44,399 nt of DNA, taken from positions 1 through 44,399 of IMG/VR virus record IMGVR_UViG_3300018059_000005; one strand, written 5' to 3'. The notes below the pieces were generated by a model. It was not told the DNA's origin. It ran no database searches and saw only the letters and a program-made list of their open reading frames with translations. Source of the DNA: a virus. The translations under genes were made by a program, and so were the position numbers. This document shows positions 1-44,399 of this stretch, in pieces; the first letter of the stretch is position 1; each line of letters opens with the position of its first letter.

Positions 1-123
1 AGTAAAGGAGAATTCTATTATGCCGTTCGTAGGTGGTTCAACAAATAGTTACGACACAACTCGTCGTGATATGTTTATTCTAGCAGTTCTAGCTGAATCA
101 ATTGCTCGTGCTGCTAAAACTGG
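1..123. repeat. Terminal direct repeat, left copy
   Basis: These 123 bases recur without a mismatch at 44277-44399. The simplest reading is an assembly overlap of a circular or circularly permuted, terminally redundant phage genome, giving a unit length of 44,276 bp. A true short direct terminal repeat is the alternative, but the repeat starts at a stop codon/ribosome binding site and ends inside a gene, as expected for an arbitrary assembly cut. Confidence 0.95.
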
Positions 124-319
124 AAAATCAGTTGGAGCCACAGCAATTGAAAAACTGTGGAGTCCTTATATCAATCAATTTCTTATTTTCATGTTTGAAA
201 ATAACAGAATTGATGAAGAAGCAGCTAAATTTGTTTCTTGGCTAGAAGGTCATGGGCCGATTCCTGAATTCTATGCTCACTTTCAAGCTATGTATGGGAT
301 AAAGGAGGTACAGGAATAA
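20..319 (+). CDS. Hypothetical small protein between portal and scaffold genes
   Basis: A 99-residue protein of unknown function. The ATG follows an AAAGGAG ribosome binding site by 9 bases. Composition suggests a mostly helical soluble protein (for example DMFILAVLAESIARAAKTG near residues 18-36) with a WLEGHGPIPEFYAHF stretch near the C-terminus. On the circular genome it follows the portal gene and two tiny genes, and its TAA overlaps the ATG of the scaffold-like gene by one base, so it is translated with head-assembly genes. A head-assembly role is inferred from position only. The first 104 bases of the gene are repeated at 44296-44399 because of the circular overlap. Confidence 0.85.
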   Translation: MPFVGGSTNSYDTTRRDMFILAVLAESIARAAKTGKSVGATAIEKLWSPYINQFLIFMFENNRIDEEAAKFVSWLEGHGPIPEFYAHFQAMYGIKEVQE

Positions 320-1044
320 TGGCCGATGACAACATTGACAAAGATAAAGATCAGACGCAAGATAAAACTGATTCGACGCAAGACACTAAACAGGATGATA
401 AAGAAAATAAGCAAGATGATAAAATAGATCAACGAACAACTGAAGCTCTTGAACTTCTTGATGCTTTGGAAGATCCCACTAATGGAAGAACAGTAATTGA
501 GAACTTGGCCCGTCAAGCAGGTCTTTTAAAAGCAGAAACAAAACAGGAAGAAAATAAGGCTAAGAAAGCAATCAAGGATATCATCAAGGGCCATCTTGGA
601 GAAGAATATAAGCATGTCTCCGAGAAACTTGGTGATGCAATTGAGGAAATTCTTGCAGATAAACTTGGAGAAGTAAATAACCGATTTGAAAGTTCTGCAA
701 AATCCCAAGCTGAAAGACAATTCAGTAATGACTTTGATAGTTTTATTAAAGATCAAGAAGTTTCTGATGAAGAAGCTGGGTTGATTTTTAAACAACTTGA
801 GGTGATGTCTCCAAATCCTAAAGTTCCGTTGAAAAGGTTTCTCGCGGAGCAACTTGAACTCGTTAGATTTCGAACTGGAAAGACGAGTGATAACAAAGAA
901 CGTCTCAAACGTCAAGCTGATAATTTTAATAAACGAGGTTCTGCTTCTGGTCAAGATGCTGGTGAAAAAAGAATTCAGCCACCGAAAAATCCGTCAATCC
1001 GCGATGCAGTTTTAGCAGCATCTCGCGGAGAAAAGTGGGAGTAG
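319..1044 (+). CDS. Putative capsid scaffolding protein
   Basis: A 241-residue, highly charged protein just upstream of the capsid-like gene, the usual place for a scaffold in short-tailed phages. Residues 1-40 are almost entirely D, K, Q, E and T. The middle looks helical and coiled-coil-like. The last ~45 residues are basic (KERLKRQADNFNKR, then KRIQPPKNPSIRDA), as in scaffolds that contact coat protein through a basic C-terminal hook. The ATG overlaps the preceding TAA and follows an AAAGGAGGT site. No protease motif is seen. The scaffold call rests on composition, length and position, not on a named domain. Confidence 0.75.
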   Translation: MADDNIDKDKDQTQDKTDSTQDTKQDDKENKQDDKIDQRTTEALELLDALEDPTNGRTVIENLARQAGLLKAETKQEENKAKKAIKDIIKGHLGEEYKHVSEKLGDAIEEILADKLGEVNNRFESSAKSQAERQFSNDFDSFIKDQEVSDEEAGLIFKQLEVMSPNPKVPLKRFLAEQLELVRFRTGKTSDNKERLKRQADNFNKRGSASGQDAGEKRIQPPKNPSIRDAVLAASRGEKWE

Positions 1045-1049
1045 TTTAA

Positions 1050-2123
1050 ATGGCGACTTACGGAACATCGAGTCAACCAAACTCGATGACCATGAATTTT
1101 GATGACCTTTTTTCCACCAGTCTGGCCAATCACAAAAAGAGACTTACTGATCAAATTAGTACTTCTAATGCTTTTTTTCATGCTCTTAAAACGAAGGGTT
1201 TCTGGGAGGGCGAAAATGGGGGAACTTATCTCACTGAAGATTTGATGTATCAAACAACTCCGGTTGATTTCTTCAGTGGTTATGATGAACTTCCCTTGAC
1301 TCCAACTGGAGGAATTACACAGGCACATTATCAGTGGCGTTTTATGGCGTCACCCGTGTCAATTTCACATGAAGAAGAAAGGAAAAATGCACAAAGAATT
1401 CTAAGTTTGGTAGAATCAAAACTCACTCAACTTGAAATTTCAATGCAGGAAGCTTTTCCTAAGGCCTTTTTGCGTGGACAGTTGTACAATCAGGCAAGTG
1501 GTAATTTACACACTGCTGCAACTAGTCCTGTAAATGGTGCTTATGGATTTGATCCACTTCCACTTTTGGTGAAGTACGATCCCACTGAGTCTTTGACTGT
1601 GGGTGAAATTAACGAAAGTACAAATTCTTGGTGGCAGAATCGTTACAAAGTTTCTGCTGCTACAACTACAGGTGCATTTATTGACGAGATTATGCACTTG
1701 TACAATCAATGTGCTTTTGGTCCAATGGGTCCTCCTGATCTTGGACTTTGTGATCAAACAACTTGGGAACTCCTTCATAAAGCATATCGTGCATATTACC
1801 AAAATAATGCTAAAGAAAATGGCGATATGCCCTTTCAGAATCTTAAATTCTGGAATGCAACAATTGTCATGGATGAATTTGTTCCCAATGTTTTCGCAGG
1901 AACAACTGATACAACGACCACAACTGGTGGAACATTGTATCTTTTGAATTCCAAATCCTTCAAGTGTAAGTATGACACGGAAACCAATTTCATTGAAACT
2001 GAATGGCAAAAACCTGTCAATCAAGCGGCTCGTTATAAACATGTTTTGTTCATGGGTAATGTTACATTGAACAATCGACGTAAGAATGGTGTTCTTGGTA
2101 AAATTGCAAGGACACTAACTTAA
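1050..2123 (+). CDS. Putative major capsid protein
   Basis: A 357-residue protein directly after the scaffold-like gene and in the size range of HK97-fold coat proteins. Features typical of phage coat proteins include an N-terminal helical arm (residues 15-45), a central region with the long helix-forming stretch EEERKNAQRILSLVESKLTQ, and a C-terminal beta-rich part ending NVTLNNRRKNGVLGKIARTL. It starts five bases after the scaffold stop, with a GGGAG site. Identification is by position, length and overall pattern. I cannot name the exact coat family. Nothing suggests truncation. Confidence 0.82.
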   Translation: MATYGTSSQPNSMTMNFDDLFSTSLANHKKRLTDQISTSNAFFHALKTKGFWEGENGGTYLTEDLMYQTTPVDFFSGYDELPLTPTGGITQAHYQWRFMASPVSISHEEERKNAQRILSLVESKLTQLEISMQEAFPKAFLRGQLYNQASGNLHTAATSPVNGAYGFDPLPLLVKYDPTESLTVGEINESTNSWWQNRYKVSAATTTGAFIDEIMHLYNQCAFGPMGPPDLGLCDQTTWELLHKAYRAYYQNNAKENGDMPFQNLKFWNATIVMDEFVPNVFAGTTDTTTTTGGTLYLLNSKSFKCKYDTETNFIETEWQKPVNQAARYKHVLFMGNVTLNNRRKNGVLGKIARTLT

Positions 2124-2130
2124 AGAGAAT

Positions 2131-2144
2131 GATCTCGGGAGATC
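2131..2144 (+). promoter_or_regulatory. Hairpin enclosing a ribosome binding site
   Basis: The 14-base sequence GATCTCGGGAGATC is a perfect inverted repeat (GATCT/AGATC around CGGG, or six pairs with a two-base loop). The GGGAG ribosome binding site of the gene starting at 2151 lies in its loop and 3' arm. This could lower or time translation of the decoration-like protein. It is short, so the effect is an inference. Confidence 0.5.
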
Positions 2145-2150
2145 GAAACC

Positions 2151-2678
2151 ATGAACTCACCAATTGGACAAAAAGATAAACCGTGGCGAGCAAGAATTTC
2201 TTTTCGTAACGGCGAATCTACTCTCTCATTTTCTCAAGGAATGCCCGTGGTTCTTCTGAGTACAGATCCCTCCGCTGTAATTACTCCGGTTACAGGAGCA
2301 TCGGATGGACTTAATCATGCATTGTTTGTTGGTCTTTCTGCTGAATACGCTCATGCAAAAGGACAATATGGCGATGTTGTAATTGGTGGTTATCATGCGC
2401 AAGCAAGAGTTTTGCGCATGACAAAAGCAGCTTCAACAGATATTTGGGCGTCATTTGTTGCATTTGCTATTGGAGACTATTTTACTATTGATTCTGTCAA
2501 TAATGCACTTATGCGTTCAGGTGCTGCTGCAGCTGCTGCGGATCAATATAGAGTTGCTGCATTGGAAGCTTTTGTTTCACACACAACCAGAGCTTCTGAT
2601 TACTTTTCCTCGTTGGTTCCTCTTAGTGCAACCGCACTAATTTGGCCGACGAAAGTTTGGTTGCATCATTTGGCTTAG
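2151..2678 (+). CDS. Putative capsid decoration/head-associated protein
   Basis: A 175-residue protein immediately after the capsid-like gene. It is rich in beta-strand-forming and small residues, with GMPVVLLSTDPSAVITPVTG near residues 29-48 and an alanine run (GAAAAAADQY) near residue 124. The GMPVVL-type strand followed by a GYxAQARVLRM region resembles small beta-barrel head-decoration or cement proteins, but no diagnostic motif is present. The start follows a hairpin-embedded GGGAG site. A rho-independent terminator follows, so this is the last gene of the high-expression head block. Confidence 0.65.
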   Translation: MNSPIGQKDKPWRARISFRNGESTLSFSQGMPVVLLSTDPSAVITPVTGASDGLNHALFVGLSAEYAHAKGQYGDVVIGGYHAQARVLRMTKAASTDIWASFVAFAIGDYFTIDSVNNALMRSGAAAAAADQYRVAALEAFVSHTTRASDYFSSLVPLSATALIWPTKVWLHHLA

Positions 2679-2690
2679 GTTCTCCATTGA

Positions 2691-2737
2691 GGGGGGAATG
2701 TCTTTTTTCGCCATCACATGGGCATTCCCCTATTTTT
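2691..2737 (+). terminator. Rho-independent terminator after the head genes
   Basis: A stem of GGGGAATG (2693-2700) and CATTCCCC (2723-2730), extendable by a T-G and a C-G pair, is followed by TATTTTT. It lies between the decoration-like gene and the glycosyltransferase. Genes on both sides are in the same direction, so it probably attenuates rather than ends the operon, keeping capsid mRNA above downstream mRNA. Confidence 0.82.
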
Positions 2738-2748
2738 AAGGATTAATT

Positions 2749-3522
2749 ATGGCAAAGATTGTTTTTCACATTCAGACTCTTACTGCAATTGATAGAGAAG
2801 CAAATGCCAGAAATATGGCAATAATGTTTCATTTGGGTAGACATACAAAACATGAATTTCTTCTCTCCACACCTTTCCGTTCATCAATTGATCGTGGAAG
2901 AAATGAAGCTGCTAAATTAGCAATGGATGCGGAATGTGAGTATGTATTTTTCTTAGATGATGATATGGTAATTGATCCAAGAACTCTTGATTCATTAATT
3001 GTAGCAGATAGAGATATAGTGATGGCCCATTCGTATATTAGGGGTTATCCCTATCGGCCAATGTGTTTTAAATGGAAAGAAAAGGATGCAGAAGTTCCCT
3101 CCTTAGAATATTTTGAAACGGATGAAGAATTAGAATCTCTTAAAGATGCAAATGGAATAGTAGGAGAAAAACACATTGCAGCAGTAGGATTTACATGTAC
3201 TTTGATTAAAACAAGTCTTCTTCTTAAATTAAATCCACCATTCTTTATTACAAATCCTCATGGAATGGGTACTGAGGATGTCTATTTTTGCATGAGAGCA
3301 ACAGCAGAAGTTGGAAAAGATGTTTCAATTGCAGTAGATATGAAATATCCAACTATTCATTTGGGTGAACGAGAATCAATCAGTGCTCACACAGTAAAAG
3401 ACTTGAGAATTTTTCATGAAACAACTAATCCAGATATAATTAAACTTAAAAAAGAAGGAACAAGAGAAGGCGATTGTGGTGATCGGGCTGAGGATTATAA
3501 TAAAAAATGTCTGGAAGCTTGA
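2749..3522 (+). CDS. GT-A fold glycosyltransferase
   Basis: A 257-residue protein with hallmarks of a family 2-like GT-A glycosyltransferase: an N-terminal Rossmann-like strand, SSIDRGRNEAAKLAM (residues 45-59), the metal/nucleotide-sugar motif FFLDDDMVID with D70-D72, and a later acidic TEDVYFCMRA (175-184) where the catalytic base sits. H204 follows in TIHLGE. It probably transfers a sugar from a nucleotide donor to a virion protein, phage DNA base or host surface glycan; the acceptor cannot be read from sequence. The ATG lies 12 bases after the terminator T-run. Its end overlaps the methyltransferase by 16 bases, so the two are likely co-translated. Confidence 0.88.
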   Translation: MAKIVFHIQTLTAIDREANARNMAIMFHLGRHTKHEFLLSTPFRSSIDRGRNEAAKLAMDAECEYVFFLDDDMVIDPRTLDSLIVADRDIVMAHSYIRGYPYRPMCFKWKEKDAEVPSLEYFETDEELESLKDANGIVGEKHIAAVGFTCTLIKTSLLLKLNPPFFITNPHGMGTEDVYFCMRATAEVGKDVSIAVDMKYPTIHLGERESISAHTVKDLRIFHETTNPDIIKLKKEGTREGDCGDRAEDYNKKCLEA

Positions 3523-4046
3523 AACTTAATATTGGTTGTGGTATTAATAAATTAGAAGGTTTTATTAATATTGATTGTGATCCAGAAATGAAACCTGATC
3601 TAGTTCATAAACTTCCAACTAAGTTACCCTATGAAAATGAATCATGTGAATTAATTGTTATGTACCATACAATAGAACATATTTCTAAAAAAGAACATGG
3701 TGCGATTCTTATGGAATTTTGGAGATTGCTTTCTCCAGAGGGCCTTTTGATAATCACGTTTCCTGAATTTACAAAATGCGTAGAAAATTGGAAAACAAAT
3801 TACAGAGGTAAGAAAGAATTCTGGGAAGCAACAATTTATGGAAGGCAGGCTTCAAATTCAGATTATCATGTCTCTATTATTGATTCCAATAGTTTTGGTA
3901 GATTAATGATAGATTGTGGATATCAAATAGTTAAATGCATTTCGGAAGTTCCAGAATTTTGGAACACTATTATTAAAGCAAAACGTCATTCTATGCATTC
4001 ATATGAGATTGATGTGCAGGATGCAGTATGGCACTATCCACATTAA
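3507..4046 (+). CDS. Class I SAM-dependent methyltransferase
   Basis: A 179-residue small methyltransferase. Motif I is LNIGCG (residues 7-12), followed by the acidic strand FINIDCDP (D23) expected to hold the SAM ribose. YHTIEHI (53-59) and a LLSPEGLLIITFPEF strand (74-88) complete the Rossmann core. It resembles sugar- or lipid-type methyltransferases found beside glycosyltransferases, not DNA methyltransferases: no DPPY/NPPY motif is present. It overlaps the glycosyltransferase upstream and the beta-helix gene downstream, suggesting the pair modifies a glycan, possibly on the virion. Confidence 0.85.
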   Translation: MSGSLKLNIGCGINKLEGFINIDCDPEMKPDLVHKLPTKLPYENESCELIVMYHTIEHISKKEHGAILMEFWRLLSPEGLLIITFPEFTKCVENWKTNYRGKKEFWEATIYGRQASNSDYHVSIIDSNSFGRLMIDCGYQIVKCISEVPEFWNTIIKAKRHSMHSYEIDVQDAVWHYPH

Positions 4047-5440
4047 TAACTTGGGAATGTAGAACTGCTGGAAGTGATAATAGTGGTGGTGGATTTAAGA
4101 GAGGTGCGACTGGAACTGATAGATCCCAACAAAATGCTGCTTATGTTAGTGGAACTAATTTAACTGTTCATGCAGTTACGAATACAGATGTTCTTCCAGA
4201 TGGGCATACTCCTGCTGCTGCTGATGTAGGAAATTTAATTCAGATAACTGCTGGTGCTGGATTTACTTTAGGATTTTATGAAATTGCGAGTATTCAATCC
4301 GGTTATTGGAGACTGGATAGATCTCCAGCCGCTGTTGGAACTACAAGTGGAATTTGGGCAATGGGCGGCGCATTAGCCAGTCCGTCAATTGCTGTAATTA
4401 AAGCAACTGGAAATAATTTCATCTATATAAAAAATGATGGTGTATATTCAATAACTTCAGCTTCTGCTGGTGTAGCTGGAGGAATTCTACAGACAGCATC
4501 TAATGGTAGTATAACTACTTTTATTAGAATAATTGGATATAAAACTACTAGAAATGAGGCAATACTTGAAGCTGATATGCCAGTAATCCAAGCATCTGGC
4601 ATATCTACTGCAATTTTAATAGATATAAACCATAGTTATTGGTTAGTAACTAATATAAAAGTTGATGGAGCTTCTTTAACTGCTATTAGTGGTATTGATG
4701 GTACTGTTAGTAATTATAATATTATAATTAATTGTGTAGTATTAAATTGTACTACAGTAGGAATTTATTTGAATGTTAATGCTGGATATGTTATAAGATG
4801 TAAAGTCTATGGATGTAGTGGTACATATGCTATTTATGGGGGAGTTGGGGTTTTTTATTGTGAATCTTTTGATAACACTGTTACAGGAATAATAAGTAAT
4901 TATATTTTTAAGTGCATCTCTTATCGAAATCGTGGAGCCAACGTACGAGGGATACAAACAATATTAAATTCAACTAATATTTGCATAGGAAATATTTGTT
5001 TCTATAATCAAGGGGATGGAATTTATGTACCGGGTTCTGGAGTTATCATTAATAATATACTCTATAATAATGGAGCTTATGGTATTAATTTTGCAAATTA
5101 TTCCGCATTCTCAGTTAATAATGCATTTGGCTCTAATACTTCTGGTGAAACAACAGGTTCAGGAATTCCATTAGTTGCAAATAATGTAACATTAATAGCA
5201 GATCCATTTACATCCGCATCTACATCAACTAGTGGAGCTTCCGATTTTTCATTAAATGCAACTGCTGGTGGTGGAGCAGCTTGTAAAAATGTGGGATTTC
5301 CAACTGAATCAATTGCAAGTACAGATACATTTAATGACATTGGATATTCAAGACATCAAGATCCTGCTGGTGGTGGAAGTTCAGCAATAGATATTCATAA
5401 TACATTGTTAGTTGTACCACGTGGAGTTTTAGCATACTAG
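4028..5440 (+). CDS. Right-handed beta-helix virion protein
   Basis: A 470-residue protein. Residues ~1-110 form a head domain beginning STLITWECRTAGSDNSGGGF. Residues ~130-400 show the short, repeated V/I-N-C/G-x-V/I-x periodicity of parallel beta-helix proteins, for example NYNIIINCVVLNCTTVGIYL and later CIGNICFYNQGDGIYV. It is glycine-, asparagine- and serine-rich and lacks catalytic motifs I can name. It could be a tailspike-like adhesin, a head fibre or a surface-exposed coat appendage. Its place next to the glycosyltransferase and methyltransferase makes it a candidate acceptor for that modification (inference). It starts inside the methyltransferase gene with an AGGA site. Confidence 0.78.
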   Translation: MALSTLITWECRTAGSDNSGGGFKRGATGTDRSQQNAAYVSGTNLTVHAVTNTDVLPDGHTPAAADVGNLIQITAGAGFTLGFYEIASIQSGYWRLDRSPAAVGTTSGIWAMGGALASPSIAVIKATGNNFIYIKNDGVYSITSASAGVAGGILQTASNGSITTFIRIIGYKTTRNEAILEADMPVIQASGISTAILIDINHSYWLVTNIKVDGASLTAISGIDGTVSNYNIIINCVVLNCTTVGIYLNVNAGYVIRCKVYGCSGTYAIYGGVGVFYCESFDNTVTGIISNYIFKCISYRNRGANVRGIQTILNSTNICIGNICFYNQGDGIYVPGSGVIINNILYNNGAYGINFANYSAFSVNNAFGSNTSGETTGSGIPLVANNVTLIADPFTSASTSTSGASDFSLNATAGGGAACKNVGFPTESIASTDTFNDIGYSRHQDPAGGGSSAIDIHNTLLVVPRGVLAY

Positions 5441-5450
5441 GAGAAAACAA

Positions 5451-5912
5451 ATGGCAAGAAGTTACTCAGTTTATGCGGACAATATTGCAGCACAGAATTC
5501 TGCAACTGTTCCGCAGGCTCAAATTGTTTCGGCTGCTACAGTACGCCCGAAACTTTACGATTTGATGCTTGGATCACCTTCAACTCCGGCAGATCAAGCA
5601 GCAAGTTGGGCAATTCGTAGAAGTACAACTGCATCAACTGGTGGAACCGCGGTTACTCCAGTAGCAATTGATCCGGCCGATCCAGCATCTCTCGCGGCTG
5701 CAATGGTCGCTCCATCAATGTCCGCACCTACATTAACGGCAGGTTTATTTCTATTGGTTTGGTCTCAAAATCTTCGTGCAACATTTCGATGGGTTGCAGC
5801 TCCAGGAAAAGAGATTGTTGCACCAGCTACAGCAGCAAATGGTCTTACAATGATGAACACTGTTTTGACTGCTGCATTTAATGTTTCATTTACTCTTGAA
5901 TTTGAGGAGTAG
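5451..5912 (+). CDS. Putative virion structural protein
   Basis: A 153-residue, alanine/threonine-rich protein with predicted beta-strands and no membrane segment. It begins ARSYSVYADNIAAQNSATVP and ends FNVSFTLEFEE. The pattern resembles small beta-sandwich head-associated proteins common just after phage capsid genes, but no named domain is recognisable. The ATG follows an AGGAG site. It is followed two bases later by a zinc-ribbon gene. Confidence 0.65.
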   Translation: MARSYSVYADNIAAQNSATVPQAQIVSAATVRPKLYDLMLGSPSTPADQAASWAIRRSTTASTGGTAVTPVAIDPADPASLAAAMVAPSMSAPTLTAGLFLLVWSQNLRATFRWVAAPGKEIVAPATAANGLTMMNTVLTAAFNVSFTLEFEE

Positions 5913-5914
5913 AA

Positions 5915-6184
5915 ATGAAGTTGGAACATTCTGGTATTATTATTGATGGTATTCAAAAAGCAACTTTGTTACAATGTCCCCACTGTGGCTGTCATTTTGA
6001 ATCAATAAAAGGTAGTGGTCATCGTAGAACTTTTTGTTTAAAGTGTATGGCAGTCACATGCGGAAAATTTGAATGTGATGCTTGTATTCCATTAGAAGCT
6101 CAACTTGAACATAGTGAGGGAAGAAAAACTCATTATGATGATCTTATTAAAGATATGATTTCTAAAGGAGCTTCACTAATATAA
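5915..6184 (+). CDS. Small zinc-ribbon protein
   Basis: An 89-residue protein with three cysteine pairs: CPHCGCHF (residues 21-28), FCLKCMAVTCG and FECDACIP. Spacing suggests two zinc sites. Small zinc-ribbon proteins of this general look occur in tailed-phage structural operons; their function is unknown to me. It begins two bases after the previous stop and ends 10 bases before the tandem-repeat protein. Confidence 0.75.
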   Translation: MKLEHSGIIIDGIQKATLLQCPHCGCHFESIKGSGHRRTFCLKCMAVTCGKFECDACIPLEAQLEHSEGRKTHYDDLIKDMISKGASLI

Positions 6185-6194
6185 TTGGTGAAGA

Positions 6195-7640
6195 GTGAGT
6201 CGTTGGCAATATCAGGGCAGGGCTGAGCCAGTTAGTACTCAGTCTGAGACTCCTATTTTAAATAAATGGGAGCCTAAATATCCATCTGCCTTTAGAAATC
6301 GACCAGTATTAATTGCTGCTATTGTTGCTGGATCTTGTTTCTTCACTGAATTTCCTCTGGGAGCTTTTACAGAATACCCTTCTAAGATTTATACTAAAAA
6401 ATCTTCTTCTATTTATGGAATATTTAATCTAGATCCTAATCCGATATCAATAGAAGAAAATATTACTTGTGATAAATGGATACCAACTTATCCAATCCAA
6501 ATTTTACAAAAGAAATCATTTTTATTTTATGGTTCTTTTAATTTTGATTTAAATCCTATTGTATCTTGTGATAAATGGATTGGTAATTATCCTTCTATAT
6601 TACGACCAAGAAAAAGAATTTCTTCTACTGATTTTACTGTAATTGATCCTAATTTTGCTACAGTTCCTGTTACTGAAACAACCACACTTGATAAATGGAT
6701 ACCAAATTATCCATCACGATTAAATCTTAGAAAACAGTTTTTGAGACAAGGATCTTTTGAACCAGATTTAAGTCCTTTGGTAACCGGGGATATTGACAAG
6801 TGGTCTCCAACATATCCTAATAGATTAGATCGAAAGAAAAGATCTTTCTGGTCCGGTCGATTTGTAATTGATCCATTTGCATTAGCTTCTTTGGAATTTC
6901 CAGCTATTAGTAAATGGAATCCAACTTATCCAAATCGTCTTGATTCAAAGAAAAGATCTTTCTGGTCTGGAATAGTTACAACTGACCCAACTCAAATAGC
7001 TCCTCCTGCACCTACTTCGATAGATCAATGGATAGGAAATTATCCTAGTAGATTAAATCGTGCAAAGAGAATTTTCTGGTCTGGTGAATTCAGAACAGAT
7101 CCAATTCCTATTCTTTTATTCGTTGATAAGTGGAATTCAACTTATCCTATTCAATTTGCTCTATTAAAGAAAATTAGACAACAGGAATGGTTAACTGTTG
7201 ATTCTAATTTACTTACATTACATGAATCAATTCACATTGATAAAGTTCCATCTCTTTATCCAAATAGAATAGATAGACTAAAGAGAATTGCTCATGTAAA
7301 TTGGATAACAATTGATCCTGCTTTCACTGTTCCACCAATTGAAAGTATTACTTGTGATAAATGGAATCCCATATATCCTGATAGATTAATTAGAAAATTG
7401 GGAATATTTGGAACTGGTTGTATCACAATTGATCCTAATTTCTTTAGTATTCCTCCAGTTCCACCAGTTCCACCTGATCCAATTATTCTTCCTGATTATA
7501 CATCATATATTAGAAAATTTCTCGGTGATGTTTCAATTATTGGTTCTGGTCAATTAAGTAGTTCAGGCACAGTAAGTAGTCAAATTATTTCTGGTCTTGA
7601 TTTGGATTATTTAAGAAAATGGCTTGGAGATCCTGACTAA
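6195..7640 (+). CDS. Tandem DKW-YP repeat protein, probable virion component
   Basis: A 481-residue protein built almost entirely from ~10 or 11 divergent copies of a ~35-40-residue unit with the core DKW-x-P-x-YP-x-RL-x-x-K-K-R-x-F-W-x-G, then a strand ending ID/TDP. Clear copies begin near nt 6469, 6568, 6688, 6793, 6904, 7021, 7123, 7237 and 7354. The C-terminus changes character: a proline-rich linker, then two related segments, YIRKFLGD and YLRKWLGD. The start is GTG with a GGTGAAG site; no ATG fits. It overlaps the adaptor gene by one base. Repeats with conserved W, Y-P and R-L suggest a solenoid or beads-on-a-string appendage. No enzymatic motif is seen. Confidence 0.8.
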   Translation: MSRWQYQGRAEPVSTQSETPILNKWEPKYPSAFRNRPVLIAAIVAGSCFFTEFPLGAFTEYPSKIYTKKSSSIYGIFNLDPNPISIEENITCDKWIPTYPIQILQKKSFLFYGSFNFDLNPIVSCDKWIGNYPSILRPRKRISSTDFTVIDPNFATVPVTETTTLDKWIPNYPSRLNLRKQFLRQGSFEPDLSPLVTGDIDKWSPTYPNRLDRKKRSFWSGRFVIDPFALASLEFPAISKWNPTYPNRLDSKKRSFWSGIVTTDPTQIAPPAPTSIDQWIGNYPSRLNRAKRIFWSGEFRTDPIPILLFVDKWNSTYPIQFALLKKIRQQEWLTVDSNLLTLHESIHIDKVPSLYPNRIDRLKRIAHVNWITIDPAFTVPPIESITCDKWNPIYPDRLIRKLGIFGTGCITIDPNFFSIPPVPPVPPDPIILPDYTSYIRKFLGDVSIIGSGQLSSSGTVSSQIISGLDLDYLRKWLGDPD

Positions 7641-8518
7641 TGCTTGTATCAGAAATCATTGATAATATTCAGGTTAATCTCAATGAAGCAGGATTGACCT
7701 ATTATACTGAAGTTGATATTTTGGAAGCTATTCAAGATGGGTATGATGAGATTGTTACATTGACTGGATGCATTGAAAAATACACATACCATCCACAAAT
7801 TAATGATTTAGTTTATTACAGATTTGGGGACTCAATTTCAGATTTTTATGCAATTGTAGGGATATATAATTCTAATACAAAGAGATGGTTATATCCAAGA
7901 ACATTGATTGAGGCAAGATCAATGAGATGGGATTGGGAATTATGGGATGGAGAGCCAGATAATTTCATAATTAGTAGTTATAAATTAACTGCAATCTTTC
8001 CTTCAAAATTAGCTGCTATTGGTAGTTTTCTTATATTTTATAATGCGTTGGCCGATTCCTTAACTACTGGTTCTACTCCTAAATTACCAATTAAGCACAT
8101 GAATGTTCTGGAGAATTATGCTACTGCTTCTTTGTTAGAACAAGCTCAGGAATATATTCGTGCATCTAAGTATTTAAAAGAGTATGTAGAATCAATTTCA
8201 AAAGTTAAGGATGCAGCAAAATTACTTGCAGCAACAGATCGCCTTATGATAATGGGCGATTCAATGCCAAGATTTGCTGAAGGAGTAGGAGATTCAGAAA
8301 TGTGGGTCGATTTTGAAACACCAACAGTTGTAACTCCAGCGAGTTTAACTATTGCTGGAGTTCCCTCACCTTCTACTGCATTTTATTTATTTAGAGATGC
8401 AGGAGTTTTATTTGAAGGAATTGGGTTTACTCGGGTTGGAAATACTATTAGTCTTAATGCTGGATATGAAGATGTTTCTGGTGTTACTGTTTGGAGAGCA
8501 AGTTACAGGACGGCATAA
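7640..8518 (+). CDS. Head-tail adaptor-like protein (first of two)
   Basis: A 292-residue protein. Its first ~190 residues have the layout of podovirus adaptor proteins (P22 gp4-like): an N-terminal helix pair (VSEIIDNIQVNLNEAGLTYY, then EADILEAIQDGYDEIV-like sequence), a beta domain with a D/Y-rich strand, and long helices (LENYATASLLEQAQEYIRAS). The last ~85 residues are a separate beta-rich extension after a proline/threonine linker. The ATG overlaps the preceding TAA. It shares its overall plan with the gene at 10194, suggesting two stacked adaptor rings or a duplication. Assignment is by pattern and context, not by a diagnostic motif. Confidence 0.65.
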   Translation: MLVSEIIDNIQVNLNEAGLTYYTEVDILEAIQDGYDEIVTLTGCIEKYTYHPQINDLVYYRFGDSISDFYAIVGIYNSNTKRWLYPRTLIEARSMRWDWELWDGEPDNFIISSYKLTAIFPSKLAAIGSFLIFYNALADSLTTGSTPKLPIKHMNVLENYATASLLEQAQEYIRASKYLKEYVESISKVKDAAKLLAATDRLMIMGDSMPRFAEGVGDSEMWVDFETPTVVTPASLTIAGVPSPSTAFYLFRDAGVLFEGIGFTRVGNTISLNAGYEDVSGVTVWRASYRTA

Positions 8519-8520
8519 TT

Positions 8521-9903
8521 ATGCTTAACAGGATTGATTGGAGAACAGGACTTAAAAATAAGCCATTTATTGATGTTAAAGAATATCCTTTTAATGCAAA
8601 GGGAGACGGAATAACTGATGATACTGCTGCAATTCAAGCTGCTGTAGATGCACTTCCAACAGCAGGAGGTACAATAGTAATTCCAGCAGGTTCATATGTA
8701 ATAAGTAATAATATTACAGATAGTGGTAAAGTAGCCCCAAAAATTATTAAGACTCATGGAGCTACTTTTGTAAATACCGGCTCTAAAACTATATTTGGTG
8801 CTACTCCTTATTCTACGGGTGAGGAAATCTTCCTTATTCCCCAGCCCTATTTTGATCCATTAGGTCAATCAAATAAACCATACTTATATATTAATGCTTA
8901 TTATAATGAATCAGGTACCCCAAATATCAATGGATTTTATGCTTTTGCTTCAGTTGTACATCCTGGTCCCAATGCTGGTGGAAATTTTGTAGCTATTTAT
9001 GGAGCAATTGAAACTGGGTCTTATAATAATGGAGCACAGCATACTGATATTTGGGGATTAAATACTGTATGCAATTGGCGGGCAGGAGATCCAGATGTAA
9101 ATGTTGTTGGATATGAATTAGATTTAAATAATTTTAATAGTGATACATTTTCTGCATTGAAACATGGATTTGCAGCAGTGAATGGCTATCTTTATAAAAC
9201 TGGTATTGGAATTTCCGTAGCTACATCAATTCCTGGAACTACTGGTTTGTGGAGGAATGCTGCTGTATTTTTAGCATTTTCTGATGTAGGAATAGTACTT
9301 GGTGGAAGTAATCCTGGTGCATATTATCCTTCTACAAGTCCCATTAATTTATTGAGTAGGCAGGATGCTTCTATTTCTGATAATATTGTTCTTCAGCGTT
9401 ATAGTGATACAGTTTTTGGTGGGTATTTTTTGAGAATACTTAATGCTGCGAATTCAGTTAATTTACTTACATGGGATAATCAGAATAATGTTAATTTTAA
9501 CGATGGTAGCTTAGGACTTAATGCAGTACCATTAACTATAACGGGTAGTATATTAACTTTAACAGATACATCATACATGGCTACTCCACCAAAATCTGTA
9601 GTATTAACTAATGGATTGAATAATAATATTGTATTATCCGGAGCAGAGTTTGTAAAAATTCTAGGACCAACAGGAGTATTTAGTCTTACTGGATTTGCTG
9701 CTAGAAATGATGGAAGTCGTCTTGAAGTATTTAATGCTTCCGCGCAAGAAATGACTATTGTAAATCAAAGTGCAAGTTCCTCTGTTGGAAATAGAATATT
9801 GACTTTGACTGGAGCGGATGTTATACTTAGACCTAGCTTTAGTTTTGCTAGTTTTGTATATGATGTTAGTGGGGAATACTGGCTATTAAAGGCATACAAT
9901 TAA
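8521..9903 (+). CDS. Pectate-lyase-type beta-helix tailspike protein
   Basis: The N-terminal sequence FIDVKEYPFNAKGDGITDD followed by TAAIQAAVDALP and TIVIPAGSYVIS is the classic opening of pectate-lyase-superfamily beta-helix domains used by tailspikes. The body (to ~residue 350) is rich in G, N, S and aromatic strands. The C-terminal ~100 residues form a different beta domain (VVLTNGLNNNIVLSGAEF). I start it at the ATG at 8521, three bases after the adaptor stop, instead of an upstream in-frame TTG at 8491 inside the adaptor gene. Likely role: host-surface recognition and possibly polysaccharide cleavage. Catalytic residues cannot be assigned. Confidence 0.8.
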   Translation: MLNRIDWRTGLKNKPFIDVKEYPFNAKGDGITDDTAAIQAAVDALPTAGGTIVIPAGSYVISNNITDSGKVAPKIIKTHGATFVNTGSKTIFGATPYSTGEEIFLIPQPYFDPLGQSNKPYLYINAYYNESGTPNINGFYAFASVVHPGPNAGGNFVAIYGAIETGSYNNGAQHTDIWGLNTVCNWRAGDPDVNVVGYELDLNNFNSDTFSALKHGFAAVNGYLYKTGIGISVATSIPGTTGLWRNAAVFLAFSDVGIVLGGSNPGAYYPSTSPINLLSRQDASISDNIVLQRYSDTVFGGYFLRILNAANSVNLLTWDNQNNVNFNDGSLGLNAVPLTITGSILTLTDTSYMATPPKSVVLTNGLNNNIVLSGAEFVKILGPTGVFSLTGFAARNDGSRLEVFNASAQEMTIVNQSASSSVGNRILTLTGADVILRPSFSFASFVYDVSGEYWLLKAYN

Positions 9904-10193
9904 TGACTGAAAATGTTGGAATACTCAAAGTAGACGAGTTTTATCTCTCTAAATTAGAGAATTCTAAATTAAAAATAGAGTTAGAACAATCAAGAGTACA
10001 GATGGCAGCATTACAGGTTGAATATACTCAATCTGTTCAAGAAATTATAAGATTGAATTCTAGAATTAATTTACCCATATTTGAAAAAGAACGCCAAAAT
10101 GCGATTGATTCTATATTTGAAAAAGCCTGTGTTACTAGAGAGAATTATATCTTTAATGAAAGATCAAATACTTTTGAGAAATTAAATAAATAA
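9903..10193 (+). CDS. Small coiled-coil protein
   Basis: A 96-residue protein dominated by a heptad-like helix (LSKLENSKLKIELEQSRVQM, continuing to about residue 55), so probably an oligomeric coiled coil. A charged C-terminal tail follows. The ATG overlaps the tailspike TAA, and its stop abuts the next ATG. Such a protein could be a tailspike chaperone, a trimerisation partner or a minor tail component. No family is recognised. Confidence 0.75.
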   Translation: MTENVGILKVDEFYLSKLENSKLKIELEQSRVQMAALQVEYTQSVQEIIRLNSRINLPIFEKERQNAIDSIFEKACVTRENYIFNERSNTFEKLNK

Positions 10194-10877
10194 ATGAATA
10201 TCTGGAATGATTCAATTCTAACTAACTTGGCTAAACAAGCTGAGGAACATATTGCAATGGTTATGCCTTGTATTGTAGATAGAATTAGCTTATCTACAAC
10301 TTCAGGTAGTTCTTTGATTGCATTACCAAATTATATAATAGATATTGTTAGTATTACATGGAAAGGAAAACAATTAAGTCCTTATCCAATAAATGATTAT
10401 ATTGAAGCTGGTTCTGCACCAATGCAAGTCACATCATCAATCCCGTTGTATTATGTTTATAGTGGATATGGAACAAATGTAATTAAACTTCTTCCTGCAC
10501 CAAATGAAACGTTGGCCGCTTCGTCAACTCCTCCATATACGAAGTTAGAAATCGGCCAAAGATTGGTGATTGAATTTAAACGAATTCCTGATTTAACTAC
10601 TAACACTCAAAGAATACCTATTTATTTTAGGAGAAGATTAATAAAGGACTGGGTTTGTTATCGTGCATTTCTTCAGGAAAGTCAAGGAACAAATATAAAA
10701 GCATCTGAATATTTTAATAGTAAATTTAAAATGAATTTTGATTTAGCAAAAGAAATCTATAATAAATTATTTGTTTCAAAACGATACGAAATGCAACCAC
10801 AAGAAAATTCATTTGCTGGTGGAAAACCTCCCAGACCAGTTCTTCCATCTCAGTTTGGACAGGTGATAAGAGACTAA
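10194..10877 (+). CDS. Head-tail adaptor-like protein (second of two)
   Basis: A 227-residue protein with an adaptor-like plan: N-terminal helix (IWNDSILTNLAKQAEEHIAM), strands SLIALPNYIIDIVSITWKGK, a loop with GYGTNVIKLLPAP, then helices with RRRLIKDWVCYRAFLQESQG and KMNFDLAKEIYNKLF. It resembles the gene at 7640 in length of the core and order of elements, and directly precedes the nozzle-like gene, which it overlaps by one base. Probable role: ring joining portal and nozzle. A stopper-type role is the alternative. Confidence 0.65.
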   Translation: MNIWNDSILTNLAKQAEEHIAMVMPCIVDRISLSTTSGSSLIALPNYIIDIVSITWKGKQLSPYPINDYIEAGSAPMQVTSSIPLYYVYSGYGTNVIKLLPAPNETLAASSTPPYTKLEIGQRLVIEFKRIPDLTTNTQRIPIYFRRRLIKDWVCYRAFLQESQGTNIKASEYFNSKFKMNFDLAKEIYNKLFVSKRYEMQPQENSFAGGKPPRPVLPSQFGQVIRD

Positions 10878-13800
10878 TGTCAACCTTAATTAAAAAAGAA
10901 TTCCCATTGGGCTGGATTCCCTGTGATGATGAGATTAATGGAAGGCCACAGGGATTAATAAGGGCCGATAACTTAACTCAGGATGAAAATGGAGTATGGA
11001 GATTAATTAGGGGAACAAAGAAAGTATCTTCTGGTCCCTTTTCAAATTATATAAATAGAATTTACTCCAGATATTTAAATGGTAAAAAATTACGATATGT
11101 AAGTACAAATGGTTTTGTATATCGAAATTATGGTGGTTTAAATACTTTGACTGATTTTGATAGTGGAATTCTCGGTCCTGGTGGTGATCCAACATACACT
11201 GCATTTGGAACAGGATTTGGACATAATTTTATAGTATCAGGAACTCAAAAAAGAAAAGATAATGGAATAAACTTAGATAGTCTTGGAAATTCTAATTCAA
11301 GTCATGCATTGGGAATTGGTGCTCCTGCTGCACCATCATTGGTTGCTGGAAATCCTTATGTACTGGATGTTTCAGAAAAAAATGGATCTAATTTCGATTA
11401 TTGGCAACGAATTGAACCAACTGGGGCCGAAACTTACAATGATGCATCTGACTATGTAGAAATACAATCTGATCCAGTTACATTTAGAGCAGTTGCATTG
11501 ATAGGTATAACTCATGTGGTTACAATGGATGCAAAATCATTAACTGCTGGTTATAAAGGCTTTGATTCTGATATATTTAAAATCAATGTAAGGATTGGTG
11601 ATACTGCTACATTTACTGGATGTAGAGTTGAATATCTTCTGGATACACCAACAGCAGTTGGATATGGTGAAGATGTAAAGAATTTCTTTTATAAGGATTG
11701 GGATTCTGGGAATGAAGTTTCTAATGCTATATCTGCCTATGATCCTGCTTCCTCAGATAGATTACCAACTGATTCTACACCCGATGAAATTAGGAGATCA
11801 AAAAGAATTGCTGGAGAAGATTCTGCAAGACTTTTAGGTTTTAAAAGATCAAAATTATATAGACAGGGAATTAATGTATGGACTACATTGGTGTGCCAGC
11901 GTTCTGAATTTACAAGAGTTGGTACTGATGATGCAAAGGATTGGGGAACAGTTAAAGGAATCAGAGTTATTTTCACAGGGATAGAACAACAAACATATGT
12001 TTTTAATGATCTCACATTTGAGGGTGGTCCTTTAACTGGTCATTTTACATATCGACAAGTTGATGTATATGATAATGGTGATTATCAAGAATTTGGTCTT
12101 TCTTCTCCGGACACTGATGAAATTCAAATAATCAATGCGGGTGTTAATGTCTTCTATAACTTTACCTCAGGAACTCAAGTTAATAGAGTTTGGTTATATA
12201 GAAGATCAGAATTCACCGGAGGATTTTACAAAATCAACGAAATAACTTCTCCATCGGCCGGTGGGTCATTTCTTGATTCAATGAGTGATGCAGAAGCATT
12301 GCAGTTAAATCAACAATTGCCAGTTTATGCAACGGCCCTTCCAGATTATATTTATGGAATGGTGTGTGATTATTTTGGAAGAAATATTTATTTAACTGCA
12401 AGAGAAGTAGTAGTTTCTTTCAAAGATAATCCTGGCATTTATGATTCAAGATTTGTTCTTGATATTGGTGGTTCTGAGGGAGAGTTTAATCTTTTTATTG
12501 CAAAAGTAAATAATTCATCCATTGTAATTGGAACTACTAAAGATATTTATGAACTAACCGGAGATGGGTCTGAAATTGAATTAGTTGATGGATCAATTAT
12601 TCTTGATTTTAAACTTAGAGCATTGGGTGTAGCTACTCCTCCAGTTTGTGATGCCTTCTGCGTTTATGATAGTACATTGATTTATTTAGCCCATGATGGT
12701 TGGCATCGCATGGTTGGGTCATCTAATCAAGTATTTAGTCAGGAGCTTTCACTTCTATATCAAAAAGAAACACGTCATGATATTAACCATGTACTTGTTC
12801 CAATTGCAAATAGTAGTATAGTAATGTGTTTAATTACTCGTGGAAAATTCTGGGCAGGTGTAGATCATGATACAATAGGAAGAGCATTACATGTATTTAA
12901 TTTTAAAACAAACACATGGGAGTTTAGAAGATTTGAATCATATGGAGAAAATCCGACAGCATTATTTGCGGAGGAAGATGGAACCATTCTTTATAGTACC
13001 CCTTCGGCGGGAGATAAATGGCTCAGAGAATATGATGTCGGGAAATTGTATGATGAATCCACTAATATTAATTTCTTATTTCGTACTACTTATGACGATG
13101 ATAAAAAACCCAGAAATAGAAAGGATCTTTATACTTGGAGAGCATCCATAGATTCAGAGAATGTTGCAATTGATCTTACTATTAGAGCAATGGATGATGC
13201 TAATACTATTTATTCTCATACATTTTCTCAAGCATTTAATGGGGATGTTACTATTTCTTTCAATTTGAATGATCAGATAAGTACTCCTATAAAAAGAATT
13301 CAGATTGAAATATCCGGATCTACTTCTTCATTAACAATTAAAGAAAATTCAATTGATTATGATGAACGACCAGAGCAACTTAATTTCTTGATAATTCGAC
13401 CCTCAAATTTTGGAGTTGCCGGTCGAAAAAGAGTTCCAATAATTCCAATGATTATTGATACTCTTGGGTCGGATGTTACATTTACTCCAGTAATTGATGC
13501 AGTTAATAAAACAATCTCAACAATAAATACAAATACAAAAGCACCACATATTCATTATTTTAATCCTGCTGAAACTGGTTATATGGTTGGAGGAGTTCTC
13601 TCAGGAAATATATTTGAATTTTATGAATTGATCCAACCACGAGAAATTGAAATTCTTCCAGATCCAATTAAATATAAATTTACAAATCATTCTAATCTGG
13701 GAACTACTTCTCGAAAAAGGTTTATTCAATATGCTAGAATGATAGATACAAAAGGGTCGAATGTTACATGGACGCCCATAATTGATGGAGTGTCATTTCC

Positions 13801-14875
13801 TATGTTGATAATAAATTCTGATAGAAAAAAGACACATATTTATGCATTTGCAACAGAAGCGATTGGGGTAGATATTTGTTGTGAATTAAGTGGAGTAAAT
13901 GAATTTGAAGATTATGGGGAAAGTTTAGCAGATTGTGCTAGTGAAAAACTTCCTCCGGTTTCTAAATACAAGTTTAGTAACTTTAGCAATCTAAATTCTA
14001 CATCACGAAAAAGATTCGTTCAATATGCAAGAGTAGTAGATACAAAAGGTCAAAATGTTTCAATGGTTCCAGTTATAGATGGGACTTCCTATTCTGCTCA
14101 AATTATTAATTCTGGTAGGAAACAAACTCATATCTATACATTTATTACAGATGTTGTAGGAATTGATATTGCCTGTATTCTTTCTGGAGCAAATGAATTC
14201 GAAGATTATGGTGAGGATCTTTCCAAATGTGTTTGGGAGGAACTTCCAAGAATTACTAAATTCATTAATCTTGACAATACAAATTTTGGAATTGCAAATA
14301 AAAAAAGAATACGAACTATTCCATTTCTTATCAATGCTTTAGGTGGAACAATTATATATACTCCTAGAGTAGATGGAATTAATTATCCTGCATCTTCCTT
14401 AACATCAACTGAGAAAAGGACCCTTCTTCACTATTTTTCTACTGATTCTTTTGGAATTGATTATGGTGGGACTCTTTTTTCTACTACTGATTTTGAATTT
14501 TATGAAATGTTGAAACCCGAGATAGTCCAAATTCTTCCAGTCTCTAAAATGTTCGATCAATTAGGACCAATTGAATTTAATAAAGTTGGTAAAATTAAGG
14601 AACTTAGATTAAGAATTGTTCCAACTGGATCTGCAATGGCTGCTGAAGTATTGTCTGCTGATAGTTCTATTCTTTCAACTAATTTTGTTACTGTTCCAAA
14701 TATAGAAAATAGTTATACACTGAAATTTCCTCGTGGAGTAAATCCGACTATTTGTAGAGTTACGCTATTGTCTTCTAATCCCTTTCATCGCTTGTCTTCT
14801 GAATTTAAAGTTCAAATAGATGGAAAAGTACCAGAATATAGATATGTTGATGAAAATGGACAGGAAATAGAATGA
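10877..14875 (+). CDS. Giant nozzle/DNA-stabilisation-like tail protein with C-terminal repeats
   Basis: A 1332-residue protein, the largest in the genome. The N-terminus (KKEFPLGWIPCDDEINGR, GLIRADNLTQDENGV) and the strand-rich 450-830 region (YIYGMVCDYFGRNIYLTAR, SIVIGTTKDIYELTGDG) fit the beta-propeller nozzle family exemplified by P22 gp10. Residues ~833-1222 are four ~97-residue tandem repeats, each with an FGxxxRKR-like opening, a TPVIDG strand, a THIYxF strand and an FE-Y-E close; repeats 2 and 3 are most alike. Nozzle proteins of this type are usually much shorter, so the repeats look like an added appendage. It sits between the second adaptor and a fibre-like gene, with one-base and ATGA overlaps. 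Confidence 0.75.
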   Translation: MSTLIKKEFPLGWIPCDDEINGRPQGLIRADNLTQDENGVWRLIRGTKKVSSGPFSNYINRIYSRYLNGKKLRYVSTNGFVYRNYGGLNTLTDFDSGILGPGGDPTYTAFGTGFGHNFIVSGTQKRKDNGINLDSLGNSNSSHALGIGAPAAPSLVAGNPYVLDVSEKNGSNFDYWQRIEPTGAETYNDASDYVEIQSDPVTFRAVALIGITHVVTMDAKSLTAGYKGFDSDIFKINVRIGDTATFTGCRVEYLLDTPTAVGYGEDVKNFFYKDWDSGNEVSNAISAYDPASSDRLPTDSTPDEIRRSKRIAGEDSARLLGFKRSKLYRQGINVWTTLVCQRSEFTRVGTDDAKDWGTVKGIRVIFTGIEQQTYVFNDLTFEGGPLTGHFTYRQVDVYDNGDYQEFGLSSPDTDEIQIINAGVNVFYNFTSGTQVNRVWLYRRSEFTGGFYKINEITSPSAGGSFLDSMSDAEALQLNQQLPVYATALPDYIYGMVCDYFGRNIYLTAREVVVSFKDNPGIYDSRFVLDIGGSEGEFNLFIAKVNNSSIVIGTTKDIYELTGDGSEIELVDGSIILDFKLRALGVATPPVCDAFCVYDSTLIYLAHDGWHRMVGSSNQVFSQELSLLYQKETRHDINHVLVPIANSSIVMCLITRGKFWAGVDHDTIGRALHVFNFKTNTWEFRRFESYGENPTALFAEEDGTILYSTPSAGDKWLREYDVGKLYDESTNINFLFRTTYDDDKKPRNRKDLYTWRASIDSENVAIDLTIRAMDDANTIYSHTFSQAFNGDVTISFNLNDQISTPIKRIQIEISGSTSSLTIKENSIDYDERPEQLNFLIIRPSNFGVAGRKRVPIIPMIIDTLGSDVTFTPVIDAVNKTISTINTNTKAPHIHYFNPAETGYMVGGVLSGNIFEFYELIQPREIEILPDPIKYKFTNHSNLGTTSRKRFIQYARMIDTKGSNVTWTPIIDGVSFPMLIINSDRKKTHIYAFATEAIGVDICCELSGVNEFEDYGESLADCASEKLPPVSKYKFSNFSNLNSTSRKRFVQYARVVDTKGQNVSMVPVIDGTSYSAQIINSGRKQTHIYTFITDVVGIDIACILSGANEFEDYGEDLSKCVWEELPRITKFINLDNTNFGIANKKRIRTIPFLINALGGTIIYTPRVDGINYPASSLTSTEKRTLLHYFSTDSFGIDYGGTLFSTTDFEFYEMLKPEIVQILPVSKMFDQLGPIEFNKVGKIKELRLRIVPTGSAMAAEVLSADSSILSTNFVTVPNIENSYTLKFPRGVNPTICRVTLLSSNPFHRLSSEFKVQIDGKVPEYRYVDENGQEIE
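13372..14535 (+). repeat. Four coding tandem repeats of about 97 codons
   Basis: Diverged direct repeats within the giant nozzle-like gene begin near 13372, 13667, 13958 and 14252. Nucleotide identity is clear between units 2 and 3 (for example AATGAATT(T/C)GAAGATTATGG in both). Units 1 and 4 are more alike to each other at the protein level (FEFYE endings) than to 2 and 3 (FEDYGE endings). The order suggests duplication of an ancestral pair. Confidence 0.75.
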
Positions 14876-15639
14876 GTGTAGTTCGTACAATTCAGGATGC
14901 AGAACTTGAAATAGGAAAACTTTACAATAGAATTGAAAAACTTGAAAATGCATTAAAACCTAAAATTACACAAAACGTTACAGAAATTAGAACAGTTGAT
15001 ATTGATAATGAAGCTCTTGATATTAATTTTGGAGCAGATGCAACAATAATTTCTCATTTTTTAAAACATATATTTAATGGAGAAGTTAAATTCACTGATA
15101 TTGAACTATTTGATTTTTATCCAACTGTAACTTTTGAATATGCAAGTGTAACTCCTGTAGTTGCCAAAGGAAGAATATATTTAAATGGGGTTCCAGTTCT
15201 TGGTTTGTCAGTAAATTTGGGAACGGATGGATCTGTTTGGAATTTGGATGATACTTCCACTGATGGTAGTTTATTTATAATTAGAAAAGCTAGTTTAGAA
15301 TGGTATTATGCAACTGCTGGATCCAATCCAAGAACTTTAACAAGTATTTTTAAAACAGATTCTGGAAATAGATTATACAATAATAGCATTGCAATATTAA
15401 ATGTGCAGCAATCAGATCCTGGGGCCGGTCCATCAAGTCCAAGTATTACAACTTTGGGAATTGGTGGAACAGCTGGTGGAACATATACTGGAGTGGAACA
15501 AAATCTAATTAATAGTTTATCGACAAATAATGGAAATCTCAATACTGATGTTTCAAATCTCAAAACTGCTGTAGATGCACTTATAACAATGTGTGATAAT
15601 ATTCGTACTGCTTTACGAAATCATGGACTTTGCGCGTGA
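14872..15639 (+). CDS. Putative tail fibre/coiled-coil structural protein
   Basis: A 255-residue protein with an N-terminal coiled coil (QDAELEIGKLYNRIEKLENA, residues 7-26), a beta-rich middle (FYPTVTFEYASVTPVVAKGR) and a C-terminal helix (NTDVSNLKTAVDALITMC, then DNIRTALRNHGLCA). The helix-strand-helix plan fits a trimeric fibre or a hub protein. It overlaps the nozzle-like gene by four bases (ATGA) and is followed by the candidate ejection genes. No enzymatic motif is seen. Confidence 0.68.
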   Translation: MSVVRTIQDAELEIGKLYNRIEKLENALKPKITQNVTEIRTVDIDNEALDINFGADATIISHFLKHIFNGEVKFTDIELFDFYPTVTFEYASVTPVVAKGRIYLNGVPVLGLSVNLGTDGSVWNLDDTSTDGSLFIIRKASLEWYYATAGSNPRTLTSIFKTDSGNRLYNNSIAILNVQQSDPGAGPSSPSITTLGIGGTAGGTYTGVEQNLINSLSTNNGNLNTDVSNLKTAVDALITMCDNIRTALRNHGLCA

Positions 15640-15647
15640 GGTGACTT

Positions 15648-16382
15648 ATGGCCGCTGCTGCTGTACCATTAATTGCATCTGGAATTTCTGCATTGGGTGG
15701 TTGGTTAGCTAATCGAAAGAAACAAACTACACAACAACAGAATCAAACATCAACTCAGAATAATCTAACTATGCCTGAGTATGATGAAAAGACTGCGATA
15801 CTTAGAGATCGTCTTATCAATATGTTTCTTTCTGGAGCAGAAGGAAATGAAGATCTTTTTAGAGGTTATGAAACTGAAGGATTAAAAAATATAAATAGAT
15901 CTTCAGACGTATCCTCTCGTCTTCTTGAATCATTACTTTCTTCTCGTGGAATTCGTCGAACTGGAATGGCGGGTAATGCATTATTTGGAAATGAAATGAA
16001 TCGTCTAAATCAACAATCTAGTTTCTTGAATAACATTCCTTTACTCAGGGACCAACTTCAAAGACAAAAAATGGTAGAAGCTGGTAATTTCTTTGGGTCG
16101 ATTCCTAAAGGGGCCAGAACTACAGGTACTACAAATACTTCTGGAACTGGAACAATGACAGATCCTGGAAACCCTCTTGGTGGTGCAGTTTCTAATCTTG
16201 GAGCTACATTAGCATATTTTTATGGACGTGGTGGATTTGGTAGTGGGAGTGGAGGAGGAAATAATTCAGGTGGAAATTTTATGCCATCTGATACTATGGT
16301 AAATATGTCAACACCAAATTATTCTCCATATCAATCATACTTTGATCCTAAAAGATATAATTTAATTCCTGGAATTAAATGA
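15648..16382 (+). CDS. Putative internal virion/ejection protein with N-terminal hydrophobic helix
   Basis: A 244-residue protein beginning with a hydrophobic helix (AAAAVPLIASGISALGGWLA, residues 2-21) followed by RKK and Q/N-rich linker. The middle is helical (LRDRLINMFLSGAEG, RLLESLLSSRGIRRTGMAG) and the C-terminus is glycine/serine-rich (FGSGSGGGNNSGGNF). Short N-terminal membrane-active helices of this type are typical of podovirus DNA-ejection proteins, which insert into the host envelope. It starts with a GAGGTG site and is followed by two long helical genes in the position of P22 ejection genes 7/20/16. Confidence 0.65.
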   Translation: MAAAAVPLIASGISALGGWLANRKKQTTQQQNQTSTQNNLTMPEYDEKTAILRDRLINMFLSGAEGNEDLFRGYETEGLKNINRSSDVSSRLLESLLSSRGIRRTGMAGNALFGNEMNRLNQQSSFLNNIPLLRDQLQRQKMVEAGNFFGSIPKGARTTGTTNTSGTGTMTDPGNPLGGAVSNLGATLAYFYGRGGFGSGSGGGNNSGGNFMPSDTMVNMSTPNYSPYQSYFDPKRYNLIPGIK

Positions 16383-16392
16383 GGATATCAAA

Positions 16393-17703
16393 ATGCCACG
16401 TGGAGTAGATTTATCTCCAAGTACAGCAATACTTCAAGCCTTTGAACAGGGTTATAGAGAGAGACTTGCCAATGAGCAAATGCAATTTAATAGACAATTT
16501 AAAACTGCTCAACTTAAACAGCAATCAGATGAAGCAACTGCAAGACAAAAACAAGCAGAAGCACAACTAAAAGCTACCGAAGAATTTAGACGTGCTAATC
16601 TCCAAAATCAACAAGCAACACTTGATTTTCATAAAGCTGTTCAAGAATCTCAAGCAAAGCAACAATCGGCCAAACTTAAATTAGATTATCTTCAAGGAGT
16701 TAGAAAGGGAGAAATTAAACCCTTAACCCAAGAAGTTACGCCTGAAGAATTTGCAATGAGAGATCCAGAATCTTTTGGACCAGCAGAAAGATATAGAATG
16801 GTTCCAGAGAAATTTTCTCCACTTCCAGGAGTTGATATTAATCGTGGAGAATTACCCGAAATAGCACCAGATCCACTGCAATTAATAGAAGCACGATTTG
16901 CTGAACAGGCCGATTTACAAACTCAACGAGATAAATCCCTGATGGATAGATTAAATCAAACTGAAATTGCTTCAAGTGTAGAAAAATTGGCTGATAGAGA
17001 ATCCAGAGAAAAAATTGCTGGAATGAGAATTGCTGCAAGAAAAGCAGAGAATGCTTCTAAACAAAAATCAATAGATGATTCTCGTTTAACTATTTTCTTA
17101 CATGGAGAAGCAGTTCCAACAGCTAAAGAAAGAGCGGATTTAAATGATGTTGCTAAAAATTATGAATGGGCCGATGGTTCCAGGGGAGCTATTCTATTAT
17201 CAAGAGAAAGTACGCAAGCTTTGAGGGGAGCACAGCTAGGTAGACGAGCCGTAGAAATGTCAATAGAGTTAGCAGATGCTCTTAATAATATAGGTCGTCC
17301 TGGTAAAGTTGGTGAAGAAGCCTTATCTCGGGCTATTCAATTATCTAAAAATATTAGAGGGATAATTCCTTCTCTTCGTGATACAATGGGAGCTAGAAAT
17401 TTAGGTGTTCTTTCTAAACCAGATATTGATATGTTAGAGGCTAATATACCAAATATAGGTAATGAAGTTTGGAATAGAGCATTGAGACATATTGGAGGGT
17501 TAAGTTCTCTTAAAGCTAGTTGGAATTCAGAAAGAGCTAAAACAATCTATCAGTCTTATCAACGGGGATTAAAAAATATTACAAATGGAATGGTTAGTGG
17601 ACAAAAAGATTTTCTTAATGAAAAATATGGATTAGCTCCTGAGATATTAAATAATTGGCACGATTATGTAGGAGGTAAATCTAATGCCCCAGGCTTACGG
17701 TAA
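16393..17703 (+). CDS. Putative ejection protein, coiled-coil rich
   Basis: A 436-residue protein. Residues ~20-110 are Q/A/E/K-rich coiled coil (for example QKQAEAQLKATEEFRRANLQ). A second helical part follows residue ~170, and residues 290-420 are also helical (SIELADALNNIGRPGKVGEE). It has no signal peptide or membrane segment. Long helical proteins at the end of the structural operon of a short-tailed phage are commonly ejected with the DNA. The ATG has a GAGG site. It overlaps the next gene by 20 bases. Confidence 0.62.
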   Translation: MPRGVDLSPSTAILQAFEQGYRERLANEQMQFNRQFKTAQLKQQSDEATARQKQAEAQLKATEEFRRANLQNQQATLDFHKAVQESQAKQQSAKLKLDYLQGVRKGEIKPLTQEVTPEEFAMRDPESFGPAERYRMVPEKFSPLPGVDINRGELPEIAPDPLQLIEARFAEQADLQTQRDKSLMDRLNQTEIASSVEKLADRESREKIAGMRIAARKAENASKQKSIDDSRLTIFLHGEAVPTAKERADLNDVAKNYEWADGSRGAILLSRESTQALRGAQLGRRAVEMSIELADALNNIGRPGKVGEEALSRAIQLSKNIRGIIPSLRDTMGARNLGVLSKPDIDMLEANIPNIGNEVWNRALRHIGGLSSLKASWNSERAKTIYQSYQRGLKNITNGMVSGQKDFLNEKYGLAPEILNNWHDYVGGKSNAPGLR

Positions 17704-19765
17704 ACCAGATGTTCAAAGACAGAAACTAGCAGAATTTTTTCAGAAAGCTGTTAGTTCATTTGAAAATCTTCCTGGTTCCTTAATCAAAAATGTTGCTGGA
17801 ATTCCACTATCTATTCCACCATTGATGGATTTACTTCCTTTTTCTACTCCTGTTGGTCCATCAGGTCCATATGGTATAAATCCTGGACAAACAGAAGAAC
17901 TAAAGAGTATGATGAAAGGAATTTATGAACCATATCTTCCCGAAAATATTGAAAATACACTTGTAGAAGATCCTGGTCGTCCTATACTTGATTTGGCGTC
18001 ACTTGTTGCTCCTTTCTTAAAAACTGCTAAAGGCTCAGGACTAGGAATTTCTCCTACTAAAAGATTAAAAAATTATATTATAAATAAGGTTGGGCATGCT
18101 CCTGAAGAAATTCCAGCTGAATTATTAACTGATGAAGTATCAGGAATCAAACAATATGGTGGAGCAACTCAACGTGAGATAGTGGAGGAATCACAAAGAA
18201 GAGGAATTCCACTTAATTGGCTTCAGGGATTAAAAAGTAGAGTTAATGCTGGATTTATAGAATCCTGGTTAAATCCAGAAACCGCTGCTATTCATGACCC
18301 ACTTCTTGAAGCAAGAAATAGAGTTCAAACTAGAGAAACTAGAAGTATGGTTCAGGAACTTCTTGATCCAACTGGTAAACTAGATGTATTGGATGAACCA
18401 GGATTAACTGCTTCTAAAATTAATAAAGAAGTTACTAAAGAAGGCGGAATTATAGAAAAATATTGGAATAATATTAAAACTAAAGAGGCATCAGTTTTTG
18501 GTCCGGCTAATGAAACAATTATTCCATTTACTGAGGAAAGAAAAGTTTCTTATAATAGAAGCGGTGGGCAAACTGGGGAAACTGTAAAAGATATTCCAAG
18601 AGAAGTACAAGGACCCATTATTCTCAGTGAAACATATCCAATTATAGAAGATTTAGTAAAGGATCTTAATGTAGTAGAAAATTCCTTCCTCAATACTCCT
18701 TTAGTTCTAAGTGATCATGCAGCAGTTATAAAGAAATTAAAAGGACTTCTAGAAAATCCTTCTTATAAACAATTAGAGGGTACATTTAATATTGGTGATA
18801 TAAATATACTTTGGAGTATTAAGCAAAATTTGAATGGATTAAGAAATTATGTTAATAATAATATGCAAAATTCTGGGCTTAGTTCTAAATTATCTGATCT
18901 TCATGAAGCTATTAAAAATGATATCTATAATACTTTTAGCGATCCGCATGGACATGAATGGTACAAAAATACTCCGGATTTGGGAGAAAGATTTAAGAAC
19001 TATATCGAATTTAGTGGGGAAGAATTAAAGAAAAAACAAACATCTGCTTATAAATATTTGGGAACTGAACCTTGGAGGGGTTTAAATTCACAAGCTATAA
19101 TGATGGACCCTGAAAAAGGTATTGCTGGAATGATGGGAAGTTATAATGATTTTAAACATAGTTCAGATCTACTTGGTAAAGATACTTCTCGTCAGGTTCT
19201 TTTAGCAGATATGTTTGCAGAAACAGTAGATACAGAGAATATGTTGAGAGGTTATGATTATAAAAAGATTAGAAATTATACTGAAAAACATAAAGATAAA
19301 ATTAATCTAGTAATGAATACAGATCAAAAACATGCTCTTAGTATATGGTCAGGTTTTGTAGAAAATCAAAATAAACTTAATGAACTTCAGAAAGCACAAT
19401 CTCTATTTTCTACTCGGAAAGATCAAGGGGTTCTTAATATTGTTAGTGGTGCATTGGCCCAACGGCCAGGACTTCTTGCATTAGGTATAGTGAGGGATGC
19501 ACAACTTATTTTTTCTAAGAAATTTCTTTCTAAAATAGCATCAGATACACAAGCTGTTTATGCAGCAGCAAGACTTGCAGATACACCATATACACATCCA
19601 TCAGTTATAACACGAACAAAGAATTTTATTAAAATTTTAGGTAAAATGAATGTAGTTGGTAAATTGAACTATGCAGATGGAACTGAACAAGAAGTAGGGG
19701 TTACTTCAAGTGGAGAAATTAGACCTCTTGATGAAAGAAGTAAACCCCTTGGATTTTTGGAATAA
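17684..19765 (+). CDS. Large putative internal virion/ejection protein, last gene of the virion operon
   Basis: A 693-residue, largely helical protein. It has a proline/hydrophobic N-terminal segment (LIKNVAGIPLSIPPLMDLLP, residues ~27-46), a second apolar stretch near 100 (ILDLASLVAPFLKTAKG), and a C-terminal helical region (ALGIVRDAQLIFSKKFLSKI). No lysozyme or protease motif is seen. Its start has a strong GGAGG site 8 bases before the ATG, inside the upstream gene. It ends at 19765, and the convergent ThyX gene ends at 19766, so no base separates them. A role as DNA-ejection protein is inferred from position, size and helical composition. Confidence 0.65.
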   Translation: MPQAYGKPDVQRQKLAEFFQKAVSSFENLPGSLIKNVAGIPLSIPPLMDLLPFSTPVGPSGPYGINPGQTEELKSMMKGIYEPYLPENIENTLVEDPGRPILDLASLVAPFLKTAKGSGLGISPTKRLKNYIINKVGHAPEEIPAELLTDEVSGIKQYGGATQREIVEESQRRGIPLNWLQGLKSRVNAGFIESWLNPETAAIHDPLLEARNRVQTRETRSMVQELLDPTGKLDVLDEPGLTASKINKEVTKEGGIIEKYWNNIKTKEASVFGPANETIIPFTEERKVSYNRSGGQTGETVKDIPREVQGPIILSETYPIIEDLVKDLNVVENSFLNTPLVLSDHAAVIKKLKGLLENPSYKQLEGTFNIGDINILWSIKQNLNGLRNYVNNNMQNSGLSSKLSDLHEAIKNDIYNTFSDPHGHEWYKNTPDLGERFKNYIEFSGEELKKKQTSAYKYLGTEPWRGLNSQAIMMDPEKGIAGMMGSYNDFKHSSDLLGKDTSRQVLLADMFAETVDTENMLRGYDYKKIRNYTEKHKDKINLVMNTDQKHALSIWSGFVENQNKLNELQKAQSLFSTRKDQGVLNIVSGALAQRPGLLALGIVRDAQLIFSKKFLSKIASDTQAVYAAARLADTPYTHPSVITRTKNFIKILGKMNVVGKLNYADGTEQEVGVTSSGEIRPLDERSKPLGFLE

Positions 19766-20491
19766 TTATCTTACTAACCTCATCGCATCAATCTGTCTCA
19801 TTTCAGGAATGATATCTTCATAAAGAATAGGAATACATTCTTGAAATTGTTTTAGTAATGGAATTGTTACTTCTCTCATCTGAGGATGTGCTTCTTTGCA
19901 TGTTCTCATAATGAAGAAATGACGCCAAGTTCGTAAGTTCATGGTTGCAATTAAACGACTTGCAAGGGCATTGGGAAAAATTGAGCGAGCGATTTGAGGT
20001 TTGATTCCATTTTTAATTAGTTCTTTATAGGCGTCTTCACACGTTTCAATAACATTTTCCCAACAGCATTGACCAATAGTGGATTCAATGCAATCATCTT
20101 TAATTTCTCCATATTCATGATTATTGAATGGATATATAAAACTCGGTGGCATCTTCTTTTCATAATTCACAAATCGAGTTGATTCCTGAGTGTAAGACGC
20201 TAATCTGTGTCTGACAATTTCATGTGTGATTCCACGATCCACATAGAAATCAACGGTTGCACTTGCATGCTCTGTAATTGACCAATCTCCATGACCAAGA
20301 ACTACTGCTCGGATGAAGCGATCATAACTATAATCCGTTTGGGAATCTTCAGAACGATGTGAAATACGGCCACACCATTCAATTTTACGAAGAAGATTTA
20401 TTCCATTTCCTTTAGTAAAATCTACAATAGGGTTTATGGAACCATCATCACAGAAATTTATTAACTTTGCATACGGCTTCACAATCTGCAT
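19766..20491 (-). CDS. thyX: Flavin-dependent thymidylate synthase
   Basis: A 241-residue protein, normal length for ThyX. The diagnostic motif RHRxxSxxxxSxR is complete as RHRLASYTQESTR (residues 94-106). EHASATVDFYVDRGITHEI just before it and NLRTWRHFFIMRT near the C-terminus also fit the family. It makes dTMP from dUMP using methylene-tetrahydrofolate and FAD/NADPH, supplying thymidine for an AT-rich genome. It is the last gene of the early operon. Its start follows an AAAGGTGAATTAA cassette shared with the neighbouring MazG-like gene. Confidence 0.96.
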   Translation of the reverse strand: MQIVKPYAKLINFCDDGSINPIVDFTKGNGINLLRKIEWCGRISHRSEDSQTDYSYDRFIRAVVLGHGDWSITEHASATVDFYVDRGITHEIVRHRLASYTQESTRFVNYEKKMPPSFIYPFNNHEYGEIKDDCIESTIGQCCWENVIETCEDAYKELIKNGIKPQIARSIFPNALASRLIATMNLRTWRHFFIMRTCKEAHPQMREVTIPLLKQFQECIPILYEDIIPEMRQIDAMRLVR

Positions 20492-20512
20492 TTAATTCAC
20501 CTTTCTTTTTTC

Positions 20513-20854
20513 TTAAAATAATTTATTTCCATGTTTAAATGTTCTAGTTTCATTGTATCTTTGTTTTACTTCCACGCACATATCAGGATCTATTCCTAAA
20601 ATTGCAAATAAATGTAATATTCTTATTAGCAAATCTGCAAGTTCTATGGGAAATCCCTCTGGTTTAGTACCATCTTTGTGATAAATTTGGTATAATCCGT
20701 TATTATTTCTTAATTCTTCAACCGCTTCGCTTATTTCTGTATGCATTAGCAGTAGTTTTTCTTTAGCTATTTCTATTTTATCTCTATTTTCTTCATTCCA
20801 TCCATTGTTTTTACCCCACTCCAAAATTTCTAATGCTCGTTCATTCATTGTCAT
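20513..20854 (-). CDS. MazG-like nucleotide pyrophosphohydrolase
   Basis: A 113-residue all-helical protein. HTEISEAVEELR (about residues 34-45) and ELADLLIRILHLFAI (about 69-83) carry the E-x-x-E and E-x-x-D metal-binding pairs of the MazG/dUTPase-like superfamily. It probably hydrolyses a (d)NTP to the monophosphate, either dUTP, feeding ThyX next door, or another non-canonical nucleotide. The ATG abuts the stop of the small gene upstream, with the ribosome binding site AAGGTGAATTAA provided by that gene's last codons. Confidence 0.88.
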   Translation of the reverse strand: MTMNERALEILEWGKNNGWNEENRDKIEIAKEKLLLMHTEISEAVEELRNNNGLYQIYHKDGTKPEGFPIELADLLIRILHLFAILGIDPDMCVEVKQRYNETRTFKHGNKLF

Positions 20855-21013
20855 TTAATTCACCTTCCAAAGATTAATTCTTATGTAAAATTTAAAGAAT
20901 CTAATTAATAGAACTCTCCTAATTTCTCCTTTTGACATTCCATGTATTAGTTTAATTTTTGGCCAAAATCCCATTGGGAGTATAGCAGATAACATAACTT
21001 GTTCTTTTTTCAA
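20855..21013 (-). CDS. Small basic protein with TTG start
   Basis: A 52-residue reading frame filling the gap between the DUF3987 gene and the MazG-like gene. It starts at a TTG that overlaps the upstream TGA (TTGA) and has the GGAAAGGTGAA site encoded by the end of that gene. Its own stop abuts the MazG-like ATG. The product is hydrophobic/basic (KIKLIHGMSKGEIRRVLLIR near the centre), so it may be membrane- or nucleic-acid-associated. No family is recognised. An internal ATG at codon 7 is an alternative start. Confidence 0.55.
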   Translation of the reverse strand: MKKEQVMLSAILPMGFWPKIKLIHGMSKGEIRRVLLIRFFKFYIRINLWKVN

Positions 21014-22209
21014 TTCACCTTTCCTTTCATTTCTAATTCGTTTAAAAACATATTTCTTCCTTTGTTACTAATTTCGTAAGTAGTCTTCAATTGATTTCCC
21101 CCAGTATAAACAAGACCACTTTGTTCAAGCGTCATTATTGCTTTGTCTAACATTTCTGCATCAATTCTTCCAAGTAATGTACTAAGAAGAAATTCTCGTT
21201 CAATTGGCCGATTCATTTTTATAAGCATAACCATGACTTCTGTTATACATTGACCAATGGGTGTACTTCCGGTTCCTACAGAAGCAGTTAATTTCTTATA
21301 ATTTACCCAAATTTTAGATATCTTTTCTATTGCCCTCACCATATGTCGTTTTTCAACTATAAGATCAAATCTTGGTTCTGACGCTCCTAATAAAATTGCA
21401 AGTTTAAGTGCATGTATATGTGCTCGATGTTCAAATCCAGTATGCGATTCATTTTTTTCAAAATCGCAAGCTTTATACCAATCATCCATATATTTAATAG
21501 CATCTTCAGTAACTTTTATTATACCTTTCTTTCTTGCTAATTCATGAAGATGTTTAATCAATGGCTCTAAATCTACATCAGTTGTTGGATCATTAAATCC
21601 TAAATCTTTATGTCTAGCTTTATTTTCTACTAGAATAATTTGACGTCCCACTAATCCTCCATGTACATCTACATTAGAAAACATATCTTTAAGAAATGCA
21701 AAATTAGTTGCAGCTATAAATGTAACACAAGTATCTTTTAAAGTAACAACTTCTTGAGATTTGAGAAGGACTGGGTGTTCCTCATGATAATCATAAATAT
21801 CAGTTAGAATTCCTGAAGTCTGTGTATCTTTAACTAGGAAGGATGCAAGTTCTTCAGTGTACATTAAGCATGAAGCTCCTTTAATTGTCTTATTTTCTCT
21901 ATTTTTTACTGCTGCAAGTTCATTTAAAACTGCTTGAATAGATGCACGTCCTTCAATGATCTTAGTGTTATTAATTGTTTTTACCAATCTACTTAGTGCT
22001 TTTAATGGTGAAGATTTTCTTGTTGCTGCTGAATCTCCAATAAACATTACATATATGTTGGGATATACTCTTCTAAAAGCACCAAATCTAACATAAGCAT
22101 TATCACGCATAACAGCAGCTAATGCAGTGTATCCCGCCCATTCAAAATAACTTGTTGGTGATTCCATGTATCGCGTAACTTTAAGAAATTCTTCAATAAA
22201 ATCATCCAT
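21010..22209 (-). CDS. DUF3987-type P-loop ATPase, replication-associated
   Basis: A 399-residue protein. A Walker A-like segment FIGDSAATRKSSPLKAL (G58 to K65-S66) and a Walker B-like strand CLMYTEELASF (E119/E120) lie with the spacing of DUF3987 proteins, relatives of phage/plasmid replicative helicases that often lack a primase domain. A C-terminal winged-helix-like region (IEREFLLSTLLGRIDAEMLD, then LEQSGLVYTGGNQLKTTYEI) could bind DNA. It probably acts at the replication fork or in initiation. It overlaps the small zinc gene upstream by eight bases. Confidence 0.8.
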   Translation of the reverse strand: MDDFIEEFLKVTRYMESPTSYFEWAGYTALAAVMRDNAYVRFGAFRRVYPNIYVMFIGDSAATRKSSPLKALSRLVKTINNTKIIEGRASIQAVLNELAAVKNRENKTIKGASCLMYTEELASFLVKDTQTSGILTDIYDYHEEHPVLLKSQEVVTLKDTCVTFIAATNFAFLKDMFSNVDVHGGLVGRQIILVENKARHKDLGFNDPTTDVDLEPLIKHLHELARKKGIIKVTEDAIKYMDDWYKACDFEKNESHTGFEHRAHIHALKLAILLGASEPRFDLIVEKRHMVRAIEKISKIWVNYKKLTASVGTGSTPIGQCITEVMVMLIKMNRPIEREFLLSTLLGRIDAEMLDKAIMTLEQSGLVYTGGNQLKTTYEISNKGRNMFLNELEMKGKVN

Positions 22210-22375
22210 TAGCTATCTCTTTTGAATCAGAATCTTTTCCATAACGAGATAAATAGTAATGGCGCAATACACGAATTCGATTAAGACAAGCTGGACAAAC
22301 TCCACATTCACAAGATGCTTTTGGTCCTCTCTTCTTTGGAGGGGGTATTTTTGGTATTTTGAAGGGTTTAGGCAT
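22202..22375 (-). CDS. Small Cys4 zinc-binding protein
   Basis: A 57-residue protein. A basic, proline-rich N-terminus (PKIPPPKKRGPKA) leads into CECGVCPACLNRIRVLRHYY, a compact C-x-C-x-x-C-x-x-C knuckle followed by an arginine-rich helix. Similar small CxCGxCxxC proteins occur in phage early operons and probably bind nucleic acid. The stop overlaps the DUF3987 start (ATGGATGA). Its ATG lies three bases after the previous stop. It is too short for routine detection, but the cysteine pattern and exact junctions support it. Confidence 0.8.
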   Translation of the reverse strand: MPKPFKIPKIPPPKKRGPKASCECGVCPACLNRIRVLRHYYLSRYGKDSDSKEIANG

Positions 22376-22378
22376 GGA

Positions 22379-22618
22379 TTAAAGTTTTTCACCAGAAAGA
22401 ATTCTCTGTTCTAAATCAAATTCATCCGTTGACCAAGTTATACATATACCAGATAAATTCCATAAAAGAATTAATCTTCTTTTTTCATAAGTAACTGGAT
22501 TTAATTCTATACCAATCCAAAATATTTTATTATCAATTAAAATTTTCTTTTCTACTTCAACTACATTTGATAATCGAGATGTTCGCCATTTTCCAGTGAA
22601 ATCCATTTCTTCAATCAT
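22379..22618 (-). CDS. Hypothetical early protein
   Basis: A 79-residue protein, I start it at the ATG at 22618, which has a GGAG site nine bases upstream, instead of an in-frame TTG at 22633. It is acidic with tryptophan-rich strands (KIFWIGIELNPVTYEKRRLI, LLWNLSGICITWSTDEFDL), so probably a small beta-sheet protein. No family is recognised. It overlaps the previous gene by eight bases. Confidence 0.75.
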   Translation of the reverse strand: MIEEMDFTGKWRTSRLSNVVEVEKKILIDNKIFWIGIELNPVTYEKRRLILLWNLSGICITWSTDEFDLEQRILSGEKL

Positions 22619-22874
22619 CTGAAATTTCTCCAATCAGTCCTAAAAGTTTAAGTGTTACGTAGAAATCTTTGAGTCCTGGTGTTTCTTTTTCGATTTTGTT
22701 ATGTTCAATTTCCCAAATTGCTGTGTATACTTTACAGAGTTTGTTATAAATGCAATGAACTCTATAGTAGATGAGATACTGAAATGGCCATTGTTCAAAT
22801 AAAAGAAATACATTTCCTGATTTATCATCTGGCTCAATAAGTATTTCTTTGCATGTTATTTTTCTAAATTCCAT
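22611..22874 (-). CDS. Hypothetical early protein
   Basis: An 87-residue protein from the ATG at 22874, with a GGAAG site nine bases upstream; an upstream TTG (22889) is less likely. The sequence mixes strands (EILIEPDDKSGNVFLLFEQW) and a helical C-terminus (LKDFYVTLKLLGLIGEISDD). No family is recognised. It overlaps its neighbours by 19 and 8 bases, so it is translationally coupled in the operon. Confidence 0.75.
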   Translation of the reverse strand: MEFRKITCKEILIEPDDKSGNVFLLFEQWPFQYLIYYRVHCIYNKLCKVYTAIWEIEHNKIEKETPGLKDFYVTLKLLGLIGEISDD

Positions 22875-23134
22875 GTATTTTTCTTCCAATCAAATATTAT
22901 TGCTTTCATTGGTATCATATAAGCACTAAAGAAGTATAAATTATTATCTGGTAAATCTTCTGATAAATGTATTTTTATTTTCTGTTTTATTACATTTTTA
23001 AAAAGAACACTATTAGTAATTAATTTTATATATCCCTCCAAAGTACAATAAACACTAGTTAATGGCGGTCCATCTCCTTCTCTACATTTATCATACATTT
23101 CTTGTAAAGTTTTTATATTTAATTGTTTTTCCAT
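22856..23134 (-). CDS. Hypothetical early protein downstream of the polymerase
   Basis: A 92-residue protein, started at the ATG at 23134, which overlaps the end of the DNA polymerase gene by 16 bases and has a GGTGG-type site; a TTG at 23152 would add six residues. A helical N-terminus (LNIKTLQEMYDKCREGDGPP) is followed by strands ending FDWKKNTWNLEK. Together with the two following small genes it forms a trio of unknown proteins of about 80-90 residues, possibly accessory to replication. Confidence 0.75.
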   Translation of the reverse strand: MEKQLNIKTLQEMYDKCREGDGPPLTSVYCTLEGYIKLITNSVLFKNVIKQKIKIHLSEDLPDNNLYFFSAYMIPMKAIIFDWKKNTWNLEK

Positions 23135-25572
23135 TCCACCATCTCTCCCCAAGAAATTTCTCCTAAAGTAACCTCACCGGGAATAACTAATTGATAATCT
23201 CGTTTTAAACAACATTCATTGAAATCAATTGGAATTCTAACTGCATTTAGAAATGATTCACAAAATTTATCCTTTGCTCCAATTGCAACTTCAAAAGTTA
23301 ATGAATCATGGGATTCACAAATTGGAAATGCAATCGGCGGAGGAAATTTTTCAACAAGTTTAGAAATAATAGTGAATTTATTATGGTCACTCACTGTAGC
23401 TTGTGGTATTGTTGAAAAGGCTTGCTTGTACATTGGATCTTCAACACGCCCAAAGAAATCTCGCCTTCGTCCATGTGGACTTATTAAATAACGAAATTGA
23501 TCTATTCTCTCCTTAATCTGAGCATGAAAAATACCACGAATTTTAGGGGATATTTCATGAAATCGTGTAAGAATTTCTTTACATCTTGATTTATCAAAAT
23601 GAGTCATTACTGAGAGGACACCTGGTCCTGCGTCGTAGTTTCCTGCATGGCGTGGTTCTTTTCCCAAGTATTGCCGATCATCATATTCAATGTCTTCAAA
23701 TGCTTTTCCAGTAATGAGCATAGCTGTAAGAACGTGGCGGTCATCTTTAAATCCATTTTTATTTCTTCTGAAAGTGGTTCTATTAAGAATTTCCATTCCT
23801 TCCCAATCTTCCGCGAGCACACACACAACTCTATCTTCGGCTTGGGCTTGATCTCCTTCAATGAAACAATATCCAGGAGAAGGAATGAATATTCTTCTGA
23901 GATCTTTTCCAAAAGATTCCTTACCAAACTTAAATCCATGTTTTGGGATTGTTTGGAAAGATCCCCCGAGATCAATTTCTTCGATTTTACCTTTTTTACC
24001 AATGACATAACCTTTCTCCAATGATTTACCTGCTGTATTTCTACCTGTTTTTGCCCATCCAAGACGAAAAGAACTTCGCATTCTTCCATCAGGAGAGATC
24101 GGATTTACAAGAAATTGAATTACTTTTCCCAACTTACGAGCAAAAATTAATCGTTTAAGAACTTCCTTAATTCCTGTATCTGTGATTTCATTAATATATA
24201 TTTCCTCAATAGTATCTTCTCCGGTATCGTAGGCTTGTTTCCCGGAATCCGTTGTATGAGAATGTTTAGGACATTTAAGTATATCATAGACGAACTTTCC
24301 AACTTGTGCAGGAGAGAGAGGGTTGATTCTTTCTCCAGCGATAAGATTGATAATTGTACAATTTTCTTCGAAAAGTGGCCTGTATTTATTGAGGAGTTTC
24401 TTTCTTTCTTGGTCATCTACTCTAATTCCTCTTTCTTCCATTTTCTTAAATGTAAAGAATGCTGGCATTACATTCTTGAAAAAGAAAACTTTCACACCTT
24501 GTGTATGTGCATCATTTAACTGTTTATCCCAAGTTTGCCAAGCCACTAAGGCATCTTTGGCATTGTAAATTAGAAGTTTATCTGCTGAATGAATTTTTGG
24601 ATCATATTCTTTACCTTCATCTTTGTAATATGGCTGATCTGAATATATGGAACAAAGAAAATCTAGGCCCTTGGGTAATTCAGGATAAATAGTTGACTGC
24701 ATCAACATTGTATCACCAATAATATTATGAATATCAAATCCCCATTGCTGTAGAACTGACCAATCATATTTGATATTCTGATTTATCTTGGGAAGTTTAG
24801 ATTTTAGAATTTCATCAATAAGTTTATACAAATATCCTCTACTATGACCATCCATTGAATTACCAACAAGAAGTGGTACTGAAATTGCTTCATATCCATC
24901 ATGACAGAAACTTATACAAGTAATAAAGCCATGATGAGTTTCAATGTCTAAAGTTAGGAATCGACCTTCTTTTCCTCGTTCCCACCATTTAGATAATTCT
25001 CCAGGAGTTCTAACTATCCAAACTAATTCTTTTGGTTGGAACAAGGAATTTAGTTTTCGTAATTCGAATACTTTTCCAATATCCCATTGAGTATAGGAGT
25101 AGGGTATCTCATTTTGTTCCATTATATCCCGCATTGAGAGACATGGAACTACATTTATTGGAAGTTCAGTTAATGAAGGATCTATGTGAAGAATTGATCC
25201 CCTGTGCTTATGAATAGATTTTTCTGCAGTAATTCCAGTAAGTGCCAATTCTCCAAAAGATAGAATTACTTTTGGTTTAACTGCTGCTATTTCTTCCTTG
25301 ATGATATGTTTCCAGTTTTGTAATTCGAATACCTTTGCTAAAGCCTCCTTTTTTACTTTAGCAATTTTAGATTTAAAGCCTGGAATTGGAACCTTGATAA
25401 AATGAGTACAGTAGGAATTCTCAACCTTCCATTTATAAGGTGATAAAAGTGTATTTGTAAATCGTCTTATCCCTCCTTCAAAAGCTACACCACGAGTATT
25501 TTCTTCTTCGGTGGGATAATCTCCGACTATCATAATATCAGAAGGTGGGCCGGTTGCTGAGATGGAGTTCAT
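23119..25572 (-). CDS. Family A DNA polymerase with N-terminal uracil-DNA-glycosylase-like domain
   Basis: An 817-residue phage replicative polymerase. Residues ~10-150 match the family 4 uracil-DNA-glycosylase fold (IMIVGDYPTEEENTRGVAFE), but the usual C-terminal His motif is replaced by VVPCLSMRD, so the domain may be inactive. The 3'-5' exonuclease has LTLDIETHH (D209, E211), NIKYDWS (D270) and LIYNAKDAL (Y336, D340). The polymerase has motif A IEGDQAQAEDR (D574), motif B KEPRHAGNYDAGPG (Y646 at the nucleotide-selecting position) and motif C ESHDSLTF (H755-D756). Motif C reads HDS, not the common HDE. SPO1-type phage polymerases share this glycosylase-polymerase layout. It overlaps the HTH-like gene upstream by 35 bases. 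Confidence 0.95.
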   Translation of the reverse strand: MNSISATGPPSDIMIVGDYPTEEENTRGVAFEGGIRRFTNTLLSPYKWKVENSYCTHFIKVPIPGFKSKIAKVKKEALAKVFELQNWKHIIKEEIAAVKPKVILSFGELALTGITAEKSIHKHRGSILHIDPSLTELPINVVPCLSMRDIMEQNEIPYSYTQWDIGKVFELRKLNSLFQPKELVWIVRTPGELSKWWERGKEGRFLTLDIETHHGFITCISFCHDGYEAISVPLLVGNSMDGHSRGYLYKLIDEILKSKLPKINQNIKYDWSVLQQWGFDIHNIIGDTMLMQSTIYPELPKGLDFLCSIYSDQPYYKDEGKEYDPKIHSADKLLIYNAKDALVAWQTWDKQLNDAHTQGVKVFFFKNVMPAFFTFKKMEERGIRVDDQERKKLLNKYRPLFEENCTIINLIAGERINPLSPAQVGKFVYDILKCPKHSHTTDSGKQAYDTGEDTIEEIYINEITDTGIKEVLKRLIFARKLGKVIQFLVNPISPDGRMRSSFRLGWAKTGRNTAGKSLEKGYVIGKKGKIEEIDLGGSFQTIPKHGFKFGKESFGKDLRRIFIPSPGYCFIEGDQAQAEDRVVCVLAEDWEGMEILNRTTFRRNKNGFKDDRHVLTAMLITGKAFEDIEYDDRQYLGKEPRHAGNYDAGPGVLSVMTHFDKSRCKEILTRFHEISPKIRGIFHAQIKERIDQFRYLISPHGRRRDFFGRVEDPMYKQAFSTIPQATVSDHNKFTIISKLVEKFPPPIAFPICESHDSLTFEVAIGAKDKFCESFLNAVRIPIDFNECCLKRDYQLVIPGEVTLGEISWGEMVEWKNN

Positions 25573-25867
25573 TTTCTTTCATCTTTTCCAATAACTCGTT
25601 TAACTTAAATTGATCAGTTTCTAAAACTGCCTTCAATGACTCTAACCGAATTAGTTTTGGTTCTTTTCGTAGTTTCTTGAGTGCAGCTATATGGTTATTA
25701 ACCCATGATGGTCGTACATTAAGGAATTTCATTATTTCTCTGGGTTGCATATAGAACTGTAAATAGTAGAAGGCAAGAAATTGGATACGCCAATCTTGTG
25801 AATTAATGCACTCAAGGGCCAATTCTTGAGCTTTTTCTTTTGAAGATGCAATTTTAGGTTTTCTCAT
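25538..25867 (-). CDS. Small helix-turn-helix-like protein
   Basis: A 109-residue, all-helical basic protein. REIMKFLNVRPSWVNNHIAA (residues ~43-62) has the spacing of a helix-turn-helix, with a possible recognition helix PSWVNNHIAALKKLRKE. A second helical region (LNELLEKMKENEL) closes the protein. It could be a transcription regulator or a replication-initiation accessory factor; its gene overlaps the polymerase start by 35 bases. The HTH call is by pattern only. Confidence 0.7.
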   Translation of the reverse strand: MRKPKIASSKEKAQELALECINSQDWRIQFLAFYYLQFYMQPREIMKFLNVRPSWVNNHIAALKKLRKEPKLIRLESLKAVLETDQFKLNELLEKMKENELHLSNRPTF

Positions 25868-26081
25868 GTTCCCTAATTATAATATCTTTTGGTTCTCCAA
25901 CTCTAGCGTGTCTGGATTCTACTAGAATCAATGTGATTTCTGCACCCTCTGAAATGTGAAAGTCCAAATATGGCTTGGTTCTTTCATTCAGAAATGCTAA
26001 TTTAATTAGCTGTACCTCTCTTGGACTTTCGGGAGTAAGCACAACTTTGTTTTGATCGTTAAATTGAAAGTTAACTTTCAT
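25854..26081 (-). CDS. Hypothetical early protein
   Basis: A 75-residue, beta-rich protein (KVNFQFNDQNKVVLTPESPR, then AEITLILVESRH). It resembles small strand-rich phage early proteins of unknown function. It overlaps the HTH-like gene by 14 bases and the previous gene by 11. Confidence 0.75.
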   Translation of the reverse strand: MKVNFQFNDQNKVVLTPESPREVQLIKLAFLNERTKPYLDFHISEGAEITLILVESRHARVGEPKDIIIREHEKT

Positions 26082-26271
26082 GTTGATTCCCTCTCAAGTT
26101 TTTCAAATCTTTTATAAATAAGAGAGTAAAACCTGATTTACATTCCTCACAATTTCTAAAATGAATAGCTTGAGATTCATGTTCTTTTTGATGAATACTT
26201 AAAGCTATCTGGAATGCATGCTGGTATTCTTCACTTTTTTTTATTTCCTTAACTTGAGATTGAGTTAACAT
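26071..26271 (-). CDS. Hypothetical early protein with a Cys pair
   Basis: A 66-residue protein: helical and charged (SQVKEIKKSEEYQHAFQIAL) with a single HFRNCEECKSGF motif near residue 37-48 that could bind a metal with the neighbouring histidines. No family is recognised. It overlaps both neighbouring genes. Confidence 0.7.
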   Translation of the reverse strand: MLTQSQVKEIKKSEEYQHAFQIALSIHQKEHESQAIHFRNCEECKSGFTLLFIKDLKNLRGNQHES

Positions 26272-26437
26272 TGTAAAGAAACAGCCTTTCTACTTCATTT
26301 AGAAGTTCTTGTGCATATTTTTCATTTATTTTACCTGGAAGATCAAAAAATCTTGGTTGTCCAAATTGATCTCTAAACCAGATTGATGATCTCCCCAATG
26401 AACTGCTATAATCTACTCTCATGAATTTAAGTTTCAT
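26249..26437 (-). CDS. Hypothetical early protein
   Basis: A 62-residue protein with an N-terminal strand region (MRVDYSSSLGRSSIWFRDQF) and a helical C-terminus. The ATG has a GGAGG site ten bases upstream in the preceding gene. No family is recognised. Confidence 0.72.
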   Translation of the reverse strand: MKLKFMRVDYSSSLGRSSIWFRDQFGQPRFFDLPGKINEKYAQELLNEVERLFLYNVNSISS

Positions 26438-26760
26438 TCCACATTTCCTCCATACTGCTTTCTTGTCACAGAATCCACAATTTCATTATGATGATGTTTT
26501 GGGTGTTCTGGAGCAATGGATTCAAGAACACAATATACTGCTACATTGATTAAATTCTCCTGATTTCCGGTCCTTTTATAAGCTTTGAGTTCTTTTTGAA
26601 GACGAGATAAATAGAGCTGTTTTCCATGAGGGCCAGCATATCTTAAAAATCCAATAAAGAATCTATTAACCATTTTCTGTAAGAATTTCTGAAGAAATGT
26701 TGTTCCTTCTGGTTTTATTTTAGAACTTACAAAGAGTTCCAAATTACTTTCCTTTTTCAA
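26434..26760 (-). CDS. Hypothetical helical protein with TTG start
   Basis: A 108-residue helical protein. There is no ATG before codon 30, and a GGTGG site precedes the TTG at 26760, so I accept TTG. The C-terminal half, ENLINVAVYCVLESIAPEHP followed by HHHNEIVD, resembles a short helical pattern seen in phage proteins of unknown role. A PKHHHNE histidine cluster could bind metal. It starts inside the 29-residue membrane gene (17-base overlap). Confidence 0.68.
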   Translation of the reverse strand: MKKESNLELFVSSKIKPEGTTFLQKFLQKMVNRFFIGFLRYAGPHGKQLYLSRLQKELKAYKRTGNQENLINVAVYCVLESIAPEHPKHHHNEIVDSVTRKQYGGNVE

Positions 26761-26833
26761 ATTTAAACCACCAAAGAATTATCACAAGACTTAGAAGAAT
26801 AATGGTTATGTTTTCTAGAAGATCAAATTTCAT
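26744..26833 (-). CDS. 29-residue single-pass membrane microprotein
   Basis: A very short reading frame with a 17-residue apolar helix (ITIILLSLVIILWWF) between an acidic N-terminus and a lysine-rich tail, the layout of a small inner-membrane protein. It overlaps the next gene by 17 bases. The ribosome binding site is weak, so support comes from the hydrophobic pattern and from three similar microproteins in the same operon. Confidence 0.5.
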   Translation of the reverse strand: MKFDLLENITIILLSLVIILWWFKFEKGK

Positions 26834-26850
26834 TTCTGTGTCTCAAGACA

Positions 26851-27057
26851 TTAGTTTCTCAGTTTCGCAATAACAATATAACAATGACCAAATTTGAATT
26901 CAATTCGAGAATGGTCACAATTAGTAGTTTCAAGATAAACTCTTGCATCTTGAACTGCTCGTTCGAGAGATGTCTCCGGCCGAATCTCAAGTTTAAGAGT
27001 TTTTCCAGTAGAGACATAAAAAGACTTAGAAAGAACTTCATTCATGTTAAGTGGCAT
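26851..27057 (-). CDS. Hypothetical early protein
   Basis: A 68-residue alpha/beta protein (KTLKLEIRPETSLERAVQDA, EFKFGHCYIVIAKLRN). Its ATG lies inside the end of the upstream gene (11-base overlap). No family is recognised. Confidence 0.72.
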   Translation of the reverse strand: MPLNMNEVLSKSFYVSTGKTLKLEIRPETSLERAVQDARVYLETTNCDHSRIEFKFGHCYIVIAKLRN

Positions 27058-27265
27058 TTGGAATCTCCCTCATGAACTCAAAAGCTTCAGCAAGTTTTTC
27101 AGCTTGTTCAGGAGTTTTTGTAAAAATAGTTAGATCAAAACTTGAATATCTAACTTCAACCCAATTAATAAATCTTCTATCAGGGGTATCGACATTTAAT
27201 TGAATATTAGTTGATTGAATATTAGTTGATTTAATTTTATCAGCAAGATGAATATTGATGTCCAT
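27047..27265 (-). CDS. Hypothetical early protein
   Basis: A 72-residue protein from the ATG at 27265, which follows a GGAG sequence 12 bases upstream; the more distal ATG at 27298 lacks a site but is possible (83 residues). A 15-base perfect tandem duplication at 27201-27230 gives the residue repeat STNIQSTNIQ. A beta-strand/helix C-terminus follows (FDLTIFTKTPEQAEKLAEAF). No family is recognised. Confidence 0.65.
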   Translation of the reverse strand: MDINIHLADKIKSTNIQSTNIQLNVDTPDRRFINWVEVRYSSFDLTIFTKTPEQAEKLAEAFEFMREIPNAT

Positions 27266-27366
27266 TTGATTTTCTTTCTCCGATTCATGATTTAACATTG
27301 CGGAACAGAATCGGTAACAATCCAGGCCGTTTTATAAGTTATCGCCCGTGAAACTCTCCCTAAGTA

Positions 27367-27792
27367 TTAAAAGGGAACTACATCATCCGGTGCAAAACAA
27401 TTGGCCTTCTTTAGGATTCGACCTTCATAAGGTTCATCCTTAATTTCACACCAAATTTTGGTGCCTGCCATCTTTTCGTACTCTACTTCTTTGCCAATGA
27501 GTTCATCAGCAGTACATTTAAGAAGAGCGATTGTTAAACCGACCAATGTATTGGCGGCTTCTGTAACACCTGAAGAAAGTGCATTTCCATAAACTACAAC
27601 AGCAAATGCACGTCCCTTATTTTCTTCAGTATTACCAGGACCAGCAATACACTCAAATGCAAAAACGTAATCCAAAACTCCAGGACTACCTTTATGTGGT
27701 TTCTTTTTGAACTCCTTAAATTCAAGAAAAGTCCATCCCGCAGACATTTGCTTTGTCGCGGAAATAATTTCAGCAGTGAATAGAATTGGCAT
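27367..27792 (-). CDS. Putative single-stranded DNA-binding protein
   Basis: A 141-residue beta-rich protein (FTAEIISATKQMSAGWTFLE, VLDYVFAFECIAGPGN) ending in FAPDDVVPF. An acidic tail closing in P-F is the hallmark protein-interaction tip of bacterial and phage SSBs. It lies just downstream of the Sak4-like recombinase gene, a usual partner. The core is not a recognisable OB-fold signature, so SSB-like is an inference from the tip, size and context. Its ribosome binding site is weak, and a 68-base gap without genes follows it downstream. Confidence 0.68.
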   Translation of the reverse strand: MPILFTAEIISATKQMSAGWTFLEFKEFKKKPHKGSPGVLDYVFAFECIAGPGNTEENKGRAFAVVVYGNALSSGVTEAANTLVGLTIALLKCTADELIGKEVEYEKMAGTKIWCEIKDEPYEGRILKKANCFAPDDVVPF

Positions 27793-27801
27793 GTCGTTTG
27801 T

Positions 27802-27969
27802 TTAATAAAAAACTTTTTCTTCAGTAATTAAACTGAATGAAAAAATTACTTCTCCTGTTTCTTTATCCACAATATCAGTTTGGGGTTCATCTTCATTGGT
27901 ACTGATTTGAATGGAATATTTTTTGCAAAGTTCTACAAGATCTTTTTTAATTTCGTTATGATCTGCCAT
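27802..27969 (-). CDS. Small acidic hypothetical protein
   Basis: A 55-residue reading frame: helical basic start (NEIKKDLVELCKKYSI), then acidic strands (TDIVDKETGEVIFSFSLITE). Its ATG overlaps the preceding TGA by one base (TGATG), a typical coupled junction in this operon. No family is recognised. The gap it fills would otherwise be empty. Confidence 0.7.
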   Translation of the reverse strand: MADHNEIKKDLVELCKKYSIQISTNEDEPQTDIVDKETGEVIFSFSLITEEKVFY

Positions 27970-28211
27970 CAAAGATCCGATTGTTTTCTAACTGGCCATA
28001 ATTTAGCCAGTTCTCTGTGTGCAATAACTGTTTGCACGAATTTATGATCATGACCTGATGCTTCGGCCATTGCTGCATAAACCGTAAGCATAGGAATAAA
28101 AAGAGAATCCTGTGCTCGTAGAAGAAAAACAGGTTCATCCTTAGGAATTCCCTTTCCTTTTTCTACGAATGGATCTTGAATACGATTGTAGTCTTTTCGT
28201 GCATGAATCAC
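27969..28211 (-). CDS. Hypothetical early protein
   Basis: An 80-residue protein with GTG start overlapping the recombinase stop (GTGA). Central hydrophobic helix LFIPMLTVYAAMAEASG and a histidine/lysine-rich C-terminal helix. Such a gene between a Sak4-like ATPase and an SSB-like protein may be part of the recombination module. No family is recognised. Confidence 0.72.
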   Translation of the reverse strand: MIHARKDYNRIQDPFVEKGKGIPKDEPVFLLRAQDSLFIPMLTVYAAMAEASGHDHKFVQTVIAHRELAKLWPVRKQSDL

Positions 28212-29071
28212 TTCTTTACCTCAACTTTCTTCTCAACTTTCTTTTCATTCAGCTTCGAAATCAGAAATTCATAGAAATTTTTTCCAGTGATTTCGAACTT
28301 TCCAGGAGGTAATCCAAGGGCCGATTTTGCAAAACCACCTGTGAATTCAGCAAAGTGTTTTGGACCCTGTGATACAATTGGATTTTCCTCTTTGTAAAAA
28401 CGGTAAACTTCATCAAAGTAACCAGGAATTTCTTCTGCAAGATTTTGACTTGCTCCCGCCAATCTTTCCCCAATTACTTCGGAAGGTGCATAATCACTTG
28501 ATCCTTGTTTTTTCCCCCAGAGATTAGTTACCCAAGCTGAGAAAATGACATTGATTCCTACTTCGGCCAATGGCATTACCCATTCAAACATCAAGATTCT
28601 AAATGCGGTGGATACATAATTATAATCATCTGGATGAAGGAATTTGACTTTACCACGAACTTTTCCTTCAAATTTTCCTTCCTGTCCACGTAATCTTAGG
28701 GAATCCCGAGCTAACATAGCGGCCAGAGAACCAACAGAATTAACAAAAATACTTTTGTATTTGCATTTTCTCTGTTGTGCGTCTATGAGAATTATTGATC
28801 CCTTATTATCAATTGCTTCAAATCCATCTTTGGGATTATAAAAGTCAAAATCAACTTTGGAGATACGTTCCTTTCCCAACCAAGCCAAAGAACTAAGCCC
28901 TCCCCTTATACGATTGTCAATATCAAATGTATAACTTGGTCCTGGAAAACTCCATTGAGCACAATCTTTACCAGAACCTGAACGACCAACAAAGAGAGCA
29001 ACAAAACCTTTATCTAACTTAGGTTTTAGTTCTTCTCCATCAATTGTGAATAAATCAAGAGCATTAGCCAC
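28208..29071 (-). CDS. Sak4-like RecA-fold ATPase (recombination)
   Basis: A 287-residue P-loop protein. Walker A is FVGRSGSGKDCAQW (K35), with Asp at the usual Thr/Ser position. A conserved YTFDIDNRIRGGLSSL strand follows, as in Sak4/AAA_24-type phage recombinases. The expected Walker B Asp is Asn in KSIFVNSVGSLAAM, so catalysis may be altered. A C-terminal lysine-rich tail (KKVEKKVEVKK) ends it. Likely role: single-strand annealing or strand invasion during replication. It starts with GTG after GAGGAAATAC and overlaps the small membrane gene upstream by eight bases. Confidence 0.82.
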   Translation of the reverse strand: MANALDLFTIDGEELKPKLDKGFVALFVGRSGSGKDCAQWSFPGPSYTFDIDNRIRGGLSSLAWLGKERISKVDFDFYNPKDGFEAIDNKGSIILIDAQQRKCKYKSIFVNSVGSLAAMLARDSLRLRGQEGKFEGKVRGKVKFLHPDDYNYVSTAFRILMFEWVMPLAEVGINVIFSAWVTNLWGKKQGSSDYAPSEVIGERLAGASQNLAEEIPGYFDEVYRFYKEENPIVSQGPKHFAEFTGGFAKSALGLPPGKFEITGKNFYEFLISKLNEKKVEKKVEVKK

Positions 29072-29216
29072 GTATTTCCTCTTCTATTCTTACCAATTCA
29101 CTAGTAATGTTATCTCTTAAAATTTCTAATTTATTGTAACTAGAATTTATTCCCATTTCTTTTTCGAGAATAAATAAAAGTGTCCTTAGAATTAAAAAAC
29201 TGATCCAAAGTGTCAT
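29064..29216 (-). CDS. 50-residue protein with N-terminal membrane helix
   Basis: A reading frame in the gap between the zinc-ribbon gene and the recombinase. ATG overlaps the previous TGA (CAATGA) and has a GGAGG site eight bases upstream. Residues 3-17 (LWISFLILRTLLFIL) are apolar, and the rest is a charged helix (LEILRDNITSELVRIEEEI). It may be a peripheral or single-pass membrane protein. No family is recognised. Confidence 0.65.
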   Translation of the reverse strand: MTLWISFLILRTLLFILEKEMGINSSYNKLEILRDNITSELVRIEEEIRG

Positions 29217-29740
29217 TGTTTTCCCTCCATCAGTTTCTCTAATTTCTTTTGTAATCTCCGAGTTAATTCGGCTTCCTGTTCTTGAGTCATTCCCCTTGCA
29301 GGATCTGCTAAAATAATGTCGATTGATGGAATTTGATCAATGGGTTCAATGGCTATTCCTGGTTCCTGAAATGAATCTTTAATTTCATCAGTTGGGGGAA
29401 GGACCAATTCCATTTGTTTCTGTTTTGATTCTAATTCATTTACATGCATAACTAATTTGAGAAATTCATCCTTTTTTCCTTCTTCTTCTAATCGTGTCAA
29501 GAGGAAAATTTCATCTTGTGATAATGGCCGTTTAGTACATTTATGACATTGAAGTTCAGTTTGATTCTTTTGATATTGTAGAACGATGTACTTTTCGAAA
29601 CATTTCGTACAAATTGCATATCGTCCAATTATGTATTGCCAAGGTCGCATGACAAAACAAGTAGGAGACGTACAACAAACGAAAATTTTCTTGGTGGAGA
29701 CTCCGAATTTTCTCCATCCGTGAAGGTGGACAGTGATCAT
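29213..29740 (-). CDS. Zinc-ribbon protein with acidic C-terminus
   Basis: A 175-residue protein. The N-terminal ~75 residues hold cysteine pairs (FVCCTSPTCF, ICTKCFEKYI and CHKCTKRPL), suggesting two zinc sites. The remainder is a helical/acidic tail (LTRRLQKKLEKLMEGKQ at the end) with a PRGMTQEQEAEL helix. It could be a DNA- or RNA-polymerase-binding adaptor. No family is recognised. A single base separates it from the upstream gene. Confidence 0.72.
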   Translation of the reverse strand: MITVHLHGWRKFGVSTKKIFVCCTSPTCFVMRPWQYIIGRYAICTKCFEKYIVLQYQKNQTELQCHKCTKRPLSQDEIFLLTRLEEEGKKDEFLKLVMHVNELESKQKQMELVLPPTDEIKDSFQEPGIAIEPIDQIPSIDIILADPARGMTQEQEAELTRRLQKKLEKLMEGKQ

Positions 29741-29741
29741 C

Positions 29742-29951
29742 CTAAAGTCCTCTTGCTTCTAATGCTGCTTGAGTCAGGAGAGCACGTATTGTTTTTATAT
29801 GTTTTTTTAATCTAATATCAGTATATTGTTCATTAAAATTATCACATGCTTCTCTCATACATCCAATAGTTGCTTCCATTGAATCTATTGACAATCTTTC
29901 TTCAATTAATTTTACGAAATTCTCTTTTACTAAGATTTCTGGATTTGTCAC
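29742..29951 (-). CDS. Hypothetical helical protein
   Basis: A 69-residue all-helical protein with GTG start overlapping the previous stop (GTGA) and an AAAGGA site. Sequence such as LVKENFVKLIEERLSIDSME suggests a helical hairpin. No family is recognised. Confidence 0.7.
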   Translation of the reverse strand: MTNPEILVKENFVKLIEERLSIDSMEATIGCMREACDNFNEQYTDIRLKKHIKTIRALLTQAALEARGL

Positions 29952-30304
29952 GATGTTGGTCCTTTCAAGAAATTAGCAAATTCATTTGCCATTGATGCAA
30001 AGTCAGCAGTCTTAGGTGATGAAACTGCTTTCTTTTTTGCAGGAGTTGAGGATTTGGCCATTTTCACATCAGCAGATTCATCCCGCTTATGGCCAATTCT
30101 TACATGGGATTGACGAAGTTCTTCCCTAATGAGATTATAAAATGTTTCAACAATAATTGCTTTTTTAGCCCATTCTGCAAGTGAATCATCCGGCTTGAAG
30201 AAACCAATAAACATAGTTTTGGCTTCGACAATTGCAGTGAGTCTAGTTTCGATGGAAGTTGATTTTATTCTTCCAATTACTTCGTTAGCTTGTGGTTCTT
30301 CCAT
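29948..30304 (-). CDS. Hypothetical protein with basic linker
   Basis: A 118-residue protein: helical N-terminal domain (residues 5-70, with EWAKKAIIVETFYNLIREEL), then a lysine/serine-rich linker (AKSSTPAKKKAVSSPK) and a short helical tail (FASMANEFANFLKGP). The linker resembles nucleic-acid-binding tails. No family is recognised. Confidence 0.72.
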   Translation of the reverse strand: MEEPQANEVIGRIKSTSIETRLTAIVEAKTMFIGFFKPDDSLAEWAKKAIIVETFYNLIREELRQSHVRIGHKRDESADVKMAKSSTPAKKKAVSSPKTADFASMANEFANFLKGPTS

Positions 30305-30311
30305 GTGTGAA

Positions 30312-30398
30312 TTACCAAGAACAAAACAACAAAAATAAGAACCATAGAATTTTAAATGCTATATAGATTCCAATGAGTATTACTGCAAGTTCGAACAT
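30312..30398 (-). CDS. 28-residue membrane microprotein
   Basis: The product is almost entirely one membrane helix (LAVILIGIYIAFKILWFLFL). It has the best ribosome binding site of the small genes (AAAGGAG, five bases before ATG) and fills the gap between the nuclease and the following gene. It may act at the host membrane, for example as a replication-membrane anchor or superinfection-exclusion peptide; function is unknown. Confidence 0.65.
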   Translation of the reverse strand: MFELAVILIGIYIAFKILWFLFLLFCSW

Positions 30399-30408
30399 GG
30401 TTTCTCCT

Positions 30409-31221
30409 TTACCAACTCCTGTACTGTTTCAATTGTACAAACTTACTTTTAATAATCCAATCCTTTGCTACTTGGGAGGGTTGTTCACAAATTTCATGGT
30501 ATTCACAAATGCCAAACTTGGATTGGCAAGCTGAACGATTGCGAATGAAACTACGATTGCTGATTGATCTCTTAATTCGAAAGAACCATTCAATTGTGTC
30601 ATTTTTCCATTGGTCGATTTGGGAGGGGGTGAATTTGTGAACTGTTCGACGGAACCAATCATCCTTTGTGAATTTGATATAGTTGTAGATGAAATGATCT
30701 AATTCTAATCCCCAGCAATATCCAATGGCTTGATTATTGTGCTCATATATACTGTACTTCATAGATTGATGTTTATGGTCAATTCCAATTTTCTGATTTC
30801 TGCCTTTACAAATTAAATCTGGTCGTCCTTCATATACAAAGAGATTATTTTCATCCTCATATAATAGCTTACTAAATCCACGTTCTACTGCTAATATATC
30901 TTTCCAATCTTTGTCCTTGTATTCTTTATGATATGCCATCATCACAACTGCAAATTCTTTGGCTTCTTCAAATGAAAATTTGAGAAGTTTCTGTGCTAAA
31001 TTTACAGTCATGAAGGGATTGAGCGGAACAAGTATGTTCTTTCCTTTCATCTTGCGATAGTAGTAGTTTGCAAGCATTCGTGAAATAAGAGATCCCTTAA
31101 GTAATGCTTTTTTCTCTGCACTAGGACGAATTGATAAAAGGGCCTTAAATTTATACAGTTCTTCGCATTGTTGAAAATATGTGAGAGAATGGCTATTGAG
31201 GATAAGTGTAAATTTAGACAT
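30409..31221 (-). CDS. PD-(D/E)XK nuclease with four-cysteine (Cas4-like) signature
   Basis: A 270-residue RecB/Cas4-superfamily nuclease. Catalytic pattern: E113 (AVERGF), D135 (EGRPDLI), D148-x-K150 (GIDHKH), and Q164-x-x-x-Y (QAIGY). The N-terminal SHSLTYFQQCEELYKF places C19, and the C-terminus has CQSKFGICEYHEIC (C232, C239, C245). One N-terminal and three C-terminal cysteines is the 4Fe-4S arrangement of Cas4, AddB and Dna2 nucleases. No CRISPR array or cas gene is present. It probably trims DNA ends for recombination or replication. I use the ATG at 31221 (GGAAAG site), not the TTG just upstream. Confidence 0.88.
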   Translation of the reverse strand: MSKFTLILNSHSLTYFQQCEELYKFKALLSIRPSAEKKALLKGSLISRMLANYYYRKMKGKNILVPLNPFMTVNLAQKLLKFSFEEAKEFAVVMMAYHKEYKDKDWKDILAVERGFSKLLYEDENNLFVYEGRPDLICKGRNQKIGIDHKHQSMKYSIYEHNNQAIGYCWGLELDHFIYNYIKFTKDDWFRRTVHKFTPSQIDQWKNDTIEWFFRIKRSISNRSFIRNRSACQSKFGICEYHEICEQPSQVAKDWIIKSKFVQLKQYRSW

Positions 31222-31405
31222 CAATTTCTTTCCAATCTAATATAGATTCATAAATTCTTACATTTCTGAAAATATTTGGCTGTGCTCTCAATAATTTTAC
31301 ATGATCCATTAACAATTCACTCAATACAGTATATCTATCCACAACCATATTCCAATTTCCCATAGAATCTCTTGATTGATATACTACTTTCCACATTTTA
31401 TCCAT
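31214..31405 (-). CDS. Hypothetical early protein
   Basis: A 63-residue protein from the ATG at 31405, with an AAGGA site six bases upstream; a longer in-frame start would run into the previous gene by about 100 bases. Sequence WKVVYQSRDSMGNWNMVVDR suggests a small alpha/beta fold; RNIFRNVR-type basic residues are near the end. No family is recognised. Confidence 0.7.
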   Translation of the reverse strand: MDKMWKVVYQSRDSMGNWNMVVDRYTVLSELLMDHVKLLRAQPNIFRNVRIYESILDWKEIDV

Positions 31406-31688
31406 TGGATTCCTTATTGAATTCCTTATTCCATTCTTCAAGTTCCATGATTTGCTTAAATTTGAGATATTGTTGATAGAAAATAACTCCATGAACAAAT
31501 TCTAATACTATTGGTTTACCTGTTTCAGCACAAGATTCTGAAAATTTACATAGTTCATTAATGAATTCAGGATCTTCAACTTCGTTCATTAATAAACGTA
31601 AGAGTTCTGCTGGATTTCCAAAAGCTGTATTTTCACACTTGCAGAACAGACTTAGAGTTTCGTTAAAAGCTTTTTCTGGAGTAGTCAT
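31398..31688 (-). CDS. Hypothetical helical protein with Cys residues
   Basis: A 96-residue helical, acidic protein (LSLFCKCENTAFGNPAELLR) with cysteines at CKCE and later CKFSESCAE. No family is recognised. It overlaps the DUF2786 gene by four bases. Confidence 0.7.
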   Translation of the reverse strand: MTTPEKAFNETLSLFCKCENTAFGNPAELLRLLMNEVEDPEFINELCKFSESCAETGKPIVLEFVHGVIFYQQYLKFKQIMELEEWNKEFNKESNG

Positions 31689-32350
31689 TTTAGTAATTTT
31701 CCTTGATTTCCAGATTGAATTCCTGATACTAAATTTATGTTTTGACCAGATTCTTGACCGGCCAATGTTCCAGAATGGGAAGAGGTCCCTGATTGAGAAT
31801 CAAATGATCCTTCTGAATTTGTCTGTGCTTTTGCATGAACTGGATCATAAATTACTAATCCATTAGATTGATTTATATTTTCTCTGAATCTATTGTTTAA
31901 AGTAGTTGAGAATGCCGACCAAAATGTTTCATCAAATGAGATTGTTCGGTGAATTCGATATCCATTTTGATAATCTATTTTGGCTTGATTTAAAATGGAA
32001 TCCAGCCCATATTTGAGTACTTCAATGTTAGTTTTAAATCCATAAATTACTGGCTTGGTTCCACAAACTAAAATGTGACAACCAAACATGGGAGCCAATG
32101 CTGAAGTAATCCACGGAAGAGCTTTTTGAAGTCCACGTGAAGGATTGAATGGAGGATTATAAAGCTCAGTCATTACAATTTGAGGGCCGAAATTTGCATT
32201 CTGGTAGAGTTTATGTTCCTGAATGCAGTAATCGGCTATTAATTGTTGAGCTTTATTCATTGCAGATTTGGCTTCTGCTTCATTAGGACTGGATGCAAGG
32301 GCTAAAAGTTTCTTGATTTTGTCGATGATCTTATCTTCATTTTGCAACAT
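31685..32350 (-). CDS. DUF2786 domain protein
   Basis: A 221-residue protein. The N-terminal IIDKIKKLLALASSPNEAEA continuing AMNKAQQLIADYCI is the characteristic helical hairpin of DUF2786. A central domain follows (ITSALAPMFGCHILVCGTKP), then a serine/glycine/glutamine-rich low-complexity tail from ~165. DUF2786 proteins are common in phage early operons; the function is not established. It overlaps the next upstream gene by 14 bases. Confidence 0.85.
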   Translation of the reverse strand: MLQNEDKIIDKIKKLLALASSPNEAEAKSAMNKAQQLIADYCIQEHKLYQNANFGPQIVMTELYNPPFNPSRGLQKALPWITSALAPMFGCHILVCGTKPVIYGFKTNIEVLKYGLDSILNQAKIDYQNGYRIHRTISFDETFWSAFSTTLNNRFRENINQSNGLVIYDPVHAKAQTNSEGSFDSQSGTSSHSGTLAGQESGQNINLVSGIQSGNQGKLLK

Positions 32351-32510
32351 AAATGTATTCCTGATTCATTTGTAATGTTGTGGATTGCATAATGATTTTG
32401 AGTTCAAGTAATTCACTTAGGGAAGTATTTGTTTCTTGATCCCATTTAGCAGGAGAATGCACAAATCGACCCTTTTCTACTATTTCATTGATAATTTCAT
32501 TCGTTGTCAT
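32337..32510 (-). CDS. Small helical hypothetical protein
   Basis: A 57-residue reading frame filling the gap between two genes, overlapping each by 14 bases, with an AGGAG site seven bases upstream of ATG. Sequence TNEIINEIVEKGRFVHSPAK followed by a long helix (LSELLELKIIMQSTTLQM). No family is recognised, but junctions and site support it. Confidence 0.72.
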   Translation of the reverse strand: MTTNEIINEIVEKGRFVHSPAKWDQETNTSLSELLELKIIMQSTTLQMNQEYIYVAK

Positions 32511-32697
32511 TGATAATCTCCTGTGATTGTTCTTTCATCTTGTCATACTTTGTTTTCATCAACTGAATGATTTTCTTAACTTTGGAAAGGACCAAAGTTT
32601 CGTCTGCATTCAGTGTTTCCACTTCATTCATTACAGTTTCAATGATTTTGTAATCATCATACTGCAATTTTACGTATGTTTCCGTGTTGATGGACAT
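32497..32697 (-). CDS. Small coiled-coil-like protein
   Basis: A 66-residue acidic/helical protein (YDDYKIIETVMNEVETLNAD, then LSKVKKIIQLMKTKYDKMKE). It starts three bases after the helicase stop. No family is recognised. Confidence 0.72.
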   Translation of the reverse strand: MSINTETYVKLQYDDYKIIETVMNEVETLNADETLVLSKVKKIIQLMKTKYDKMKEQSQEIINDNE

Positions 32698-32700
32698 TAT

Positions 32701-34407
32701 TTATGCTCCCACGTATTGCATTCTTTTCATGACTACTTTTTTTGCCAAATCAAGAATGAAATCCTCTTCCGGAAGATCCTCAATGTCTGGATCAGCCGAA
32801 TCCACAATCAGGCCTTTTAAATGTACAAGCTCATCAAAATACTCGTCAAATGAGTCACGAGCCATTAAATAGTCAATGTTAACTGTATCTTCTTCACCAA
32901 ATTTTTCGATGATTCTTCCAAACTTGTCAGTTTTAATTCTGTGGAATCTTTGTTCAAACTGATCCTCACGTGCTTTATTCCACTGTCTTTCAAGAATGAT
33001 AGCATTCTTACAAAATTGTAAATTTCTACCCTGTCCAGCTGAAATGATAGATGCGATGAGGAGTCTTGATCCATTTCTAAATTTTCGTTCGATTTCATCT
33101 TTTATCTCCGGTCTTTCATCCGACATTGAAAGTGGATTCCAATGTGCTAGTAATTTGCATAACCATTCACGAACACTGACATGATGAACTCCAACACAGA
33201 GTTTTTCATCAGGTGCAGTATTTAACATAAATTCATGAATCAATTCCGCTGCATTGAGAGTTTTCATCATTCCTGTGCAGCGACGTAATTGAGACATGAA
33301 TCCAATAATACATCCGGTCGTTGGATGAGCTGAGGTTATTTCTCTCTCAAGTTCATCAAGAATCTTGTTATATTCTGCAATAAACTGTTTGTTTGATTCC
33401 CATTCTGATGGATGAAACCATTGTCGATGTTGCTGAAGTTTGGGAAGAGGAATCTTAACCTCATCCTTTGTCATTCGCAAAACATATTTATCAATGCGTT
33501 GAAAGAATTTATCTCTCCACCACGGTGAAATTGTGAGAGCTTTACCTTTTGAATTTTTCAAACACATATTCTCAATTACGTGAGGGCCAGAAAAATACTG
33601 TGGATCAAGCACATTGAGAGTTGTATAAAATTCTCTAACGTGATTGACAATTGGAGTTCCTGAGAGGAAAATTACTGATCCCCTTCCATTTCCATTCTCC
33701 CGTCCTTTTCGATCCATAATGCGAACTAACTCTTGGAGATTTGCAGTTCTTGAAGATGTTTCACTTTTGTACATGTGAGATTCATCTACAATCATGGAGC
33801 GATAATTGAATGTGGAAACCTGTTTAATGAAAGCAGGTTCTCCAATTCTGGTCCATGGAACAATGATGACTTTAGAAATCGGGGAGAGTTTCTGTTTGGA
33901 ATTTTGGTATATCTGAGGCATCATTTCAAATACGTCAAATGATTGACCAAATTCTAAACCGAACCATCGAAGGCATTCCTCTTGCCATCTATAAATATCT
34001 CCTGGTTGAATTACAATGAGACATGGAAGCATTTTATCCGCATTTTCTCGAAGTACAGAATTTGCAATGATTGTTTTACCTAGTCCCATTTCATGAGCAA
34101 GAAGTACTCTAAAGCCAGAATGTTCTGTGAACTCGACTGATCTTTTTTGAAAGGTGAGTAATCTATCCCAGAGAATATTTCGTTCTGATCGAGATTTCCA
34201 TACTTCTTTTTTGATTTCTCTTGAATGTCCGCACTTGAATATCTGATAGAGATATCCTGTTTCTTCTCCATCATCGAGGAGTTCACATTCTTGGACGATT
34301 TGTAATTCTTTGCCACAAACTTCTCCTCCACAAACTTGATCTCCTGTTTCATTCAAGGAAAGTTTGTATCTGAGTTCAGGACAATATTCAAGTATTCGTC
34401 GAAGCAT
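32701..34407 (-). CDS. SNF2-type superfamily 2 helicase/ATPase
   Basis: A 568-residue SF2 ATPase. Motif I HEMGLGKT (105-112), motif Ia-like LIVIQPGDIYRWQEE, motif II MIVDESHMYK (DESH, 208-211), motif III IFLSGTP (246-252), motif V IASIISAGQGRNLQ and motif VI QRFHRI (486-491) are all present, so it should be catalytically active. DESH and the GxGxxLQ-Q-R-HRI endings are SNF2-like. An N-terminal Cys cluster (VCGGEVCGKELQ) may bind zinc. It probably remodels or unwinds DNA in replication or recombination. No nuclease domain is fused. Confidence 0.93.
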   Translation of the reverse strand: MLRRILEYCPELRYKLSLNETGDQVCGGEVCGKELQIVQECELLDDGEETGYLYQIFKCGHSREIKKEVWKSRSERNILWDRLLTFQKRSVEFTEHSGFRVLLAHEMGLGKTIIANSVLRENADKMLPCLIVIQPGDIYRWQEECLRWFGLEFGQSFDVFEMMPQIYQNSKQKLSPISKVIIVPWTRIGEPAFIKQVSTFNYRSMIVDESHMYKSETSSRTANLQELVRIMDRKGRENGNGRGSVIFLSGTPIVNHVREFYTTLNVLDPQYFSGPHVIENMCLKNSKGKALTISPWWRDKFFQRIDKYVLRMTKDEVKIPLPKLQQHRQWFHPSEWESNKQFIAEYNKILDELEREITSAHPTTGCIIGFMSQLRRCTGMMKTLNAAELIHEFMLNTAPDEKLCVGVHHVSVREWLCKLLAHWNPLSMSDERPEIKDEIERKFRNGSRLLIASIISAGQGRNLQFCKNAIILERQWNKAREDQFEQRFHRIKTDKFGRIIEKFGEEDTVNIDYLMARDSFDEYFDELVHLKGLIVDSADPDIEDLPEEDFILDLAKKVVMKRMQYVGA

Positions 34408-34588
34408 CGTTGATTTTTTCTCTCCTCATGAAATCTGGGAGTTCACATTCTGTACAAGTGAGAAGATGATAATATAATTCTGTTGGTATCATTTCCCCTT
34501 CCCTCTTATATTTCAATACATCCGGATAACCAAAATCTTTTTCTAAATTGAAACTAATTCGTTTTGCAACTAAACATTTATTCAACAT
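34388..34588 (-). CDS. Hypothetical small protein upstream of the helicase
   Basis: A 66-residue protein ending in a LLTCTECELPDFMRREKIND stretch with a C-x-x-C that could bind metal. It overlaps the helicase start by 20 bases and the preceding gene by 11, so it is translated in a coupled chain. No family is recognised. Confidence 0.7.
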   Translation of the reverse strand: MLNKCLVAKRISFNLEKDFGYPDVLKYKREGEMIPTELYYHLLTCTECELPDFMRREKINDASTNT

Positions 34589-34754
34589 AAGTCCATTCTA
34601 TTCTGATCTGAGCATTCGGCCATATTCTACGAATCCATTGCCAGCAATTGTCGATGGAAGAAAATGGTTCTGTGGGGAGTTCAATTTCAACCCATTCAAA
34701 GAGAGTTTTTCCCTCATCATCATAACTCACATATACTCTGGCTTTGAGTTTCAT
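34578..34754 (-). CDS. Small tryptophan-rich hypothetical protein
   Basis: A 58-residue frame with an AAGGA site six bases before ATG. It begins MKLKARVYVSYDDEGKTLFE and has a compact aromatic centre (IDNCWQWIRRIWPNAQIRIE), suggesting a small alpha/beta fold. It overlaps the next gene (34588) by 11 bases. No family is recognised. Confidence 0.72.
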   Translation of the reverse strand: MKLKARVYVSYDDEGKTLFEWVEIELPTEPFSSIDNCWQWIRRIWPNAQIRIEWTYVE

Positions 34755-34785
34755 TGTCGGTCCTTTTTTTCATTAACATCATCAT

Positions 34786-34822
34786 CTTCATGCACGAGCT
34801 TATGAAATGACCGTGCATGAAG
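34786..34822. other. Perfect 11-bp inverted repeat between two early genes
   Basis: CTTCATGCACG (34786-34796) and CGTGCATGAAG (34812-34822) form a perfect stem around a 15-base loop in a 76-base gap without genes. On the operon strand no T-run follows, so it is not a standard terminator. It may be an RNA processing or stability hairpin, an RNA-polymerase pause, or a protein-binding palindrome. Confidence 0.75.
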
Positions 34823-34830
34823 TCATGGTA

Positions 34831-34998
34831 TTAATGACTGGAGAATATCACTTCTGCAAATCCCACTTGATTGTAAGCTGTGAGATATTCTTTCCATATC
34901 ATGATGTATGGAGATTGAAAGGGTCCTTTGAATCCAATTCCATATGCTACATTTCCGACTTGGATTCTGATATGTCGATATTTCAAAGAGATGGTCAT
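34831..34998 (-). CDS. Small basic hypothetical protein
   Basis: A 55-residue frame whose ATG overlaps the upstream TGA (AAATGA) and has an AGGGG-type site. Sequence TISLKYRHIRIQVGNVAYGI followed by a tyrosine-rich, amphipathic region (PYIMIWKEYLTAYNQVGF) suggests a small mixed fold. No family is recognised. The perfect hairpin lies just downstream. Confidence 0.68.
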   Translation of the reverse strand: MTISLKYRHIRIQVGNVAYGIGFKGPFQSPYIMIWKEYLTAYNQVGFAEVIFSSH

Positions 34999-35516
34999 TT
35001 CGTAAATTCCCCTTTGAGTCGTTCTGCAAATTCCTGAACCATTTCCTCTATCGTCACTCCTGTTTTTTGGTAATGTTTCTTTTCAGTACCACGAAGAGAT
35101 TTGGAGAGCTTTTCTCGTTCGGAAATACGTTGTTTTTCTCTCCATTCAGCAACAATAATCTTTTGTTGTTCTGCGAGTTCATGCTGCTGTTTGAGAGATT
35201 CTGCGATCCATTTATCACCATAAACTGAAGTAGCTGCTGTAAGAACTGCTACAGCATTCAGAATAATCTCTTGTACTTCAGAAAAAGGGAGTTTACGGAG
35301 GGATTCTGTTAATTCCGGAGTGACTTTTGACTTACCTGAATGGAGAATATCTCGCAGATTTGTTGTTTGTTTAAATCCCTTATCAGGTGAGAGAACGGCC
35401 GGTTTGTGAGTTTTCTGTGCTTCCCAATGATTCTTTGTGCAAGAATCACAGAGGGAAAGACCACAAGAGAGTTTGCTTAATTTGCGAGTTTCTAAATGAC
35501 ATTCATCGCATTGCAT
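34995..35516 (-). CDS. Early protein with N-terminal zinc-binding module and helical tail
   Basis: A 173-residue protein. CDECHLETRKLSKLSCGLSL (residues 3-22) followed by CDSCTKNHWEAQKTH has the C-x2-C ... C-x-C ... C-x2-C-H spacing of a B-box/RING-like zinc module. The rest is helical and charged (AEWREKQRISEREKLSKSLR). It is the second gene of the early operon, a position often used for host-takeover proteins; that role is inference. A GGAG site precedes the ATG. Confidence 0.78.
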   Translation of the reverse strand: MQCDECHLETRKLSKLSCGLSLCDSCTKNHWEAQKTHKPAVLSPDKGFKQTTNLRDILHSGKSKVTPELTESLRKLPFSEVQEIILNAVAVLTAATSVYGDKWIAESLKQQHELAEQQKIIVAEWREKQRISEREKLSKSLRGTEKKHYQKTGVTIEEMVQEFAERLKGEFTK

Positions 35517-35520
35517 ATTG

Positions 35521-35652
35521 TCACTTCTCCATCCATTGAATCCATGTTTCGATGAACTGAAAAAGGACCAGAATCAGAAAAGAGATTCCAATAACTGAAC
35601 CAATCGAGAATCTAAGTGGTATTTCCTGAGAATTTGGTCCTTTTTGGCTCAT
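35521..35652 (-). CDS. 43-residue membrane protein, first gene of the early operon
   Basis: A short protein with a polar N-terminus and one membrane helix (SIGSVIGISFLILVLFQF, residues ~16-33), then an aromatic/charged tail (IETWIQWMEK). The ATG has an AGGA site nine bases upstream and lies about 11 bases after the predicted transcription start. Being first in the early operon, it may act at the host envelope very early, but no family is recognised. Confidence 0.72.
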   Translation of the reverse strand: MSQKGPNSQEIPLRFSIGSVIGISFLILVLFQFIETWIQWMEK

Positions 35653-35669
35653 TTGGCAGTCCTAGAGTC

Positions 35670-35697
35670 ATTATATCAGAACTGGTTCAAAAGTCAA
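35670..35697 (-). promoter_or_regulatory. Early operon promoter (extended -10)
   Basis: On the minus strand: -35 TTGACT (35692-35697), 16-base spacer, -10 TATAAT (35670-35675) preceded by TGA, an extended -10. All six -10 bases match the sigma70 consensus. It drives the minus-strand operon from 35652. No phage RNA polymerase is encoded, so host polymerase is expected. Confidence 0.9.
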
Positions 35698-35703
35698 GGA
35701 TTA

Positions 35704-35721
35704 TAAGTCCTTTAGAATCAA
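35704..35721 (-). promoter_or_regulatory. Shared upstream element of the early promoter
   Basis: On the minus strand TTGATTCTAAAGGACTTA begins exactly 24 bases before the -35 hexamer. The late promoter has TTGATTTTAAAGG at the same distance (37724). Position about -59 to -42 suits an activator or repressor, or contact by the RNA polymerase alpha subunit. It belongs to a seven-copy repeat family in this region. Confidence 0.7.
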
Positions 35722-35809
35722 TAGGTTAGATATTAGGAGTTTAATACCTGTTTGTCCTGTTCAGTGAGAGTAAAAGGTTAAAGGCTTTAGAATCAACGAC
35801 TTGCAATTT

Positions 35810-35829
35810 AGACACACTGTGTCTTTTTT
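35810..35829 (+). terminator. Palindrome followed by T-run, possible terminator
   Basis: AGACACACTGTGTCT (35810-35824) is a perfect 15-base palindrome running into six T bases. In the plus direction it looks like a short rho-independent terminator, which could stop antisense transcripts. With only 5-7 pairs it might instead be an operator. Confidence 0.45.
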
Positions 35830-35914
35830 ACCACAGGGGGGGTTCGTTGTTTTATATTAATTTTTTTTAATATTTATATAAGATATAGAAAACAAACCAC
35901 ATCCCCCTTTGAAA

Positions 35915-35931
35915 CCTAATGAAACCTAATG
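35915..35931 (-). repeat. Family 3 repeat, copy 1 (17 bp, inverted)
   Basis: On the minus strand CATTAGGTTTCATTAGG, an internal tandem of CATTAGG separated by TTT. Identical 17-base copies lie at 36317 and 37694 on the plus strand. Here it is part of a GAAACCTAAT tandem pair beside the A/T-rich stretch. Confidence 0.85.
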
Positions 35932-35987
35932 CAATGTCGATAGTCTAGGTCATAAAATAGTTTATTCGGATTTGCGAATATACTCTG

Positions 35988-36096
35988 TTAACTCATTGAT
36001 ACCAAAAGACTTAAGTTATTCTAATGATTGAATTGTAACATTCTTAGAAATCATTAGGATTCAATGCAATGATGTCCTTTGGTATCAGTGAGTTAG
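35988..36096. repeat. Long imperfect palindrome
   Basis: The outer arms 35988-36010 and 36074-36096 are inverted repeats of 23 bases with three mismatches. Inner segments (CTAATGAT at ~36020 and ATCATTAG at ~36050) continue the symmetry around a 15-20-base centre. The arms contain two family 1 repeats in opposite orientation. Confidence 0.75.
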
Positions 36097-36316
36097 GGGA
36101 ATCATGAAGGTTTGTTAATATGAAAACCTAATGTATTTTGATGTCCTGAGATGGCCGGGAGTGTTTCAAAGCTAAACCCATGATACCAAAGACCTTACAT
36201 TTTCGACCTTACATTTTTTAATAAGGCCCTAAAATTGCGTAAAATGGATCTTGTTGATACTAAAGGACTTAAGTGTAGTGTCCGATAATGGGACCGATTA
36301 AGTTATTCCTAAAACC

Positions 36317-36333
36317 CATTAGGTTTCATTAGG
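36317..36333 (+). repeat. Family 3 repeat, copy 2 (17 bp)
   Basis: CATTAGGTTTCATTAGG, identical to the copies at 35915 (inverted) and 37694. It lies 106 bases upstream of the -35 of the cassette promoter. Confidence 0.85.
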
Positions 36334-36438
36334 TTATTCATCAATTTAGGAATCTCTCAATTTATACTTGAAAAGTAATCCAGTATGAAAAAATGAGAGA
36401 TAGGGTCGAAAAAAGATGGGTTAGGCTTCATTTTTCCT

Positions 36439-36467
36439 TTGACATTGTGGGTGATCGGTAGTATCCT
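36439..36467 (+). promoter_or_regulatory. Cassette promoter, probably giving a leaderless mRNA
   Basis: Consensus -35 TTGACA (36439-36444), exactly 17 bases, then -10 TATCCT (36462-36467). Only five bases separate the -10 from the ATG at 36473, so transcription should start at or next to the A of the ATG. No ribosome binding site precedes the ATG. The shared upstream element of the early and late promoters is absent here. Confidence 0.75.
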
Positions 36468-36472
36468 TAATC

Positions 36473-37021
36473 ATGGCACGACACAAATCCTCAATGAGCC
36501 AGAAAGCTCTGAATGGTCCGGTTGACGATGCTACGACCGAACCCACCAATGTTGTAGATTCAGGTACGGTATACGAGCCCAGTCCTGAGAATGTTGCCCG
36601 CATGGAACCCAAAATGGAAAATCGCACTGAAACACGCAAGATTGACAAGGTAGAGTACACGGTTATTTTTCCGGACCCTGCCAAAAATTCACTGACCGCT
36701 GAACAAACCGGCGTCGCAGTTAAGGCGTTCTTCGCTGCACGGACTGGTTATCTTCTGAGACAGGAGGTTAAGAACGAATCCAGCACTTTGGAGATCAATC
36801 AGAAACTATTGGAGAACATGGAAGATATGGCTATTTCTCTCGGGACGTCAGTTGATGTGGCGAAAGAAAAAGCGTTGGCTTTCTGCAAGTCGAAGGACGC
36901 AAATTTTCGCACAGAATCCACGAAGAGCTATCAGTATGGATTGACTGACATTTTCAAGCCAGAAGAGAAGGAGCTAGAAGAGAAGGAGCTGGAAGTTCCT
37001 GCTGAGACGCCGGCAAGCTAG
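36473..37021 (+). CDS. Unrecognised 182-residue protein, likely leaderless and separately controlled
   Basis: A hydrophilic protein with no domain I recognise. Residues 1-55 are polar and probably disordered. Residues ~58-160 look alpha/beta then helical (KVEYTVIFPDPAKNSLTAEQ, FFAARTGYLLRQEV, LLENMEDMAISLGTSVDVAK). The C-terminus carries EEKEL twice, encoded by a perfect 15-base tandem (36961-36990). Codon and base use differ from the rest: for example 31 of 60 bases are G/C at 36541-36600, well above neighbouring genes. It has its own promoter and terminator, no ribosome binding site, and an ATG at the predicted 5' end, as in lambda cI mRNA from PRM. A regulator or an acquired 'moron' is possible; neither is shown by sequence. 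Confidence 0.75.
   Translation: MARHKSSMSQKALNGPVDDATTEPTNVVDSGTVYEPSPENVARMEPKMENRTETRKIDKVEYTVIFPDPAKNSLTAEQTGVAVKAFFAARTGYLLRQEVKNESSTLEINQKLLENMEDMAISLGTSVDVAKEKALAFCKSKDANFRTESTKSYQYGLTDIFKPEEKELEEKELEVPAETPAS
36961..36990 (+). repeat. 15-bp perfect tandem duplication
   Basis: Two copies of AGAAGAGAAGGAGCT in tandem near the 3' end of the cassette gene, in frame, giving a repeated EEKEL. Its perfection suggests a recent slippage event. Confidence 0.9.
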
Positions 37022-37032
37022 ACCATTCTACA

Positions 37033-37065
37033 ATGTGACTCGGTTCAATCAGGATCGAGCCACAT
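37033..37065 (+). other. Hairpin upstream of the second cassette gene
   Basis: ATGTGACTCG (37033-37042) pairs with CGAGCCACAT (37056-37065) with one mismatch around a 13-base loop. No T-run follows, so it is not a simple terminator. It sits in the 78-base gap between two cassette genes and may stabilise or process the mRNA. Confidence 0.6.
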
Positions 37066-37099
37066 CATGAATGGTTTGGATTAGGGAAGAGGATTAACA

Positions 37100-37258
37100 A
37101 TGAGTGAGAATGACCTTCAAATGTTTTTGCATTCCGTGGAACAGTTTCTACGGTATGACGATAACAACATGACAGAAACAATAGACAGCAGGTGTAACTT
37201 CTTGCGGATGTGCATTGATGCTCACAGGAGGAATTTGAACATCGGGATATATGATTAG
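37100..37258 (+). CDS. 52-residue hypothetical protein in the accessory cassette
   Basis: A small reading frame with a good GAGG site seven bases before ATG. The product is acidic then basic (LQMFLHSVEQFLRYDDNNMT; CIDAHRRNLNIGIYD), probably helical, with two cysteines. It is followed 12 bases later by a strong terminator, which supports it as the last gene of a two-gene transcription unit. No family is recognised. Confidence 0.75.
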   Translation: MSENDLQMFLHSVEQFLRYDDNNMTETIDSRCNFLRMCIDAHRRNLNIGIYD

Positions 37259-37269
37259 TTCTGAACATG

Positions 37270-37306
37270 GGTCGATTCGTTAGTTCAGGAATCGACCTTT
37301 TCTTTT
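37270..37306 (+). terminator. Rho-independent terminator ending the cassette
   Basis: Perfect nine-base stem GGTCGATTC (37270-37278) / GAATCGACC (37289-37297), ten-base loop, then TTTTCTTTT. It separates the accessory cassette from the late promoter. Confidence 0.92.
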
Positions 37307-37318
37307 GCATCTATTTCA

Positions 37319-37517
37319 GATATTCAGGTCTTAAACTCTTGAGAGTTTAATATCCGAATATCATTTATTCATAGTTTAGGAGTTTCAGATCTGTTTATCC
37401 GAAATGCACGAGTATATGATAATGGGATATTAATACCTGTTTATCCGAAATGCCACGTGTCCAGTGATAGAAAGAGATATTAGGATATTAAGATATTAAT
37501 ACCTGAATATCCGAAGC
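37319..37517. repeat. Family 2 repeats, TTAATACCTG-TTATCCGAA
   Basis: Copies: 37319-37334 (inverted, TTAAGACCTGAATATC), 37346-37361 (TTTAATATCCGAATAT), 37391-37407 and 37437-37453 (identical CTGTTTATCCGAAATGC), and 37492-37515 (GATATTAATACCTGAATATC). The 14-base GATATTAATACCTG is shared by 37426 and 37492. A sixth, outlying copy TTAATACCTGTTTGTCC is at 35741, near the early promoter. Spacing between units is roughly 30-65 bases. Confidence 0.75.
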
Positions 37518-37693
37518 GCGGGGTTGAGACACTGATACTTTATGTACAAGTCATGAAAGAACGCCACCCGTACTCCCCAATGAAATAACAAACACAACCA
37601 AAACCACAGGTAAAATCTTTCATGCAAACCTTCTTTAATTATAAAAACAAATCAAATTCTGCCATAAAAATTTCCCAAAATTTCAAAAGGAAT

Positions 37694-37710
37694 CATTAGG
37701 TTTCATTAGG
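37694..37710 (+). repeat. Family 3 repeat, copy 3 (17 bp)
   Basis: CATTAGGTTTCATTAGG again, 13 bases upstream of the shared element of the late promoter. The following ATGTGG is also found near copy 1 on the other strand. Confidence 0.85.
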
Positions 37711-37723
37711 ATGTGGGATATCA

Positions 37724-37736
37724 TTGATTTTAAAGG
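37724..37736 (+). promoter_or_regulatory. Shared upstream element of the late promoter
   Basis: TTGATTTTAAAGG begins 24 bases before the -35 hexamer, the same distance as its match at the early promoter. Twelve of its thirteen bases are identical to that copy. Confidence 0.7.
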
Positions 37737-37747
37737 GAATTAAAGTC

Positions 37748-37776
37748 TTGACAGGATGACGAAACCATGATAGACT
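37748..37776 (+). promoter_or_regulatory. Late (virion) operon promoter
   Basis: -35 TTGACA (37748-37753), 17-base spacer ending TGA (extended -10), -10 TAGACT (37771-37776). It reads into the gene at 37810 and so the virion operon. The consensus -35 with an imperfect -10 would suit positive control at the adjacent element. Confidence 0.85.
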
Positions 37777-37809
37777 CGACACCGGCAATGCTGAATTTCA
37801 ATTAATTAA

Positions 37810-38160
37810 ATGGACAATTTAAAAGATGCTTTGCTTATTATTGGATCATCAATAACTACTATTACGGTTATTCTGGGAGTAGGCCGTTATTTTGGGCAGA
37901 AAGAAAAAACCATTGAAACTCTTGAATTAAGAGAGTCGAAAGAAAGAAATGAGCACGTGGCCCAAATCGATTTACATTGTCCCAATCAGCATATGACTTG
38001 CCCTTACAAAGATGACTTCATTGAATTTAGAAAATCATTAACTGAGGTATGTGAAAATGTTGCAGAACTTTCAGGAAAAGTCGATGGAGTCAAGTCCACG
38101 GTTGAATTCATCGGAGGCTTCCTTCGTAATGCTAGAATTAGCGATACAAGAGATGGCTAA
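37810..38160 (+). CDS. Membrane protein, first gene of the virion operon (holin candidate)
   Basis: A 116-residue protein with one N-terminal membrane helix (ALLIIGSSITTITVILGVGR, residues 7-26), followed by charged helical sequence with HCPNQHMTCPYKDDF in the middle. This layout fits a small phage membrane protein such as a one-helix holin, an antiholin or a spanin-like factor. No endolysin is adjacent. The ATG lies about 27 bases after the predicted transcription start. No clear ribosome binding site is visible (AATTAATTAA precedes ATG). Confidence 0.7.
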   Translation: MDNLKDALLIIGSSITTITVILGVGRYFGQKEKTIETLELRESKERNEHVAQIDLHCPNQHMTCPYKDDFIEFRKSLTEVCENVAELSGKVDGVKSTVEFIGGFLRNARISDTRDG

Positions 38161-38236
38161 TGAAGAAACGGCCAGAGAGAGATTAAATAACTCTCCAAGT
38201 ATTGAAGATTGCAAGAAACCAATTCAGAACTCTTAA
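38129..38236 (+). CDS. Possible 35-residue protein overlapping the membrane gene
   Basis: An overlapping frame with a GGAGG site 11 bases before ATG, running through the stop of the membrane gene and filling the gap to the next gene. The product is helical and acidic (LELAIQEMANEETARERLNN). An alternative start is the ATG at 38153 (27 residues). It is short and overlapping, so this is a tentative call. Confidence 0.42.
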   Translation: MLELAIQEMANEETARERLNNSPSIEDCKKPIQNS

Positions 38237-38292
38237 TGCATGGGGAGAATGCAGGTGAATTAATTGGTGAAACTAGATTCTTGGGAACTTCA

Positions 38293-38688
38293 ATGAAAAA
38301 ACTACTTCTTAGTTTGACTCTGGCCCTTCCTTGCATTGCTCAGGTTGAATTACCACCTCATCAATGCATCTCTTTTATTCTCAAACAGGATAATACAGCC
38401 TTTTCCGCAATGCCAATTCGGCCAGTTTTTATGACCAGAATTTGGGTTGCATGTCTTCCTAAAGAAGGAGTTCGTTCTTATCAAATAGAAGTAAAATCTC
38501 CAAATGTAAATACAACTTCAATCCTTATGAAAATGGACCTTCAATCAATTCCAGGTCCTCAAGTTACAGGTTCAGAATGGCAGGAAATTCTTTTCATGGC
38601 TATTCCAATTACATTTGGGCCGATTTCTGAAATATTAGTTTCGGAAGTACAAGTTCTAAATTCAAAACCTGCAACTCTTGTGCAATAA
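38293..38688 (+). CDS. Secreted/periplasmic protein with signal peptide
   Basis: A 131-residue protein. The start at ATG 38293 gives a textbook signal peptide (KKLLLSLTLALPCIAQ), probably cut after the A of CIA; the reading frame is open for 28 codons upstream, but that would bury the signal. The mature part is beta-rich (SYQIEVKSPNVNTTSILMKM). It may be a periplasmic lysis factor, an exclusion protein, or a wall-directed enzyme without motifs I know. Its place before the terminase genes is common for lysis or host-interaction genes. Confidence 0.7.
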   Translation: MKKLLLSLTLALPCIAQVELPPHQCISFILKQDNTAFSAMPIRPVFMTRIWVACLPKEGVRSYQIEVKSPNVNTTSILMKMDLQSIPGPQVTGSEWQEILFMAIPITFGPISEILVSEVQVLNSKPATLVQ

Positions 38689-38689
38689 T

Positions 38690-39055
38690 ATGCCCCTTCC
38701 CATCAATCTAAATTCTTCAATTGAGAGAGCAGTTACATCAGTTCTCGAAAAAGAAGGAATATACACAAAAATAGAAGAGTTTGATAAAGCACTCGATGCA
38801 CAAGGAATTTCAGTAAATGAACTTGCCTCGCAATTAGCAATGCTCATTTATTCAGGCAAGGAAAGAACTAAACTAGAAGCTATTAAAATGGCCCTTGCAG
38901 GAAAGGGAATTGATCTTCGTGAGAAAGATCCAGTAACACAAGCTCCTACTATTATTTTTCAAATTAATTCATCTACTGAGCAGACTTTAAATATGTTTGC
39001 TCCTCCTCGTGAAATTAAATCCTTAGAAGAAATGAGTAAACCATTATGTCAGTAA
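38690..39055 (+). CDS. Putative terminase small subunit
   Basis: A 121-residue mostly helical protein from the ATG at 38690 (one base after the previous stop). Helical N-terminus (SSIERAVTSVLEKEGIYTKI), central helices with LEAIKMALAGKGIDLREKDP, and a C-terminal strand APTIIFQINSSTEQTLNMFA. Position two genes before the large terminase and size fit a small terminase subunit, but no clear DNA-binding HTH is visible. It overlaps the next gene by ten bases. Confidence 0.55.
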   Translation: MPLPINLNSSIERAVTSVLEKEGIYTKIEEFDKALDAQGISVNELASQLAMLIYSGKERTKLEAIKMALAGKGIDLREKDPVTQAPTIIFQINSSTEQTLNMFAPPREIKSLEEMSKPLCQ

Positions 39056-39321
39056 TTCCATTGACTCCTGTTTCACCGGGTATTCCATCATTAGTTGAAA
39101 GAACTCGTCTTTTTGAGTTGACATATAAAAAAGGGGGTCCTGCACAACGAGTTCATTTTCGATCCAAAGATATGGAATCCGCAATAGCATTAGGCCGAGA
39201 ATATTGCACCAAGAATAATCTTCAATTTATTTATGTTTATGTATGGGAAGAGGATCTTCAAGAACTTCTTGACAAAAAAGAAATGATTCAACGTAGTGAA
39301 GGGCCGAGAGTTGTGGCATGA
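39046..39321 (+). CDS. Hypothetical protein upstream of the large terminase
   Basis: A 91-residue alpha/beta protein. Residues ~20-45 contain a strand/turn (RLFELTYKKGGPAQRVHFRS), then a helix (MESAIALGREYCTKNN) and strand (QFIYVYVWEEDLQE). It might be a small packaging accessory. No family is recognised. Four bases separate it from the terminase ATG. Confidence 0.72.
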   Translation: MSVIPLTPVSPGIPSLVERTRLFELTYKKGGPAQRVHFRSKDMESAIALGREYCTKNNLQFIYVYVWEEDLQELLDKKEMIQRSEGPRVVA

Positions 39322-39325
39322 CTAG

Positions 39326-40879
39326 ATGATTTCATCTAATCAAATCTCGTTGAGTTTTAAATTTTCATCTAGCATTGCCGAATCTTTTTTTATTGCACAT
39401 AAAAGAAATCTTGCATGGTGTTCAGGTTACGGAGCAGGAAAAACATACACAGCTTGTCAGAAAGCACTCGCACTTCTCTGTAAATTTCCAGGATATAGAA
39501 TTGCTATAGGTAGATTTTCCGCTACAGAACTACGTCGTACAACTATACAAACATTCTTCAAAGTCTGCCCCAAAGAATTATATGATGAAAATTATGGGGG
39601 AAAACGTGTTGACTCGGCTGGTATTGTTGATCTCATTAATGGTTCTAGAGTTTATTTTATGCATTTTGATGATTATGATGAAGGTGCATTGCGATCTCTT
39701 GAAATTAATGCAGCGATTGTGGATCAAGCTGAAGAAATTACTGAGCAGGTTTATCTTACGCTTGATTCACGTGTTGGAAGATGGGATGAAGTTGAAGTTC
39801 CTAATGATTTACTAAAAACGAATTCAAATTGGCCAAAGAATGAATTCACTGGACGACCAATGGCGCCTGCTTATATGATGTCTCTGCTTAATCCACCAGA
39901 TGAAGGTGAATTTAATTATATAGTTCAACGGTATCATCCAGTATTAGGCTCCGATTATGAAACTTATAAAGAAACACATCAATACTTTGAGTCGGCATCT
40001 TTTGAAAATAAAGCAATGCCACCTGAAACGCTGCAGGCAATGCTATCACGAGATGCAGAATGGGTACAAAGATATGTTCATGGAAAGGTCTCTCGTGGAG
40101 AGGGTGCAATTCATTCAATTGATAAGCTCTCAATTTTGGATGTAGATGATTCCTGGGTCAAAAATTTCATTAAAGATGCAAACTTGATGAGAGTTTTAGA
40201 TCACGGATCAACTGCTCCAACTTGCTGTACTTGGTGGGCTTCTAAAAAGGGTATTTATGTGGGATATAGGGAATATTATCAACCCAATAAAGTGGTTTCC
40301 CAACATAGAAAAGCAGTTCATGAACTCAGTGGAGATGAAATTTATTCCCAAAATATAGCAGATCCAGCAATTTTCAAAAAGACGCAAGAAAAATATGGTG
40401 GATTTTGGACTACGGCCGATGAATACATGGATTCTAAATTATGTGATGCTCCATCAATAGCTTGGATTCCCGGAGATAATAACGAACTTGCCACAAGAAA
40501 TAGAATCAATGAATTACTTCGAATACATCCTGAAATTGAACATCCAGTTACAGGAATTAAAGGGGCTCCCAAGATATATTTCATTAAACAAACACCCGAT
40601 TATCCAAATGGTCTTTACCATGCTATCCGTGAAACAAATTCGCAAAAAAAGAAACTCCTTGCTGAAATCAATGGAAAGAAAATATATTCCGATGAACGAG
40701 AGGAATCCGTCTCAGACCATTCATACGATACGGTGAGATATCATTGCGCAACTCACTTAATGAATCGTGAATCTCCTGCCCCTCAATATAAAACTCGTTC
40801 ATTTATGGCTGTGAGAAATAGAATTTTGGCCATTGCATCAATGCAGAAAAAGAATATGTATGGAGAGTTAGTACATTGA
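39326..40879 (+). CDS. terL: Terminase large subunit
   Basis: A 517-residue DNA-packaging motor. The ATPase domain has Walker A SGYGAGKT (residues 33-40) and Walker B INAAIVDQAEEI (D133, E136/E137). The RNase H-like nuclease domain has VLDHGS (D292), NIADPAIF (D346) and VSDHSYDTVRYH (D464, D468), the three acidic sites expected. It cleaves concatemers and pumps DNA into the prohead through the portal. Motifs all look intact. The headful or cos mode cannot be decided from sequence; the circularly permuted assembly favours headful. Confidence 0.95.
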   Translation: MISSNQISLSFKFSSSIAESFFIAHKRNLAWCSGYGAGKTYTACQKALALLCKFPGYRIAIGRFSATELRRTTIQTFFKVCPKELYDENYGGKRVDSAGIVDLINGSRVYFMHFDDYDEGALRSLEINAAIVDQAEEITEQVYLTLDSRVGRWDEVEVPNDLLKTNSNWPKNEFTGRPMAPAYMMSLLNPPDEGEFNYIVQRYHPVLGSDYETYKETHQYFESASFENKAMPPETLQAMLSRDAEWVQRYVHGKVSRGEGAIHSIDKLSILDVDDSWVKNFIKDANLMRVLDHGSTAPTCCTWWASKKGIYVGYREYYQPNKVVSQHRKAVHELSGDEIYSQNIADPAIFKKTQEKYGGFWTTADEYMDSKLCDAPSIAWIPGDNNELATRNRINELLRIHPEIEHPVTGIKGAPKIYFIKQTPDYPNGLYHAIRETNSQKKKLLAEINGKKIYSDEREESVSDHSYDTVRYHCATHLMNRESPAPQYKTRSFMAVRNRILAIASMQKKNMYGELVH

Positions 40880-41046
40880 AGAAACGAATAAGACGTAACA
40901 GTCTTTCGAAATCTCAGCGTCAGCATCTTAAATCACTGGTGAGAGATTTAAATTATACTTACTTTACTGAGATACAAGGACACCCAGGAATAAAATGTTT
41001 TTTAAAGAATAATTGCAGACGAAGATTTCCAGTTATGGTTTCTTAA
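40876..41046 (+). CDS. Small basic protein with TTG start
   Basis: A 56-residue arginine/lysine-rich frame (KKRIRRNSLSKSQRQHLKSL, and CFLKNNCRRRFPVMVS at the end) fills the gap after the terminase. Its TTG overlaps the terminase TGA (TTGA), the same arrangement seen at 21013, and a GGAG site lies upstream. It has two cysteines and a basic N-terminus, suggesting nucleic-acid contact. No family is recognised. Confidence 0.6.
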   Translation: MKKRIRRNSLSKSQRQHLKSLVRDLNYTYFTEIQGHPGIKCFLKNNCRRRFPVMVS

Positions 41047-41048
41047 TT

Positions 41049-41303
41049 ATGCCATCAAGAAGATCTTTTCTTGGATTAAGCTTATTCTCACAACAGCCTT
41101 CTGTGAGAACATTAAGTCCACAATGTCCTATTTGTCAGAATTTTACATATCTTGATCCATTGAAAGCGCATTATCCAGTTGTTTCAGAAAAGCCAGAAAC
41201 ATTGGTTCCAATTGTTTATTCATGTATGCACGTAAATGTTTGTTCTGTATGCGGGATTTATTTTTTCTCAAAGAAAACAACTGTACCTTGTCCTAGTGCA
41301 TAA
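41049..41303 (+). CDS. Small cysteine-pair protein between terminase and portal genes
   Basis: An 84-residue protein from the ATG at 41049 (two bases after the previous stop). LSPQCPICQNFTYL and NVCSVCGIYFFSKK hold two C-x-x-C pairs, the pattern of a small zinc ribbon. An upstream in-frame TTG (41013) would extend it into the previous gene and is less likely. Function unknown. It overlaps the next ATG by one base. Confidence 0.7.
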   Translation: MPSRRSFLGLSLFSQQPSVRTLSPQCPICQNFTYLDPLKAHYPVVSEKPETLVPIVYSCMHVNVCSVCGIYFFSKKTTVPCPSA

Positions 41304-42064
41304 TGTCAGTTCTCAATACAAAAGGATTAGCTGATTCATTAAAGAAATTCTATGCAGAAAATCTTTCTCAAGGGGTTAATGATTTTCTTGATGCAAGTCA
41401 AGGATTTCCACCACTTGCAATTGAAGCAAAGGGATTGAAAGTAGCTAAAGAAGCTCCAGCATTAGCAGGATTGCTTTCGTTAGCTGCTGCAAAAAATATA
41501 CCTAGATTGAAGAGACTTCTCCTAAATAAATTTGGTGTAAATCCTGAAACTCTCAATGTAATGAGAGCAGAATCTCCTTATATGGAATATGCTAAGGGGA
41601 ATCCAAAATTGAAATATTTTTCACCTAATGTACTTTCATCTTCTTGGGAGGAAATACTTGGAGCAGTTAAGGGTTCAATGACTCCTCATAAACTTTTGGA
41701 TAAACCAAGTATGACAATGAATGTTTTAGATAGTATGTATGATGTTCCCAATAGAAGAGTTTTGAATAGATTTTTAGGACAATATGGAAATTATGATATA
41801 GATGAATTTACTTCAATGGCTCAAAATCCAACTAAATGGTCTGTATCACTGCAGGAATCCATAACAAAAAAAGCTATTCCCAAAAAATATAGGAATGTAT
41901 TAACTAAAATTAAACAATGGGAAAAACAAAATAAAGATACTATGTTACCTAATAATTTAAGAGAGCATATTATGAGTGAAATCCTGCATAAAGAGGGGAT
42001 TCAAAATCTTATTTTGGGAACTCGTACAGGTGAACCTTCTCAAATAATTGGTATCCGTGAATGA
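41303..42064 (+). CDS. Unrecognised protein between terminase and portal genes
   Basis: A 253-residue helical protein. It has apolar stretches near residues 40-62 (KEAPALAGLLSLAAAKNI), then a mixed region (YMEYAKGNPKLKYFSPNVLS) and a basic helix (YRNVLTKIKQWEKQNKDTML). No protease, nuclease or scaffold motif is evident. It starts at the TAATG junction of the cysteine-pair gene and its TGA overlaps the portal ATG. It might be a head-assembly accessory or a minor virion protein. It is stylistically similar to the ejection-candidate genes (for example the PxxxxRLKxxxxNKxG pattern shared with 17684). Confidence 0.65.
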   Translation: MSVLNTKGLADSLKKFYAENLSQGVNDFLDASQGFPPLAIEAKGLKVAKEAPALAGLLSLAAAKNIPRLKRLLLNKFGVNPETLNVMRAESPYMEYAKGNPKLKYFSPNVLSSSWEEILGAVKGSMTPHKLLDKPSMTMNVLDSMYDVPNRRVLNRFLGQYGNYDIDEFTSMAQNPTKWSVSLQESITKKAIPKKYRNVLTKIKQWEKQNKDTMLPNNLREHIMSEILHKEGIQNLILGTRTGEPSQIIGIRE

Positions 42065-43893
42065 AACTCTCCGACGCACAATTTCAGGGTAAGAGATGGC
42101 TTGATAGGATAAGTCATTCTACTAAACAATTTGATGATTGGAAACATAGATTTAGATGTGAGAAGTTGGATGATTACTATGAAGGTAAACAATGGGTCGA
42201 ATCCTCAGGTTATGAACCTTATGTCACCAATCTTTTTTATTCTACAATTCAAATAAAGAAACCAGCACTTCTCTTTAAACGTCCAGCATTCAAAGTAAGT
42301 TCTAAACCACATCTCGAAACATATGATCCTGAGCTTGCATGGAAGTTGAATAGTTTGCGTCAGGATATGTTAAATACGTTAGTTTCACAAAATGCAATGA
42401 AATTTGCAGAAAATTGTGAAATGGCAATGATTGATTCCTTTTTTTATTTCGGAATAGTAGAAGTAGGTTATTGTGCAGATTGGACACAGAATCCCAATGC
42501 AGAACATCCAGAATTGAAAGAGGATTATGAAGAAAATATTATCATTGGAAAGGGGGAAACGATTGGAGATACATACCCACTCCCAGAAAATGAGAGGATT
42601 TATATACGTAGAATTCCCGCTCACCAATTTAGAGTTAGTTATGGATCAAACTGGGATCTTAGTCAATGTGAATGGTGTGGGTACTATGATTGGGTCCGTG
42701 CCTCAGATCTTACGTCAAAAGATTCAGGATTCAAACATACAGATGAAATTTCAGTAGCACCTGGAAATGAAGAGGGCAAGACTTATGATCCAGATGAGAA
42801 AGACGCAACACAGCAAGGAGATATGATTAAGGTTTGGAAAGTATGGGATCTTAGACAGAAGAAACAAAACATTATTTCTACAATAGGTAATGTAATTATT
42901 TACCAGCAGGATTATAAACGTCTTCCACTCTTTGGTCTTAAATTTAGTCATCGACGTAAGGGTTGGTATCCAATTCCTCTTTCCTTTAATTGGAAATCTC
43001 CACAGGATGAATATAATGAAGCCAGAGAACAACTTCGAACAATGCGTCGAAGAACAAAAAGACTCTGGCAAGCAATGGAAGGAGCGATAGATCCTGAAGA
43101 GAAAAATAAAGCAATATCTGGACCTGATGGAACTATTATTACAGTAAAGAGACCGGATGGACTTCAACCAGTTCAGAATCCATCTATTGATAATGTCAGT
43201 GAGAAAAGTTTAATTATCTCTAAAGACGAATTCAATATTGTATCTGGAACATCTTCTGAAGCTCGTGGTGAATCTGATAGAACTACTGCAACTCAAGCAA
43301 ATATAACTAATGCAAAATCTGACATTAGAGAAGGAAATGAAAGAGAAGTAGTTGCAGAGTGGCTATGTTCTATTGGGAGAGAAGTTCTTCTCCAGTCCAG
43401 AGAAAGACTGACAAGTAAAATTTGGATAGAACTCAATACTAGGATTGGGGCCTTTGGACAAGATTATGAGGATATAAAAGCCCAATGGAAATTGATAGAT
43501 CCCATTAAGGATTTAGGTGATGAAGGATTTGATGATATTTCAGTAGAAATTGAAGTTGAATCATTAAGTCCAGTAGTTAATGAAAAATCCAAAGTTACAT
43601 TCATGGAGTTTCTTGCAGTTCTCAATAAATATCCACAATTAGGAATGAATCCTATTTTAATCAGGGAAGCAGCATATCGAATTGGGTATAGAAATGAACC
43701 AGTAATCAAGGCCTTCCAAGAAATGGCCCAACTTCAAATGATTGGCATGATTGAATCTGCAAAAGCTAACCTTGGTCAACTCGCTGCTGGTCAAAATACA
43801 AATTTGGATCAAAAAACAGTTGAACAAATGCAACCACCGACCGAAGCACAACTTGAAAATCAATTAGCAAATCAAGGCGTGCCTGGAGGTTAA
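42061..43893 (+). CDS. Portal protein
   Basis: A 610-residue protein at the standard portal position: after the terminase and before the scaffold/capsid genes. An N-terminal helical part is followed by YVTNLFYSTIQIKKPALLFK and LKFSHRRKGWYPIPLSFNWK, the PLSFNWKSPQDEYNEAREQL region typical of portal stems/clips, and a Q/N-rich C-terminal tail (LDQKTVEQMQPPTEAQLENQ). It forms the dodecameric DNA channel at one capsid vertex and binds the terminase and adaptor. I identify it by length, order and stem-like sequence. Confidence 0.88.
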   Translation: MKLSDAQFQGKRWLDRISHSTKQFDDWKHRFRCEKLDDYYEGKQWVESSGYEPYVTNLFYSTIQIKKPALLFKRPAFKVSSKPHLETYDPELAWKLNSLRQDMLNTLVSQNAMKFAENCEMAMIDSFFYFGIVEVGYCADWTQNPNAEHPELKEDYEENIIIGKGETIGDTYPLPENERIYIRRIPAHQFRVSYGSNWDLSQCEWCGYYDWVRASDLTSKDSGFKHTDEISVAPGNEEGKTYDPDEKDATQQGDMIKVWKVWDLRQKKQNIISTIGNVIIYQQDYKRLPLFGLKFSHRRKGWYPIPLSFNWKSPQDEYNEAREQLRTMRRRTKRLWQAMEGAIDPEEKNKAISGPDGTIITVKRPDGLQPVQNPSIDNVSEKSLIISKDEFNIVSGTSSEARGESDRTTATQANITNAKSDIREGNEREVVAEWLCSIGREVLLQSRERLTSKIWIELNTRIGAFGQDYEDIKAQWKLIDPIKDLGDEGFDDISVEIEVESLSPVVNEKSKVTFMEFLAVLNKYPQLGMNPILIREAAYRIGYRNEPVIKAFQEMAQLQMIGMIESAKANLGQLAAGQNTNLDQKTVEQMQPPTEAQLENQLANQGVPGG

Positions 43894-43894
43894 T

Positions 43895-44053
43895 ATGCCA
43901 GTTAATCAATCAATGATGACAAATATGAAAAGACAATATGGAACAAAGAAAGGTGAACAGGTATATTACGCGATGGAAAACAAAATGAAATCAAAAAAAG
44001 GTTCAAAGAAAGCAGTTCTGAAACACAAACTTTCGAAGATGTATTCTAAGTAA
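43895..44053 (+). CDS. Small basic protein following the portal
   Basis: A 52-residue lysine-rich frame (MPVNQSMMTNMKRQYGTKKG, ending KAVLKHKLSKMYSK), one base after the portal stop. The MKRQYGxKKGEQVYYAMENK segment resembles very small basic proteins encoded near phage portals. It may bind DNA or assist packaging; function unknown. Its TAA lies inside the ribosome binding region of the next gene. Confidence 0.75.
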   Translation: MPVNQSMMTNMKRQYGTKKGEQVYYAMENKMKSKKGSKKAVLKHKLSKMYSK

Positions 44054-44066
44054 AGGAGAATTCTAT
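44044..44066 (+). repeat. 23-bp junction repeat, copy 1
   Basis: The stop codon, AAAGGAG ribosome binding site and start of the gene at 44065 are contained in a 23-base block that recurs exactly at 44272-44294 before the next gene. It looks like a duplicated intercistronic junction. Only the distance to the ATG differs. Confidence 0.9.
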
Positions 44067-44277
44067 GAGATGTAAAGTTGTTTGTTCAGCAAAGATTCCT
44101 TCACCTGAGGGAATTTATCTTTGTTTTTCACCAGTAATTTCTGGTAGTAAAGAAAATGAAGAATATTTTAAATATACACCAGGCGGAACTATAGCTTTTA
44201 ATTTAGTGAGAAAAGAAACTGCAGAAAAATTTGAACTTGGAAAAGAATATTATGTTGATTTTTGTTCTGCGTTCTAA
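44065..44277 (+). CDS. Small beta-strand hypothetical protein
   Basis: A 70-residue protein: strands CKVVCSAKIPSPEGIYLCFS and YTPGGTIAFNLVRKETAEKF, ending YYVDFCSAF. A FKYTPGGxxxFNLV-type small protein is frequent between portal and scaffold genes of short-tailed phages; function unknown. Three cysteines are present. It starts with an AAAGGAG site from the duplicated junction. Confidence 0.8.
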   Translation: MRCKVVCSAKIPSPEGIYLCFSPVISGSKENEEYFKYTPGGTIAFNLVRKETAEKFELGKEYYVDFCSAF

Positions 44278-44399
44278 GTAAAGGAGAATTCTATTATGCC
44301 GTTCGTAGGTGGTTCAACAAATAGTTACGACACAACTCGTCGTGATATGTTTATTCTAGCAGTTCTAGCTGAATCAATTGCTCGTGCTGCTAAAACTGG
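44277..44399. repeat. Terminal direct repeat, right copy
   Basis: Identical to bases 1-123. It contains the second 23-base junction copy and the first 104 bases of the gene listed at 20-319, so the partial reading frame at 44296-44399 is not an extra gene. On the circle, 44276 is followed by base 1. Confidence 0.95.

Follow-up and report, generated by a model that had tools for sequence, protein, structure and literature searches.

The window analyzed here, a 44,399-base virus record, encodes a DNA polymerase whose fused N-terminal domain is predicted to keep the fold of a uracil-DNA glycosylase (UDG) and, judging from the aligned residues, has lost the catalytic residues of that enzyme, with the exonuclease and polymerase residues retained. 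Comparison with related phage polymerases indicated that this active site has been lost repeatedly, in several lineages. The UDG-like domain probably helps the polymerase to hold DNA, not to repair it. The fusion itself is known from SPO1-type phages; what is new is the pattern of intact, partial, and absent catalytic trios across the fusion polymerases, and we found no study of catalytic loss in these fused UDG domains in the open-licence literature.

The gene occupies positions 23119-25572 on the minus strand, on which all features described below also lie, and is a genuine open reading frame of 817 aa with an ATG start, encoding a UDG-like domain, a 3'-5' exonuclease, and a family-A DNA polymerase. 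Its Pfam matches were far beyond chance and comprised UDG (PF03167; residues 9-117, E 1.4e-6, above the cut-off), DNA_pol_A_exo1 (residues 186-350), and DNA_pol_A (residues 539-772; 66.6 bits against a cut-off of 34.3). In PHROGs, the ORF matched DNA polymerase (phrog_17, E 8e-66). These results bear out the glycosylase-polymerase fusion proposed in the initial annotation and correspond to the SPO1-type layout, in which a UDG-like domain precedes the exonuclease and polymerase in a single phage ORF. Because the window also encodes a terminase, a portal protein, a major head protein, and primase-like, Sak4-like, PD-(D/E)XK, and SNF2-type proteins, it belongs to a tailed phage. The ORF is the replicative family-A polymerase of that phage. 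The primase-like gene (DUF3987/phrog_14296; 21010-22209) follows the polymerase gene; in relatives, this place is taken by an annotated DNA primase in L032 and L142 and by a DUF3987 gene in L034. A gene for ThyX, the FAD-dependent thymidylate synthase (19766-20491; TIGR02170, 111 bits, over the cut-off), lies two genes downstream on the strand of the primase-polymerase pair. At the DNA level, no close relative of window positions 20000-40000 was found in the phage collection.

Relatives were recruited as sets of 29 loci, 26 loci, and the best 80 of 202 loci, using window-like and Mel-JY34-like queries, and the sample is not random. The main alignment of 93 rows contained the window, IMG/VR contigs, and named phages (90 rows plus L143, L147, and L148); split, truncated, and duplicate genes were left out. 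L078 and L082, which have no E41 column, were dropped from the 91-row counts. A quick tree, with a few long branches flagged, was built from the exonuclease and polymerase columns only.

The exonuclease domain (24493-25032) retained D209, E211, N266, D270, Y336, and D340. The corresponding exonuclease residues (D, E, N, D, Y, and D), together with polymerase residues D705 and K758, were invariant in 93 of 93 rows, and H881 and D882 were invariant in 91 of 91. When a profile of 24 relatives was aligned to Klenow (E 1e-56), K638 fell on K758, H642 on F762, and Y646 on Y766; the window equivalents of the catalytic D705, K758, and D882 are D574, K638, and D756, respectively. Motif A, DQAQAEDR (23830-23853), has D574 at D705 and E579 at E710. 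Motif B, KEPRHAGNY (23635-23661), contains K638, H642, and Y646 as well as R641 at position 761, and Gln is found at R754. Motif C is HDS (residues 755-757; 23302-23310). The DNA_pol_A match, the D705/K758/D882 equivalents, and the exonuclease motifs DxE, Nx3D, and Yx3D identify the protein as a family-A polymerase with a 3'-5' exonuclease.

Two of the polymerase motifs had been described at the outset as altered. Motif C is indeed HDS and not HDE, but this is no peculiarity: the residue after HD was Ser in 58 of the 91 aligned rows, Gly in 20, Ala in 12, Gln in 1, and Glu in none, and SPO1 has HDS like the window. HDS was therefore rejected as a special change. The second description, that Tyr occupies the nucleotide-selecting site of motif B, was wrong. 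Since the Klenow profile alignment puts H642 on F762, the nucleotide-selecting residue is His642, and Tyr was rejected for this role because Y646 aligns with Y766. Position 762 was His in 85 of 93 rows and Phe in 8; SPO1 has Phe where the window has His. Papers on this position treat Tyr, Phe, and Leu in their available portions (PMC13228545, PMC9069017, PMC6302109), and the same portions contain no mention of His at position 762. His762 thus lies outside the Tyr, Phe, and Leu classes of the papers searched.

Other positions of motif B also varied. The residues at positions 754 and 761 were Tyr and Arg in 31 of the 93 rows, Gln and Arg in 5, and Arg and Arg in 27. In the window's clade, R754 is mostly replaced by Tyr or Gln and an Arg at 761 adjoins His762, as if the triphosphate-binding Arg had moved. 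We considered whether loss of R754 tracks loss of the UDG site; it looks bound to the clade, and R754 is also lost in L042, L043, and L056, in which the UDG site is intact. Position 766, normally Tyr, was Arg in 15 of 93 rows (for example, L086 and L089), giving motifs such as RHAGERN.

The N-terminal domain (residues 1-179; 25036-25572) was assigned to the family-4 UDG type by Pfam PF03167, model, and profile, and it is catalytically eroded. In Thermus UDGa, uracil is bound by E41, G42, E47, F54, N80, and H155 (PMC5387724); the window has D18, Y19, E24, F31, H57, and S146 at these sites. Motif 1 reads GDYPT (25510-25524) instead of the family-4 GE[AG]PG, with D18 at E41 and Y19 at G42. The segment YCTHFIK (25393-25413) carries H57 at the uracil-binding N80. 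Motif 2 reads VVPCLSMRD (residues 141-149; 25126-25152) instead of v.PtyHPs, with S146 at the catalytic H155 and M147 at P156. Both the uracil-binding Asn and the catalytic His of HPS are missing. The absence of the His-containing C-terminal motif had been pointed out in the initial annotation, and the E41 and N80 sites are changed as well. The window scored 28.6 bits against TIGR00758, below the cut-off of 125.3, as did two intact relatives (114 and 117 bits). UdgX is defined by a GEQPG motif and a KRRIH R-loop (PMC10359453); the window has GDYPT instead of the former, and KRRIH is absent from residues 1-179.

The joint replacement of E41, N80, and H155 by D18, H57, and S146 strongly supports, at the level of sequence, the earlier proposal that the domain acts without cutting; in Thermus UDGa, the H155S substitution by itself lowers k2 by more than three orders of magnitude (PMC5387724). 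In the open-licence literature, we found no related polymerase with the window's residues that had been shown to excise uracil. The accompanying suggestion that the domain may recognise uracil holds less well for the window, because both side chains that hydrogen-bond to uracil (N80 and H155) are gone, and the Tyr at the G42 site would be expected to fill the uracil pocket. Uracil sensing appears more plausible in L040/L041 and L044, in which His alone of the trio is lost. The further idea that the domain may guide the enzyme is compatible with the findings.

A whole-chain AlphaFold model (28 sequences) reached a pLDDT of 90.9 and a pTM of 0.87, and its residues 181-816 matched Klenow, Pol theta, Pol nu, and T7 polymerase with Z of about 25-32. 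Because the matches listed in the whole-chain structure searches were polymerases only, the N-terminal domain was folded alone. The model of residues 1-179 (23 sequences; pLDDT 93) matched the Thermus family-4 UDG 1ui0 (Z 20.7, 2.2 A, 161 aa), likewise UdgX, and residues 34-205 of PDB 9qhs (Z 14.2). The profile of the domain aligned to 1ui0 with E 5e-23 and to 4zbx with E 1e-24. Both model and structure match thus place the domain in the UDG fold of family 4.

Compared with Thermus thermophilus UDGa (1ui0), the window domain has the same predicted fold but has E41, N80, and H155 replaced, and it is fused to a polymerase. The polymerase of Microcystis phage Mel-JY34 (PP438425) shares the domain order, His762, and HDS with the window, whereas its family-4 pocket is complete (E/A/E/F/N/N/H) and scores 114 bits against TIGR00758, compared with 28.6 for the window. 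SPO1-type polymerases (SPO1 gp31, Shbh1) have the same order of UDG-like domain, exonuclease, and polymerase. SPO1 keeps the E and H of the trio and has Ser at N80, whereas the window has all three changed. Aravind and Koonin reportedly described the SPO1 domain in their account of the UDG superfamily in 2000. The UDG domain of SPO1-type polymerases is also named in PMC5135824, where the suggested role is to "aid in polymerase processivity". A solved fusion of this type is the phiLo family-A DNA polymerase with modified template (PDB 9qhs), the segment of which matching the window domain was given above; its chain is 1142 aa long, compared with 817 aa in the window. A search for literature on 9qhs found no paper by code, and none was recognised by phage name.

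Of the 91 rows, 34 had the complete E41/N80/H155 trio, 19 had part of it, and 38 had none of it. When the domain was aligned by itself, the residues at the trio were identical to these in 91 of 91 rows, and 14 split or truncated N-termini that were read separately had the whole trio in 6 cases. The entire pocket was found in 21 of 26 rows of a sister clade whose proteins share about 30% identity with that of the window, and also in Mel-JY34 and several of its relatives. On the exonuclease-polymerase tree, the division into intact and not intact required at least 8 changes, at least 6 of them forced by starred branches; if losses alone are allowed, about nine were counted by eye on the printed tree. 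Changes on the tree carry no direction by themselves, and they were read as losses because, in separate clades, the intact versions have the pocket residues of cellular family-4 UDGs.

The domain appears to have remained under constraint after the loss. The 29 UDG-domain columns that were invariant in 21 intact sister rows served as the comparison set for the window's dead clade (34 rows). E41, N80, N89, and H155 were retained in 0% of the dead-clade rows, and the N80, N89, and G42 sites varied freely (entropy 2.3-2.9 bits). G8, G33, R124, G125, S126, P147, and D164 were retained at 0.94-1.0, the window itself having Met at 147; the median for 74 comparable exonuclease-polymerase columns was 0.96. 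The dN/dS of dead UDG domains was 0.039 (L101/L117) and 0.054 (L083/L100), and that of L048/L045, a pair with one of the three trio residues left, was 0.169; of the 28 pairs printed, most were unusable through divergence, and the constraint is therefore seen in a small number of close, measurable pairs. Since dead domains keep the fold and evolve at a dN/dS of 0.04-0.05 in two close pairs, they would appear to have a job other than excision. The dS values of the UDG domain and the exonuclease-polymerase part of the same gene pairs were unequal (0.99 versus 0.21 in L083/L100, 1.08 versus 0.53 in L035/L036, and 0.28 versus 0.70 in L043/L056), which hints at recombination within the gene.

Uracil metabolism was considered as a factor deciding which phages keep the active site, and this was not supported. 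Among 51 related phage records, ThyX was above the cut-off in 1, the window, and neither Thymidylat_synt nor dUTPase PF00692, the sole dUTPase family covered, was found in any (0/51 each). Being nearly absent, these genes do not separate phages with an intact site from those with a dead one. PF03167 had exactly one match in 46 of the 51 records, each within an open frame as long as these polymerases (790-885 codons), and none above the threshold in 5; a second, separate UDG of this family was absent from all 51. The best 80 of 489 GTDB relatives included no cellular fusion, as none aligned before query residue 155.

We favor, with moderate confidence, the explanation that the fused domain is a non-excising, built-in DNA-holding or processivity module of the replicative polymerase, comparable to poxvirus D4, which partners a family-B polymerase. 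Such a built-in DNA-binding domain would keep template or duplex DNA close to the polymerase, and holding would raise processivity or steer template entry, a part that D4 plays as a subunit of its own. Any glycosylase activity in these fusions would then be secondary, and lineages could repeatedly do without it. According to PMC10253040, D4 is a UDG fold that serves the viral polymerase as a processivity factor, substitutions of basic residues on its surface cut processive synthesis and left glycosylase activity, and the need for its catalysis in growth is disputed. D4 differs from the window domain in being a separate subunit bridged by A20 and still catalytic. The net charge of the UDG domain was +2 in the window and on average +1.8 in dead and +1.5 in intact rows. 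Strong non-specific DNA binding is therefore not evident from composition, and net charge gave no clear signal as a separator of dead and intact domains.

The conserved residues outside the catalytic trio bear on another explanation, in which the domain is a passive structural cap or a docking platform for a protein such as primase, helicase, or clamp and makes no DNA contact of its own. E94, R124-G125-S126, and D164 are common to dead and intact fusion rows. Three free family-4 UDGs have Gln at the E94 site and Lys or Asn at the S126 site (alignments read by eye), a difference that would be expected of an interface, and E94 and S126 may contact the polymerase part; the pTM of the whole-chain model also agrees with a cap. 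However, E94 and S126 might simply be needed for folding, Lys occupies the S126 site in SPO1, and UdgX appears, in an alignment read by eye, to have E at the E94 site. We consider this explanation rather unlikely.

It is unlikely that the domain is a uracil or lesion sensor that binds template uracil without cutting and then stalls or recruits, for which the read-ahead pocket of archaeal family-B polymerases offers a comparison. The window carries ThyX, the fold is retained with E24 at the E47 site and F31 at the F54 site, and L040/L041 and L044 have lost His alone. In Thermus UDGa, the H155S substitution leaves Km nearly unchanged (PMC5387724). On the other hand, the window has His at N80 and Tyr at G42, the free variation of the N80, N89, and G42 sites in the dead clade is unlike a specific base pocket, and the uracil-related genes are nearly absent from the 51 records. 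A glycosylase that is still active through other residues, perhaps on another base, seems very improbable. The motif-2 His is also missing from other UDG families (PMC5387724), and 88 of 93 rows keep an acidic residue (Glu or Asp) at the E47 site, but all three key positions have changed together and are still changing within the clade.

Beyond the window, it is possible, if somewhat doubtful, that phages have repeatedly turned a fused UDG into a non-catalytic holding module, a counterpart of D4 in several lineages, and that these polymerases also form a distinct His762 class of family A besides Tyr, Phe, and Leu. If so, a single polymerase family would include both active and inactive forms of the repair enzyme fused to it, and comparison of natural pairs would allow a test of why phage replicases carry a glycosylase; the fusion would also parallel, within one chain, the poxvirus glycosylase that acts as a processivity factor. 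The His762 class would be a test case for the effect of this position on nucleotide choice and phage replication; in T7, recent work has tied this to burst size (PMC13228545).

Some features of the related genes were observed in passing. Five distant polymerases of named phages (L144, L145, L146, L148, and L149) have eroded UDG-like N-termini; all five adjoin a thymidylate synthase gene, and four of them also adjoin a gene for dCMP/cytidine deaminase. The polymerase gene of SPO1 has an intron. Among the relatives, the polymerase gene lies in two frames in L060, L053, L055, L140, L141, and L150, suggesting introns, inteins, or breaks.
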